From positions 1 to 46,860 of the forward strand of contig CALUUV010000004.1 in NCBI GenBank assembly GCA_944324055.1: a stretch of 46,860 bases of DNA, in the 5' to 3' direction. This stretch comes from Candidatus Gastranaerophilales bacterium. GTDB lineage: Bacteria; Cyanobacteriota; Vampirovibrionia; Gastranaerophilales; Gastranaerophilaceae. Shown here piece by piece: positions 1 through 46,860 of this stretch. Numbering within the stretch: the stretch's first letter is position 1; every line of letters begins with the position of its first letter. A model generated the notes under the pieces. That model was not told where the DNA came from. It was given only the letters and a program-made list of their open reading frames with translations, and ran no database searches. Position numbers and translations under genes: made by a program.

Positions 1-222
1 TCCATCTTGCCGATGCTATGGGACAATTATGCAAGAACAGTATAATGATGGTAGTAATTATATGCAGTCCACTACTGAAGGTTAGCTTTCCGCCAAAAAG
101 CTTTGGCTAGAGTTCTGGTTTAGTAGATTTCCAGCTTTAGTTGAGAATAATAATTTACTACACTCGTAGAGATTTGTTTAGATCCATTTTGGACGTGGGT
201 TCGATTCCCACCATCTCCACCA
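1..222 (+). ncRNA. ssrA: tmRNA (ssrA), 3' portion, 5' end outside window
   Basis: tmRNA rescues stalled ribosomes: its tRNA-like end is charged with alanine and its internal frame tags the unfinished protein. The 3' end is recognisable. A T arm (GTGGG, TTCGATT loop, CCCAC) at about 196-212 is followed by the acceptor strand and an encoded CCA ending at 222. The preceding ACTCGTAGAGATTTGTT stretch resembles the 3' stem of other tmRNAs. None of the three forward frames in the first 95 bases ends in the usual Ala-Ala stop, so the tag sequence probably lies just upstream of the window. The 3' ends of ssrA genes are common integration sites for mobile DNA, which matters for the two genes that follow. 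Confidence 0.85.
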
Positions 223-224
223 AT

Positions 225-253
225 AAAAAAGAGACCTTTGAGGTCTCTTTTTT
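225..253 (+). terminator. Rho-independent terminator of ssrA
   Basis: The inverted repeat AGAGACCT / AGGTCTCT has a TTG loop and is followed by a T-tract, starting directly after the tmRNA CCA end. The A-run on the left makes it usable by the minus-strand gene ending at 291 as well. Confidence 0.85.
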
Positions 254-290
254 ATGCAATAATTATTATAATAACTTAATTATTAACAAA

Positions 291-2027
291 TTATAATTCC
301 ATAGGAAAATCATCATTATCGTTTTTAGCTTCTATTTTTACATTAGTCACTTCTTGTTCTTTAGCCCTTAATATTGCTAGTGTTTCTCGATAGTCTTTCG
401 CTTCTGCAATTTTCGTAAATTCTATTTCTGCATAATTATCTTTTACAACTTTTTCGATTTCTTCTAGTGAAACTCTAAAAAACTCTTTTTTCATATTTAC
501 CATATTTACACTTTTATCTCTAAAAGTTTCATGTAGTTTATTTTCTAAAGCTGGGGCATCTTCTGAAAAAATCATAGCATGCACATCAAATTTAAAAGGA
601 ACAGAAGCATCTCCAAGCTCATTTATTCTTTCCATTGGATCTAAACGTCTTGTCATTCCAATCTTGTAAACATTTTCACCAAAAGAACCAATATTAGAAA
701 TTACATATATATGACCACATTTTGTTAATTGTGCCTGTGAAATTGCTCTTTGTTTTCTTTCTTCAGCTTCTTGTAAATCTTGTTGCAACTTAGCGATTTG
801 AGCTTCATATTTAGAGCGTTCTTCAGCATTTGATTTTTCTAATTCTTCATAAGCTTTTTGTAATGCTTTTTGATAATCTGCTTCTTCTTTTTCAGCTTTA
901 ATCCTAGCAGCTTCTAACTCTTTTTGGGCTTTTTGCTCTTCTCTTATTTGCTCTTGTATTCTTTTTTGTTCTTCTTTTTCTTCATGTTTTTTTACTTCAT
1001 ATTCGTATGTTAAATATAATTCTTCAAACTTTAATTGCAAATATGAATTTTGTATAACAATATTGTTGGCTTCTCCTAACTTATTTATATCATCAAATGC
1101 TTTTTGTATTCTAATTTCCATTTTATCAATGTTATTCCACTTTGTTTTTGAAATAATGGAATCACATTCCCCGTTGAATGCTTTTAACATTAATTTAATA
1201 TTTCTATTAATCATTTGTCTACCTTTAGATTTACTACCTTCAACAGACCATTCAGTATGACAAATTATTGCTTTTTTATTTTTTACTAAAGCTTTCTGTT
1301 TTTCAAAATTTTTAGTTATAGCATTCTTATATGCAGATGAATCATCAAAATTAAAGTGAGGTTTATATAAGCCTACTATCATCATTTCTACATCTTCTTC
1401 TAATAGTTCTTTTCTTTTTATTAATTCATCATATATGGCTTTATTGCTTTTATAGTTTGTTTTTAAATCTGTAATTTGCTCATTTATACTTTCTAATTCT
1501 TTAACGATTTCATTGTGCCTATCATTATCTTCTCGCAATCTATTTTCTATTTCATCATCAATATTTATAATAGAAGAATACTTCATTTTTAAGTTTTTTG
1601 TTGATTGATAAAATTTTATTGCAAATATTATTGATATTATTAAAAAGAGAATAGTGGTAAAGAAGGCAAATGTAAAAATATTATTACTAAAAATCTCTTT
1701 ATTTTCATTAAAACTGCTACTGAAAGATAAATATATTAAATATAAAAATAAACAAGTAATTCCTTTATATAATCCATAATTTTTTAAGTTAGTGACTTTT
1801 TCAATTTTTTTACTCAATGGAGGGGTTATTAATATTGCAAATATTAGAAGAAATATAAAGTATATTTTACCTTCTATAGCATCAGATAAAAGGATAATAA
1901 AAGAACTAATTGAAAATAGCCAAGCAAAAATATTAAAAAAAGCTTTTCTACAACCATCTAAATCATTATTATCTTTTTTAGGGGGTAATTTATCATTATT
2001 ATTTGAATTACTTGTCATATTAATCAT
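291..2027 (-). CDS. SNIPE-like membrane-anchored DUF4041/GIY-YIG nuclease (anti-phage candidate)
   Basis: A 578-aa protein. Residues about 25-140 hold four hydrophobic segments, so the N-terminus is membrane-embedded. A charged coiled coil follows (about 150-215). Next comes a DUF4041-type region (about 215-345) with the motifs VGLYKPHF, WSVEGSKSKGRQM and FNGECD. A second long Glu/Lys coiled coil (about 350-430) leads to a C-terminal GIY-YIG fold of the MUG113/T5orf172 type. That domain shows GHIYV near 438, VYKIGMT, a conserved Arg in MERINEL and the catalytic-type Glu in ALENKLHETF. The order membrane helices, DUF4041, GIY-YIG matches SNIPE, described as an inner-membrane nuclease that cuts phage DNA as it enters. 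The gene is divergent from a second nuclease gene (131 bp apart) and abuts ssrA, a typical island site. The family call is strong; the anti-phage role is inferred. Confidence 0.82.
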   Translation of the reverse strand: MINMTSNSNNNDKLPPKKDNNDLDGCRKAFFNIFAWLFSISSFIILLSDAIEGKIYFIFLLIFAILITPPLSKKIEKVTNLKNYGLYKGITCLFLYLIYLSFSSSFNENKEIFSNNIFTFAFFTTILFLIISIIFAIKFYQSTKNLKMKYSSIINIDDEIENRLREDNDRHNEIVKELESINEQITDLKTNYKSNKAIYDELIKRKELLEEDVEMMIVGLYKPHFNFDDSSAYKNAITKNFEKQKALVKNKKAIICHTEWSVEGSKSKGRQMINRNIKLMLKAFNGECDSIISKTKWNNIDKMEIRIQKAFDDINKLGEANNIVIQNSYLQLKFEELYLTYEYEVKKHEEKEEQKRIQEQIREEQKAQKELEAARIKAEKEEADYQKALQKAYEELEKSNAEERSKYEAQIAKLQQDLQEAEERKQRAISQAQLTKCGHIYVISNIGSFGENVYKIGMTRRLDPMERINELGDASVPFKFDVHAMIFSEDAPALENKLHETFRDKSVNMVNMKKEFFRVSLEEIEKVVKDNYAEIEFTKIAEAKDYRETLAILRAKEQEVTNVKIEAKNDNDDFPMEL

Positions 2028-2158
2028 ACTTAACTCCTTTTTCTATACAGTATCATAAATATATTTAATTAAATATTAATTTTTATTTATTTTCTTTTAA
2101 AATATTTTAAATAATTTTATAATTAAAATTATAAAGCATTTTATTTTATGGAGGTTAG

Positions 2159-4276
2159 ATGTACAAATATTTAAATATTCAAAGATTATTTAAAGAAACA
2201 ATAAGATATGAATACATGTCAGAAACAGAAAAAAATAAAATTAAATATTATAATGAAAAACTTTTGAAGCAAATTAGGGATTTAATAAATAAAAAAAAGT
2301 TTGATAAAGCATTAACTATTTTTATAAGTAAAGGTAGAGATATCCCTCGAGGAGAATATTTATATGAACTTCTACAAGAAATTGACGAATCACAAATAAA
2401 ATCAAATGAAAAAAAATTGATATTATCTGCTCAAAAAATAACAAATAAATTTATCAGTAAAGACTATAAATATGTTATTGATAATACAGAAAACCTCTTT
2501 GACAAATATAAATCTCTTTTAAAATTTCATCAACATGATATGAGTGCGAGACTTTTAAATTTTTATATTGATTCATATAAAGCAACTAAACAATTTGAAG
2601 TTGCCAAAATTAAAATTGATGAATTTTTACAAAAAGATATATCTTTTTTAGCTAAAGGTACTTTATTAATGGCAAAATATGAGCTTGAAGAGGACTATAG
2701 ATTACTTGAACAAGCATATGATATGTTTATTCAAGGAAGATTTCTTTCTAATGCAATATTTGCATTAACTTTATATGCTAATAGAATTTCCTTAATAAAC
2801 CAACATAAATTAAATAAAATTGAAAAACAATTAGAAACTTTTTTTTATAAAAATAATGATATAAGTGATCTATATATATTAGCAGTTCATTATTATGGAC
2901 TGATTATAAAATATAAAGATATGACTGAATATGAAATTGCATTAAATTATTCAACAAAAATATTAGAAATAATTTGGGAATATATACATCTTGATATATT
3001 TAAAGATATTTTATATAGAACATTAGGTGCATTAGGTGAGCTATGCCAATATTTAAATATTGATACAATTAAATTTGGAAAAAATAAAGAACGAAGCATC
3101 AAACTATGTACCAAAGATTGTTTTACAAATTCTAATGATATCAAAAATATACAGCCACCAAATAATTATGGTTTTTGGGAAATACAAAATGAAATTTGTG
3201 GAAATAAAAATTTTAAAAAATTTGACGAATTACAAGAAAAATATAAAGAAGACACATATTTCTTATCATTGCTATATTTAAGATTCGCAGAAAATAATCT
3301 ATCTTTAGATTATACAAGTAGAATTGGATATTTAGATAAATCATTAGATTTAATAAAGGAATTCCCATATTTCGAACAAGAAAAAGCACATATTTATAAA
3401 GTATATTCTAATATTTTTCTTGAAAATAAAGATTTTAAAAGATATTTTAAATACTCACAAAAGTATTTGAATATAATCTCATATGATATTTTATTTAATG
3501 AAAAATATATTGAAAATCTTGTAATGAAAAATAAATGGGATTTACTAGAAAGATTTGTTTATTTGAACAATGAAAGAGTTATAGAAACTACTGAGAATCA
3601 ATTTTTATTAGCAAAAGCATTATATAATCAAAATAAAGATTTAGATAAAGCTTTAACATTATTAACATGTATTGAAAATCAAATAAATGAAAAATATAGA
3701 ACTGAATTACATATAATGAAATCAGATCTAATTAATAGAAAATGTCAAGTAAATTTTGATTTAACAACAAATCAAATAAAAGAAATTGTAACACAACGCA
3801 TTGTAGAAGATGCAATAGATGAATTTATTAAATATATTGAAGCGAATTTTAGAAAAGATTATTTTCAATATGATAAATACAAAAAAGATTATAATTGGAT
3901 ATCAAAACCAGAAGAAAAATGTAAAAAAGATTTGAAATTCTTTTTAGATATTAAATTTAAAGAGGAAATAATTTCTATTGAAGAAATTTCAACTGGAGCA
4001 GGATATATCGATTTATATTTATTTTTTAAAAGTGGATTAGAAATAATTATAGAATTAAAAATATGTGGAATCAATTATTCAGCACCGTACGCTGAAAAAG
4101 GGATTAACCAATTAAAACATTATTTACACAATAAACAATCTAAATTAGGCTATCTAATTGTTTTTGATGCAAGAAAAAAAGATTTTGCAAAAAAAATCAC
4201 ATCAGTGTTAAAATCTCAAAATTATTTAATTCAAACAAAGTTTGTAGATATGAGAATGAATACACAAACAACGTAA
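2159..4276 (+). CDS. Helical-repeat protein with C-terminal PD-(D/E)XK nuclease domain
   Basis: A 705-aa protein of unrecognised family. Residues 1 to about 545 are almost entirely alpha-helical with irregular TPR-like repeats. The last ~150 residues form a restriction-endonuclease-like core. It has GAGYIDLYL with Asp618, then IIIELK with Glu632 and Lys634 (the D...E-x-K signature), a helix with NQLKHYL, and a strand GYLIVFDA as in PDDEXK_9-type nucleases. The start at 2159 is supported by GGAGG four bases upstream. A second Met at residue 19 is an alternative start. Base composition is even more AT-rich than in the flanking housekeeping genes, suggesting acquisition. It is divergent from the SNIPE-like gene and may be co-inherited with it. 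Nuclease fold is likely; function (defence, toxin or DNA repair) is inference from fold and position. Confidence 0.7.
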   Translation: MYKYLNIQRLFKETIRYEYMSETEKNKIKYYNEKLLKQIRDLINKKKFDKALTIFISKGRDIPRGEYLYELLQEIDESQIKSNEKKLILSAQKITNKFISKDYKYVIDNTENLFDKYKSLLKFHQHDMSARLLNFYIDSYKATKQFEVAKIKIDEFLQKDISFLAKGTLLMAKYELEEDYRLLEQAYDMFIQGRFLSNAIFALTLYANRISLINQHKLNKIEKQLETFFYKNNDISDLYILAVHYYGLIIKYKDMTEYEIALNYSTKILEIIWEYIHLDIFKDILYRTLGALGELCQYLNIDTIKFGKNKERSIKLCTKDCFTNSNDIKNIQPPNNYGFWEIQNEICGNKNFKKFDELQEKYKEDTYFLSLLYLRFAENNLSLDYTSRIGYLDKSLDLIKEFPYFEQEKAHIYKVYSNIFLENKDFKRYFKYSQKYLNIISYDILFNEKYIENLVMKNKWDLLERFVYLNNERVIETTENQFLLAKALYNQNKDLDKALTLLTCIENQINEKYRTELHIMKSDLINRKCQVNFDLTTNQIKEIVTQRIVEDAIDEFIKYIEANFRKDYFQYDKYKKDYNWISKPEEKCKKDLKFFLDIKFKEEIISIEEISTGAGYIDLYLFFKSGLEIIIELKICGINYSAPYAEKGINQLKHYLHNKQSKLGYLIVFDARKKDFAKKITSVLKSQNYLIQTKFVDMRMNTQTT

Positions 4277-4314
4277 TTCATTATTTATGATAATTATTAA
4301 TAGTATTTTATTTT

Positions 4315-4812
4315 TTAGAACTTTTTATACATATCAATTATTGAGTCATTTATGTCTATAAAAATCACTTTTTCAAAGCAATCGTAGTGGTTTATAAATT
4401 CAGTTACTGCATCGTATGCTATTTGGCAAGCTCTATCTATTGGAAACCTATAAACTCCACAAGATATTGCAGGAAAAGCTATTGTCTTAATATTATTTTC
4501 TTTTGCAAGATTTAGCGCTGTAATATAACAAGATTTTAAAAGCTCCGGTTCGTTTTTATCTCCACCATACCATACAGGTCCTACTGTATGAATTACATAT
4601 TTTGCAGGCAAATTATAACCTTTTGTAATTTTAGATTGACCTGTTTCACAACCATTCAAAGTTCTGCACTCTGCCACTAATTCTTTTCCTGCAGCACGAT
4701 GAATCGCTCCATCTACTCCCCCACCACCTAGCAAGGTTCTATTTGCTGCATTTACTATGGCATCTACTTTTAACTTTGTTATATCACCCTTTAAAATTTC
4801 AATTTCTGTCAT
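4315..4812 (-). CDS. Macro-domain protein, O-acetyl-ADP-ribose deacetylase type
   Basis: A 165-aa single-domain protein of the YmdB-type macro family, which binds ADP-ribose and hydrolyses O-acetyl-ADP-ribose or removes ADP-ribose from proteins. Visible motifs are [16 protein letters not shown] (first strands and the Asn/Asp pocket), [15 protein letters not shown] (catalytic loop), HTVGPVW and the phosphate loop [10 protein letters not shown]. Length is typical for a stand-alone macro enzyme. The start is set by AGAGGTG seven bases before the ATG on the minus strand. It sits between the nuclease pair and a divergent cupin gene. It could be a housekeeping gene or the edge of the island, since macro domains also occur in ADP-ribosylation-based defence. 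The sequence alone does not decide. Confidence 0.9.
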
Positions 4813-4962
4813 AATTCACCTCTAATTAATTCTATCATTTATGTACCAATTTGATACAAATTAATAATATATTTTATTAATTATTATATTAATATAGCTA
4901 TTTGTTGAATGTATCTTGTCCTTTAATATGCTCTAATGATATAGACCAGAAAGGAGAATGTT

Positions 4963-5268
4963 ATGTTCTACAATGTTTTAAAAGCTAAAGATTTAGTTTC
5001 ACTTAAAGAAGAAAAAATGGATAGAGAAGTCTTAATGGAAAACGGTGATAGTTCACTTACCATTATGGCTCTAAAAAAAGATGAAATTATCGATACTCAT
5101 ACATCAATAGCTGATGCTGCTGTTTATGTTCTTGATGGTGAAATTGAATTACATTTTGATGCTGAAAAATTTAAGTTAGATAAAGGTGAAATACTTGTGT
5201 TTAAAAAAGACAAAGAACACAAAGTATTAGCACTAAAAGATAGTAAATTCTTATTAATCAGAATTTAA
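4963..5268 (+). CDS. Small single-domain cupin protein
   Basis: A 101-aa protein with one cupin barrel. The central part has DTHTSIADAAVYVLDGEIELHFD (one metal-site His, then the G-x-I-E turn) and the second motif has KLDKGEILVFKKDKEHKV with a His. The usual HxH pair of motif 1 is reduced to a single His (DTHTS), so metal binding is uncertain. A strong Shine-Dalgarno (AAAGGAG) precedes the ATG. The gene ends just before a clear terminator, so it is a one-gene unit. Such short cupins often act as sensors or small-molecule-binding proteins; the ligand cannot be told from sequence. Confidence 0.75.
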   Translation: MFYNVLKAKDLVSLKEEKMDREVLMENGDSSLTIMALKKDEIIDTHTSIADAAVYVLDGEIELHFDAEKFKLDKGEILVFKKDKEHKVLALKDSKFLLIRI

Positions 5269-5276
5269 AAACTTTT

Positions 5277-5306
5277 AAACGGGTGAAAATATCACCCGTT
5301 TATTTT
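5277..5306 (+). terminator. Terminator after cupin gene
   Basis: A perfect 10-bp inverted repeat AAACGGGTGA / TCACCCGTTT with a 5-nt loop, followed by a T-rich tail. The hydE -10 box begins right at its end. Confidence 0.8.
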
Positions 5307-5311
5307 ATAAT
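5306..5311 (+). promoter_or_regulatory. -10 box of leaderless hydE
   Basis: A perfect TATAAT ends six bases before the hydE ATG, and no Shine-Dalgarno is present. A start site about seven bases after the box coincides with the ATG. The -35 position (5283-5288, GTGAAA) would lie inside the preceding terminator hairpin. Confidence 0.6.
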
Positions 5312-5317
5312 CTTGTT

Positions 5318-6295
5318 ATGTTTTCAAAAGAAGAAATTATAAAAATCCTATCATCTAACGATGATTCTATATTAAAAACAGCTGATGAAATTAGGAAACA
5401 ATATGTTGGAGATTCGATACATCTAAGAGGACTAATTGAATTTTCTAATTATTGCAACAGAACCTGTTACTATTGTGGTTTGAGATATGAAAACAAAAAT
5501 AATCAAAGATACAGGCTCTCTCCGGATGAAATTATAGAATCAGCAAAACTTGGAAAAAAATTAGGACTAAAAACAATTGTTCTTCAATCTGGAGAAGACC
5601 ACTATTATTCTACAGATATATTATGCAAAATTATTGAAGAAATAAAAAAACTTGATGTTGCAATTACTTTAAGTATTGGCGAAAAAACTTATAACGAATA
5701 TAAAGCTTATAAAGATGCAGGAGCAGATAGGTATTTATTAAGGATAGAAACAACAGATAAAGAATTGTATAAAAAATTACATCCAAATATGTCTATCGAT
5801 AACCGATTAGAATGCTTACACAACCTTAAAAGCTTAGGCTATGAAACAGGAACAGGCTGTCTTGTAGGACTCCCAGAACAAACAATTGAATCTCTTGCGG
5901 ATGATATTTTATTTTTTAAAGAAATTGATGCTGATATGATTGGAATAGGGCCTTTTATTCCGCATCCAAATACCCCACTGGGGAATTCTAATATTAACCT
6001 TAATAAAAATTTTGATTTATCAATAAAAGTTATGGCTCTCACAAGAATACTTCTAAAAGATATAAATATTCCTGCAACAACTGCAATGGAGACATTAAAC
6101 CCTAATGGACAAATTATTGCTCTACAATCAGGAGCTAATGTTATTATGCCAAACATTACAAACGACGAATGTAAAGATAAATACAATATTTACCCACACA
6201 AAAAGAACCAAATCATATCTGATACAATTAATAAAATACACTCTATAAATAGAACTGTTTCTAATGAAAAAGGGTTCAGAAATAAAACTTCATAA
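5318..6295 (+). CDS. hydE: [FeFe] hydrogenase maturase HydE (radical SAM)
   Basis: A 325-aa radical SAM enzyme. The signature LRGLIEFSNYC and CNRTCYYC (Cys46, Cys50, Cys53) bind the catalytic 4Fe-4S cluster. The following GLRYEN..RYRLSPDEI is the HydE/PylB-like pattern, and a TIM-barrel core with a BATS-like C-terminal region (TTAMETLNPNGQ, LQSGANVIMPNITN) completes it. HydE helps build the diiron subcluster of the [FeFe]-hydrogenase H-cluster together with HydG and HydF, neither of which is in this window. BioB and PylB are related alternatives, but HydE fits best. Translation appears to start on a leaderless transcript. The gene implies H2 metabolism in an anaerobe. Confidence 0.88.
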   Translation: MFSKEEIIKILSSNDDSILKTADEIRKQYVGDSIHLRGLIEFSNYCNRTCYYCGLRYENKNNQRYRLSPDEIIESAKLGKKLGLKTIVLQSGEDHYYSTDILCKIIEEIKKLDVAITLSIGEKTYNEYKAYKDAGADRYLLRIETTDKELYKKLHPNMSIDNRLECLHNLKSLGYETGTGCLVGLPEQTIESLADDILFFKEIDADMIGIGPFIPHPNTPLGNSNINLNKNFDLSIKVMALTRILLKDINIPATTAMETLNPNGQIIALQSGANVIMPNITNDECKDKYNIYPHKKNQIISDTINKIHSINRTVSNEKGFRNKTS

Positions 6296-6349
6296 TAATA
6301 GCAAAATTTAACATATTCGCTTTTTCTATAAATATCTGAGGTTTTATTC

Positions 6350-7372
6350 ATGAATATTTTAACATCATATACCCCATATTTAGCTCAAAGATACCGTAAA
6401 GTCGCTGCAGAACAAATGAATAAGCTTACGGTTCAAACTTCAGACAATAAAAAAACAATTAAAACCTCAAAACTTACAACTAGAGTAATTAAGCTATTAA
6501 AAAAGCTCAAAAAACAAGATAATACGATTAAACTTGTTCCAGAGAAACAAAACCAATCACTTATTAAATACTTAGGATTTAATTTCCATATTAAAGAAGG
6601 TGAAACAATATCTGTTAATGATAATTTATTCATAAATTACAATGGGAAACTAACACCTCTGAATATATCAAAGGAATTATTGAATAAATTATTTCCGACC
6701 CAAAACCAATACTCAAAACAATCAAAAAGGATTGGAAATTGTTGGCTAATATCAACAATTAATGGACTTATGCAAAAGCCTAAAGGTAAAAAACACATAT
6801 ATAATTTATTCACCCAATACAATAACAATGTACTTTTAGAATTTGAAAAAAATAAAGTTTTATTCTCGACACCTACAAACATTAAAGTTGGAGAAAAAGG
6901 TTGTGCAGAAGGGAATAAAGGAGTGAAACTAATTGAACAAGGATTAGCAGCTTCAAGAAGATCATGTTTCGATTATATTAATATGGATAATTATAATGCC
7001 ACAATTGATGTAGATGATTATATGAATTCACTAAACGGCGGATTCCAAATTGAAGCGCTCAAAATTATTTCAAAAGACTTAAACCCTAAAGTTATCACCT
7101 GCAAACATAATCTATTACAAAAGCATGCAATCAAAAAATATGCAAATAACGATGATTATTTTGTTGGATTAACAACAATGCCAAATTTTGAAAACCCAAG
7201 AAAATTCTATGGAGATAAACTAATGCCCGCTCATAGTTTCAGCATAAAAAGTTACAACAAAAAAGAAAAAACGGTCTCAATTATCGATCCACTTAAACCA
7301 GAAGAAGAAATTAAAATGGATATTAATGAATTAAAAACTTATCCATTTGCTCTTACATATTGTAAACTATAA
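6350..7372 (+). CDS. Calpain-like (papain-fold) cysteine peptidase
   Basis: A 340-aa protein. The C-terminal two thirds resemble a C2/calpain-type cysteine peptidase. Cys131 lies in RIGNCWLISTING (compare GDCWLLAAL of calpains), preceded by Gln124 as candidate oxyanion residue. His295 lies in MPAHSFSIKSY and Asp313 in SIIDPLKPEE, where calpains carry Asn in NPWG. The first ~115 residues are basic and Lys-rich with a small beta region, and are not recognised. No signal peptide or membrane helix is visible. GAGG lies 10 bases before the ATG. Bacterial calpain-like proteins are rare and several are secreted or virulence-associated. The substrate here is unknown. The Asn-to-Asp change makes activity likely but not certain. 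Confidence 0.65.
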   Translation: MNILTSYTPYLAQRYRKVAAEQMNKLTVQTSDNKKTIKTSKLTTRVIKLLKKLKKQDNTIKLVPEKQNQSLIKYLGFNFHIKEGETISVNDNLFINYNGKLTPLNISKELLNKLFPTQNQYSKQSKRIGNCWLISTINGLMQKPKGKKHIYNLFTQYNNNVLLEFEKNKVLFSTPTNIKVGEKGCAEGNKGVKLIEQGLAASRRSCFDYINMDNYNATIDVDDYMNSLNGGFQIEALKIISKDLNPKVITCKHNLLQKHAIKKYANNDDYFVGLTTMPNFENPRKFYGDKLMPAHSFSIKSYNKKEKTVSIIDPLKPEEEIKMDINELKTYPFALTYCKL

Positions 7373-7397
7373 AAAAAACCGAGAGTAAACTCTCGGT
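7371..7397 (-). terminator. Terminator of flagellin transcript
   Basis: The stem ACCGAGAG / CTCTCGGT with a TAAA loop is followed on the minus strand by eight Ts. It lies about 80 bases beyond the flagellin stop. The plus-strand peptidase gene ends at the same point. Confidence 0.8.
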
Positions 7398-7475
7398 CAC
7401 ATTTCCCATATAAAAAGTATCAAAATTGTATCGTAATTAATAATAGTATTTTTCGGATTGTATCATTTATTATTT

Positions 7476-8324
7476 TTATAATAGATTTAATGCAATTGAA
7501 GGTGCTTGGTTTGCAGTCGCCAACAATGATGCAGATGCTTGTTGTAAGATTTGAGCTTGAATGAATGCAGATGATTCTTCAGCAACATCAGCATCTCTGA
7601 TTGTTGATAATGAAGATGTTGTATTTTCAAAACGTACAGTCAATGCATCACTTGCAGACTCTAGTCTATTTTGATAAGCACCAATTCTTGTTTGACGAGT
7701 TGTAACTGTATTAATTGCTTCATCTAATTGATCTAAAGCAGTGTTATAATCTGTTCCACCTACTGTGAAATAATCTGCAAATGTTTGATTGTTAACTCCA
7801 ATTAGAACACTTGCAACACTATTTTCAAATAAATCAGCATCTAGCTTGATAGAACTGTTTGCAGAAGAATCAATACCACACTGAATATTTATCTCACCAG
7901 AAGAACCATCCATTAAATTGATTCCATTAAATTCACAACTATTTGCAACCCTATCAATTTCTGCTAATCTTGCTTCTACTTCTGATTTAATTGCTTCAAT
8001 TGAATCTTCACCATAAGTTCCGTTTGCAGCTTGTTCGGTTAGATCTCGAATACGTTGTAAGTGAGTTGTAATTAAATCATAGTTGCTTTCTGCTGTACTT
8101 AGTAAACTTGAACCGATAGAACAGTTATCTTGTGCTACTGATAAAGAACTCAATTGAACATTCATATTTTGAGCAACAAAGTAACCCGCAGCATCATCTT
8201 TTGCAGCATTAATCTTATAACCTGTTGTCATTCTTTCCATAGCTTGGTTTAAGCTATTTGTTGCTGAGTTCATGTTTTTTTGAACCAATAAGGATGCCAT
8301 GTTTGTGTTAATAGTCAGTGCCAT
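7476..8324 (-). CDS. fliC: Flagellin
   Basis: A 282-aa flagellin, the filament subunit exported by the flagellar type III system. The N-terminal D0/D1 pattern is present (INTNMASLLVQKNM, NQAMERMTTGYKINAAKDDAAGY), and so is the C-terminal D1/D0 helix (RIGAYQNRLESA, DADVAEESSAFIQAQILQQASASLLATAN). The variable middle is short (about residues 150-200), so the filament surface domain is minimal. AAAGGAG precedes the ATG with good spacing. The gene is a single-gene unit with a long intergenic region upstream. No other flagellar structural genes lie in the window, which is usual for fliC. Confidence 0.97.
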   Translation of the reverse strand: MALTINTNMASLLVQKNMNSATNSLNQAMERMTTGYKINAAKDDAAGYFVAQNMNVQLSSLSVAQDNCSIGSSLLSTAESNYDLITTHLQRIRDLTEQAANGTYGEDSIEAIKSEVEARLAEIDRVANSCEFNGINLMDGSSGEINIQCGIDSSANSSIKLDADLFENSVASVLIGVNNQTFADYFTVGGTDYNTALDQLDEAINTVTTRQTRIGAYQNRLESASDALTVRFENTTSSLSTIRDADVAEESSAFIQAQILQQASASLLATANQAPSIALNLL

Positions 8325-8420
8325 AAATTGATACTCCTTTCAATTTTTACGCACGGGTACAACATATCTGATACATGCACAATCTAACAGATGTCATATG
8401 CACATGAATCACCTAGCTGC

Positions 8421-8441
8421 TTAGTTAACGATTGTTTATTT
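8421..8441 (-). promoter_or_regulatory. Sigma-28-like element upstream of flagellin
   Basis: On the minus strand this reads AAATAAACAA then TCGTTAACTAA. It matches 18 of 21 positions of the element upstream of the 270-aa gene (22018-22038), where it overlaps the -10 box of a FliA-type promoter. Here the -35 position (8444-8451) is a poor match to TAAAGTTT, so assignment to sigma-28 is tentative. Confidence 0.45.
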
Positions 8442-8752
8442 AACCAATAAATCAACCATTCGTATTTAATACATAGTGTTTACTTTTTCCGGTAAATAAT
8501 CCTTTTCTACCATGAAAAAATGACAACTATTTTAATTGTGGGTAATGTACCTTTCCGTGTCCCCGAGTAATGTATATCCGTATACTTGTATTATTACACA
8601 TGTTTTAAAAATGTAAACCCTTTTTACATATTTAATGTTACAAAAGTATATATTTATGACAGAACTAAGATATAGTAGCGATTTCAGAGTTATTTATAAA
8701 ATTAATATATAAATTTAAATGTAAAATTTTGTAAATAATAGAACAAAAATAC

Positions 8753-8779
8753 TAAAGATTTTAATAAAAAAGCCGATAT
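8753..8779 (+). promoter_or_regulatory. Sigma-28 (FliA)-type promoter
   Basis: TAAAGATT (8753-8760), exactly 11 bases, then GCCGATAT (8772-8779). The FliA consensus is TAAAGTTT-N11-GCCGATAA, so 14 of 16 positions match with perfect spacing. It lies about 30 bases before the ATG of the 51-aa gene and points toward it. Confidence 0.8.
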
Positions 8780-8809
8780 AAAAACTACAGTCAAAAGAAA
8801 GGATAGTAT

Positions 8810-8965
8810 ATGTTAAAAAAGATTGAAACACCTACTTGTAATACCTTCAGTGGCGTAGAATATATACTCAGAGGCGCAAAGAAAAGACGTGCTTCTGCTA
8901 TAGCAAATGCCAGACGTATGAATGCCGAAGTCGGAGTTCAAACAAAACTGGTAGCGGTTAAGTAA
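8810..8965 (+). CDS. Small basic 51-aa protein under a flagellar-type promoter
   Basis: A short gene encoding 51 residues starting MLKKIETPTCNTF, with a strongly basic middle (RGAKKRRASAIANARRMN) predicted to be helical. AAGAAAGGA lies seven bases before the ATG, a FliA-type promoter lies just upstream, and a clean terminator follows. Promoter, ribosome site, frame and terminator together make it a convincing gene despite its size. No family is recognised. By its promoter it should be expressed late in flagellar assembly with flagellin. It could be a small regulator, an export chaperone or a structural cofactor; none of these is shown by the sequence. Confidence 0.65.
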   Translation: MLKKIETPTCNTFSGVEYILRGAKKRRASAIANARRMNAEVGVQTKLVAVK

Positions 8966-9006
8966 TCATGGTCTAACGATTTAGTAAGATAGTTGAGAGT
9001 AATTTT

Positions 9007-9032
9007 AAGCGAACCAAGGTTCGCTTTTATTT
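9007..9032 (+). terminator. Terminator after the 51-aa gene
   Basis: The stem AAGCGAACC / GGTTCGCTT is followed by TTATTTT. The tight two-base gap means the top pairs open into a four-base loop. Confidence 0.8.
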
Positions 9033-9084
9033 TGCAAAAAAAATAATTTATGATAAGATGTATATAGCTTAGAGGAAAGACCTT

Positions 9085-9174
9085 GGAAAAGTGGCCGAGT
9101 AGGCTTAAGGCGGCACCCTGCTAAGGTGTTGTGTGGAGTAATCTGCACCGTGGGTTCGAATCCCACCTTTTCCG
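9085..9174 (+). tRNA. tRNA-Ser (GCU)
   Basis: The acceptor stem GGAAAAG (9085-9091) pairs with CTTTTCC (9167-9173), with discriminator G at 9174. The anticodon loop CTGCTAA gives anticodon GCU, reading AGU/AGC serine codons. There is a long class II variable arm, and the T arm is GTGGG-TTCGAAT-CCCAC. CCA is not encoded (AATTTT follows). A UUCG-loop terminator starts seven bases downstream. Confidence 0.95.
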
Positions 9175-9180
9175 AATTTT

Positions 9181-9204
9181 AAAGACCCTTCGGGGTCTTT
9201 TTTT
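9181..9204 (+). terminator. UUCG-loop terminator of tRNA-Ser
   Basis: AAAGACCC-TTCG-GGGTCTTT followed by Ts. A stable tetraloop hairpin seven bases after the tRNA end. Confidence 0.9.
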
Positions 9205-9349
9205 GTGGGATGAGAACCACAAAGCGGTAGCTTTGTCTAGGTTCGAGCGCGAGTGAGCTGAGGGCGAAGGTCTTTTCTTTGGAGCAAGTACCACTTGCAA
9301 AAAGAAAAACCGTAGACCCGTTAAACGCGAACGAGCAAGACAAGCCCAC
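9205..9349. other. Candidate structured RNA / repeat element, copy A
   Basis: A 145-bp element much richer in GC than its surroundings. GTGGG at the left end pairs with CCCAC at the right end. Inside are ACAAAGC-GGTA-GCTTTGT, a GTCTA/TAGAC pairing, and a long hairpin with TTTTCTTT / AAAGAAAA outer and GCAAGT-ACC-ACTTGC inner stems. Whether it is transcribed is unknown, as it follows a terminator. Confidence 0.5.
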
Positions 9350-9365
9350 CTTTTCCGAATTTATT

Positions 9366-9397
9366 AAAACCACCTTTGATTAGGTGGTTTTATTTTT
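9366..9397 (+). terminator. Second terminator in repeat copy A
   Basis: AAAACCACCT / AGGTGGTTTT with loop TTGATT, then TATTTTTG. It follows the second copy of the tRNA-Ser 3' end, as if that end once belonged to a complete tRNA gene. Confidence 0.8.
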
Positions 9398-9497
9398 GTA
9401 TTCGGGGTAGGTTCTCACCCAGTGGGTTCGATTCCCTCCTTCCTAAAATTGATACTTAATCAATTTTAGGCGGAGTCCTTCACCTTTTCCGAATTTT

Positions 9498-9521
9498 AAA
9501 GACCCTTCGGGGTCTTTTTTT
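9498..9521 (+). terminator. UUCG-loop terminator in repeat copy B
   Basis: Identical to the hairpin at 9181-9204: AAAGACCC-TTCG-GGGTCTTT plus Ts. No intact gene precedes it. Confidence 0.8.
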
Positions 9522-9666
9522 GTGGGATGAGAACCACAAAGCGGTAGCTTTGTCTAGGTTCGAGCGCGAGTGAGCTGAGGGCAAAGGTCTTTTCTTTGGA
9601 GCAAGTACCACTTGCGAAAAGAAAAACCGTAGACCCGTTAAACGCGAACGAGCAAGAGAATCCCAC
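9522..9666. other. Candidate structured RNA / repeat element, copy B
   Basis: Same element as 9205-9349 with four differences. In this copy the end pairing is longer: GTGGGAT at 9522-9528 pairs with ATCCCAC ending at 9666. The inner hairpins are kept. Confidence 0.5.
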
Positions 9667-9682
9667 CTTTTCCGAATTTATT

Positions 9683-9714
9683 AAAACCACCTTTAATTAG
9701 GTGGTTTTATTTTT
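9683..9714 (+). terminator. Second terminator in repeat copy B
   Basis: AAAACCACCT / AGGTGGTTTT with loop TTAATT, then TATTTTTG. It differs from the copy A hairpin by one loop base. Confidence 0.75.
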
Positions 9715-9862
9715 GTATTCGGAGCGGATTCTTACCCAGGGGGTTCGATTCCCGCCTTCCTAAAATTGATACTTAATTAATTTTAATTAAATAGTTTTAT
9801 TTTTAATTAATAAATGATAAAATTTATCTACAAATTTTATTTTCATAAAGAGAGGTTCTTGA

Positions 9863-10597
9863 ATGAATATTATAACTTTAGACTTTATTAAAAACATATT
9901 AAAAAAACCAACTTTTATTTTTAGTTTAATTACAATATTATTAAGTTTAATCATATTATTTGGTTGTCATTTCCAATACCCAGACTTTTATTCTAATAGA
10001 GAACTTGCAGACCAAATAGCTCAAACTGTTTCACCACAAGATGTAGAACAAGCAGTAAAACATTTATTAAACCCTAGATATAATATATTTAATATTATTT
10101 TCCAAATATGGGGTTGGTGTGTAACATTATTAATATTCTCAGCAACTTTTAGAATTGATAAGTTTAGCAAATTCAGACAACTACCAATTCTAAATAAAAA
10201 ACTTTTCATTTACCTTTGGATTAATTTATCATATTTAATATGGGGTTTTGCCTATATTTCAGGATATATGATTAATCTTGAGAAATATGTATATAATGGA
10301 GCTGCCGATACTTTCGCTATCCCTTTATTTGGTATTATTAGCGCACTAATATTTATAGGTGTAATTTATTATCTAATAACAAATCTTCTTGCTTTTATCA
10401 CCTATAATACAAAAATTAAAAGAATCTTTTATAATTTTTTATGGTTCTTTTTATTTATATTTTGGTTAATTCTTACTATTGATACATTCACCTGGCAGTT
10501 CAGCTACTACCATTTGATATTAGATTTATATTATTTTATTACATTAATTTTAATAATATATGCTATGGGATTTAACAAAAATTTAGAAATTAAATAA
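9863..10597 (+). CDS. Polytopic membrane protein of unknown function
   Basis: A 244-aa protein with about six hydrophobic segments (near residues 18-37, 73-95, 112-135, 150-180, 190-208, 215-238). A ~35-residue polar loop after the first helix (FYSNRELADQIAQTVSPQDVEQ) probably faces the periplasm. No catalytic or transport motif is recognised. GAGAGG precedes the ATG by eight bases. It stands alone between the tRNA-Ser repeat array and a convergent papain-like gene, and so may belong to a variable region. It is AT-rich with many Phe/Tyr/Trp residues, as expected for a membrane protein. Confidence 0.7.
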   Translation: MNIITLDFIKNILKKPTFIFSLITILLSLIILFGCHFQYPDFYSNRELADQIAQTVSPQDVEQAVKHLLNPRYNIFNIIFQIWGWCVTLLIFSATFRIDKFSKFRQLPILNKKLFIYLWINLSYLIWGFAYISGYMINLEKYVYNGAADTFAIPLFGIISALIFIGVIYYLITNLLAFITYNTKIKRIFYNFLWFFLFIFWLILTIDTFTWQFSYYHLILDLYYFITLILIIYAMGFNKNLEIK

Positions 10598-10622
10598 TTA
10601 TTGTATCTTATTCAAAATTAAA

Positions 10623-11522
10623 TTAAGATAACTTTATTTTTTGAGATATAAAATTAATAACTTTTGAAAATAATGATGTTTTCTTTTGAACTGGCTCTTC
10701 TTTGGGTCTTGTTATTTTTAAATTATAATCCTTTTTTAAAGAGTCAATTATCTCAGTTGGAAATTCTTGTACTGTTAAAAATGAAAAAGCATAAGCCTTT
10801 TCAGCTTTTTCTTTATTTTCATTAAGAAGTAATTTAGGATACAACGCTGTTAAATGTTTTTTCTCTGTACCTGATAAATTTAATTTATATTGAGGTAATA
10901 ACATTAATTTATCACCTTCTTCAAGTTGTTCTGAAATATATTTCCCTGACTGATATTTTACAAATGCTTGATTTGGATAATCAGCAAAGCCAGACCAAGT
11001 ATCTAATATTATTGCATCGTTGTTAGGTTTTATTAAATGCTCTGCTTCTACATTATCTATTCCATTCCAATATTTATAATTCTTTGGAAGTTTTACATTT
11101 ACACCTGCAACAACATGATCTAAATCTTTTATTATATTAGTTTTAGGGTTATATGCATATAAATAAAGAGTACTTGCATCTTTATAATCATTTAGCTCTA
11201 AAGCAGCACAAGTTGCAGATGCTTGTTCATAACAATTCCCTACTCTTGTTTTTTTTAGTCCAGGTAACATTTTAAATACATTAACACTTGGCTCATTAGA
11301 TATTGAGTAATAATTACGTAATTCACTTATCTGAGAAGAAACATAACTTATAAAATTAAAACAATCAGGTTTTCGTTCTGCATTATTAAATGTTTCTAAG
11401 GCAGTATTTGAATACACCGGAAATTCTTGATGAACTCTGCGACAAATTTCATCAGCTTTCCTTATTGAAATATTTCTTGATCTAAAATATGGGGTCGAGT
11501 GAGATTGATTTATTGTATTCAT
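10623..11522 (-). CDS. Papain/transglutaminase-like protein with Cys-His-Asp triad
   Basis: A 299-aa protein, family not recognised. The order Cys97 (RVGNCYEQASAT), His136 (KDLDHVVAGVNV) and Asp174 (DAIILDTWSGFAD) matches a transglutaminase or papain-like triad, including the strand spacing. The first ~20 residues (NTINQSHSTPYFRSRN) are polar and Phe-containing, like the N-termini of several other unknown proteins here. The C-terminus has a Lys-rich helix. There is no signal peptide. It could be a peptidase, a cross-linking enzyme or a secreted effector. A second papain-fold gene lies about 4 kb away at 6350. No clear Shine-Dalgarno was identified. Confidence 0.6.
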   Translation of the reverse strand: MNTINQSHSTPYFRSRNISIRKADEICRRVHQEFPVYSNTALETFNNAERKPDCFNFISYVSSQISELRNYYSISNEPSVNVFKMLPGLKKTRVGNCYEQASATCAALELNDYKDASTLYLYAYNPKTNIIKDLDHVVAGVNVKLPKNYKYWNGIDNVEAEHLIKPNNDAIILDTWSGFADYPNQAFVKYQSGKYISEQLEEGDKLMLLPQYKLNLSGTEKKHLTALYPKLLLNENKEKAEKAYAFSFLTVQEFPTEIIDSLKKDYNLKITRPKEEPVQKKTSLFSKVINFISQKIKLS

Positions 11523-11641
11523 ACAATTATTTGAAAACCTATAATAAAATATTTTGCTAGTTTATATAGTTCTTTTTATTAGACAAAATATTAATGTTTT
11601 TTTCTAAATACATAATAAAAATAATACAAGGAGGGAAAATT

Positions 11642-11848
11642 ATGTTTAATTTCTTAAAATATTTTTCATTTGTACTAGTAATTATAGGTGCTTTAAATTG
11701 GGGGCTTATTGGGTTCTTCAATTTTGATTTAGTTGCTGCTATTTTTGGCGAAATGACAATGATGTCTAGAATAGTCTATTCGTTAGTCGGTATAAGTGCT
11801 ATCGTATCAGCTATTACTACTTACATGTGCCATGCTGATTGTTATTAA
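11642..11848 (+). CDS. DUF378 family small membrane protein
   Basis: A 68-aa protein with two membrane helices. The signature LVIIGALNWGLIGFFNFDLVAAIFG is diagnostic for DUF378, followed by RIVYSLVGISAI. The start is placed at 11642, not at an upstream in-frame ATG (11594), because a strong AAGGAGGG sits eight bases before it. Function is unknown in general; members are small inner-membrane proteins. It is a single-gene unit ended by a terminator. The C-terminal Cys/His residues (YMCHADCY) are unusual but short. Confidence 0.88.
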   Translation: MFNFLKYFSFVLVIIGALNWGLIGFFNFDLVAAIFGEMTMMSRIVYSLVGISAIVSAITTYMCHADCY

Positions 11849-11856
11849 TCTTATTT

Positions 11857-11888
11857 AAAGAGCTTTCATTTTTTGAAAGCTCTTTATT
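11857..11888 (+). terminator. Terminator after DUF378 gene
   Basis: AAAGAGCTTTC / GAAAGCTCTTT with a seven-base AT loop. The T-tail is short (TTTATTAAT). Confidence 0.75.
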
Positions 11889-11940
11889 AATAATCTAATA
11901 TGCCGAACTAGGCAATTTATTTTTTTATTGAAGAATTTAA

Positions 11941-11946
11941 TATAAA
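11941..11946 (+). promoter_or_regulatory. -10 box of leaderless MCE gene
   Basis: TATAAA ends exactly six bases before the ATG at 11953, with no Shine-Dalgarno in between. This is the same geometry as hydE and the TPR gene at 40155. Confidence 0.55.
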
Positions 11947-11952
11947 AATGTT

Positions 11953-12795
11953 ATGAGAAAATATTTTTTATTAGGATTTATTTTAATTGCGATAGGTTTA
12001 TGTTGGGTTATTTATAAAGAAATAACTTACACTAAAATTTATGTAAAATTTGCAGATTTAAGACCTTTTAATAATAGAATACCTGTATATTATAAAGGTA
12101 TTGTCATAGGTGAAGCGAGAGGTAAAAAGCATAGTGATGATTATAAATATACAATCGTAAAACTTGTTTTGTATCCTAAAAATTTAATGCTTCCATCTAA
12201 TACTGAAGTCTTATTGAAGAAAAAAATTCAAGGGGTAAAAATATCTGATTTTATTGAGTTAGTTTATCCTAAAAATCCAACTAATAAAATGATTTGTAAT
12301 GGTTGTATAATCAATGGTTCTACAACTGTTGATATAGATGAGTTTATGAAAAATAATAAGCTTACAGAATTAGAAGAAATTAAAGAGAATTTACTCGCAA
12401 CGACTCAAAATTTAAATCAAGCTACTAAAAATGTTAATACTCTATTGATTAATGTAAATACAATGTTAAAGCAAAATCAGACTAATATTGAAAATACGAC
12501 CAGCAATATTTCTAATTTAACAACTAAAATAAATGATTCCCTAAATCAAACAAATCTTGATAGCACAGTTTCAAATATCGAAAAAATTACAGATAATTTA
12601 AATAAAACGACAGAAAATATAAACACAATGATTCCAGAATTTGGTTCTACAATAGAAAATACTCAAGATATTACTGCGAATGTAAGTGCAATAACTTGTG
12701 GAGTTCGCCAAACACTAAGAAAACCTTTTGGCGGAATGAGAGTTTTATTCGGGAAATCAATTAATGAACCAAGATGCAAAGCTTGTGGACAATAA
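11953..12795 (+). CDS. MCE/MlaD-type lipid-transport protein
   Basis: A 280-aa protein with one N-terminal membrane anchor (residues 4-20) and an MCE domain (about 28-125; FADLRPFNNRIPVYYKGIVIGEA, VLLKKKIQGVKISDFIEL). A long Asn/Thr-rich coiled coil follows to about 245. MlaD-like proteins sit in the inner membrane, form rings and pass phospholipids between the membranes with an MlaE permease and MlaF ATPase, neither of which is encoded here. The coiled coil suggests a needle-like extension, as in longer MCE proteins. It ends with RCKACGQ. Together with lpxK it supports an outer membrane. Confidence 0.85.
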   Translation: MRKYFLLGFILIAIGLCWVIYKEITYTKIYVKFADLRPFNNRIPVYYKGIVIGEARGKKHSDDYKYTIVKLVLYPKNLMLPSNTEVLLKKKIQGVKISDFIELVYPKNPTNKMICNGCIINGSTTVDIDEFMKNNKLTELEEIKENLLATTQNLNQATKNVNTLLINVNTMLKQNQTNIENTTSNISNLTTKINDSLNQTNLDSTVSNIEKITDNLNKTTENINTMIPEFGSTIENTQDITANVSAITCGVRQTLRKPFGGMRVLFGKSINEPRCKACGQ

Positions 12796-12843
12796 TAAAT
12801 TATTGTATTATTAAATAAAAATTTAATTCTGGAAGTAAAATAA

Positions 12844-13686
12844 ATGAATAAATGCACTTTTACACTAAATAATGGTTATGAAATACCTAAATTTGGATTT
12901 GGTACATATCTTGCTGAGGATAAAACACTAATTGAATCAGTAAAAATAGCTATCAATTCTGGATACAGATTAATTGATACTGCGGCTTTTTATAATAATG
13001 AGTCCGCCTTAGGATTTGCAATTAAAGATTCTGAAATAAATAGAAATGAATTATTTATTACAAGCAAAGTATGGAATACTGATAGAGGTTATAAGCAAAC
13101 CAAACTTGCTTTTGAAAAAAGCTTAAACAATCTCAAGCTTGATTACCTTGATTTATATTTAATACATTGGCCAGCAAATAAAAAACAATTTAGTAATGCC
13201 AAAGAAATCAACGCACAAACTTGGAAAGCTATGGAAGAGCTATACCTTGAAGGGAAAATCAAAGCTATTGGTTTAAGTAACTTTTTACCTCATCATATTG
13301 AAGAATTAAAAGAAACAGCGCAAATAATGCCTATGGTTAACCAAATCGAATTTCATCCAGGATTTGCTCAAGTTGAACTAGTCAAATATTGTCAAAAAAA
13401 TAATATTATTGTTGAAGCTTGGTCTCCATTAGGAAGAAGCGATTCTCTAAACAATAAGGCCATAAAATCATTATCTAGAAAATATGACAAAACACCTGCT
13501 CAAATAATATTAAGATGGATTGTACAGCAAAATATCATACCATTACCTAAATCAACAACACCATCAAGAATAATTGAAAACATTAATATTTTTGATTTTG
13601 AACTAGATAATGATGATATTGAACTAATAAATAACATCAAAGAATCAAATGCAGAATGTGCAAACCCAGACGAAGTAGATTTTTAA
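12844..13686 (+). CDS. Aldo/keto reductase
   Basis: A 280-aa NADPH-dependent aldo/keto reductase of the 2,5-diketo-gluconate reductase type. The catalytic tetrad is visible: Asp and Tyr in LIDTAAFYNNE, Lys in ITSKVW, His in LIHWP. The cofactor region GLSNF, NQIEFHP, WSPLGR and PLPKSTTPSRI is complete. Length is normal. GGAAG lies eight bases before the ATG. It is the first gene of a tight unit with an SMR exporter (14-base gap) and an AlkD-like protein (1-base overlap), perhaps for detoxifying reactive aldehydes or alkylating compounds. The substrate is unknown. Confidence 0.93.
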   Translation: MNKCTFTLNNGYEIPKFGFGTYLAEDKTLIESVKIAINSGYRLIDTAAFYNNESALGFAIKDSEINRNELFITSKVWNTDRGYKQTKLAFEKSLNNLKLDYLDLYLIHWPANKKQFSNAKEINAQTWKAMEELYLEGKIKAIGLSNFLPHHIEELKETAQIMPMVNQIEFHPGFAQVELVKYCQKNNIIVEAWSPLGRSDSLNNKAIKSLSRKYDKTPAQIILRWIVQQNIIPLPKSTTPSRIIENINIFDFELDNDDIELINNIKESNAECANPDEVDF

Positions 13687-13700
13687 AGAGGAGATTTTTA

Positions 13701-14018
13701 ATGAGTTGGTTTTATTTATTCTTAGCTGCAATATTTGAAGTAGGTTGGCCTTTAGGTTTTAAAATGGCAGATGTTACTGGACAAAAATATCTTTGGATTA
13801 TATTTGCAATTATTGCAATGACTCTTAGCGGATACTTCCTATTTATCGCACAAAAAGAAATTCCTATAGGAACAGCTTATGCCGTTTGGACTGGAATTGG
13901 AGCATCATGTACATTCCTCATTGGGGTTATATTTTTTAATGATGTACTTAATTTAATGAGACTACTTGGAGTAATTTTAATTATTGGTGGAGTTATTTTA
14001 TTAAAGGTTGGGCACTAA
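13701..14018 (+). CDS. SMR family exporter, Gdx/SugE-like
   Basis: A 105-aa four-helix small multidrug resistance protein. The essential membrane Glu is in AAIFEVGWPLGFK. The motif GTAYAVWTGIGAS is typical of the Gdx (SugE) guanidinium exporters rather than EmrE. The start is set at 13701 because AGAGGAG lies eight bases upstream; an in-frame ATG at 13656 would overlap the aldo/keto reductase. Gdx proteins swap guanidinium for protons as dual-topology dimers. No guanidine riboswitch is seen, as the gene sits inside an operon. It overlaps the AlkD-like gene by one base (TAATG). Confidence 0.88.
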   Translation: MSWFYLFLAAIFEVGWPLGFKMADVTGQKYLWIIFAIIAMTLSGYFLFIAQKEIPIGTAYAVWTGIGASCTFLIGVIFFNDVLNLMRLLGVILIIGGVILLKVGH

Positions 14019-14689
14019 TGAATATTAAAGAAAGATTATTAAAAGAAGTTGATAAAACATACAAAGATTTTAATCAAAAACTGATACCTAATATAAATAA
14101 TATTTTAGGTATTAGAGTTCCAGTTTTACGAAAAATATCAAAAGAAATTTATAAAAATAATTGGCAAGATTTTCTAAAACAAAAACCACAATATTTTGAA
14201 GAAGCAATGTTACAAGGGATGGTAATAGGGCTTATTAAAGATGAACCTAATGCAATTTTAGAATATATTGAAACTTTTATCCCTAAAATTAATAACTGGG
14301 CTGTTTGTGATTGTTTCTGTTCCGGCCTTAAGTTCACGAAGAATAATAAAGAACTAGTATGGAATTTTTTGCATAAATATCTTAATTCTAGTAAAGAATA
14401 TGAAATTAGGTTTGTTCTTGTAATGCTACTTAATTATTACATTGAAGAAAAATACCTAAATAAAATTTTTAAAATAATTGAAAACTATCAATATAATGAT
14501 TATTATGCGCATATGGGAGCAGCTTGGTTAATATCAATTTGCTATATAAAATATCCAGAAGAAACAACTAAATACCTTTTAAATTCTAATATTGATACAA
14601 AAACATATAATAAATCTATTCAAAAAATTATTGAATCTAATAAAATTGATAAAAAAACAAAAAATAAATTAAAAACTTTTAAAAAGTAA
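14018..14689 (+). CDS. AlkD-like DNA alkylation repair protein
   Basis: A 223-aa HEAT-like all-helical protein of the AlkD family, glycosylases that remove bulky or cationic alkylated bases without base flipping. Family patterns are LGIRVPVLRKISKEI near the N-terminus, INNWAVCDCFCSGLK in the middle, and YYAHMGAAWLISICYIKYPE plus IQKIIESN toward the C-terminus. The start overlaps the preceding stop by one base, so translation is coupled. The link to an aldo/keto reductase and an SMR pump suggests a small chemical-stress unit, which is an inference from context. Confidence 0.88.
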   Translation: MNIKERLLKEVDKTYKDFNQKLIPNINNILGIRVPVLRKISKEIYKNNWQDFLKQKPQYFEEAMLQGMVIGLIKDEPNAILEYIETFIPKINNWAVCDCFCSGLKFTKNNKELVWNFLHKYLNSSKEYEIRFVLVMLLNYYIEEKYLNKIFKIIENYQYNDYYAHMGAAWLISICYIKYPEETTKYLLNSNIDTKTYNKSIQKIIESNKIDKKTKNKLKTFKK

Positions 14690-14722
14690 GCAAAAAATCT
14701 ATTTAGATGTTTTCATTCTAAT

Positions 14723-15331
14723 ATGAAAGCTATAAAAAATAATTTGCCAATATTAGATACAACAAACAGGATTTTTCAAAATTTTTATTATAAAAAGCCA
14801 GTAACATTAAAAAGAGCTTTATATGATATTTTTGAAACATCATCTATGAATGATGGAATAATGAGTGAAAAAGAACAAATTAAACAATTTATAACAGACT
14901 TAAAAGATGAAAAAATTGGGCAAAAAAAAATTAGTAAAATAATCGGAGCAGGGAGCTCATCTATAGCTTTTGAAACCCCTATGGGAGATGTTTTAAAAAT
15001 ATCTCATCAAAACCCTTTTGTTGAAAATAGACCAATACAAGATTTTGATGCGGAAATATTCAAAAAAGGCAAACATAAAAATAGCTATTATTTATTAGAA
15101 GAAAAACTTGATAAGGTTAATTTTATAGAAGACGATAACCCTGCAATACAAGTTGTAGAAAAAATCAAAGAAAAAGGTTTTAAAGTTCATGATTTATGGG
15201 ATATGCAAACTTGGCAAGTTGGGAGAAGTAAAAATGGGCAACTCAAGTTATTAGATCATGAATGTGCCCAATTTAAATCAAAGTTTCATAAAATTAAAAC
15301 ATTTATAAATCAATTTTTACACAGGAATTAA
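14723..15331 (+). CDS. Small kinase-like fold protein, degenerate catalytic loop
   Basis: A 202-aa protein with protein-kinase/APH-like features. A glycine-rich loop IIGAGSSSIAFET (about 73-85) is followed by a strand with candidate ATP-binding Lys92 (DVLKIS). VHDLWDMQTW (155-164) sits where the catalytic HxD loop should be, and LKLLDHECAQ has Asp178 in the DFG position. The metal-binding Asn of the usual HxDxxxxN loop is missing, so it may be an atypical or inactive kinase. The first ~65 residues are unassigned. It lies 33 bases after the AlkD gene and overlaps the convergent CoA-disulfide reductase gene by 15 bases. The target is unknown. Confidence 0.55.
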   Translation: MKAIKNNLPILDTTNRIFQNFYYKKPVTLKRALYDIFETSSMNDGIMSEKEQIKQFITDLKDEKIGQKKISKIIGAGSSSIAFETPMGDVLKISHQNPFVENRPIQDFDAEIFKKGKHKNSYYLLEEKLDKVNFIEDDNPAIQVVEKIKEKGFKVHDLWDMQTWQVGRSKNGQLKLLDHECAQFKSKFHKIKTFINQFLHRN

Positions 15332-16945
15332 ATCCTTTTGATTCTTAATATTTCTCTCAATATGTTTATATAATTCTATTCCGCCTGCTAAGCTATAAAC
15401 ATTTTTATATCCTTTTTGGAACAAAATTCTTGATGATACATAGCTTTGGAATCCTGTATTACAGAATAATAAGACTTTTCTATCTTTTGGAATTTCATCT
15501 AATCTATCACGTAATTGAGAATTAGGAATATTTATAGCACCATCAATACTATCTGAGAATGTTCCAATTTCTCTTATATCAATTAATAAAGAGTCTTTTA
15601 TATCTTCATAGAATCCAGGTTTTACATATCCATTGATAATATTTTCAGCATGCATTCCTAACATATTTACAGGATCCTTAGCTGATGAATATGGTGGAGC
15701 ATAGCATAATTCACTATCTAACATATCATATATTGAACCATTATTTCTCATTATAGTTGCAATTACATCTATTCTCTTTTCTACACCTTCATAACCGCAA
15801 GCTTGGGCTCCTAAAATTTCTCCTTTTTTAGTAAATAATAATTTATAAACTGTTGGTGTAGCATTTGGATAATAGCTCGCATGAGATGGTTTTATAATAA
15901 ATGTTTTAAGGTATTTTTTACCTTGTTTTATCAATTGTTTTTCATTATTACCAACGTTAGCAACTGTTAAATCAAAAACTTTAACAACAGCACTGCCCTG
16001 AGTTTTCTTGTATATTGATTTTTTACCTTTAATATTATCAGCAATAATTCTACCTTGTCTATTAGCAGGACCAGCTAGAGGGATTAAGACATCGCGTCCT
16101 GAAACAAAATCCACAACTTCAACACTATCTCCTCCTGCATAAATATCTTTATCTGAGGTTTGCATATATTTATTAACTTTTAAGCCGCCTAATTTTCCAA
16201 TTTCTAAACCACAATTTTTAGAAATTTCGACCTCTGGTCTTACACCTATTGCTAATATTGCAATATCAAATGGAATCATTTTCCCCGAATTTAGAACAAT
16301 ATTATCCCCATCAACTTCTTTTAATCCATCTTCAAGTATTAAATTAATTCCTTTATCACGCATTTCATTTTGAGCTAAAGCTGCAACTTCCTTATCTACT
16401 GGAGCCAGAATTTGATTCGATAATTCTATTAATGTTGTATTAAGACCTAGATGAACAAAATTTTCAGCCATCTCAACACCTATAAACCCACCACCGATAA
16501 CAACTGCATTTTTTGCATCTTTTGATAATACAGATTTTATATCATCACCATTTCTTAAAGTTCTAACAGTAAATATATTAGGATGATTTATTCCTTTAAC
16601 ATTTGGAACAAAAGGATTTGCACCTAGAGCTAATACCAATTTATCATATTGCAATTTGTCTGAATTATTAATTTCAACAGTTTTATGTTTTCTATCTATA
16701 GAAGTTACACGTGAAGACAATCTTACTTCTATATTCAATAAATCCTTAAATCTTTGAACAGATGATACAATCATTTGTTGCCTAGAGTTAATTACATCAG
16801 AACAATAATATGGTAATCCACAATTAGCAATAGATATTTCATTTGTTGCTTCTAGAATAATAATTTCCATATCATCATCAAGACGTCTTAGTCTTGCTGC
16901 AGCACTTGCACCTGTTGCTCCACCACCTACTACTATTGTTCTCAT
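15317..16945 (-). CDS. CoA-disulfide reductase with C-terminal rhodanese domain
   Basis: A 542-aa flavoprotein. The FAD-binding site TIVVGGGATGASAAARLRR is followed by active-site Cys42 in ISIANCGLPYY, as in CoA-disulfide and polysulfide reductases. A second Rossmann motif for NAD(P)H is AVVIGGGFIGVEMAE, and GGDSVEV marks the second FAD motif. Residues about 455-540 form a rhodanese domain with catalytic Cys in LLFCNTGFQS. Such fusions reduce CoA disulfide or per/polysulfides, and serve redox balance in anaerobes. The start at 16945 is chosen over an in-frame ATG 42 bases upstream because AAGGAG sits seven bases before it. Confidence 0.9.
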   Translation of the reverse strand: MRTIVVGGGATGASAAARLRRLDDDMEIIILEATNEISIANCGLPYYCSDVINSRQQMIVSSVQRFKDLLNIEVRLSSRVTSIDRKHKTVEINNSDKLQYDKLVLALGANPFVPNVKGINHPNIFTVRTLRNGDDIKSVLSKDAKNAVVIGGGFIGVEMAENFVHLGLNTTLIELSNQILAPVDKEVAALAQNEMRDKGINLILEDGLKEVDGDNIVLNSGKMIPFDIAILAIGVRPEVEISKNCGLEIGKLGGLKVNKYMQTSDKDIYAGGDSVEVVDFVSGRDVLIPLAGPANRQGRIIADNIKGKKSIYKKTQGSAVVKVFDLTVANVGNNEKQLIKQGKKYLKTFIIKPSHASYYPNATPTVYKLLFTKKGEILGAQACGYEGVEKRIDVIATIMRNNGSIYDMLDSELCYAPPYSSAKDPVNMLGMHAENIINGYVKPGFYEDIKDSLLIDIREIGTFSDSIDGAINIPNSQLRDRLDEIPKDRKVLLFCNTGFQSYVSSRILFQKGYKNVYSLAGGIELYKHIERNIKNQKDLIPV

Positions 16946-17036
16946 ATGCATCTCCTTATTTATGTATCTATTATCATAGAATAGCATACAAAAAATATGC
17001 CTTTACATATCCTTTATAATCAATTAATTTTGGGGC

Positions 17037-17066
17037 AAAAAAAACAGGTAGGATAACCTTCCTGTT
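17037..17066 (-). terminator. Terminator of the sigma factor-prepilin peptidase unit
   Basis: AACAGGTAGG / CCTTCCTGTT with one mismatch and an ATAA loop, followed by eight Ts on the minus strand. It lies about 90 bases past the prepilin peptidase stop. Confidence 0.8.
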
Positions 17067-17151
17067 AAGATTTTACACTAGCCGAAATATAAATAGCATG
17101 TTTATTATAGTAATTTTTTTAAGAAATTACAATACTTTTACATTATTTATA

Positions 17152-18069
17152 TTAGATAAAAAATAAAAATAAAAATGCTGTCAAAAACATAGATGGCAAA
17201 AACGGCACTATACTTGGATTTTCATCATCCTTAAACATTAAAATCAAATATTTACATAGAAATAAAAATGCACAAATTAAGTTAAGAAATATTAAGATTC
17301 TAAATAACATACCAAAATCTATTACATAAATTTTCACTAAAAACATTAAAATATAAGAAATAATAAACCATATAAATATCAAACCTAATTTATAATTTGA
17401 ATTATCAATAATTTTTTTTATAAAACTAGGGATAAAAAATATAAATTCAAATAATAATACAGAAATAAACATGTACCATATATATTTATACCCACATAAT
17501 GCTGATAAAAATGCTATTGCATAAATATCACCTTCACCTATAATTTCTTTATGGAATATTGAATTAAGGAATTTGCGTAATAAATAAATCGATACGATAC
17601 CAACAAACAAGCCCAAAATAGAATTTAAAATATTGGTATAGTTAAATAAAATAGCTGACAATATCCCAATTATAGAATATTTTACAGATATCATTTTAGC
17701 CTTAATATCCATTCCTGCTAAGACTAGAAATAAAGATAAAACGATTAATGAAAACAGGAACTTTATACTTAGACCGAATTTGATAAATAAAACCCCATAA
17801 ATACACGCAGATAGTATTTCAATTGTGGGATAAATTATATCAATACGATTACAACATTTGTAACATTTACCTTTTAAAATCAAATAAGAGATAACTGGGA
17901 TATTTTGCCACCACTTCAACTGAGTATTACAAATAGGACATTTTGATGGAGGGAATAAAATACTTTCACCAGAAATTGTTCTTATAATTAAAACATTATA
18001 AAAACTTCCCATTATCAGCCCTAAAATAACTATACATACAAATTGATACCAAAAATTAGACAAAATCAT
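17152..18069 (-). CDS. pilD: Prepilin peptidase (type IV, A24 family)
   Basis: A 305-aa inner-membrane aspartyl protease that cleaves the leader of type IV prepilins. The N-terminal domain has GSFYNVLIIR, PPSKCPIC and CYKCC, the four-cysteine zinc site also found in PilD. The catalytic Asp pair is in LAGMDIKAKMI and IIGEGDIYA (the GxGD motif). Eight or so membrane helices are visible, with an unusually long hydrophobic tail after about residue 200. It begins three bases after the sigma factor stop, so both are on one transcript. Confidence 0.92.
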   Translation of the reverse strand: MILSNFWYQFVCIVILGLIMGSFYNVLIIRTISGESILFPPSKCPICNTQLKWWQNIPVISYLILKGKCYKCCNRIDIIYPTIEILSACIYGVLFIKFGLSIKFLFSLIVLSLFLVLAGMDIKAKMISVKYSIIGILSAILFNYTNILNSILGLFVGIVSIYLLRKFLNSIFHKEIIGEGDIYAIAFLSALCGYKYIWYMFISVLLFEFIFFIPSFIKKIIDNSNYKLGLIFIWFIISYILMFLVKIYVIDFGMLFRILIFLNLICAFLFLCKYLILMFKDDENPSIVPFLPSMFLTAFLFLFFI

Positions 18070-18072
18070 AAA

Positions 18073-18858
18073 TTAATCTTCTGCATCTTTTATATATTTA
18101 TACATTAATGAATATGCTTTTTTTAACTTTCTTGAAACCATCATCTCATTCATATTCATTTTTTCTGCAATATTTTTTTGCTTCATATCTTCATAATAGA
18201 ATAATTTGATTATAGTTTTTAATTCATCAGGTAGTCTTTCTATAACGTCATCTAATTCTATTTTCATATCATAACGTTCTACAAACTCATTGTAATCACA
18301 AGCTGGAGTTAAATCACCAATAGAAGCATTATTTTCTGAATCATTTACAACTTCATCAAGAGATACAACTTTTCTACGTCTATCTACATCAATAGCTGTT
18401 TGAACTTTTTGAACAGGGACTTCCAAAGCTTGAGCAAGTTTTTCATCTGTTAATTTTTCTAATTCTCTATCAGATAGAGTCTTTGAAAAATTTTTAATAC
18501 GAATTGCTAATTCCAAAACTTCTCTTGGAACTTTTATCATTGCAACTTTATCTCTCATATAGTGTTGCATTTCACCAACAATTAAATAACCGGCATAAAT
18601 TCTAAATTTAGAATTTTTATCAGGATTATACTTTTCTATCGCTTTTACAAGACCAATAGAACCTGCTTGTACTAAATCTTCAACAGGGTCTTCTGCACGT
18701 CGAGCAATTGAACGGGCAATTCTTTTAATTATAGGCATCATTGCAACAACAATTAGATTTTCAAGACGTTTTTTCTGCACTCTCTTTGTTGTTTGTTGAT
18801 AAGCATCTAACCATTCTTGTATTTTTATATATATTGAATCTTCTACTTGAGTGTTCAT
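18073..18858 (-). CDS. Group 3 RNA polymerase sigma factor, SigB/SigF type
   Basis: A 261-aa sigma-70 family factor lacking region 1.1. Region 2 reads EDLVQAGSIGLVKAIEKYNP, then FRIYAGYLIVGEMQHYMRDK. The IVGEMQHYMRD stretch resembles SigB/SigF factors (GEIQ..RD) rather than FliA. Region 3 is LELAIRIKNFSKTLSDRELEKLT, and region 4 is ERLPDELKTIIKLFYYEDMKQKNIAEKMN with a helix-turn-helix. In cyanobacteria SigF controls pilus and motility genes, and the joint transcript with a prepilin peptidase fits that role. Translation starts on what looks like a leaderless transcript from a promoter mirrored by the nudix promoter. It could read the sigma-28-like promoters in this window, but that is unproven. 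Confidence 0.9.
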   Translation of the reverse strand: MNTQVEDSIYIKIQEWLDAYQQTTKRVQKKRLENLIVVAMMPIIKRIARSIARRAEDPVEDLVQAGSIGLVKAIEKYNPDKNSKFRIYAGYLIVGEMQHYMRDKVAMIKVPREVLELAIRIKNFSKTLSDRELEKLTDEKLAQALEVPVQKVQTAIDVDRRRKVVSLDEVVNDSENNASIGDLTPACDYNEFVERYDMKIELDDVIERLPDELKTIIKLFYYEDMKQKNIAEKMNMNEMMVSRKLKKAYSLMYKYIKDAED

Positions 18859-18862
18859 ATTT

Positions 18863-18893
18863 TTATATTATCACATAATTTGTGATAATATAA
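18863..18893. promoter_or_regulatory. Mirror-symmetric bidirectional leaderless promoter
   Basis: Perfect 13-bp arms TTATATTATCACA / TGTGATAATATAA with a TAATT centre. Each arm holds an extended -10 (TGTGATAAT) facing outward. In both directions GATAAT is followed by exactly eight bases and then ATG (18898 plus, 18858 minus). Each -35 position overlaps the opposite -10, so the two promoters should exclude each other. Confidence 0.7.
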
Positions 18894-18897
18894 GTAT

Positions 18898-19437
18898 ATG
18901 GATTTCACTGAAAAAACACTTACATCTAAATATGTTTATAATGGCAAAGTTATTGATGTTAGAAAAGATGATATAGAAGTTTCTAACGGTCACAAATCTG
19001 TAAGAGAAGTTGTTGAACACTCTGGAGGGGTTACAATACTTGCGTTAAAAGATAATGGAAATATTTTATTTGTAAGACAATTTAGGTACCCAATTAAATC
19101 AGTTTCGTTAGAATTACCAGCTGGGAAATTAGAAAAAGGTGAAGATCCAGATGAAGCAGCTAAAAGAGAGCTTGAAGAAGAAACTGGTTATATTTCTACT
19201 AATTGGACTAAATTAGGATATATTTATACTTCAGTCGGTTTCTGTGACGAAAAGTTATATTTATATTTTACAAAAGACTTAAAATATAAAAAAGAAAATC
19301 CAGATGAAGACGAAATTATTGAATGTGAAGAATATTCAATTCCTAAAGTGTTTGAAATGATTGATAATGGAACAATCAATGATGCAAAAACAATTTGTGC
19401 AATTCTAAGAGCTAGGAAATACCTTAATTATGATTAA
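18898..19437 (+). CDS. Nudix hydrolase, ADP-ribose pyrophosphatase type
   Basis: A 179-aa Nudix enzyme. The Nudix box [23 protein letters not shown] is complete, with the upstream strands VRQFRYP and LELPAG that mark ADP-ribose pyrophosphatases (NudF-like). These split ADP-ribose to AMP and ribose 5-phosphate. It is the first gene of a four-gene run with HAD phosphatase, ispF and gloA. It overlaps the HAD gene by eight bases. A leaderless start is likely; there is no Shine-Dalgarno. The macro-domain enzyme at 4315 also acts on ADP-ribose derivatives but is unlinked. Confidence 0.92.
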
Positions 19438-20233
19438 ACTTGTTGCAACAGATATTGATGGGACTATTTTAAAAGATAATGGTGAATACTCTGAAGGAGT
19501 AAAAAATTGTATTGCTGATATGCAAAAAAAAGGGATTAAAGTAGTTATTGTCACAGGAAGAATGTATGCAGGCGCAAAACAAGTTGCAGAAAAACTTAAT
19601 CTCAAAGATGCAATCGTTTCATATCAAGGAGGACTAATAAAAGAAAATTGTCTCACAAATAAAACTCTATATGAAACTTGTATCCCTAAAGAAGATGCTA
19701 AACTTGTTCTTGATTGGGCAAAACAAAATAATATTCACATAAATCTATACATAAATGATATTCTTTATGTTGAAAACGATAATGAAACAATTCAAAAATA
19801 TGCTAAAAGACAAAATCTTGAATATAAAGTATGTAATTTCAACGATTTAGAATTAGATAATATTAACAAGATTCTTGCAATAAACTATAACGATGCAGAT
19901 ATTGTTACTTCTTGGGTAAAAGAATGTCAACAAAAATTCCCTCATTTGTATATAATTAAATCTACACCATATTTTTGTGAATTTTCCACAAAAAAAGCAA
20001 CAAAAGCTTGTGCTGTAAAATTCTTAAAAGGCTACTATAACATTAATGATAATGAAGTTCTTGCCATTGGAGATCAAGATAACGACATTGAGCTTTTAAA
20101 AGCTGGTGGAATAAGTATTGCAATGGGAAATGGGACAGAAGAGCTAAAAAAATATGCAGATTTTATTACTGATACAGTCGAAAATGACGGATTTGTAAAA
20201 GCTATGGAGAAATTTGTCTTATGTTCAAAATAG
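19430..20233 (+). CDS. Cof-type HAD-superfamily phosphatase
   Basis: A 267-aa HAD hydrolase of the Cof/IIB type. Motif I is [12 protein letters not shown] (nucleophile Asp and acid Asp), motif II is VIVTGR, Lys of motif III is in STKKATKA, and motif IV is [12 protein letters not shown]. The cap domain occupies roughly residues 85-190. These enzymes remove phosphate from sugar phosphates, FMN, pyridoxal phosphate or similar. The substrate is not predictable. It overlaps the nudix gene by eight bases and ispF by 13, so translation is coupled. Confidence 0.92.
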
Positions 20234-20694
20234 GTCTAGGATACGATATTCATAAACTTGTTGAAAATAGAGATTTAATAATTGGCGGAGTTAAAATTAC
20301 ACACGAAAAAGGTCTTCTTGGGCACTCTGATGCTGATGTACTAGTTCACGCTATTATTGATGCTCTTTTAGGAGCTGCAGGATTGGCTGATATTGGAACT
20401 TTATTTCCAGACACAGATCCTAAATATAAAGATGCTGATAGCATTATCTTACTAAAACATGTATTTGAACTTGTAAAGCAAAAAGGATATAAAATAAATA
20501 ATATTGATAGTAATATTATTGCTCAAGCACCTAAAATGATGCCATATATCCCTAAAATGAAAGATGTTTTAGTAAAAGTCTTAGATTTAGATATAGAAAA
20601 TATTTCAATAAAAGCAAAAACAAAAGAAAAACTGGATGCAGTTGGAGAAAAGCTTGCAATAGAAGCAAACGCAGCTGTACTTTTAGAAAAATAA
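20221..20694 (+). CDS. ispF: 2-C-methyl-D-erythritol 2,4-cyclodiphosphate synthase
   Basis: A 157-aa IspF, the fifth enzyme of the MEP isoprenoid pathway, which cyclises CDP-ME 2-phosphate with loss of CMP. Metal ligands are in GYDIHKL (Asp, His) and in [13 protein letters not shown] (the family HSDADV..H motif). [30 protein letters not shown] and [12 protein letters not shown] are all present. Length is standard. There is no ribosome site of its own beyond coupling to the overlapping HAD gene. It is essential in bacteria that use the MEP route. Confidence 0.97.
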
Positions 20695-20705
20695 GGAGAA
20701 ACAAT

Positions 20706-21089
20706 ATGAAGTTTTTACATACAATGATAAGAGTTAAAAATATTGATGAATCTTTAAAATTTTATACTGAAGTTTTAAATATGAAGTTAGATAAAAAGAA
20801 AAGACTTGATGATTGTTGGTTATACTTTTTAACAGACGAAGAAAATGTAGCCCAAATTGAACTTACTTATAATGATGAAACTCCAGAACAAGGTTATGAA
20901 AATGGAAATTGTTTTGGTCATTTCGCATTTTCTGTTAAATCATTAGAGGAATTTACTAAAAAAATTGCAGATTTAGGATATGAATATCTCTATGAACCTT
21001 TTGATTTAAACGGAAAAGGAACTAAAATAGCATTCATTAAAGACCCTGATGGCAATGAAATTGAGCTTATTGAAAAAGTAGTTTGGTAA
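20706..21089 (+). CDS. gloA: Lactoylglutathione lyase / glyoxalase I-like
   Basis: A 127-aa vicinal-oxygen-chelate protein of glyoxalase I type. MKFLHTMIRVKNIDESLKFY carries the first metal His (His5). QIELTYN gives a Glu, NCFGHFAFSVKS the second His, and DPDGNEIELIE the final Glu. It converts the methylglyoxal-thiol hemithioacetal to a lactoyl thioester. AAGGAG precedes the ATG and the gap after ispF is 11 bases. It is the last gene of the nudix-HAD-ispF run. The physiological thiol in this organism is unknown. Confidence 0.93.
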   Translation: MKFLHTMIRVKNIDESLKFYTEVLNMKLDKKKRLDDCWLYFLTDEENVAQIELTYNDETPEQGYENGNCFGHFAFSVKSLEEFTKKIADLGYEYLYEPFDLNGKGTKIAFIKDPDGNEIELIEKVVW

Positions 21090-21091
21090 GC

Positions 21092-21117
21092 AAAAAAAAA
21101 GTCACTCAATGTGACTT
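21092..21117 (-). terminator. Terminator of the 270-aa gene
   Basis: AAGTCAC / GTGACTT with an ATTGA loop on the minus strand, followed by nine Ts. On the plus strand it also closes the gloA run but with a weak tail. Confidence 0.75.
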
Positions 21118-21175
21118 AAATATTTGTTATAGGGAAAAATTATATTATAGGGAAATTTTTGTTAAAGCATTCTTA

Positions 21176-21988
21176 TTATGAAAAACATTTGAATGCTTTT
21201 TCTATGTTGTCATTTCTTACTTGTTTTAATGAGTCCATTTCTGTTTTGATAGCATTTCTTTCTGTTTCAGTTTGAGAAAGTAATGTATCATATTGTGCAT
21301 CTTTTCTATTTATACGAGTAGTTTCAGCTTCATATACAGCTTCTGCTTTTTTCAATTCTTTATCATCTTGAACTTCTTGTAACATTAAATCATTTGAAAC
21401 AGTTACTTCAGTCCATTCACCTTCGCCGTCATCACCGCCTTCAGAATCCCATTTATGTAACAATACATCACCGTTTGCTAACATATTTGTTAACCATTCT
21501 GAGCTATCAGCATAAGCAGCATTCATACCAACAACGCCTTTACTTTCAGCTAAAACGACGAACAAATCAGTATAATAAGCTTTTGCATTCTCATCAATAT
21601 TTGTACCAGTTCCAACCATTGCAGTTACGAAACCTCCTTGGTTATTTTTGTTATTATTAAAAGCTGTTTCAACAGCAGGATCAACAATAAACTTACCAGA
21701 ATCAGGACCATTAACGATTTCTAGAGCATATAAACCTTGAATACCAGCGTTATAACCTTTAAACATATTGTTAAATGTAGCATCTCTATAATCTATTGAA
21801 CCATCTGTTTCAATATATTTATACTGAATTTTTTTAGCATCTAATGCTCGCATATATTCGTTATAAACAATATCAGACTCATTAGAAAGTTGGAGCTTCT
21901 GAGCTTGAATTCTCTGAGCTTGATACTCTATGCGATGCTGTCTAGATGTTAATTGCAGCAAACGTACTTGTGTCGCAGCTAAACCCAT
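21176..21988 (-). CDS. Flagellin-like two-helix protein, putative flagellar-exported protein
   Basis: A 270-aa protein, family not identified. The first ~50 residues (MGLAATQVRLLQLTSRQHRIEY, then a Gln-rich helix) and the last ~65 (ELKKAEAVYEAETTRINRKD to the end) are long amphipathic helices. They flank a Gly/Asn/Asp-rich globular middle. This helix-variable-helix plan is the plan of flagellin and hook-type proteins secreted by the flagellar type III system. There is no Sec signal. Upstream lies TAAAGAAA-N11-GTCGTTAA, close to the FliA promoter consensus, plus an operator-like palindrome. AAAGGAG precedes the ATG. A filament-associated or exported role is inferred from architecture and promoter only. 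Confidence 0.6.
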   Translation of the reverse strand: MGLAATQVRLLQLTSRQHRIEYQAQRIQAQKLQLSNESDIVYNEYMRALDAKKIQYKYIETDGSIDYRDATFNNMFKGYNAGIQGLYALEIVNGPDSGKFIVDPAVETAFNNNKNNQGGFVTAMVGTGTNIDENAKAYYTDLFVVLAESKGVVGMNAAYADSSEWLTNMLANGDVLLHKWDSEGGDDGEGEWTEVTVSNDLMLQEVQDDKELKKAEAVYEAETTRINRKDAQYDTLLSQTETERNAIKTEMDSLKQVRNDNIEKAFKCFS

Positions 21989-22021
21989 TTTTACTCCTTT
22001 TTCTAGTTTCCTTTGATTTAG

Positions 22022-22048
22022 TTAACGACATTTTATTTATTTTCTTTA
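22022..22048 (-). promoter_or_regulatory. Sigma-28-like promoter of the 270-aa gene
   Basis: Minus strand: TAAAGAAA (22048-22041), 11 bases, GTCGTTAA (22029-22022), against consensus TAAAGTTT-N11-GCCGATAA. Spacing is exact. The sequence around the -10 recurs upstream of flagellin. Confidence 0.6.
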
Positions 22049-22052
22049 GTAT

Positions 22053-22072
22053 TTGTAACACATTTGTTACAA
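22053..22072. promoter_or_regulatory. Operator-like palindrome TTGTAACA-N4-TGTTACAA
   Basis: Perfect 8-bp arms with a CATT spacer, directly upstream of the sigma-28-like -35 box. A third half site TTGTAACA lies at 22082-22089. It looks like a binding site for a dimeric regulator; the protein is unknown. Confidence 0.45.
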
Positions 22073-22155
22073 TATTAACTTTTGTAACAAATATATAAAT
22101 TTGCTAGTATATTTTAAGTAAAAATTGTATAATCAGTATATACACAATACAATAT

Positions 22156-22229
22156 AAAAATCCAACTATCACTATCTTTTTAAATCTAGTATGATTATTT
22201 AATCATACTTTTTTCTTTTATATAGTGAT
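22156..22229 (-). terminator. Nested hairpin after nth
   Basis: The outer stem ATCACTAT / ATAGTGAT (22168-22175, 22222-22229) encloses an inner stem AGTATGATT / AATCATACT with a four-base loop. On the minus strand the outer stem is followed shortly by TTTTT. It starts at the nth stop codon. Confidence 0.5.
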
Positions 22230-22855
22230 TATTTTTGTTCACAATAAGACTTAATTGGGCAATTTAAACAATCAGGTTTTTGAGGCTTACAAACATTTTG
22301 ACCGTGAGTAACCATTAAAGTATTTATATCAAGCCAATATTTGACTGGTAATTTTTCTCGTAAAGCAAACTCTGTTTCTTCGGGAGTTTTTGTATTTACG
22401 TAACCTATACGATTAAAAATCCTGTGAACATGAACATCAACACATATCGCAGGTTTATTAAAACCTTTTGCTAAAACTAAATTTGCAGTTTTTCTACCAA
22501 CACCATTAAATTTAACAAGTTCATCTATTTCATCAGGAACTTTTCCATCAAGTTCTTCCACAATTTGTTTTGATAGCTCAATAATTTGTTTTGCTTTATT
22601 TTTATAAAAACCAACAGGATAAATAGCTTTTTCTAAATCTTCTACATTTACACTCATCATTTGTTCTGGAGTTCTTGCTAGTTCTAACATTCTTAGCGTT
22701 GCAGGGTAAGTTGTTTTATCATTAGTTCTTAAACTTAATATACAACCAATTAATACAAGATAAGGATCTTTAAATTCTTCCATTAAATTAACAAAATCGC
22801 TTCTTGGCTGTTCAGCTTTTTCTAACGCCTTTACGATTTTATCAATATCTATCAT
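22229..22855 (-). CDS. nth: Endonuclease III
   Basis: A 208-aa base-excision repair glycosylase/AP lyase that removes oxidised pyrimidines. The helix-hairpin-helix is in LVKFNGVGRKTANLVLA with the catalytic Lys after GVGR. The catalytic Asp is in ICVDVHVHRI. The C-terminal 4Fe-4S cluster ligands are in CKPQKPDCLNCPIKSYC (Cys-x6-Cys-x2-Cys-x5-Cys). Length is standard. The start overlaps the lpxK stop by four bases, so the two genes are co-translated. Confidence 0.96.
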   Translation of the reverse strand: MIDIDKIVKALEKAEQPRSDFVNLMEEFKDPYLVLIGCILSLRTNDKTTYPATLRMLELARTPEQMMSVNVEDLEKAIYPVGFYKNKAKQIIELSKQIVEELDGKVPDEIDELVKFNGVGRKTANLVLAKGFNKPAICVDVHVHRIFNRIGYVNTKTPEETEFALREKLPVKYWLDINTLMVTHGQNVCKPQKPDCLNCPIKSYCEQK

Positions 22856-23895
22856 CTTTTTAATAATCCTTCTATATCAATAATATTTTTTAATTTTAAA
22901 GCAAATATATTATCCCTATCAAATTTTGCAAGTTTTACAGCATCTTTTTCTGTTGTAATTATATTTCCTCTAATATTTGCTAAATCTGATTTTGTATATC
23001 TATGATGATCATCAAATGTTATTCTATCTAAAATTTCATAATCAGACTCTAAAAATCTATAAAATTGAGAAGGCTGACCGATTGCACAAAGAGCTGTAAC
23101 AGCTTCTCCTGCGACAAGATTATCACCATTCTTAATATTATAAACATAATCAGGGAATGTATAACAAACAAAAGATTCGCACTTAAGCTTCTTGCTCATA
23201 ATTTTGGCAACTTTTTCTGCTCTTGCATTATCTTTTGATTTATTTACAACAACTAATTTATCAATTCTTTTAAATGCATCAGTATCTTCTCTTAAAGGAC
23301 CTGCAGGGAGCAATTTTTCATTACCAAAACCCATTTCAGAATCCATCAATACTATATTTAAATCTCTATGAATTCTTCTATATTGGAATGCATCATCTAA
23401 TATAATTTTTTTAACACCTAATTTTTCAATGGCATATTTTGCAGCTTTTACTCTGTCTTTACAAGTCAAAACAGCACACATATTTAGGTTAACTGCTAGC
23501 ATATATGCTTCATCACCAGCCATATCAGCATTATAAAAAAGATTAACACCATCTGATATTAAGTTAACTTTTTTATTAGAAAGCTTTCCGCCATAACCTC
23601 TTGAGATTACCGCAACCTTTTCATTATGATCCACAAAATATTGAGCTAATGCTTGAACTACTGGAGTTTTTCCAACACCACCAGTTGTCAAATTTCCAAC
23701 AGATATTACATCAGCGTCAACTTTTATCTCTTTTAGAATTCCTTTATCATACATCTTATTACGAACTTTAGTAACTAGACCGTAGAATAAAGAAAAGAAC
23801 TCTAACAAATCGAGCCAAAAGCCTTCAGCATTTTTATTATAATGTAATTCTGTTATACGGGATTTTAAGTTCAAAATAGTATGCCCTAATTCCAA
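22852..23895 (-). CDS. lpxK: Tetraacyldisaccharide 4'-kinase
   Basis: LpxK phosphorylates the 4' position of the lipid A disaccharide at the inner membrane. An amphipathic N-terminal segment FWLDLLEFFSLFYGLV leads to a Walker A motif SVGNLTTGGVGKTPVVQAL. Then follow ISRGYGG, DEAYMLA, ILDDAFQYRRIHRDLNIVL and PAGPLRE, all family hallmarks. I place the start at a TTG (23895), preceded by AAGG, giving 347 aa. An upstream TTG at 23919 would lie ahead of the predicted transcription start. Its presence implies an outer membrane with lipid A. It is translationally coupled to nth. Confidence 0.93.
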   Translation of the reverse strand: MELGHTILNLKSRITELHYNKNAEGFWLDLLEFFSLFYGLVTKVRNKMYDKGILKEIKVDADVISVGNLTTGGVGKTPVVQALAQYFVDHNEKVAVISRGYGGKLSNKKVNLISDGVNLFYNADMAGDEAYMLAVNLNMCAVLTCKDRVKAAKYAIEKLGVKKIILDDAFQYRRIHRDLNIVLMDSEMGFGNEKLLPAGPLREDTDAFKRIDKLVVVNKSKDNARAEKVAKIMSKKLKCESFVCYTFPDYVYNIKNGDNLVAGEAVTALCAIGQPSQFYRFLESDYEILDRITFDDHHRYTKSDLANIRGNIITTEKDAVKLAKFDRDNIFALKLKNIIDIEGLLKR

Positions 23896-23909
23896 TTGAT
23901 ACCTTGTAT

Positions 23910-23938
23910 ATAATAGCAAAAAAAGGACTACTTATCAA
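23910..23938 (-). promoter_or_regulatory. lpxK promoter nested in the fabI terminator
   Basis: Minus strand TTGATA (23938-23933), 17 bases, TATTAT (23915-23910). The -35 lies in the loop of the hairpin that ends the fabI transcript. The predicted start (~23903) is eight bases before the TTG codon. Confidence 0.6.
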
Positions 23939-23951
23939 GCAGTCCTTTTTT
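23919..23951 (-). terminator. Terminator of fabI
   Basis: AAAAAAGGACT / AGTCCTTTTTT with an 11-base loop, 17 bases past the fabI stop. It works on either strand by sequence. Confidence 0.85.
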
Positions 23952-23967
23952 GTATGTAAAATATTTA

Positions 23968-24777
23968 TTATAATTCCATATTATTAGAAATAATATCCAT
24001 TTCTTGAGCAGATGCATAAGCTGAATTACATCCACAATCGCAATAAATAACTTCACCAGTTGTACCAGAAGATAAATCTGATGCTAAGTATAAACCAGCT
24101 TTACCTACATCATCTAGAGAAACATTTCTGCCTAATGGAGCTCTTGCAACAGCAGCTTTTAGCATTTTAGAAAATCCAGAGATACCCATTGATGCTAAAG
24201 TTTTTACTGGGCCTGAAGATAAGCAGTTAACTCTGATACCTTTAGGACCTAAATCAACAGCTAAGAATCTCATAGCTGATTCTAGAGCAGCTTTAGCAAC
24301 ACCCATTACATTATAGCTTGGAACAGATTTAATAGAACCAAGATAAGTAAGAGCGAATATTGAAGAACCTTCATTCATAATAGGTTCAGCATATTTTGAA
24401 ACTGTAACTAATGAATATGCACTAACTCCTAATGCAGTATTCCAAGCATCATAAGATGTATCAACAAATCTACCCATTAATGCTTCTTTTGGTGCAAAAG
24501 CAACTGCGTGAACAACAAAGTCTAATTTTCCATAAACTTTTTCACATTCTGCAAATACTGCTTTTACTTCTTCTTCTTTTGTTACATCACAACTCATTAT
24601 AATTTTTGCATTCATACCTTCTGCAATAGGCTTAACTCTTTTTTCCATAGCTTCGCCAGCATAAGTAAATGCTATTTCTGCTCCTGCTTCATGTAATTGT
24701 TTAGCAATAGCATAAGCTATACCGTGAGTATTTGAAACTCCAAATATAACCCCTTTTTTACCTTTCATTAAATCCAT
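23968..24777 (-). CDS. fabI: Enoyl-ACP reductase FabI
   Basis: A 269-aa short-chain dehydrogenase-type enoyl-ACP reductase, the last step of each fatty-acid elongation cycle, using NAD(P)H. The cofactor motif GVIFGVSNTHGIAYAIA has the FabI-type spacing, unlike the classical TGxxxGxG. HAVAFAP, the catalytic Tyr in LTYLGS and the Tyr/Lys of YNVMGVAKAALES are present, followed by VNCLSSGPVKTLAS. A single-gene unit between cysE and a terminator. It should be the triclosan/isoniazid-class target type. Confidence 0.97.
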   Translation of the reverse strand: MDLMKGKKGVIFGVSNTHGIAYAIAKQLHEAGAEIAFTYAGEAMEKRVKPIAEGMNAKIIMSCDVTKEEEVKAVFAECEKVYGKLDFVVHAVAFAPKEALMGRFVDTSYDAWNTALGVSAYSLVTVSKYAEPIMNEGSSIFALTYLGSIKSVPSYNVMGVAKAALESAMRFLAVDLGPKGIRVNCLSSGPVKTLASMGISGFSKMLKAAVARAPLGRNVSLDDVGKAGLYLASDLSSGTTGEVIYCDCGCNSAYASAQEMDIISNNMEL

Positions 24778-24871
24778 ATTTAAATCCCTCTCTACAATTT
24801 ATAATAAACTTATACTATCAAAAATAAAGTTTTTAAGCAAACATTGCAAAGTTTAGTAAAAATTATTTACC

Positions 24872-25534
24872 TTAGTTATTTATTTGGGAATTCTTCAATC
24901 GTTCAATTTCTTCTTTTAAGTCTAAAACTTCATATTTTAATCGGTTCAATTCGCAAGTCACAGGATCTGGAATTCTATTGTGCATTAATGTACCATCAGG
25001 TGCTACATATTTTTGATGAACAATTCTTCCTGGAATACCAACAACTGTTGAATGTTCTGGAACATCATTTACAACAACAGAACCAGCACCTATTCTTACA
25101 TGGTCGCCTATTTTAATATTACCCAAAACCTTTGCACCAGCACCTACAATTACATTATTACCTAAGGTTGGGTGACGCTTACCTGATTCTTTTCCTGTAC
25201 CACCAAGCGTAACTTGTTGGTATATTAAAACATCATCTCCAATTATTGCAGTTTCACCTATTACCACACCTTCACCGTGGTCAATAAAAAATCTATTTCC
25301 AATAGATGCTCCTGGATGAATTTCTATACCTGTAATAATTCTTGTCAAATAAGATATTAATCTTGGAATAAAAGGAACATGCCAGTATCTTAATTTATGA
25401 GCTATACGATGAGATATCAAAGCTTGTAAACCTGGGTAGCAAAATAATACTTCAAAAATATTTTTTGCTGCAGGATCATTGTCATAAATTACTTGTATGT
25501 CTTCTTTTATTTTTTTTATTGCTCTTAATAACAT
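24872..25534 (-). CDS. cysE: Serine O-acetyltransferase
   Basis: A 220-aa enzyme making O-acetylserine from serine and acetyl-CoA. Short N-terminal helices (FEVLFCYPGLQALISHRIAH) lead into a left-handed beta-helix of hexapeptide repeats: IHPGASIGNRFFIDHGEGVVIGE, VTLGGTGK, RHPTLGNNVIVGAGAKVLG. The catalytic Asp and His sit in FIDHGEG. The short form (about 220 aa) is typical of cysteine operons outside enterobacteria. The ATG follows the cysK stop with no gap (TAAATG), so the two are coupled. A C-terminal coiled coil (LKYEVLDLKEEIERLK) is extra. Confidence 0.97.
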   Translation of the reverse strand: MLLRAIKKIKEDIQVIYDNDPAAKNIFEVLFCYPGLQALISHRIAHKLRYWHVPFIPRLISYLTRIITGIEIHPGASIGNRFFIDHGEGVVIGETAIIGDDVLIYQQVTLGGTGKESGKRHPTLGNNVIVGAGAKVLGNIKIGDHVRIGAGSVVVNDVPEHSTVVGIPGRIVHQKYVAPDGTLMHNRIPDPVTCELNRLKYEVLDLKEEIERLKNSQINN

Positions 25535-26428
25535 TTAGTCAAATAACTCCGTTGATAAATATCTTTCTCCAAAATCACAAATAATTGTAACTATTAACTT
25601 ATCTGGATATTGTTTAGCTAATTCTTTTGCGGCACAGAGATTGGCACCTGAAGAAATACCGCCCAATATTCCTTTTTCTTTTGCTAATAACTTTGCTTCT
25701 GTTATCGCATCATCACCTTTTACAGTCAATACCCCATCTAGGTTGCCAGATTTATAAATATCAGTTATAAAATTAGCACCAATGCCTTGTATTTTATGAG
25801 GTCCTGCAACTCCATTTGTAATTAAAGGACTTTCAAATGGTTCAACACCATATACTTTAACCTCTGGTTTTAATTTAACAAGTCCTTCTTTAATACCAAT
25901 TGCAGTACCACCTGTACCGATACCAGCAACTACAATATCCACTTTACCATCAGTATCATTGAATATTTCTTTTGATGTTGTTTCAATATGAGCCTTAGGA
26001 TTAGACATATTAGAAAATTGCATTGGAATAAAACTCTTTGGATACTGATTAGATAGTTCATTTGCTTTATCCACTGCACCTTGCATTCCTTTTTCTTTAG
26101 GAGTCAAAACAAGTTCTGCGCCATAACCTTTGATAAGCTTTTTACGTTCTTCTGACATATTTTCTGGCATTACAATAATTAATTTTAATCCCATTACTGC
26201 ACAACACATTGCTAACCCAATACCAGTATTTCCACTTGTAGGTTCTATTATAACCGTCTCTTTATCCACCAAATTTGAATTAATAGCATCGTTTAACATA
26301 TAAAGAGATGCTCTATCTTTAAGTGAATTTGATGGGTTAAAGTATTCTAATTTCAAAAGAATATTATCTGAATATTTAACAAGTGGAGTATTTCCAATTA
26401 AATCAAGAATGTTATCGTATATTTTCAC
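25535..26428 (-). CDS. cysK: Cysteine synthase (O-acetylserine sulfhydrylase)
   Basis: A 297-aa PLP enzyme that makes cysteine from O-acetylserine and sulfide. The PLP lysine is in NPSNSLKDRAS. The substrate loop is EPTSGNTGIGLA, the phosphate loop GIGTGGTAIGI, and the C-terminal ISSGANLCAAKELA is present. It starts at GTG with AAAGGATAGG upstream. It is first in a two-gene unit with cysE. This arrangement allows the CysE-CysK complex to form from equal expression. No T-box or SAM riboswitch is seen upstream. Confidence 0.96.
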   Translation of the reverse strand: MKIYDNILDLIGNTPLVKYSDNILLKLEYFNPSNSLKDRASLYMLNDAINSNLVDKETVIIEPTSGNTGIGLAMCCAVMGLKLIIVMPENMSEERKKLIKGYGAELVLTPKEKGMQGAVDKANELSNQYPKSFIPMQFSNMSNPKAHIETTSKEIFNDTDGKVDIVVAGIGTGGTAIGIKEGLVKLKPEVKVYGVEPFESPLITNGVAGPHKIQGIGANFITDIYKSGNLDGVLTVKGDDAITEAKLLAKEKGILGGISSGANLCAAKELAKQYPDKLIVTIICDFGERYLSTELFD

Positions 26429-26544
26429 TTAGCCTATCCTTTATTATTTATTGTATTAAATTTATAGCATAAATTTGATAAGGATTAAATGTAAAGTAAA
26501 AATTTACAAACAAATTAATTTTTCTAGAGTAAAATAAATTTGTT

Positions 26545-29217
26545 ATGGTAAGAAGAGATTTGTTGGAAAAATGTTTAGAAGATAGAATCCTAATCCTTGA
26601 TGGAGCTATGGGGACTATGCTTCAAAAATATAATCTTACAGAAGAAGATTATAGGGGTAAATTATTTGAAAATCATAAAACAGAGTTAAAAGGTAATAAT
26701 GAACTTTTATCTATTACTAAACCTGAGGTAATTAAGGAAATTCACGAAAAATTCCTTCAAGCAGGCGCAGATATTATTGAAGCAAATACTTTTTCAGCAA
26801 ATTCAATCTCTCAAAAAGATTATGATTTATCCAATCTAGTAAAAGAATTAAATGTTCAATCAGTAAAAATTGCTAGAGAAATTGCAGATAAATATTCAAC
26901 AGAAGAAAAGCCAAGATTTGTTGCAGCATCAATCGGTCCTACAAATAAAACGGCATCGATATCACCAGATGTAATGAATCCAGCTTATAGGGATGTTACT
27001 TTTGATGATTTAGTTAACGTATATAAAGAACAAGCTTCTATTCTTGCTGATTGTGATATAGATATTTTCTTAATCGAAACAATCTTTGATACATTAAATG
27101 CAAAAGCTGCAATATATGCGATTAAACAAGTACTTTCAGAAAAAAATATTGATATTCCAATTATGATTTCTGTAACATTATCTGATAAATCTGGTAGAAC
27201 TTTATCTGGCCAAACATTAGAAGCATTTTATTACAGTGTAGAATTTGCAAAACCTTTATCAATAGGCCTAAACTGTTCTCTTGGAATCAATGATATGATT
27301 CCTTATATTGAAGAACTTTCAACATATTCAAAATTTAGAATAAGTCTTTATGCAAATGCCGGTTTACCAAATGCATTTGGACAATATGAGCAGACTCCTG
27401 AGATGATGGCAAAAGGTTATGAAAAATTAGCAAAAGAGGGGTTATTAAACATTTGTGGTGGTTGTTGCGGTACAACACCTGAACACATCAAAGCAATTGC
27501 TGATGCTGTAAAAAATTATGCTCCACATAAAGTTGAACAAAAACAAAATTATCAAAGTTACTCAGGACTAGAACCATTTATTTATAATGGAAACCAAAAT
27601 TTTGTTATGATTGCAGAAAGAACCAATGTTACAGGTTCAAAGAAATTTGCAACACTAATAAAAGAACATAGACTAGATGAAGCTTTAGATATTGCAAGAA
27701 GTCAAATTGAAAATGGTGCAAATATAATTGATATTAATATGGACACTGACTTAGGTGATTCAAAAGCTCAAATGATAGAATTTCTAAATCTTATAGCTTC
27801 TGAACCTGATATTGCAAAAGTTCCTATAATGATTGATTCCTCAGATTTTAGAGTGCTAGAAGCAGGTTTAAAATGCACTCAAGGTAAATCTATTGTAAAT
27901 TCTATTAACTTAAAAGAAGGTGAAGAATATTTTATAAAAGAAGCCACTAAAATAAGAGATTTAGGTGCTGCAATGATTGTAATGGCCTTTGATGAAAAAG
28001 GTCAAGCAGATTCTATTGAAAGAAGAATTGAAATTGTTGACAGAGCATACGATATTTTAGTAAATAGACTTAATATTAAGCCAACAGATATAATATTTGA
28101 TTTAAACGTTTTCCCTATCGCTACAGGAATAGATGCTCATGATAACAATGCAGTAGATTTTATTGAAGCAACCAGAATCATCAAAAAGAAATATCCTGAA
28201 GTAATGATTTCTGGAGGTATTAGTAACCTTTCATTCTCATTTAGAGGAATGGGCAAAATAAGAAATGCAATGCACGCAGTATTCTTATACCACGCAATAA
28301 ATGCAGGTTTAGAAATGGGAATTGTAAACCCAGCAATGCTAGAGATTTATGATAACATTCCAGAACCTTTAAAAACATTAGTAGAAGATGTTGTCTTAAA
28401 TAAATCAAAAGATGCAACACAAAAATTATTAGAATATGCAGAAACTATAAAATCAGAAAAAACAGAAAAAGAAGCAAAAGTTGAAGATTGGAGAAATGAT
28501 AAAGTTGAAGAAAGACTCCAAAATGCATTAATCAAAGGTATTAATAAACACTTAGAAGAAGATATTTTAGAAGCTTTAAAAACATATAAACCAATAGATA
28601 TTATTGAAAAAATACTACTTGAAGGAATGAACAAAGTTGGTGTTTTATTTGGTAATGGAAAAATGTTTCTTCCACAAGTTGTAAAAAGCTCTAGAATAAT
28701 GAAAGAAGCTGTTGATATTTTACAAGTACATTTCAAGAAAACAGACTCAAATAATATTGGTAAAATTGTTATTGCCACTGTAAAAGGAGATGTTCATGAT
28801 ATTGGAAAAAATATTTTATCATTAATTTTACAATGCAATAATTTTGAAGTAATTGATTTAGGTGTAATGGTAAATTCTTCAGAAATATTAAAAGCTGCAA
28901 TAACTTATAAACCAGATATTGTAGGATTATCCGGATTAATAACCCCTTCTCTAGATGAAATGATTAATGTTGCACAAACAATGGATAAAGAAGGAGTAAA
29001 ACTTCCAGTAATCATGATAGGAGGAGCTACAACAAGTAAACTTCACACAGCTCTAAAAATTGCACCAAATTACAATGGATTAGTTGTCCAAACAAATAAC
29101 GCTTCAGAAGCAGCTGTTGCAGCTCAAAAAATTGTTATGAAAGATGAAACTTTCATAAACAACACCCTTAAGGAGCAACAAAAACTTAGAGAAGAATATG
29201 AGGCAAGCTTAAAATGA
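26545..29217 (+). CDS. metH: Cobalamin-dependent methionine synthase without AdoMet domain
   Basis: An 890-aa MetH. The homocysteine-binding barrel spans about 1-315 (LDGAMGTMLQKY; zinc Cys in GLNCSLG and GGCCGTTPEH). The methyltetrahydrofolate-binding barrel runs about 340-600 (IAERTNVTGSKKFA, INMDTDLGD, SGGISNLSFSFRG). A helical cap and the B12-binding domain follow, with His751 in GDVHDIGKNI, then LSGLITPSLDEM and IGGATTSKLHTA. It stops there. The ~330-residue C-terminal AdoMet activation domain of E. coli MetH is absent, so reductive reactivation must be done by another protein. The start has little Shine-Dalgarno and a short leader. It overlaps the next gene by four bases (ATGA). Confidence 0.95.
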   Translation: MVRRDLLEKCLEDRILILDGAMGTMLQKYNLTEEDYRGKLFENHKTELKGNNELLSITKPEVIKEIHEKFLQAGADIIEANTFSANSISQKDYDLSNLVKELNVQSVKIAREIADKYSTEEKPRFVAASIGPTNKTASISPDVMNPAYRDVTFDDLVNVYKEQASILADCDIDIFLIETIFDTLNAKAAIYAIKQVLSEKNIDIPIMISVTLSDKSGRTLSGQTLEAFYYSVEFAKPLSIGLNCSLGINDMIPYIEELSTYSKFRISLYANAGLPNAFGQYEQTPEMMAKGYEKLAKEGLLNICGGCCGTTPEHIKAIADAVKNYAPHKVEQKQNYQSYSGLEPFIYNGNQNFVMIAERTNVTGSKKFATLIKEHRLDEALDIARSQIENGANIIDINMDTDLGDSKAQMIEFLNLIASEPDIAKVPIMIDSSDFRVLEAGLKCTQGKSIVNSINLKEGEEYFIKEATKIRDLGAAMIVMAFDEKGQADSIERRIEIVDRAYDILVNRLNIKPTDIIFDLNVFPIATGIDAHDNNAVDFIEATRIIKKKYPEVMISGGISNLSFSFRGMGKIRNAMHAVFLYHAINAGLEMGIVNPAMLEIYDNIPEPLKTLVEDVVLNKSKDATQKLLEYAETIKSEKTEKEAKVEDWRNDKVEERLQNALIKGINKHLEEDILEALKTYKPIDIIEKILLEGMNKVGVLFGNGKMFLPQVVKSSRIMKEAVDILQVHFKKTDSNNIGKIVIATVKGDVHDIGKNILSLILQCNNFEVIDLGVMVNSSEILKAAITYKPDIVGLSGLITPSLDEMINVAQTMDKEGVKLPVIMIGGATTSKLHTALKIAPNYNGLVVQTNNASEAAVAAQKIVMKDETFINNTLKEQQKLREEYEASLK

Positions 29218-31055
29218 AAATTCCTTTTTTAGAAAAAATAAAAACAACTCCACTAATATTTGATGGAGCAATGGGAACAGTATTGTACGAAAAAGGGATT
29301 TTTTTAAATACTTGCTATGATGAATTAAATATAACAAATCCTGATTTAATTAAAAGCATTCACGAAGACTACATTAATGCAGGTGCCGATGTAATATTAA
29401 CAAATACTTTTGGTGCAAATAAAATTAAATTAGAAAAATTTGGACTAGCAGATAAAGTTAAAGAAATAAATAAAAAAGGTGTTGAAATTGCCAAAGAAGC
29501 AATAGCTAATCAAGATGAAATTTATATTCTTGCATCTATTGGTTCAAATCTAAGCAGCGGGGAAATATTAACATCTGAAAACATTCAAACAATTAAAGAT
29601 AGTTATAAAGAACAAATATCTGCACTTGTAGAAGAAGGAATTGATGGCATAATTTTTGAAACCTTCTTTGACCTACAAGAACTAATATTAGCAGGAGAGA
29701 TTGCAAAAGAATTTGATATCCCAGTAATTGGCTCTCTTACTTTAACTAAAGAATTGGAAACCCCTAAAGGACTAAATATTGTAACAGCATTAGAAAAGCT
29801 TAATGATTGCGCATTCTTTGATGCTCTTGGTTTAAATTGTAGTATTGGACCACATGCAATGCTTAGTGCAGTAGAAAAAGTAATCAATAACATAACAAAA
29901 CCACTAATCGTTCAACCTAATGCCGGACATCCTCAAAAGCTTGACGGTAGAATGATTTATTTAAGTACTCCAGAATACTTTACATCATACTGTAAAAATT
30001 ATATAAGTCTTGGGGTTATGGGAGTAGGTGGTTGCTGTGGAACAAACTCTGAGCATATTAAAGAAATGTCAAAAACAATCAAAGCTCTTACTGGAGTAAA
30101 AAAACATGTTGAAATCAATAAAATTGAAACAAATATAAACCCAGATATAAAAATTACTCCAACAGAAGAAAAAAGTAACTTTGCAAAAAAATTATTTGAT
30201 AACAATCAAAAAGCAATTACAATTGAAATTACACCTCCACGCTCAGTTGATTTAACACCAATGTTAGAAAAAGTTCAATTATGCAAAGATTATGATATAG
30301 ATGCAATAAATATACCTGACGGTCCAAGAGCGAGTGCAAGAATTTCTCCAATGGTTGCAGCAGTAATGATTGAACAAAAAATCGGTATGGAAGTAATTTT
30401 ACATTATTGTTGCAGGGATAGAAATTTAATTGGCATGCAATCCGACTTATTGGGTGGATATGCCGCAGGAATTAAAAATTATTTAGTTATAACCGGAGAT
30501 CCTCCAAAGCTTGGGAATTACCCAAATGCAACAGCAGTATTTGATGTAGATGCCGTTGGATTAACAAAAGTTGTTCATAATTTAAACCACGGCGAAGATA
30601 TTGCAGGGAATCCTATTAACCCGCCAACATCTATTCTTATTGGGGTAGGTGCAAATCCTTGCGCAATAAATCTTGAAAAAGAAATACAACATTATTACAA
30701 CAAAATAGATGCCGGAGCTGAATATGTAATCACTCAACCTGTATTTGATGCAGATACTTTATTACGCTTTATTGATACAACATCTAAATACCATAAGACA
30801 TTACCAGTTGTTGCAGGTATATGGCCTTTAGTATCATTAAAAAATGCTCTTTTCTTAAAAAATGAAGTCCCAGGAGTAGAAATTCCAGACAGTATAATCG
30901 ATAGAATGTCAAAAGCTCAAACTAAAGAAGATGGAGTAAAAATTGGTATTGAAATAGCACATGAAATCAAAGAAAAAATAGATTCATCGGTTCAAGGGTA
31001 CCAAATTAGTGCTCCATTTGGTAGAGTCGACCTTGCAATTAGGGTAATACATTAA
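29214..31055 (+). CDS. Homocysteine S-methyltransferase / methylenetetrahydrofolate reductase fusion
   Basis: A 613-aa two-domain protein of the YitJ type. Residues 1 to about 295 are a homocysteine methyltransferase barrel (FDGAMGTVLYEKG, zinc Cys in GLNCSIG and VGGCCGTNSEH). Residues about 325-613 are a MetF-type FAD-dependent reductase (ITIEITPPRSVDL, NIPDGPRASARIS, LVITGDPPKLGNYP, QPVFDAD). The MTHFR half makes the methyltetrahydrofolate used by the MetH encoded just upstream. The Hcy half duplicates the first MetH domain, so this operon encodes two homocysteine-binding domains. The C-terminus QISAPFGRVDLAI looks complete. Its last 72 bases overlap a convergent small gene. Confidence 0.92.
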   Translation: MKIPFLEKIKTTPLIFDGAMGTVLYEKGIFLNTCYDELNITNPDLIKSIHEDYINAGADVILTNTFGANKIKLEKFGLADKVKEINKKGVEIAKEAIANQDEIYILASIGSNLSSGEILTSENIQTIKDSYKEQISALVEEGIDGIIFETFFDLQELILAGEIAKEFDIPVIGSLTLTKELETPKGLNIVTALEKLNDCAFFDALGLNCSIGPHAMLSAVEKVINNITKPLIVQPNAGHPQKLDGRMIYLSTPEYFTSYCKNYISLGVMGVGGCCGTNSEHIKEMSKTIKALTGVKKHVEINKIETNINPDIKITPTEEKSNFAKKLFDNNQKAITIEITPPRSVDLTPMLEKVQLCKDYDIDAINIPDGPRASARISPMVAAVMIEQKIGMEVILHYCCRDRNLIGMQSDLLGGYAAGIKNYLVITGDPPKLGNYPNATAVFDVDAVGLTKVVHNLNHGEDIAGNPINPPTSILIGVGANPCAINLEKEIQHYYNKIDAGAEYVITQPVFDADTLLRFIDTTSKYHKTLPVVAGIWPLVSLKNALFLKNEVPGVEIPDSIIDRMSKAQTKEDGVKIGIEIAHEIKEKIDSSVQGYQISAPFGRVDLAIRVIH

Positions 31056-31295
31056 ACTAGGATTACATGGAATCACATATACCGTTCCATCTTTAGGATG
31101 TATAAATTGTTGTTCTAAAACAGTATCTACCTCAGGATAAGATTTAACAGTAGAATTATCAATATTATCTGCTACTATTGGTCCTACTAATGATGTTAAT
31201 GTAGATGCTACGACTAAATTAGGAATTGCTTTTTTACAATTATTTTTCAACTTTTGACAAATTTTTATATTAGAAAAATTAATATTATTAATCAT
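30984..31295 (-). CDS. Small membrane-anchored unknown protein
   Basis: A 103-aa protein, unrecognised. Residues about 25-45 (IPNLVVASTLTSLVGPIVA) form a membrane helix or uncleaved signal. The rest is polar with two Cys (VIPCNPS, YYPNCK) that could form a disulfide outside the cytoplasm. AAGGTCC precedes the ATG. It starts 14 bases after the upstream minus-strand gene (31309-31680), so the two look like an operon. Its 3' end overlaps the end of the MTHFR fusion by 72 bases, which lowers confidence. Confidence 0.5.
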   Translation of the reverse strand: MINNINFSNIKICQKLKNNCKKAIPNLVVASTLTSLVGPIVADNIDNSTVKSYPEVDTVLEQQFIHPKDGTVYVIPCNPSLMYYPNCKVDSTKWSTNLVPLNR

Positions 31296-31308
31296 AAATT
31301 GGACCTTA

Positions 31309-31680
31309 CTATCTTATTTTTTCTATCATTTCATCGTCAACTTTATAATTTACTGTATTATTTTTTAAATCATATACACACTGAACACCATCATCTTTTT
31401 CAAGAATTATTTCTGGAGTTTTATCTTTATTTAAATCTTCTATTTTAATAGATTTAGTATCATCTTGTTTATATTCTTCCAACATGTCTTGCATTAATAA
31501 CTTTGTTTGATAATCATTATAAACATTAGCCGCCCCAATACCTAAACATGCCGATGCAATTGCAGAACCTATCATTACTTTATTATTAATTTTTTGAGAT
31601 AAATTATTATTTGGTTGTTTAACTTTATTATTTCTTTGTTGAAAAGAAACTCTATTTGGGGCAAAAGATATTGGATTCAT
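31309..31680 (-). CDS. Small membrane-anchored protein with EF-hand-like segment
   Basis: A 123-aa protein, unrecognised. The polar N-terminus NPISFAPNRVSFQQR has the Phe-rich pattern also seen in other unknown proteins here. One membrane helix follows (VMIGSAIASACLGIGAA, about 36-52). A charged domain then contains IEDLNKDKTPEIIL, a possible calcium-binding D-x-N-x-D loop as in dockerin or FG-GAP-like repeats. The start is the second ATG (31680), since GGAG abuts the first one (31686) and is six bases from the second. It is probably in one unit with the 103-aa gene. Confidence 0.6.
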   Translation of the reverse strand: MNPISFAPNRVSFQQRNNKVKQPNNNLSQKINNKVMIGSAIASACLGIGAANVYNDYQTKLLMQDMLEEYKQDDTKSIKIEDLNKDKTPEIILEKDDGVQCVYDLKNNTVNYKVDDEMIEKIR

Positions 31681-31859
31681 TGGCATCTCCTATTTTTTAC
31701 ATACTGAAATAAGTTATCTAAAATATTTTTTTGCTAGTTTGTAACTATTTTTTTACACGGTGAATTATTAAAATATTAATTTTTTGTTTATTTTTTAAGA
31801 ATTCTTCAAAAAAAGTGCTTAAATGATAATGTAGAAATAAATATAATTATTTTGAATAA

Positions 31860-33704
<1,845 letters not shown>

Positions 33705-33733
33705 GCATTATAACCTTATTTAACAAAAGAAAA

Positions 33734-33758
33734 GTCCGGTCAAATGGCCGGATTTTTC
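33734..33758 (+). terminator. Terminator of dnaK
   Basis: TCCGG / CCGGA stem with a T-G pair and CAAATG loop, followed by TTTTTCTTT. Confidence 0.8.
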
Positions 33759-33857
33759 TTTGCTTATTGTTAACATTTATGTCAAAAAGTATATACTACT
33801 AGCAAAAAATCTCAAAAAAACGCTTTTAAATAACATACTTTAATGTGGAGAAATTAT

Positions 33858-36203
33858 ATGCGTGTAGTTAGTAATACCCCAATTTTTGGAGTTCAATCAA
33901 CAAATTTTAAGCAAAATCTTAAGAATCAAAATACAACCCCAACTATTAATCATCAGCCAATTAACCTTAATCATTTAAACCCAGCGAATCGTTCATTGGT
34001 AAAATTTACAGGCTATGGTCCTGATTTTCAACAAACATTAAATGACAATTATTTTAATTTACCAACAGATCCAAAAACTCATAAAGCTTTCCAACCTGAT
34101 GTTTATCAAAAAGCTGCAGCTGAAAATTTATTTAAGGGAAATGACGTTGTTGTAGCCGCTCCAACTGGTACAGGTAAAACTGCAATTGCTCATTATATTA
34201 TACAGAAGAATTTAAAAGAGGGTAAAAAAACATTCTATACTGCACCATTAAAAGCTCTTAGTAATGATAAAGTTAGAGAATTTGAAAAAATATATGGACC
34301 TCAAAATGTTGGATTACTTACAGGGGACAGAAAAATTAATAAAAATGCTCCTGTTGTAATTATGACAACAGAAGTTTATCGTAATATGTTAATGCAAAAT
34401 GCAATGAACAATCATAATCCAATATTAAAAGATTTAAAAACAGTTGTATTTGATGAACTTCATTACTTAAATGATGAAGATAGAGGTGGTGTTTGGGAAC
34501 AATCTATCCTATTTACAAAACCTAAAACACAAATATTAGCACTATCAGGAACTATGGGTAATGCTGATACTGTAACTGATTGGATTGCATCAACAAAAGG
34601 ACATGGATTAGCAGAAAAAGTAACACCGGACGAAGATTATAAAGCTGCAAATACTAAAAAACCTCATACAGTCCTTATTAACGTACCATCAGAAAACAGA
34701 CACGTACCATTAGAATTTACTATAGTAAAATTAGATCACCAAAAATCTAAATATGATAATAAAGGTCATAAACCAGGACAAAATAAAAAAGTATCCAATA
34801 AACCAGCAGAAGAAATTCTTCCTCAAAATGAAGATTATGTTCAAATGGTTGATAAGCTAAAAAAAGGAGACAAACTTCCTGCAATATTCTTCGTATTTAG
34901 TAAACGAAAATCTAAAGACTTATTAAATGAAATGAAATTTAATGGTCCAACATTGACTACTCCTGATGAAGCAAAGAAAATTGCTAAAACTATTCATAAT
35001 TATCAAAAACAAGGCAAGTATTTAGGAGAACTTCTTGACGAAGAAGCACTTACAAGAGGTTATGCTATTCACAACGCAGGTATGCTACCGGAACAAAAAG
35101 AATTAATAGAATCTTTATTCCAACAAAAATTAGTTAAAGTAGCTTTTGCAACAGAAACATTATCTGCAGGTATAAATATGCCAGCAAGAACAACAGTAAT
35201 TTCAAGCTTAATGAAACCTGTTAGTACAAAAGTTAATGAAGAAGGTAAAAGACAACTTGTACCAAATGAATTCCACCAAATGGCAGGACGTGCAGGACGT
35301 CGTGGAATTGATGTAAAGGGTTATACTTATTGTATGGCTTGTAACAATGCACAAGAAAAAGGATTCAAAAAACTTATTGCACAAAAATCAAATGATATTG
35401 AAAGTCACTTAAAAACAGATTTTTCATTCGTAGCAAACGTAGATAAAAACTTTGATAACAAAGAATTCTTAACTAATTTCTATGAAAAATCATTATTTGC
35501 ATATGATAAAGACCCTGGTGTTAGAGCAATGAAAACATCTGCACTTGTAGATGAATTCTATACAAAAGAAAATATTTTAAAAGAAAACGGATTTATTACA
35601 TCTAGCAATAAAGTAACTCCGAAAGGTGAACTTTTAACCAAAATAAATGGATACGAACAAATCCCAGTAATTGATGCAATTTATAATCAACAATTAAAAG
35701 GAATGGATGCTCCTCAATTAGCAGGATATGTTGCAGGACTTGCAATGCTATCAACTGAAGAACAAAAAGGAATGGGTGATGCAATGGTTCCATTTGAAGA
35801 TGAATTACTTGAATCAAAAGCTGGTGATTTATCTGAAAGTGTTCAAGAATATAATACAACTGTCTATCCAATGCTAGGCCAAGAACTTCATCTTAATACA
35901 GATGCAATGAAACATGTTTATACTTGGGCTGATAAGAATGATGAATCTGAACATTCAACTAAAAACTGGCATGACATGTTTAAAGGTGATACTGGATTCA
36001 AGATTAAAGATGAAGGAACATTATTCAAAGAAATAACAATGACTACTGATTTATTAAAACAAATTAGAGATATCGCAGAATTTGCAAAAGATGATTCAGT
36101 AAATGTTCACGATAAAAGATATTATGCAAATCTTCAAGAAACATCACAAGAAGCAATTAATTTAATCAATAGAAAACCTGCTTGCCAAGATGAAGATGCG
36201 TAA
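33858..36203 (+). CDS. Ski2-like DExH helicase
   Basis: A 781-aa superfamily 2 helicase. Walker A is in VVAAPTGTGKTAIA (about 100-112) and Walker B reads VVFDELHYLND (DExH). Motif III is LALSGTMGNAD, motif V VAFATETLSAGINMPARTT, and motif VI HQMAGRAGRRGID. ELHYLND and the MAGRAGRRGxD ending are typical of Ski2/Mtr4-type RNA helicases. The C-terminal ~250 residues are helical, with no arch or zinc motif seen. The start at 33858 fits GGAG seven bases upstream; an ATG at 33843 overlaps that site. The ~55-residue N-terminus (NTPIFGVQSTNFKQN) is polar and Phe-rich. It may act in RNA turnover or ribosome work; not provable here. Confidence 0.88.
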   Translation: MRVVSNTPIFGVQSTNFKQNLKNQNTTPTINHQPINLNHLNPANRSLVKFTGYGPDFQQTLNDNYFNLPTDPKTHKAFQPDVYQKAAAENLFKGNDVVVAAPTGTGKTAIAHYIIQKNLKEGKKTFYTAPLKALSNDKVREFEKIYGPQNVGLLTGDRKINKNAPVVIMTTEVYRNMLMQNAMNNHNPILKDLKTVVFDELHYLNDEDRGGVWEQSILFTKPKTQILALSGTMGNADTVTDWIASTKGHGLAEKVTPDEDYKAANTKKPHTVLINVPSENRHVPLEFTIVKLDHQKSKYDNKGHKPGQNKKVSNKPAEEILPQNEDYVQMVDKLKKGDKLPAIFFVFSKRKSKDLLNEMKFNGPTLTTPDEAKKIAKTIHNYQKQGKYLGELLDEEALTRGYAIHNAGMLPEQKELIESLFQQKLVKVAFATETLSAGINMPARTTVISSLMKPVSTKVNEEGKRQLVPNEFHQMAGRAGRRGIDVKGYTYCMACNNAQEKGFKKLIAQKSNDIESHLKTDFSFVANVDKNFDNKEFLTNFYEKSLFAYDKDPGVRAMKTSALVDEFYTKENILKENGFITSSNKVTPKGELLTKINGYEQIPVIDAIYNQQLKGMDAPQLAGYVAGLAMLSTEEQKGMGDAMVPFEDELLESKAGDLSESVQEYNTTVYPMLGQELHLNTDAMKHVYTWADKNDESEHSTKNWHDMFKGDTGFKIKDEGTLFKEITMTTDLLKQIRDIAEFAKDDSVNVHDKRYYANLQETSQEAINLINRKPACQDEDA

Positions 36204-36226
36204 ATAACGATAAAATAATAATTGTA

Positions 36227-36262
36227 TAAAAAATACGGGTAGGTTTAATACCCGTATTTTTT
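36227..36262. terminator. Bidirectional terminator between helicase and HEAT genes
   Basis: AAATACGGGTA / TACCCGTATTT, 11-bp stem, seven-base loop, T-run on both strands. It serves the converging genes ending at 36203 and 36286. Confidence 0.85.
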
Positions 36263-36285
36263 ATATCTCCCAAAATTAAGCAATA

Positions 36286-36642
36286 CTAGCTTAATGATAA
36301 TAAAGATTTCACTGAACGAGCATTTTCACGAACTTCTTCGTCTGAATGCATATTAATAGTGTCATCTAAAATTCTTATAGCTTCTGATTTATTCTCAAGA
36401 TTTAAAATTTCATTAATAGTTGACATAGCAACAACAGGGCTCATATCATTGATACCTTTACCTTTGTTGATAATAACAACTTTTAAAGCATCATGAATAT
36501 TTTTTCTTACTAGTACTTGAGAAGTTAATTCTCTTACTTCGTCATCTTGAGAATTAGTTCCTAATTCTTCTAATACTGCGATTGCTTCTGTATCTTCGTG
36601 TTTGCCTAATGTTTCAATAATTTTTCTTACTTTTTTATTCAT
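36286..36642 (-). CDS. Small HEAT-repeat-like protein
   Basis: A 118-aa all-helical protein made of about three HEAT/PBS-lyase-like repeats. The repeating pattern is a helix ending in a D-x-E-V-R-E element: SQDDEVRELTSQVL near residue 33 and HSDEEVRENARSVK near residue 103. There is no catalytic motif, so it is likely a protein-binding adaptor. The ATG overlaps the stop of the upstream gene (TAATG), meaning coupled translation and probably a functional partnership with that 190-aa protein. AAGGAGG lies about 10 bases upstream. Confidence 0.7.
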   Translation of the reverse strand: MNKKVRKIIETLGKHEDTEAIAVLEELGTNSQDDEVRELTSQVLVRKNIHDALKVVIINKGKGINDMSPVVAMSTINEILNLENKSEAIRILDDTINMHSDEEVRENARSVKSLLSLS

Positions 36643-37214
36643 TATGCAACCTCCTTAGATACTTTTCTTGCTGCTTCAATTTTATTTTCTTCTAACCAAG
36701 TTGATTTTAAGTCAGCAACTGAAGCTTTAGTACTAATTTGATGCATATTTAAAATTTTTACAGCATCCTTTGCTTCTTCTTTATGTTCTTTATGAACATG
36801 CAATTTTTCTAAATTTTCTGAAATTTTATTTGATACATTTTTTCCAATTTCATTAACTTTTTGTGGAACTGATTTAATAGCTAAAATTGTGTTATTAATA
36901 CCAGCTTTTACATTTCTAGCAAAATTAACGATTGGTTGTGATATTTTATGTCCAAAGTTAGATACAGCTGCTACTACTGATGCTGACATCATTTTTAATT
37001 TGCTAGCTTCTTTTACTTTTTTAGTTTGGAAAAGGTCTGCAGATATTAATGCACTACCTTTAAATACTCTTCCTGAAAAACTATTATGTTCAAATGGATT
37101 TGTAGATGTTGATTTACGAGTAAATGGTGAAGCAACTTTACTTGCTATATTTGCTCCTATTGCTCTTATTCCCATAGGATTATATCCTTTCTTTTTCTCT
37201 AGTGTTTCACACAT
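36642..37214 (-). CDS. Unknown basic helical protein paired with HEAT protein
   Basis: A 190-aa protein, unrecognised. The first ~50 residues are Ser/Thr/Asn/Phe-rich (STNPFEHNSFSGRVFKG). The rest is basic and helical with weak hydrophobic stretches, and a His/Lys/Glu-rich section (LHVHKEHKEEAKDA) near 140. Two starts are possible. ATG 37214 lies seven bases after a TATGAT -10 box (leaderless geometry seen elsewhere here). ATG 37175 (MGIRAIG) has AAAGGA nine bases upstream. I list the longer form. It overlaps the HEAT gene by one base, so the products are probably partners. Confidence 0.6.
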   Translation of the reverse strand: MCETLEKKKGYNPMGIRAIGANIASKVASPFTRKSTSTNPFEHNSFSGRVFKGSALISADLFQTKKVKEASKLKMMSASVVAAVSNFGHKISQPIVNFARNVKAGINNTILAIKSVPQKVNEIGKNVSNKISENLEKLHVHKEHKEEAKDAVKILNMHQISTKASVADLKSTWLEENKIEAARKVSKEVA

Positions 37215-37221
37215 CTAGGAT

Positions 37222-37227
37222 ATCATA
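37222..37227 (-). promoter_or_regulatory. -10 box upstream of the 190-aa gene
   Basis: TATGAT on the minus strand, seven bases before ATG 37214, again with no Shine-Dalgarno for that ATG. Confidence 0.4.
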
Positions 37228-37358
37228 GCAATATTTTTCTAAATCATCTTTTGAGAGGATTATCCACCATATACCAAAGTTTGATAATAAATATTGAGAA
37301 AATAGTACTAAAACCTATATAAAATAAGGATTACAAACAAATTGTTCAAACTCTATAT

Positions 37359-37391
37359 AAAAATACAGACTATACCATTGTATAGTCTGTA
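37359..37391 (-). terminator. Terminator of glycosyltransferase gene
   Basis: TACAGACTATAC / GTATAGTCTGTA, 12-bp perfect stem with a four-base loop, then five Ts on the minus strand. Confidence 0.85.
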
Positions 37392-37404
37392 TCATTATTT
37401 TGTA

Positions 37405-38310
37405 TTATGAAATATCCCATTTTTGAAAAGGATATGTTAAGAACAACTTCCAATGATAAATAAATCTAACTCTATGTGACTTAATCGTATTGTACCAATA
37501 TACAAGAACATTCTTTTTAAATTTCTCAAATTGATACCTTAATTCTTTATACATTTTCTTTCTAACTAAAAATTCTTTTATAAGGTTCATAATTTTAAAT
37601 AAGTCTAATTTTTTGATATCCTCTTTAAAACCTTTCTGGGTATTTTCTCTATGAACTAAAAGAGGTTGTCTCAACAAACTAATATTTGAAGCAGACATAT
37701 ATGCTTGAATAAAGAACAAATATTGTTCGTAGTTCAAACCTTTTATAAAAGATATATTTTTTCTTTCTAAAAATTCTCTTCTAAACATTTTAGTTAAAGG
37801 ATTTGGAGAAATATTAAACATAAAGTCATATGTTTCTTGAGGAGAAAAGCTTCTATTATCGTAATCTTCAGAAAATTCTTTTAGAGGAAATTCTTCATCA
37901 AAAAACTCCATAGTTAAAGGATTAAAATTAGTCAATGAAAATAAAACAATATCAGATTCGTATTCTTTAGCATTTTTATACAATTTTTCAATCATATCTG
38001 TTTTTGCATAATCATCACTGTTCATAAATAATATGTACTCACCGCGAGCCAGATATCTTCCTTTATTTCTTGTAAGAGCTCTACCTAAATGTTCTTGAGT
38101 TATAATCTTAACCCTATCATCTTTTCTCATATAATCTTCTATAATTTTTTGAGACTTGTCTTTTGAAGCATCATTAACACAAACAATTTCAATATCAGAA
38201 AAAGTTTGTGATAATAAACTATCAATACATTGTTTCAATGTTTTTTCAGCATTATACACAGGTATAATAACTGATACTCTTGGTGGTTTTATTGAATCTG
38301 TAACTATCAT
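37405..38310 (-). CDS. Family 2 glycosyltransferase
   Basis: A 301-aa GT-A fold transferase that adds sugars to cell-surface glycans. SVIIPVYNAEKTLKQCIDSLLSQTF begins the nucleotide-sugar domain, and VNDASKDKSQ, LGRALTRNKG and the metal-binding LFMNSDDYA follow. The C-terminal third is basic with aromatic residues (LVYWYNTIKSHRVRFIYHW) and may contact the membrane. GGGAG precedes the ATG. It stands alone with its own terminator, with no linked polysaccharide genes, so donor and acceptor are unknown. Confidence 0.9.
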   Translation of the reverse strand: MIVTDSIKPPRVSVIIPVYNAEKTLKQCIDSLLSQTFSDIEIVCVNDASKDKSQKIIEDYMRKDDRVKIITQEHLGRALTRNKGRYLARGEYILFMNSDDYAKTDMIEKLYKNAKEYESDIVLFSLTNFNPLTMEFFDEEFPLKEFSEDYDNRSFSPQETYDFMFNISPNPLTKMFRREFLERKNISFIKGLNYEQYLFFIQAYMSASNISLLRQPLLVHRENTQKGFKEDIKKLDLFKIMNLIKEFLVRKKMYKELRYQFEKFKKNVLVYWYNTIKSHRVRFIYHWKLFLTYPFQKWDIS

Positions 38311-38435
38311 TTTATTTATACTCCCTAATTCAATTATCTATTTATTTTTATTTTCATGCAATTTGTAACATTTTTTTTAATAAAATAGCAAATTATTTTT
38401 TTATGGACTTTAAAACTAAAGTAAAGGAAATTATT

Positions 38436-38765
38436 ATGCATATACATCAAAACAAATTTACAAACGGAATAAAACCTGCAGCAAAATTTGTAGGTAAAAA
38501 ATCTTTTGAATTAGCTAAAAAAATTGTCCCAGGAATTGTTATGATGACTTGTTCTTTTACAATAGGTCATATGATGAATAAACCGTCATCACAACAAAGT
38601 CATTTACCTAAAAGCCTAGATGCGAATTGGGCATATCAAGCAGGTCAACAAAGAATTAGAGATAGCTTACAAATTGTTGAATTAAAACAAAAACTTGCAG
38701 CAGATTCTGTAAAAATTTACGAACTTACTAAAAAAGCCGGACTAGATAAAGCTATTAAGAAATAA
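38436..38765 (+). CDS. Small membrane-anchored unknown protein
   Basis: A 109-aa protein with one hydrophobic helix (about residues 32-48, VPGIVMMTCSFTIGHMM) after a basic N-terminus. A C-terminal coiled coil follows (RIRDSLQIVELKQKLAADSVKIYELTKKAG). The start is placed at 38436 because AAAGGAAA lies before it. An in-frame ATG at 38403 lacks a ribosome site. It overlaps the end of rimO by 11 bases on the opposite strand. No family is recognised. Confidence 0.6.
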   Translation: MHIHQNKFTNGIKPAAKFVGKKSFELAKKIVPGIVMMTCSFTIGHMMNKPSSQQSHLPKSLDANWAYQAGQQRIRDSLQIVELKQKLAADSVKIYELTKKAGLDKAIKK

Positions 38766-40059
38766 TTTCACCAATTAAATCATATTCATAGCAATCAGTT
38801 ATTTTAACTTGTTCTATATCTCCTGGAACAACAGGTTTATCTGTTTTTATATAAACAACTCCATCAACCTCTGGTGCATCATATTGACTTCTTGCTATAA
38901 CCATTCCATCATCAGTAAAACTTTCAATAATACAATCTAAAGTTTTACCAATAAATGATTCATTTATTTCTTTTGAAATAGTTTGTTGAAGTAACATCAA
39001 TTTTTTATGACGTTCGTTCATTACTTTTTTAGGTACTAAAGGTTTTATTTTATAAGACGGAGTTCCTTTTTCTCTTGAATACTTAAATACCCCCATCTTA
39101 TTAAACCTCATTTCTTTTACAAAATTATAAAGATGTTCAAATTGTTCTTCGGTTTCACCAGGGTATCCAACAATGAAAGCAGTTCTTATGGCAACGTTAG
39201 GAATTCTATTTCTAATATTTTGAACCAACTCTCTATAATCAAATGATGGTCTGCACATAGATTTCAACATTTCAGGATGAGAATGTTGTAAAGGAATATC
39301 TACATATTTAACAACTTTATCTAATTTAGCTATTGTGTCTAACAATTCATCTGACATATTTGTCGGATATGCGTACATAATTCTTATCCAACAAAGATTA
39401 TCTATTTTATTTAATTCTTCTAAGAGTTCTTTTAGCATTGGTTTTCCATACAAATCAATGCCATAGTATGTTGTATCTTGAGCAATTAGAATTATTTCAT
39501 TAACCCCTTTTGATACAAGTTGTTTAGCCTCTTCTACAATATTTTCAATACTTCTTGAATGGTAATCACCTCTTAGGTAAGGTATTACACAATAACCACA
39601 TCTATAATTACATCCATCAGCAATTTTTAGATATGAACTTGCCCCAACTGTAATTTGTTGTCTTTCAATATTTTCTGGATAAATATAATTTGGTTTGTCT
39701 GAAACTTGATTAGTAAAATTAGTATCAATATTTTTTAAAACATCAATAAGTTTTTCAATATCAGTTGGACCTATCATGCCAGCAATTTCTGGAATAGCTT
39801 GTTTAAGTTCGTCTTTGTGTTTTTGAGGAAGACAACCTGCAGCGATAACTTTTTTACCTTCTTCAACCATTTCTAAAATCGAATGAATAGATTCACGTTC
39901 TGCATCATTAATAAAAGAACAAGTATTAACGATAACAACATCTGATTCAGATTCATCAAGAGTAATCTCATAACCATTTTGAGCTAGAAGTCCTAGCATA
40001 AGTTCTGAATCAACTAAATTTTTTGCACAACCGTGACTTATTAAAGCTATTTTTTTCAT
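38755..40059 (-). CDS. rimO: Ribosomal protein S12 methylthiotransferase RimO
   Basis: A 434-aa radical SAM enzyme that methylthiolates an Asp of ribosomal protein S12. The N-terminal cluster Cys residues are in SHGCAKNLVDSE, VNTCSF and AAGCLPQ. The radical SAM motif is in DGCNYRCGYCVIP, with CxxxCxxC. IPLQHSHPEMLKSMCRP is the RimO-type signature, and a C-terminal TRAM domain (about 370-434, with VDGVVYIKTD) completes it. The SHGCAKN start and ISxSxP-type features favour RimO over MiaB. Normal length; the ATG has only a weak ribosome site. Confidence 0.94.
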   Translation of the reverse strand: MKKIALISHGCAKNLVDSELMLGLLAQNGYEITLDESESDVVIVNTCSFINDAERESIHSILEMVEEGKKVIAAGCLPQKHKDELKQAIPEIAGMIGPTDIEKLIDVLKNIDTNFTNQVSDKPNYIYPENIERQQITVGASSYLKIADGCNYRCGYCVIPYLRGDYHSRSIENIVEEAKQLVSKGVNEIILIAQDTTYYGIDLYGKPMLKELLEELNKIDNLCWIRIMYAYPTNMSDELLDTIAKLDKVVKYVDIPLQHSHPEMLKSMCRPSFDYRELVQNIRNRIPNVAIRTAFIVGYPGETEEQFEHLYNFVKEMRFNKMGVFKYSREKGTPSYKIKPLVPKKVMNERHKKLMLLQQTISKEINESFIGKTLDCIIESFTDDGMVIARSQYDAPEVDGVVYIKTDKPVVPGDIEQVKITDCYEYDLIGEIIS

Positions 40060-40142
40060 AAAAATAATTTATCATAAACGAATTCAAATTTCACATCTTA
40101 TCAAAATGTAAATGTGGGGGTTTAAAAGATTTATGATTGCGA

Positions 40143-40148
40143 TAAAAT
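40143..40148 (+). promoter_or_regulatory. -10 box of leaderless TPR gene
   Basis: TAAAAT ends exactly six bases before the ATG at 40155, with no Shine-Dalgarno. Confidence 0.55.
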
Positions 40149-40154
40149 AGACAT

Positions 40155-42293
40155 ATGAAAAGAAAGAGTATTGCTTTAGCTTGTATATTATCTTTAATGC
40201 TTGCCTCTCCAGTTCTCGCAGATTTTAGAGAACACTATGAAGCAGGACAACAATATCTTTATCAATCACAATATTCAAGTTCTATTGATGAATTCAAAAA
40301 AGCACTAAGAATTAATCCTCTTGATAATTCTGCAAGGATTGGGATTGTAAATGCCTATCTTGCAAGAGGAACTTACTATGCAAACAAAGCTAATAACTAT
40401 ACTAGTGCAGCAAATGATTTTAGAAGTGCATTATTTTATATAAAGTATTATCAAAAAGATAACGATATAGAAAATACTTTTTCAACAGCTACATCAGCAG
40501 CTAATAGCCTGAATTACTGTTTAAAACAAATAGGTTTTGATTACTCTCCGGAATCAAGATACAACAAAGGCGACCAACTAAGAACAGAAGGACAATTACC
40601 TGCTGCGATATATGAATTTGAACAAATTCGTTCTAACCCTAAATTTAAGAAAAATGTTACTGCACAAATTGCAGATATGGTAAAACTTCTAGGTAATAAT
40701 GATAGAGCAACAGATTATTATAAAGAAGCAGTAAAATTAGACCCGCATAATGGTCCGCTATTACTAAGATATGCAAGACTTCTTGATAAATTAGGCAGAG
40801 AAGATGAAGCAGTTCAACAATATAATACGGCTCTAGCTGAAGGAGATAATGATCCTGAAATTCTTTATGCAATGGAAAGGATTTATTACAAAAAACTTGA
40901 TGCAAACCCTAAAGATCCAGAGCTTAATGCAAATATTGGTGCGATTAAACAAAAACAAGGTAATTATGTAGATGCGCTTGTGTATTATAAAAAAGCAGAA
41001 GAATATAGTGCATCTTCATCTGATGTTAATTCAAAAATAAATACAAGACTAAATATAGGAACTCTTTTCCAAGTACAAAAAAATTATACAAAAGCACTTG
41101 AAGTATATAAATCAATTCTTACAGAATATCCAGATAATTTAAATGCCAATTTATATGCTGCACAATGCTTGGAATTAATGGGAGAAAACGCAAAAGCAAT
41201 AGATGCTTATGAAAAAGTGCTCTCACTTGATCCTACAAATAGTACTATCAGACAACAAATTGTTACTTTAAAACGTAATTCAATGACTCCTGAAGAATTA
41301 CTTGCAAGTATTGAAAACAACTCACAAGTTGATAAAACTATGGTTGGTATGATGTATGATTATGCTCTTGAATACCATAAAAAGAATGACGTTAATAATG
41401 CAATCAAATTTTATCAAGGTGTTTTAAAATTTGATAAAACAAAACCTGATGTTTATACAAACATAGCTCTTTGTTATGCAGAAAAGAAAGATTATAAATC
41501 AGCTAAAGAGATTTTAACAACAGCAAAGCAAAGATTCCCAAATAATAAAACAATTCAAACAACTTTAGATAACTTAAATAGTACAATGATAGCTCAGTCT
41601 GCAAATGATGCCTATGAAGCATATGCTAAAAAAGATTATCAAAAAGCGATTCAATTATACTCAGCAGTAAATCCTGCAACAAAAGATTCTTTATTAGGTA
41701 TCGCAGCATCCTATGAAGGATTACAAAATTCTGACAAAGCAATTGAATACTATAAAAAAGCTCTTAATTTAGAACCTAATAATGCAGATATCGCATACAG
41801 TATTGGGGCATTATATGCAAACAAAGAAGAATGGTATAACGCAAAATCATATTTAAATAAAGCTGTAACTTTAAATCCAAACAATAATGATGCAAAAACA
41901 GCATTAAATGATATCAAAAAAGTTACAAGCCAAATTCAAGTTCAAAAAGGAGCAGAATTATTTAATGCAACAAAATACGATGAAGCACTAAAAGCATTCA
42001 CTCAAGCAATTACAGATGATAATACAAACTCTGATGCATATTATTATAGAGGAATGATTTATGATGCAAAAAACCAACGTAATCTTGCAATAAATGATTA
42101 TAAAAAAGCTGTTCAATATAATCCTCAACAATATCTAGCAAACTACTTAATCGCAGTAGACTATGATATTATTGGGCAATATAAAAACGCATTAGATTTT
42201 TACAAAAAATTTGCGCAACAATACACAACAGAAGATGAATATTTAAAATACACCAAAACAAGAGTTCAAGAATTAGCGAAATATGGAAATTAA
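40155..42293 (+). CDS. Exported TPR-repeat protein
   Basis: A 712-aa protein with a Sec signal peptide (KRKS, hydrophobic core, cleavage after PVLA at about residue 22). At least a dozen tetratricopeptide repeats follow. Clear ones are FDKAL-like units such as YQSQYSSSIDEFKKALRINP, GENAKAIDAYEKVLSLDP, NSDKAIEYYKKALNLEP and NQRNLAINDYKKAVQYNP. The mature protein is probably periplasmic and acts as a scaffold, perhaps in envelope or pilus assembly. It overlaps dusB by 11 bases. The transcript appears leaderless. Confidence 0.88.
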   Translation: MKRKSIALACILSLMLASPVLADFREHYEAGQQYLYQSQYSSSIDEFKKALRINPLDNSARIGIVNAYLARGTYYANKANNYTSAANDFRSALFYIKYYQKDNDIENTFSTATSAANSLNYCLKQIGFDYSPESRYNKGDQLRTEGQLPAAIYEFEQIRSNPKFKKNVTAQIADMVKLLGNNDRATDYYKEAVKLDPHNGPLLLRYARLLDKLGREDEAVQQYNTALAEGDNDPEILYAMERIYYKKLDANPKDPELNANIGAIKQKQGNYVDALVYYKKAEEYSASSSDVNSKINTRLNIGTLFQVQKNYTKALEVYKSILTEYPDNLNANLYAAQCLELMGENAKAIDAYEKVLSLDPTNSTIRQQIVTLKRNSMTPEELLASIENNSQVDKTMVGMMYDYALEYHKKNDVNNAIKFYQGVLKFDKTKPDVYTNIALCYAEKKDYKSAKEILTTAKQRFPNNKTIQTTLDNLNSTMIAQSANDAYEAYAKKDYQKAIQLYSAVNPATKDSLLGIAASYEGLQNSDKAIEYYKKALNLEPNNADIAYSIGALYANKEEWYNAKSYLNKAVTLNPNNNDAKTALNDIKKVTSQIQVQKGAELFNATKYDEALKAFTQAITDDNTNSDAYYYRGMIYDAKNQRNLAINDYKKAVQYNPQQYLANYLIAVDYDIIGQYKNALDFYKKFAQQYTTEDEYLKYTKTRVQELAKYGN

Positions 42294-43263
42294 AGATATA
42301 CTGAAACAAACAAGAGTTTCACTAGCACCAATGGCTGGAATTACAGATTATGTATTAAGAACCCTTATCAGAGAACAATCAAAAACCTGTATATTAACAA
42401 CAGAAATGATAAGCTCTGAAGCTCTTCATAATGTCAAAGAAACAGATATGACCAAACGAGATGAAAACCATTCGCCAATTATTTACCAATTAAGTGGTCA
42501 TAAACCAGAATTAATGGCAGAAGGTGCAAAATATCTTGAACCAATGGCAGATGTTATTGATATAAATATGGGTTGTCCAGTAAATAAAGTTGTAAAAGGT
42601 CAAGATGGAAGCGCTTTAATGAAAAATCCATCTCTTGCTTATGATATTGTACAAGCCGTAAAAGAAAGCATTAATATACCTGTAAGTGTAAAATTTCGAT
42701 TAGGATATACACAAGAAACAATGAATTTTGTACCATACGGGCAATATATGCAAGAAGCAGGAGCAGAATTTATAACAATACATGGAAGAACTAGAAACCA
42801 AATGTATTCAGGAAAGGCTGATTGGAAAAAAATCAGAGAGCTAAAAGAGAATGTTGATATTCCTGTTTTTGCAAATGGCGATGTAGTATCCATCGATAGC
42901 GCTATACAATGTCTTGAAGAATCAGGAGCAGACGGTGTTGCAATAGGTCGTGGAGCATTAGGAGATGTAACTTTAATCGCAAGAATAGAACATTACCTAA
43001 ATACCGGAGAAAAATTACCACCACCAACTTTGGCAGAAAAAATTGAAACAATGAAAAAGCATCTTGATATGGAAATAGAACTTAGAGGCGAAAAAGTCGG
43101 ATTAAAATTTGTAAGAAAATTTTATCCATTCTATATTTCAGGTGTTCCAAATGCAGCAAAATACAGAAGCAAACTTGTTGTAATGGACGATTACAAAGAA
43201 ATCATAGAAGCATTAGACTATATAAAAAATAATCACTCAAACCCTATTTCCAGTATGGTTTAA
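42283..43263 (+). CDS. dusB: tRNA-dihydrouridine synthase
   Basis: A 326-aa FMN-dependent Dus enzyme that reduces uridine in the tRNA D loop. LAPMAGITDYVLRTLIRE begins the TIM barrel. INMGCPVNKVVKGQDGSALMKNP includes the catalytic Cys, and VKFRLGY, ITIHGRTRNQMYSG, VFANGDV and VAIGRGALGD (FMN phosphate site) are all present. The C-terminal helical domain covers about 245-326. Best match is DusB type. It overlaps the TPR gene and is probably translated by coupling. It ends 20 bases inside the convergent HAD-like gene. Confidence 0.94.
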   Translation: MEIKDILKQTRVSLAPMAGITDYVLRTLIREQSKTCILTTEMISSEALHNVKETDMTKRDENHSPIIYQLSGHKPELMAEGAKYLEPMADVIDINMGCPVNKVVKGQDGSALMKNPSLAYDIVQAVKESINIPVSVKFRLGYTQETMNFVPYGQYMQEAGAEFITIHGRTRNQMYSGKADWKKIRELKENVDIPVFANGDVVSIDSAIQCLEESGADGVAIGRGALGDVTLIARIEHYLNTGEKLPPPTLAEKIETMKKHLDMEIELRGEKVGLKFVRKFYPFYISGVPNAAKYRSKLVVMDDYKEIIEALDYIKNNHSNPISSMV

Positions 43264-43588
43264 AATTTATAATTTTATTAAAAGTTTCCTCATAATTTCC
43301 ATTAAAATTTATAGCTCTATCATCCAGAAAAATTGATGAAAATTTATTTTTAATATTTGTAATATTAAAAATATACTTTTCTAAATCATTATTTTTTAAC
43401 CAATTTTTAACTAATAATTCATCTCTTACAGTATAAATTTCTATTCTGAAATATTTTGATAAGTTTTCAATAAATTCATAAGCTCCAACTCTAATTGATG
43501 GAATAAAGTCATTTTTATAATCTCCATTATAATTATTTAAAACGCCATCTAAATCTATTGATATTATTTTTTTAGAATTTTTATTCAA
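43244..43588 (-). CDS. Short HAD-like phosphatase
   Basis: A 114-aa minimal HAD-superfamily protein. Motif I is ISIDLDGVLNNY (Asp nucleophile and acid Asp), EIYTVRDE stands for motif II, and IFLDDRAINFNG gives the motif IV Asp pair. The length is far below most HAD enzymes, without a cap domain, which suits large or polymeric substrates. The start is TTG with AAGGAG six bases upstream. It overlaps the 3' end of dusB by 20 bases on the opposite strand. Substrate unknown. Confidence 0.75.
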   Translation of the reverse strand: MNKNSKKIISIDLDGVLNNYNGDYKNDFIPSIRVGAYEFIENLSKYFRIEIYTVRDELLVKNWLKNNDLEKYIFNITNIKNKFSSIFLDDRAINFNGNYEETFNKIINFKPYWK

Positions 43589-43704
43589 TATTAACTCCTT
43601 ACAAAAATGTATGTTTTATGTAAACAATAAGTTATATTTATAATTATAATACTTAGCTATCATGTAATCAATTAGCTACAATAATATAATTTTAGGTTTC
43701 AACT

Positions 43705-44025
43705 TTGAAAAAATATTTATCAGCATACGGAAATACATGGCAACTATATATAAGTAAACCAATTGCTCAAATTATGGGAATTACTCAAGATGAGTATACT
43801 GTTAATTTAACTATTGAGAACAAAGTATTATATGTAAAAAAAATTCCCAATAATGAACTTGAAAAATATAAAAATTTATTGTGTAAAAAACTAGTAAAAC
43901 GCAATTCTAGTTTTGGCTTAACAATTCCAATGTCAATACTTGAAGTTTTAGATATTAACCCTGAAAAAGATATGATTAATTTTGAAATAAATGGGTTAAT
44001 TTTGAGTATAAATAAAGCAGATTAA
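43705..44025 (+). CDS. Tandem AbrB/SpoVT-like DNA-binding protein
   Basis: A 106-aa protein built from two swapped-hairpin units. Unit 1 (about 7-46) is AYGNTWQLYISKPIAQIMGI, then a strand pair ending LYVKKI. Unit 2 (about 62-104) is LVKRNSSFGLTIPMSILEVLDI, then FEINGLILSI. Each has the pattern basic/polar turn, strand, I-P/K-P helix, turn, strands that marks AbrB-type transition-state or antitoxin regulators. The start is TTG with TTAGG upstream and a TATAAT at 43685-43690. Tandem 13-mers just downstream could be its target. No toxin gene is adjacent. Confidence 0.65.
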   Translation: MKKYLSAYGNTWQLYISKPIAQIMGITQDEYTVNLTIENKVLYVKKIPNNELEKYKNLLCKKLVKRNSSFGLTIPMSILEVLDINPEKDMINFEINGLILSINKAD

Positions 44026-44032
44026 TTTACTT

Positions 44033-44058
44033 AATTTACCCCTTGAATTTACCCCTTG
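44033..44058 (+). repeat. Tandem 13-mer AATTTACCCCTTG x2
   Basis: Two perfect adjacent copies, with a third partial AATTTAC at 44024-44030. It sits between the AbrB-like gene and the radical SAM gene. Confidence 0.8.
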
Positions 44059-44091
44059 ATGTGGGACAATACTTGTGAGGTATTTATTGAT

Positions 44092-44715
44092 ATGTCTGAC
44101 AATAATTTAGTTTACATTTTAGATGATAAAATCTATATCAATTTAACTAATATGTGTACTAATGATTGTATTTTTTGTTTAAGACGAGATAAGGATGATG
44201 TTTGCGGCCAAGATATGTGGCTTAAAACAGAAAAAACAACATCTGAAGATGTTATTGAACAACTTGAAAAATATTCAGACAAAATCAATAAAGGCGTAAC
44301 TTTCTGTGGTTATGGCGAACCTACAATGAAATTTAATCAACTTAAAGAAGTTGCAGAATATATCAAAAAAAATTACCCTAATACCTACATAAAAGTAAAT
44401 ACTAACGGGCATGGAAATGCGATTAACAAAAAAAATATATTACCTGAATTAAAAGGTTTAGTTGATGAATTTTCAATTAGCTTAAATGCCCAAAACGAAG
44501 AATTATATAACGAGCTTTCTCAACCTAAAATTGAGAATGCTTATAATGCAATGAAAGAGTTTGCAATCCAAGCTCACAATGAAGGTTTTAAAACAACATT
44601 ATCAGTTGTATCCGGTTATAAAGATTATGATGTAGACTTAAACCTTTGTGAAGGCTTAGCAAAAGAATTAAAAGCAAGTTTTAGAAACAGAGAATGGATT
44701 GAAAACGGATACTAG
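44092..44715 (+). CDS. TatD-linked radical SAM protein
   Basis: A 207-aa radical SAM protein of the family often found beside or fused to TatD nucleases. INLTNMCTNDCIFCLRRDKDDVCGQ carries Cys22, Cys26 and Cys29, with the family pattern CTNDCxFC. MWLKTEKTTSEDVIEQLEKY, VTFCGYGEPTMKF (the GGEP-like SAM motif) and VKVNTNGH follow. The substrate is unknown. I use ATG 44092 with GTGAGG upstream; a TTG at 44056 could extend it by 12 residues. No tatD gene is next to it here, which is unusual for the family. Confidence 0.82.
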   Translation: MSDNNLVYILDDKIYINLTNMCTNDCIFCLRRDKDDVCGQDMWLKTEKTTSEDVIEQLEKYSDKINKGVTFCGYGEPTMKFNQLKEVAEYIKKNYPNTYIKVNTNGHGNAINKKNILPELKGLVDEFSISLNAQNEELYNELSQPKIENAYNAMKEFAIQAHNEGFKTTLSVVSGYKDYDVDLNLCEGLAKELKASFRNREWIENGY

Positions 44716-44824
44716 GGATTAAAGAGATAAAGAAAAACTCTTTGACCAAAAATCTTAGATAAAAAGATTAAAACAAAATACAATATAAGTTATTGGAACT
44801 TACAAAATAAAGAAAGGCGAAAAC

Positions 44825-46860
44825 ATGCAAAATTTAGACAAAATCATGAAACCAAAATCAATTGCAGTTATTGGTGCATCAACCAAAGAACACACTATTG
44901 GTTCAGACATCATGAAAAGATTACAAGAATACAAATTCAACGGTAATATCTACCCTGTAAACCCAAAAGGTGGAATTATTGAAGGATTACAAGCATACAC
45001 TTCTGTATTAGAAATTCCAGGAGAAGTAGATTTAGCTATCATCGTTGTTAATGCAAAATTCGTATTATCAACTATTGATCAATGCCACGAAAAAGGTATT
45101 AAAGGCTTATGTATCATTACAGCTGGTTTCAAAGAAACTGGTAAAGAAGGTGCTGAAGCTGAAAAACAATTATTAGAAAAAGTTAGAGAATATGGTATGA
45201 GATGCGTAGGTCCTAACTGTTTAGGTGTTGTAAACACTCACCCAGAAATCAGAATGGACGGATGCTTCGCAGAAAGCTTACCAGAAAGAGGAAACATCGG
45301 TTTCGTTTCTCAATCAGGTGCTTTAGGTGGCGGTATTTTAAATATTTTAAAAGACTTAAACTTAGGTTTTGCTCAATTCATCTCAATTGGTAACCAAGCA
45401 GATGTAAACGCAGAAACCGCTCTTGAATATTGGGAAAACGAAGAAGATGTTGAACAAATTCTTCTTTACATGGAATCAATCCAAAACCCAGCTAACTTCA
45501 GAAAATTAGCTTCAAGAATTTCTAAGAAAAAACCAATCTTAGCATTAAAAGCAGGTCGTTCAGCAGCAGGTGCTTCTGCAGCATCTTCTCACACTGGTTC
45601 ATTAGCTGGTGCAGATAAAGCTGCTAACGCATTATTAAATCAATCAGGTGTTATCAGAGAATACTCATTGAAAAACTTATTTGCAACAGCAAAAGTTTTT
45701 GCTAACTGCCCTATTCCAAAAGGAGATAGAGTTGCAATCATAACAAACTCTGGTGGTCCTGGTATTATGGCAACAGATGCTGTATGTGAATACGGTATGC
45801 AAATGGCTAAAATAACAGATGCTACAAAAGAAAAATTAAGAAGCTTCTTACCATCTGCAGCATCAGTTAAAAACCCTATCGATATGATTGCATCTGCACC
45901 TATCGAACACTATAAAGAAACTTTAAAAACTGTTATTGCTGACGAAAATGTTGATATGATTATTACAATCTATCTTCCATTCTTAGGCTTAAAAGATATC
46001 GATGTTGCTAAAGCTTTAATGGAAATTAAAGCAGAACATCCAGAAAAACCTGTTATCGGTGTATTCATGACTAAGAGTGAATTCTTCACTACATTAGCAG
46101 ATATGGATGTTAATATGCCATTCTTTATGTATGCAGAAGAAGCAGCTGATGGTTTAAACAGATTAAATCAACAAAGATTATGGATGGAAAGACCTGAAGG
46201 TCAAATCAAAACATTTGATGTTGATAAAGCAAGAGCAGCTGAAATCATCAAAGGTTCTTTAGCTGAAGGTAGAGCTCAATTAACAACAAGAGAATCTATC
46301 GATGTATTAGATGCTTACGGAATCAGAGTTTGTAAATCAGGATTTGCAACAAATGAAGAAGAAGCAATCTCAATTGGTAACTCTATCGGATACCCAGTTG
46401 TTATGAAAATGACTTCTAAAACAACATCTCACAAAACAGATGTTGGTGGTGTAAGAGTTAACATTCAATCAGAAGAACAATTAAGAGCTGAATACAAAGA
46501 CCTTATTTCTAAATTAGAAGAAAGAGGATTATTAGACGGTTTAGAAGGTGTTATCATTCAAGAAATGGTTAAAGGTAATCGTGAAATGGTTTGCGGTATC
46601 GCAACAGATCCTCAATACGGTCCAATGATGATGTTCGGTCTTGGTGGTGTATTCATTGAAGTTATGAAAGACGTAACATTCAGAATTGCTCCACTTACTG
46701 ATATTGATGCTAAAGAAATGATTAAATCAGTTAAAGCATACAAATTATTAGAAGGTGCAAGAGGAACAACTCCTGCTCAAATGGAACAAATTGAAGAAAC
46801 ATTATTGAGATTATCTCAATTAGTTAACGACTTCAAATTCATCGATGAATTAGATATTAA
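44825..46860 (+). CDS. ADP-forming acetyl-CoA synthetase, 3' end cut by window
   Basis: 678 codons are visible before the window ends in ...FIDELDI, close to the expected C-terminus. The enzyme turns acetyl-CoA, ADP and phosphate into acetate, CoA and ATP, a fermentative ATP-forming step. The alpha half has a CoA-binding fold (SIAVIGASTKEHTIG, VGPNCLGVVNT, IGFVSQSGALGG) and the phospho-His in SSHTGSLAG. The beta half is an ATP-grasp domain (VVMKMTSKTTSHKTDVGGVRVN, MMMFGLGGVFIE). Alpha and beta are fused in that order. AAAGG precedes the ATG; TACAAT/TATAAG near 44781-44790 may be its -10. Codon bias suggests high expression. Confidence 0.94.
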   Translation, partial: MQNLDKIMKPKSIAVIGASTKEHTIGSDIMKRLQEYKFNGNIYPVNPKGGIIEGLQAYTSVLEIPGEVDLAIIVVNAKFVLSTIDQCHEKGIKGLCIITAGFKETGKEGAEAEKQLLEKVREYGMRCVGPNCLGVVNTHPEIRMDGCFAESLPERGNIGFVSQSGALGGGILNILKDLNLGFAQFISIGNQADVNAETALEYWENEEDVEQILLYMESIQNPANFRKLASRISKKKPILALKAGRSAAGASAASSHTGSLAGADKAANALLNQSGVIREYSLKNLFATAKVFANCPIPKGDRVAIITNSGGPGIMATDAVCEYGMQMAKITDATKEKLRSFLPSAASVKNPIDMIASAPIEHYKETLKTVIADENVDMIITIYLPFLGLKDIDVAKALMEIKAEHPEKPVIGVFMTKSEFFTTLADMDVNMPFFMYAEEAADGLNRLNQQRLWMERPEGQIKTFDVDKARAAEIIKGSLAEGRAQLTTRESIDVLDAYGIRVCKSGFATNEEEAISIGNSIGYPVVMKMTSKTTSHKTDVGGVRVNIQSEEQLRAEYKDLISKLEERGLLDGLEGVIIQEMVKGNREMVCGIATDPQYGPMMMFGLGGVFIEVMKDVTFRIAPLTDIDAKEMIKSVKAYKLLEGARGTTPAQMEQIEETLLRLSQLVNDFKFIDELDI

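Follow-up and report, generated by a model that had tools for sequence, protein, structure and literature searches.

Here we asked whether a gene at the start of a contig from a Gastranaerophilales genome encodes a functional SNIPE nuclease, how its membrane part is built, and how it came to lie beside ssrA. The host is a gut bacterium of a non-photosynthetic cyanobacterial group, and the stretch of DNA analysed (46,860 nucleotides) is referred to as the window. SNIPE, provisionally named PD-lambda-1, is a membrane-bound GIY-YIG nuclease of E. coli (PMC13190303; discovery in PMC9519451) which cleaves phage DNA during injection (PMC13190303). When we searched the literature, no work on phage defence in Gastranaerophilales came up.

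A preliminary description of the window had placed a SNIPE-like gene at 291-2027, and an ORF of 578 residues was indeed found there on the minus strand; its ATG start lies 6 nt downstream of a good ribosome-binding site (AAAGGAG). All of the motifs quoted in that description are present, namely GLYKPHF (residues 219-225), WSVEGS (260-265) and FNGECD (284-289), followed by the nuclease motifs GHIYV (438-442) and YKIGMT (454-459). Pfam searches identified DUF4041 (PF13250) at residues 278-333 (E=3.7e-24, 84.8 bits versus a cut-off of 27), and then MUG113 (E=4.3e-19, 69.3 bits versus 22.3) and T5orf172 (E=2.2e-17, 63.8 bits versus 20), all above their cut-offs and in the order described. Moreover, two PADLOC models of PD-Lambda-1 matched residues 142-575 (PDLC03976, E=1.6e-177; PDLC03977, 5.4e-172), and the PHROG family phrog_1847 matched residues 141-558 (4e-163).

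As the reference SNIPE we used UIV48661 (P0002), a 500-aa protein with DUF4041, encoded in a prophage on an E. coli plasmid; its gene occupies the place that in phage PhiR26_1 is taken by the gene called PD-lambda-1. It carries E223, N250, L253, W257, E264, K305, I308, T319 and E414 at the numbers given in PMC13190303, and these nine residues indicate that it is numbered in the same way as the characterised SNIPE. Over residues 175-552, the window protein shares 54% identity with both the phage copy and the plasmid copy from E. coli. The Glu that the preliminary description had in mind is E495, which aligned with E414, the residue whose replacement by Ala abolishes defence in E. coli SNIPE (PMC13190303). 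In an alignment of 78 homologues, Y441, the KIGMTRR run, R460, R467, E495 and N508 were invariant, the Tyr, Arg and Glu of the GIY-YIG domain among them. At the sites of the Bas14-enhancing changes, which concern contact of DUF4041 with the tape measure protein, the window protein mostly has other residues (E304, Q331, F334, Y338, V345).

An AlphaFold model based on 53 sequences (mean pLDDT 77.5, DUF4041 mostly above 90) showed four helices, a coiled coil, DUF4041, a long helix and a GIY-YIG nuclease fold, in this order (Table 1). The best viral fold matches of the model were mostly T5orf172/GIY-YIG proteins, and searching the PDB with the protein, by sequence and by fold, returned just coiled-coil and weak Slx1 (GIY-YIG) matches. 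The neighbouring genes vary among the window and three other SNIPE loci (L008, G017, G255), so that no conserved partner gene was seen, as is expected of a single-gene system. With a match to the curated defence-family model, DUF4041, a GIY-YIG domain with its catalytic Glu and a membrane N-terminus all found in one protein, the window protein is a SNIPE by all sequence tests applied, as the preliminary description had proposed. It is very unlikely that it is instead a DNA-processing or homing-type T5orf172/GIY-YIG protein with no role in defence: the nuclease domain alone does match T5orf172 and BRO-type viral proteins, but the PD-Lambda-1 match is near full-length, DUF4041 and the membrane anchor stand in order, and an association with defence loci recurs. 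RT-associated SLATT (RTasSLATT, E=0.0017 over 81 residues) and Zorya ZorA (E=0.076) were considered and rejected, since no full-length match was found and both matches were confined to helix 4 and the coiled coil, the ZorA-type one being of the coiled coil only.

Table 1. Positions of the features discussed, in window coordinates unless another locus is named.
Feature	Position	Strand	Basis or remark
ssrA (tmRNA), 3' part only, truncated at 5' by the contig start	1..222	+	Rfam RF00023, 62 bits
Insertion of 4.64 kb (4641 bases), exactly at ssrA 3' end	220..4860	.	Site empty in two sisters (G002, G006)
Hairpin terminator separating ssrA from SNIPE, usable in either direction	223..256	.	-18.2 kcal/mol, z -7.5
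SNIPE (PD-lambda-1) gene, 578 aa	291..2027	-	PADLOC, Pfam and phrog_1847 matches
GIY-YIG nuclease domain (residues 436-532)	432..722	-	Pfam, alignment; no amino-acid change versus L008
Catalytic Glu495 = E. coli SNIPE Glu414	543..545	-	100% conserved, alignment of 78 homologues
Long helical linker (residues 334-435)	723..1028	-	Model
DUF4041 region (residues 219-333; Pfam core 278-333)	1029..1373	-	Pfam and model
Coiled coil (residues 156-218)	1374..1562	-	Single long helix, pLDDT mostly 85-95
Predicted membrane helix 4 (residues 113-139), equivalent to the one helix of ordinary SNIPEs	1611..1691	-	Hydropathy 2.65
Predicted membrane helix 3 (residues 84-106), weakest of four	1710..1778	-	Model helix; 17-residue hydropathy 1.68
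Predicted membrane helix 2 (residues 52-68), within/before motif ITPPLSKKIEKVT	1824..1874	-	Hydropathy 2.14; model helix 55-67
Predicted membrane helix 1 (residues 24-50), start of extra three-helix module	1878..1958	-	Hydropathy 2.12; model helix 24-50
Divergent 705-aa TPR protein, PD-(D/E)XK-like C-terminus	2159..4276	+	TPR superhelix by Foldseek
Macro-domain (O-acetyl-ADP-ribose deacetylase) gene, far end of insertion	4315..4812	-	NCBIfam NF001664, 4.8e-66
Complete type III-A CRISPR-Cas of G004	L244 (G004:C23:5000-24000) 10492-18034		Downstream of ssrA

The closest relative of the window protein is the SNIPE of another MAG, Candidatus Gastranaerophilales BRZ_DL__bin18 (L008, genome G279), to which it is 88% identical over the whole protein. 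This relative has the same four-helix N-terminus and is the sole other member found, but it belongs to a different genus of the same family and lies at a different locus. In the tree, the two proteins form a long separate branch (0.81), apart from the SNIPEs of photosynthetic cyanobacteria. Comparison of the two genes gave a dN/dS of 0.10 over the whole length, with a regional value of 0.06 for DUF4041; the three-helix module and helix 4 gave 0.27 and 0.36, respectively, and the first 27 residues 0.81. In the nuclease, 110 of 110 residues are equal at a dS of 0.81 (dN/dS zero), and a nuclease left unchanged despite a synonymous divergence of about 0.8 indicates that the gene has been maintained. 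We therefore give little credence to a decaying, unexpressed gene. No recognisable promoter rose above background in scans that are uninformative at 20% G+C, but the ORF is full, its ribosome-binding site is good, a terminator is present and selection is purifying. The DNA match between the two loci is limited to the gene and about 35 bases upstream, indicating that the gene moved as a unit. Synonymous divergence looked lower in the N-terminal module than in the nuclease (0.24 versus about 0.8; about 0.25 versus 0.8 when codons 1-145 of the window protein, P0001, are set against 146-578), but a recombination breakpoint between the two parts was not accepted, most tests lacking significance (per-class p = 0.06, 0.21 and 0.04).

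The SNIPE gene of the relative is flanked on one side by Mu-like phage genes (MuB-like, integrase-like and terminase-like); on the other side lie a type I R-M system and a Septu-like PtuA/PtuB pair. The type I R-M genes (L247, G279:C14:7000-26000, 2161-8219) form a defence island with the Septu-like pair and the four-helix SNIPE.

The adjacency to ssrA, pointed out in the preliminary description, was borne out by an Rfam tmRNA match. Two sister genomes (G002, G006) have an ssrA that is 99.5% identical, and 12 bases after it comes the equivalent of window position 4861, ahead of the cupin gene at 4963; these sisters hold the empty site of the insertion that carries the SNIPE gene. The break falls directly after CATCTCCA, the 3' end of the tmRNA, and the insertion brings its own CCA and hairpin terminator. 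G+C content is 20-22% at 1001-4000, compared with 25-37% at 5001-12000. In another genome (G004, ssrA 94% identical), a type III-A CRISPR-Cas system encoding Cas10/Csm1, Csm2, Csm3, Csm4, Csm5, Cas6 and Csm6, together with DUF559 and WYL genes, lies between ssrA and the same macro-domain gene, and in a further one (G001, L206) the ssrA 3' end is duplicated 175 bases downstream, an apparent att-like scar. The empty sites, the CRISPR-Cas system and the scar together indicate that DNA has repeatedly been inserted at the ssrA 3' end, which took two different defence systems in one genus. No second copy of the ssrA 3' end and no integrase were found in the window. We infer that the SNIPE gene arrived as cargo of the ssrA insertion.

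This placement bears on whom the nuclease would serve. It could be a superinfection-exclusion nuclease of a phage or island, stranded by ssrA, which would cut in the same manner and protect the mobile element instead of the host. Many SNIPE homologues are found in phages and prophages, E. coli SNIPE has two lambdoid phage genes, ren and one of rha type, next to it, and the 88% relative follows the Mu-like phage genes. However, no phage gene adjoins SNIPE in the window, where the neighbours are the TPR/PD-(D/E)XK protein and the macro-domain gene, and CRISPR-Cas occupies the same site in a sister, so we regard a service to the mobile element as rather unlikely. It is highly probable, in our judgement, that the window encodes a functional SNIPE with a four-helix inner-membrane anchor, brought in as cargo of the insertion at ssrA.

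The divergent 705-aa neighbour is a candidate second defence gene. Its C-terminus gave a PDDEXK_3 match below the Pfam cut-off (E=0.004) and has a PD-(D/E)XK-like order of strands and helices. A single relative was found, in G001 (47% identical), and the motif GAGxIDLY...LEIIIELK, likewise reminiscent of PD-(D/E)XK, is conserved between the two copies; no relatives were found in phages or viral contigs, and PADLOC and NCBIfam gave no match. Small genes of 71-83 aa (IxxGKKYxLKKIKG) beside the relative's SNIPE (L008, 3575-3790) and beside the TPR relative of G001 (L212, 284-535) are homologous, hinting at a shared mobile gene pool. An lpxK-type gene at 22852-23919, read from its translation, suggests that the window organism has an outer membrane, with which an inner-membrane site for SNIPE makes sense. 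In this gut lineage, which is uncultured, the ssrA 3' end stands out as a site where defence genes are inserted, and is a place to seek further systems such as this neighbour.

The preliminary description expected a SNIPE in this lineage to broaden the family. It does so only a little, since SNIPE is already known from many phyla (PMC13190303) and DUF4041 was found above the Pfam cut-off in 8 of 382 genomes of this class; the novelty here lies in the additional helices and in where the gene was inserted, at ssrA. Within the bacterial family, a SNIPE-like protein occurs in 6 of 383 genomes, the window genome included, and it is absent from all seven other genomes of the genus. Other SNIPEs of the family lie between serine recombinases (G017) or near phage-type regulators (G255). 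DUF4041-like matches in G264 and G374 were discarded, being below the cut-off and at unrelated genes.

We then considered the membrane part, using hydropathy, loop charges and the AlphaFold model. Three segments (residues 29-47, 50-68 and 117-135) passed the strict hydropathy cut, and the third of the four segments named in the preliminary description (about 84-106) is weaker but forms a helix in the model. Confidence is low at residues 30-110, which cover helices 1-3 (pLDDT 49-70), and helix 4 is covered by a model helix of residues 113-151. By the positive-inside rule, positively charged residues mark the loops on the cytoplasmic side, and the K+R counts of 5/0/4/1/3 along the successive loops fit four helices with the N- and C-termini inside. 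The protein is thus predicted to span the membrane four times, with both ends cytoplasmic.

The window protein shares with E. coli SNIPE a membrane N-terminus, the order of coiled coil, DUF4041, long helix and GIY-YIG, the catalytic Glu and a place in mobile DNA. It differs in having four predicted membrane helices instead of one, an N-terminus predicted to be inside instead of periplasmic, and a location in an ssrA insertion of another host lineage instead of a lambdoid prophage; its membrane partner may also differ from the ManYZ-type one of E. coli. Among 474 published homologues, 34% have no helix, 59% have one and 7% have two, and none is given more (PMC13190303). Thus, of the domain order that the preliminary description took to be that of SNIPE, the cytoplasmic part held, whereas four helices exceed the 0-2 of published homologues. 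Our own hydropathy census covered 149 homologues from genomes and viral contigs after removal of near-duplicates (one is a second copy of the window protein, so about 148), and counted 60 with no helix, 80 with one, 6 with two and 3 with three or more, proportions that resemble the published ones. Since one of the three polytopic homologues is the window duplicate, only the window protein and its 88% relative are left with three or more. Many one-helix homologues align from residue 110-120 or so onward, indicating that their helix corresponds to helix 4 and that residues 25-106, approximately, are extra.

The three extra helices also occur outside SNIPE, on two unrelated proteins from this bacterial class. 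One is a 165-aa ORF of G093 (L007, E=8.9e-4 per genome), which shares the PP.S.K motif of helix 2 with the window protein; the other is a 375-aa protein of G233 (L221, E=3e-8 per genome), where they follow a zinc ribbon. The module was not found in viral contigs, and Pfam has no family for it. The variable N-terminus of SNIPE has been proposed to act as an adapter setting the phage range (PMC13190303), and by analogy the three-helix module is best read as a putative exchanged polytopic membrane adapter. An unchanged nuclease (110/110 residues) behind a foreign module makes this protein a clean test case for the adapter idea.

The module might instead sense membrane damage or depolarisation and switch on the nuclease, as proposed for Zorya and Kiwa, and not anchor an enzyme guided by the tape measure protein. 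Zorya and Kiwa likewise act at the membrane during genome injection, but they are multi-protein systems of other architecture (PMC13190303, PMC12904381). The polytopic N-terminus is unlike that of other SNIPEs, and auto-inhibition at the membrane has been suggested for E. coli SNIPE (PMC13190303). However, the window protein fully retains DUF4041, through which the E. coli protein binds both DNA and the tape measure protein, and the presence of the module on unrelated proteins argues that it is not specific to the nuclease; we consider a damage sensor improbable.

With the module as an anchor, SNIPE would, by homology with the E. coli protein, be constitutively present at the inner membrane, held there by its four helices, with a cytoplasmic N- and C-terminus. 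Just beneath the membrane, the coiled coil would hold DUF4041 and the nuclease in place, DUF4041 would contact the tape measure protein and DNA, and the nuclease would cleave the incoming phage genome during injection, while membrane anchoring would keep it away from the host chromosome; in E. coli, SNIPE deprived of its helix becomes toxic, an effect of the nuclease. The gene would have entered through the ssrA 3' end, where defence genes settle in this genus. As a more tentative idea, which we hold with some doubt, SNIPEs may swap whole polytopic modules, which they have in common with unrelated membrane proteins of the host, as targeting adapters, the Gastranaerophilales form may dock on a lineage-specific phage entry protein or sense injection, and it may move among genera through hotspots such as ssrA; the four-helix form is represented by two sequences, both from MAGs of one family.

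Odd N-termini were also found in other SNIPEs. Three zinc-ribbon SNIPEs of Clostridia (L069, L071, L072) have the ordinary cytoplasmic part behind Zn_Ribbon_1 (1.7e-6 for L071) and one or two helices, without the three-helix module. A 640-aa SNIPE of Neomarinimicrobiota (L011, 2147-4066) starts with an SH3_3 domain (1.9e-8 in Pfam); the membrane helix follows only at residue 185, beyond the published range of the first 70 residues, which suggests a putative periplasmic SH3 adapter.
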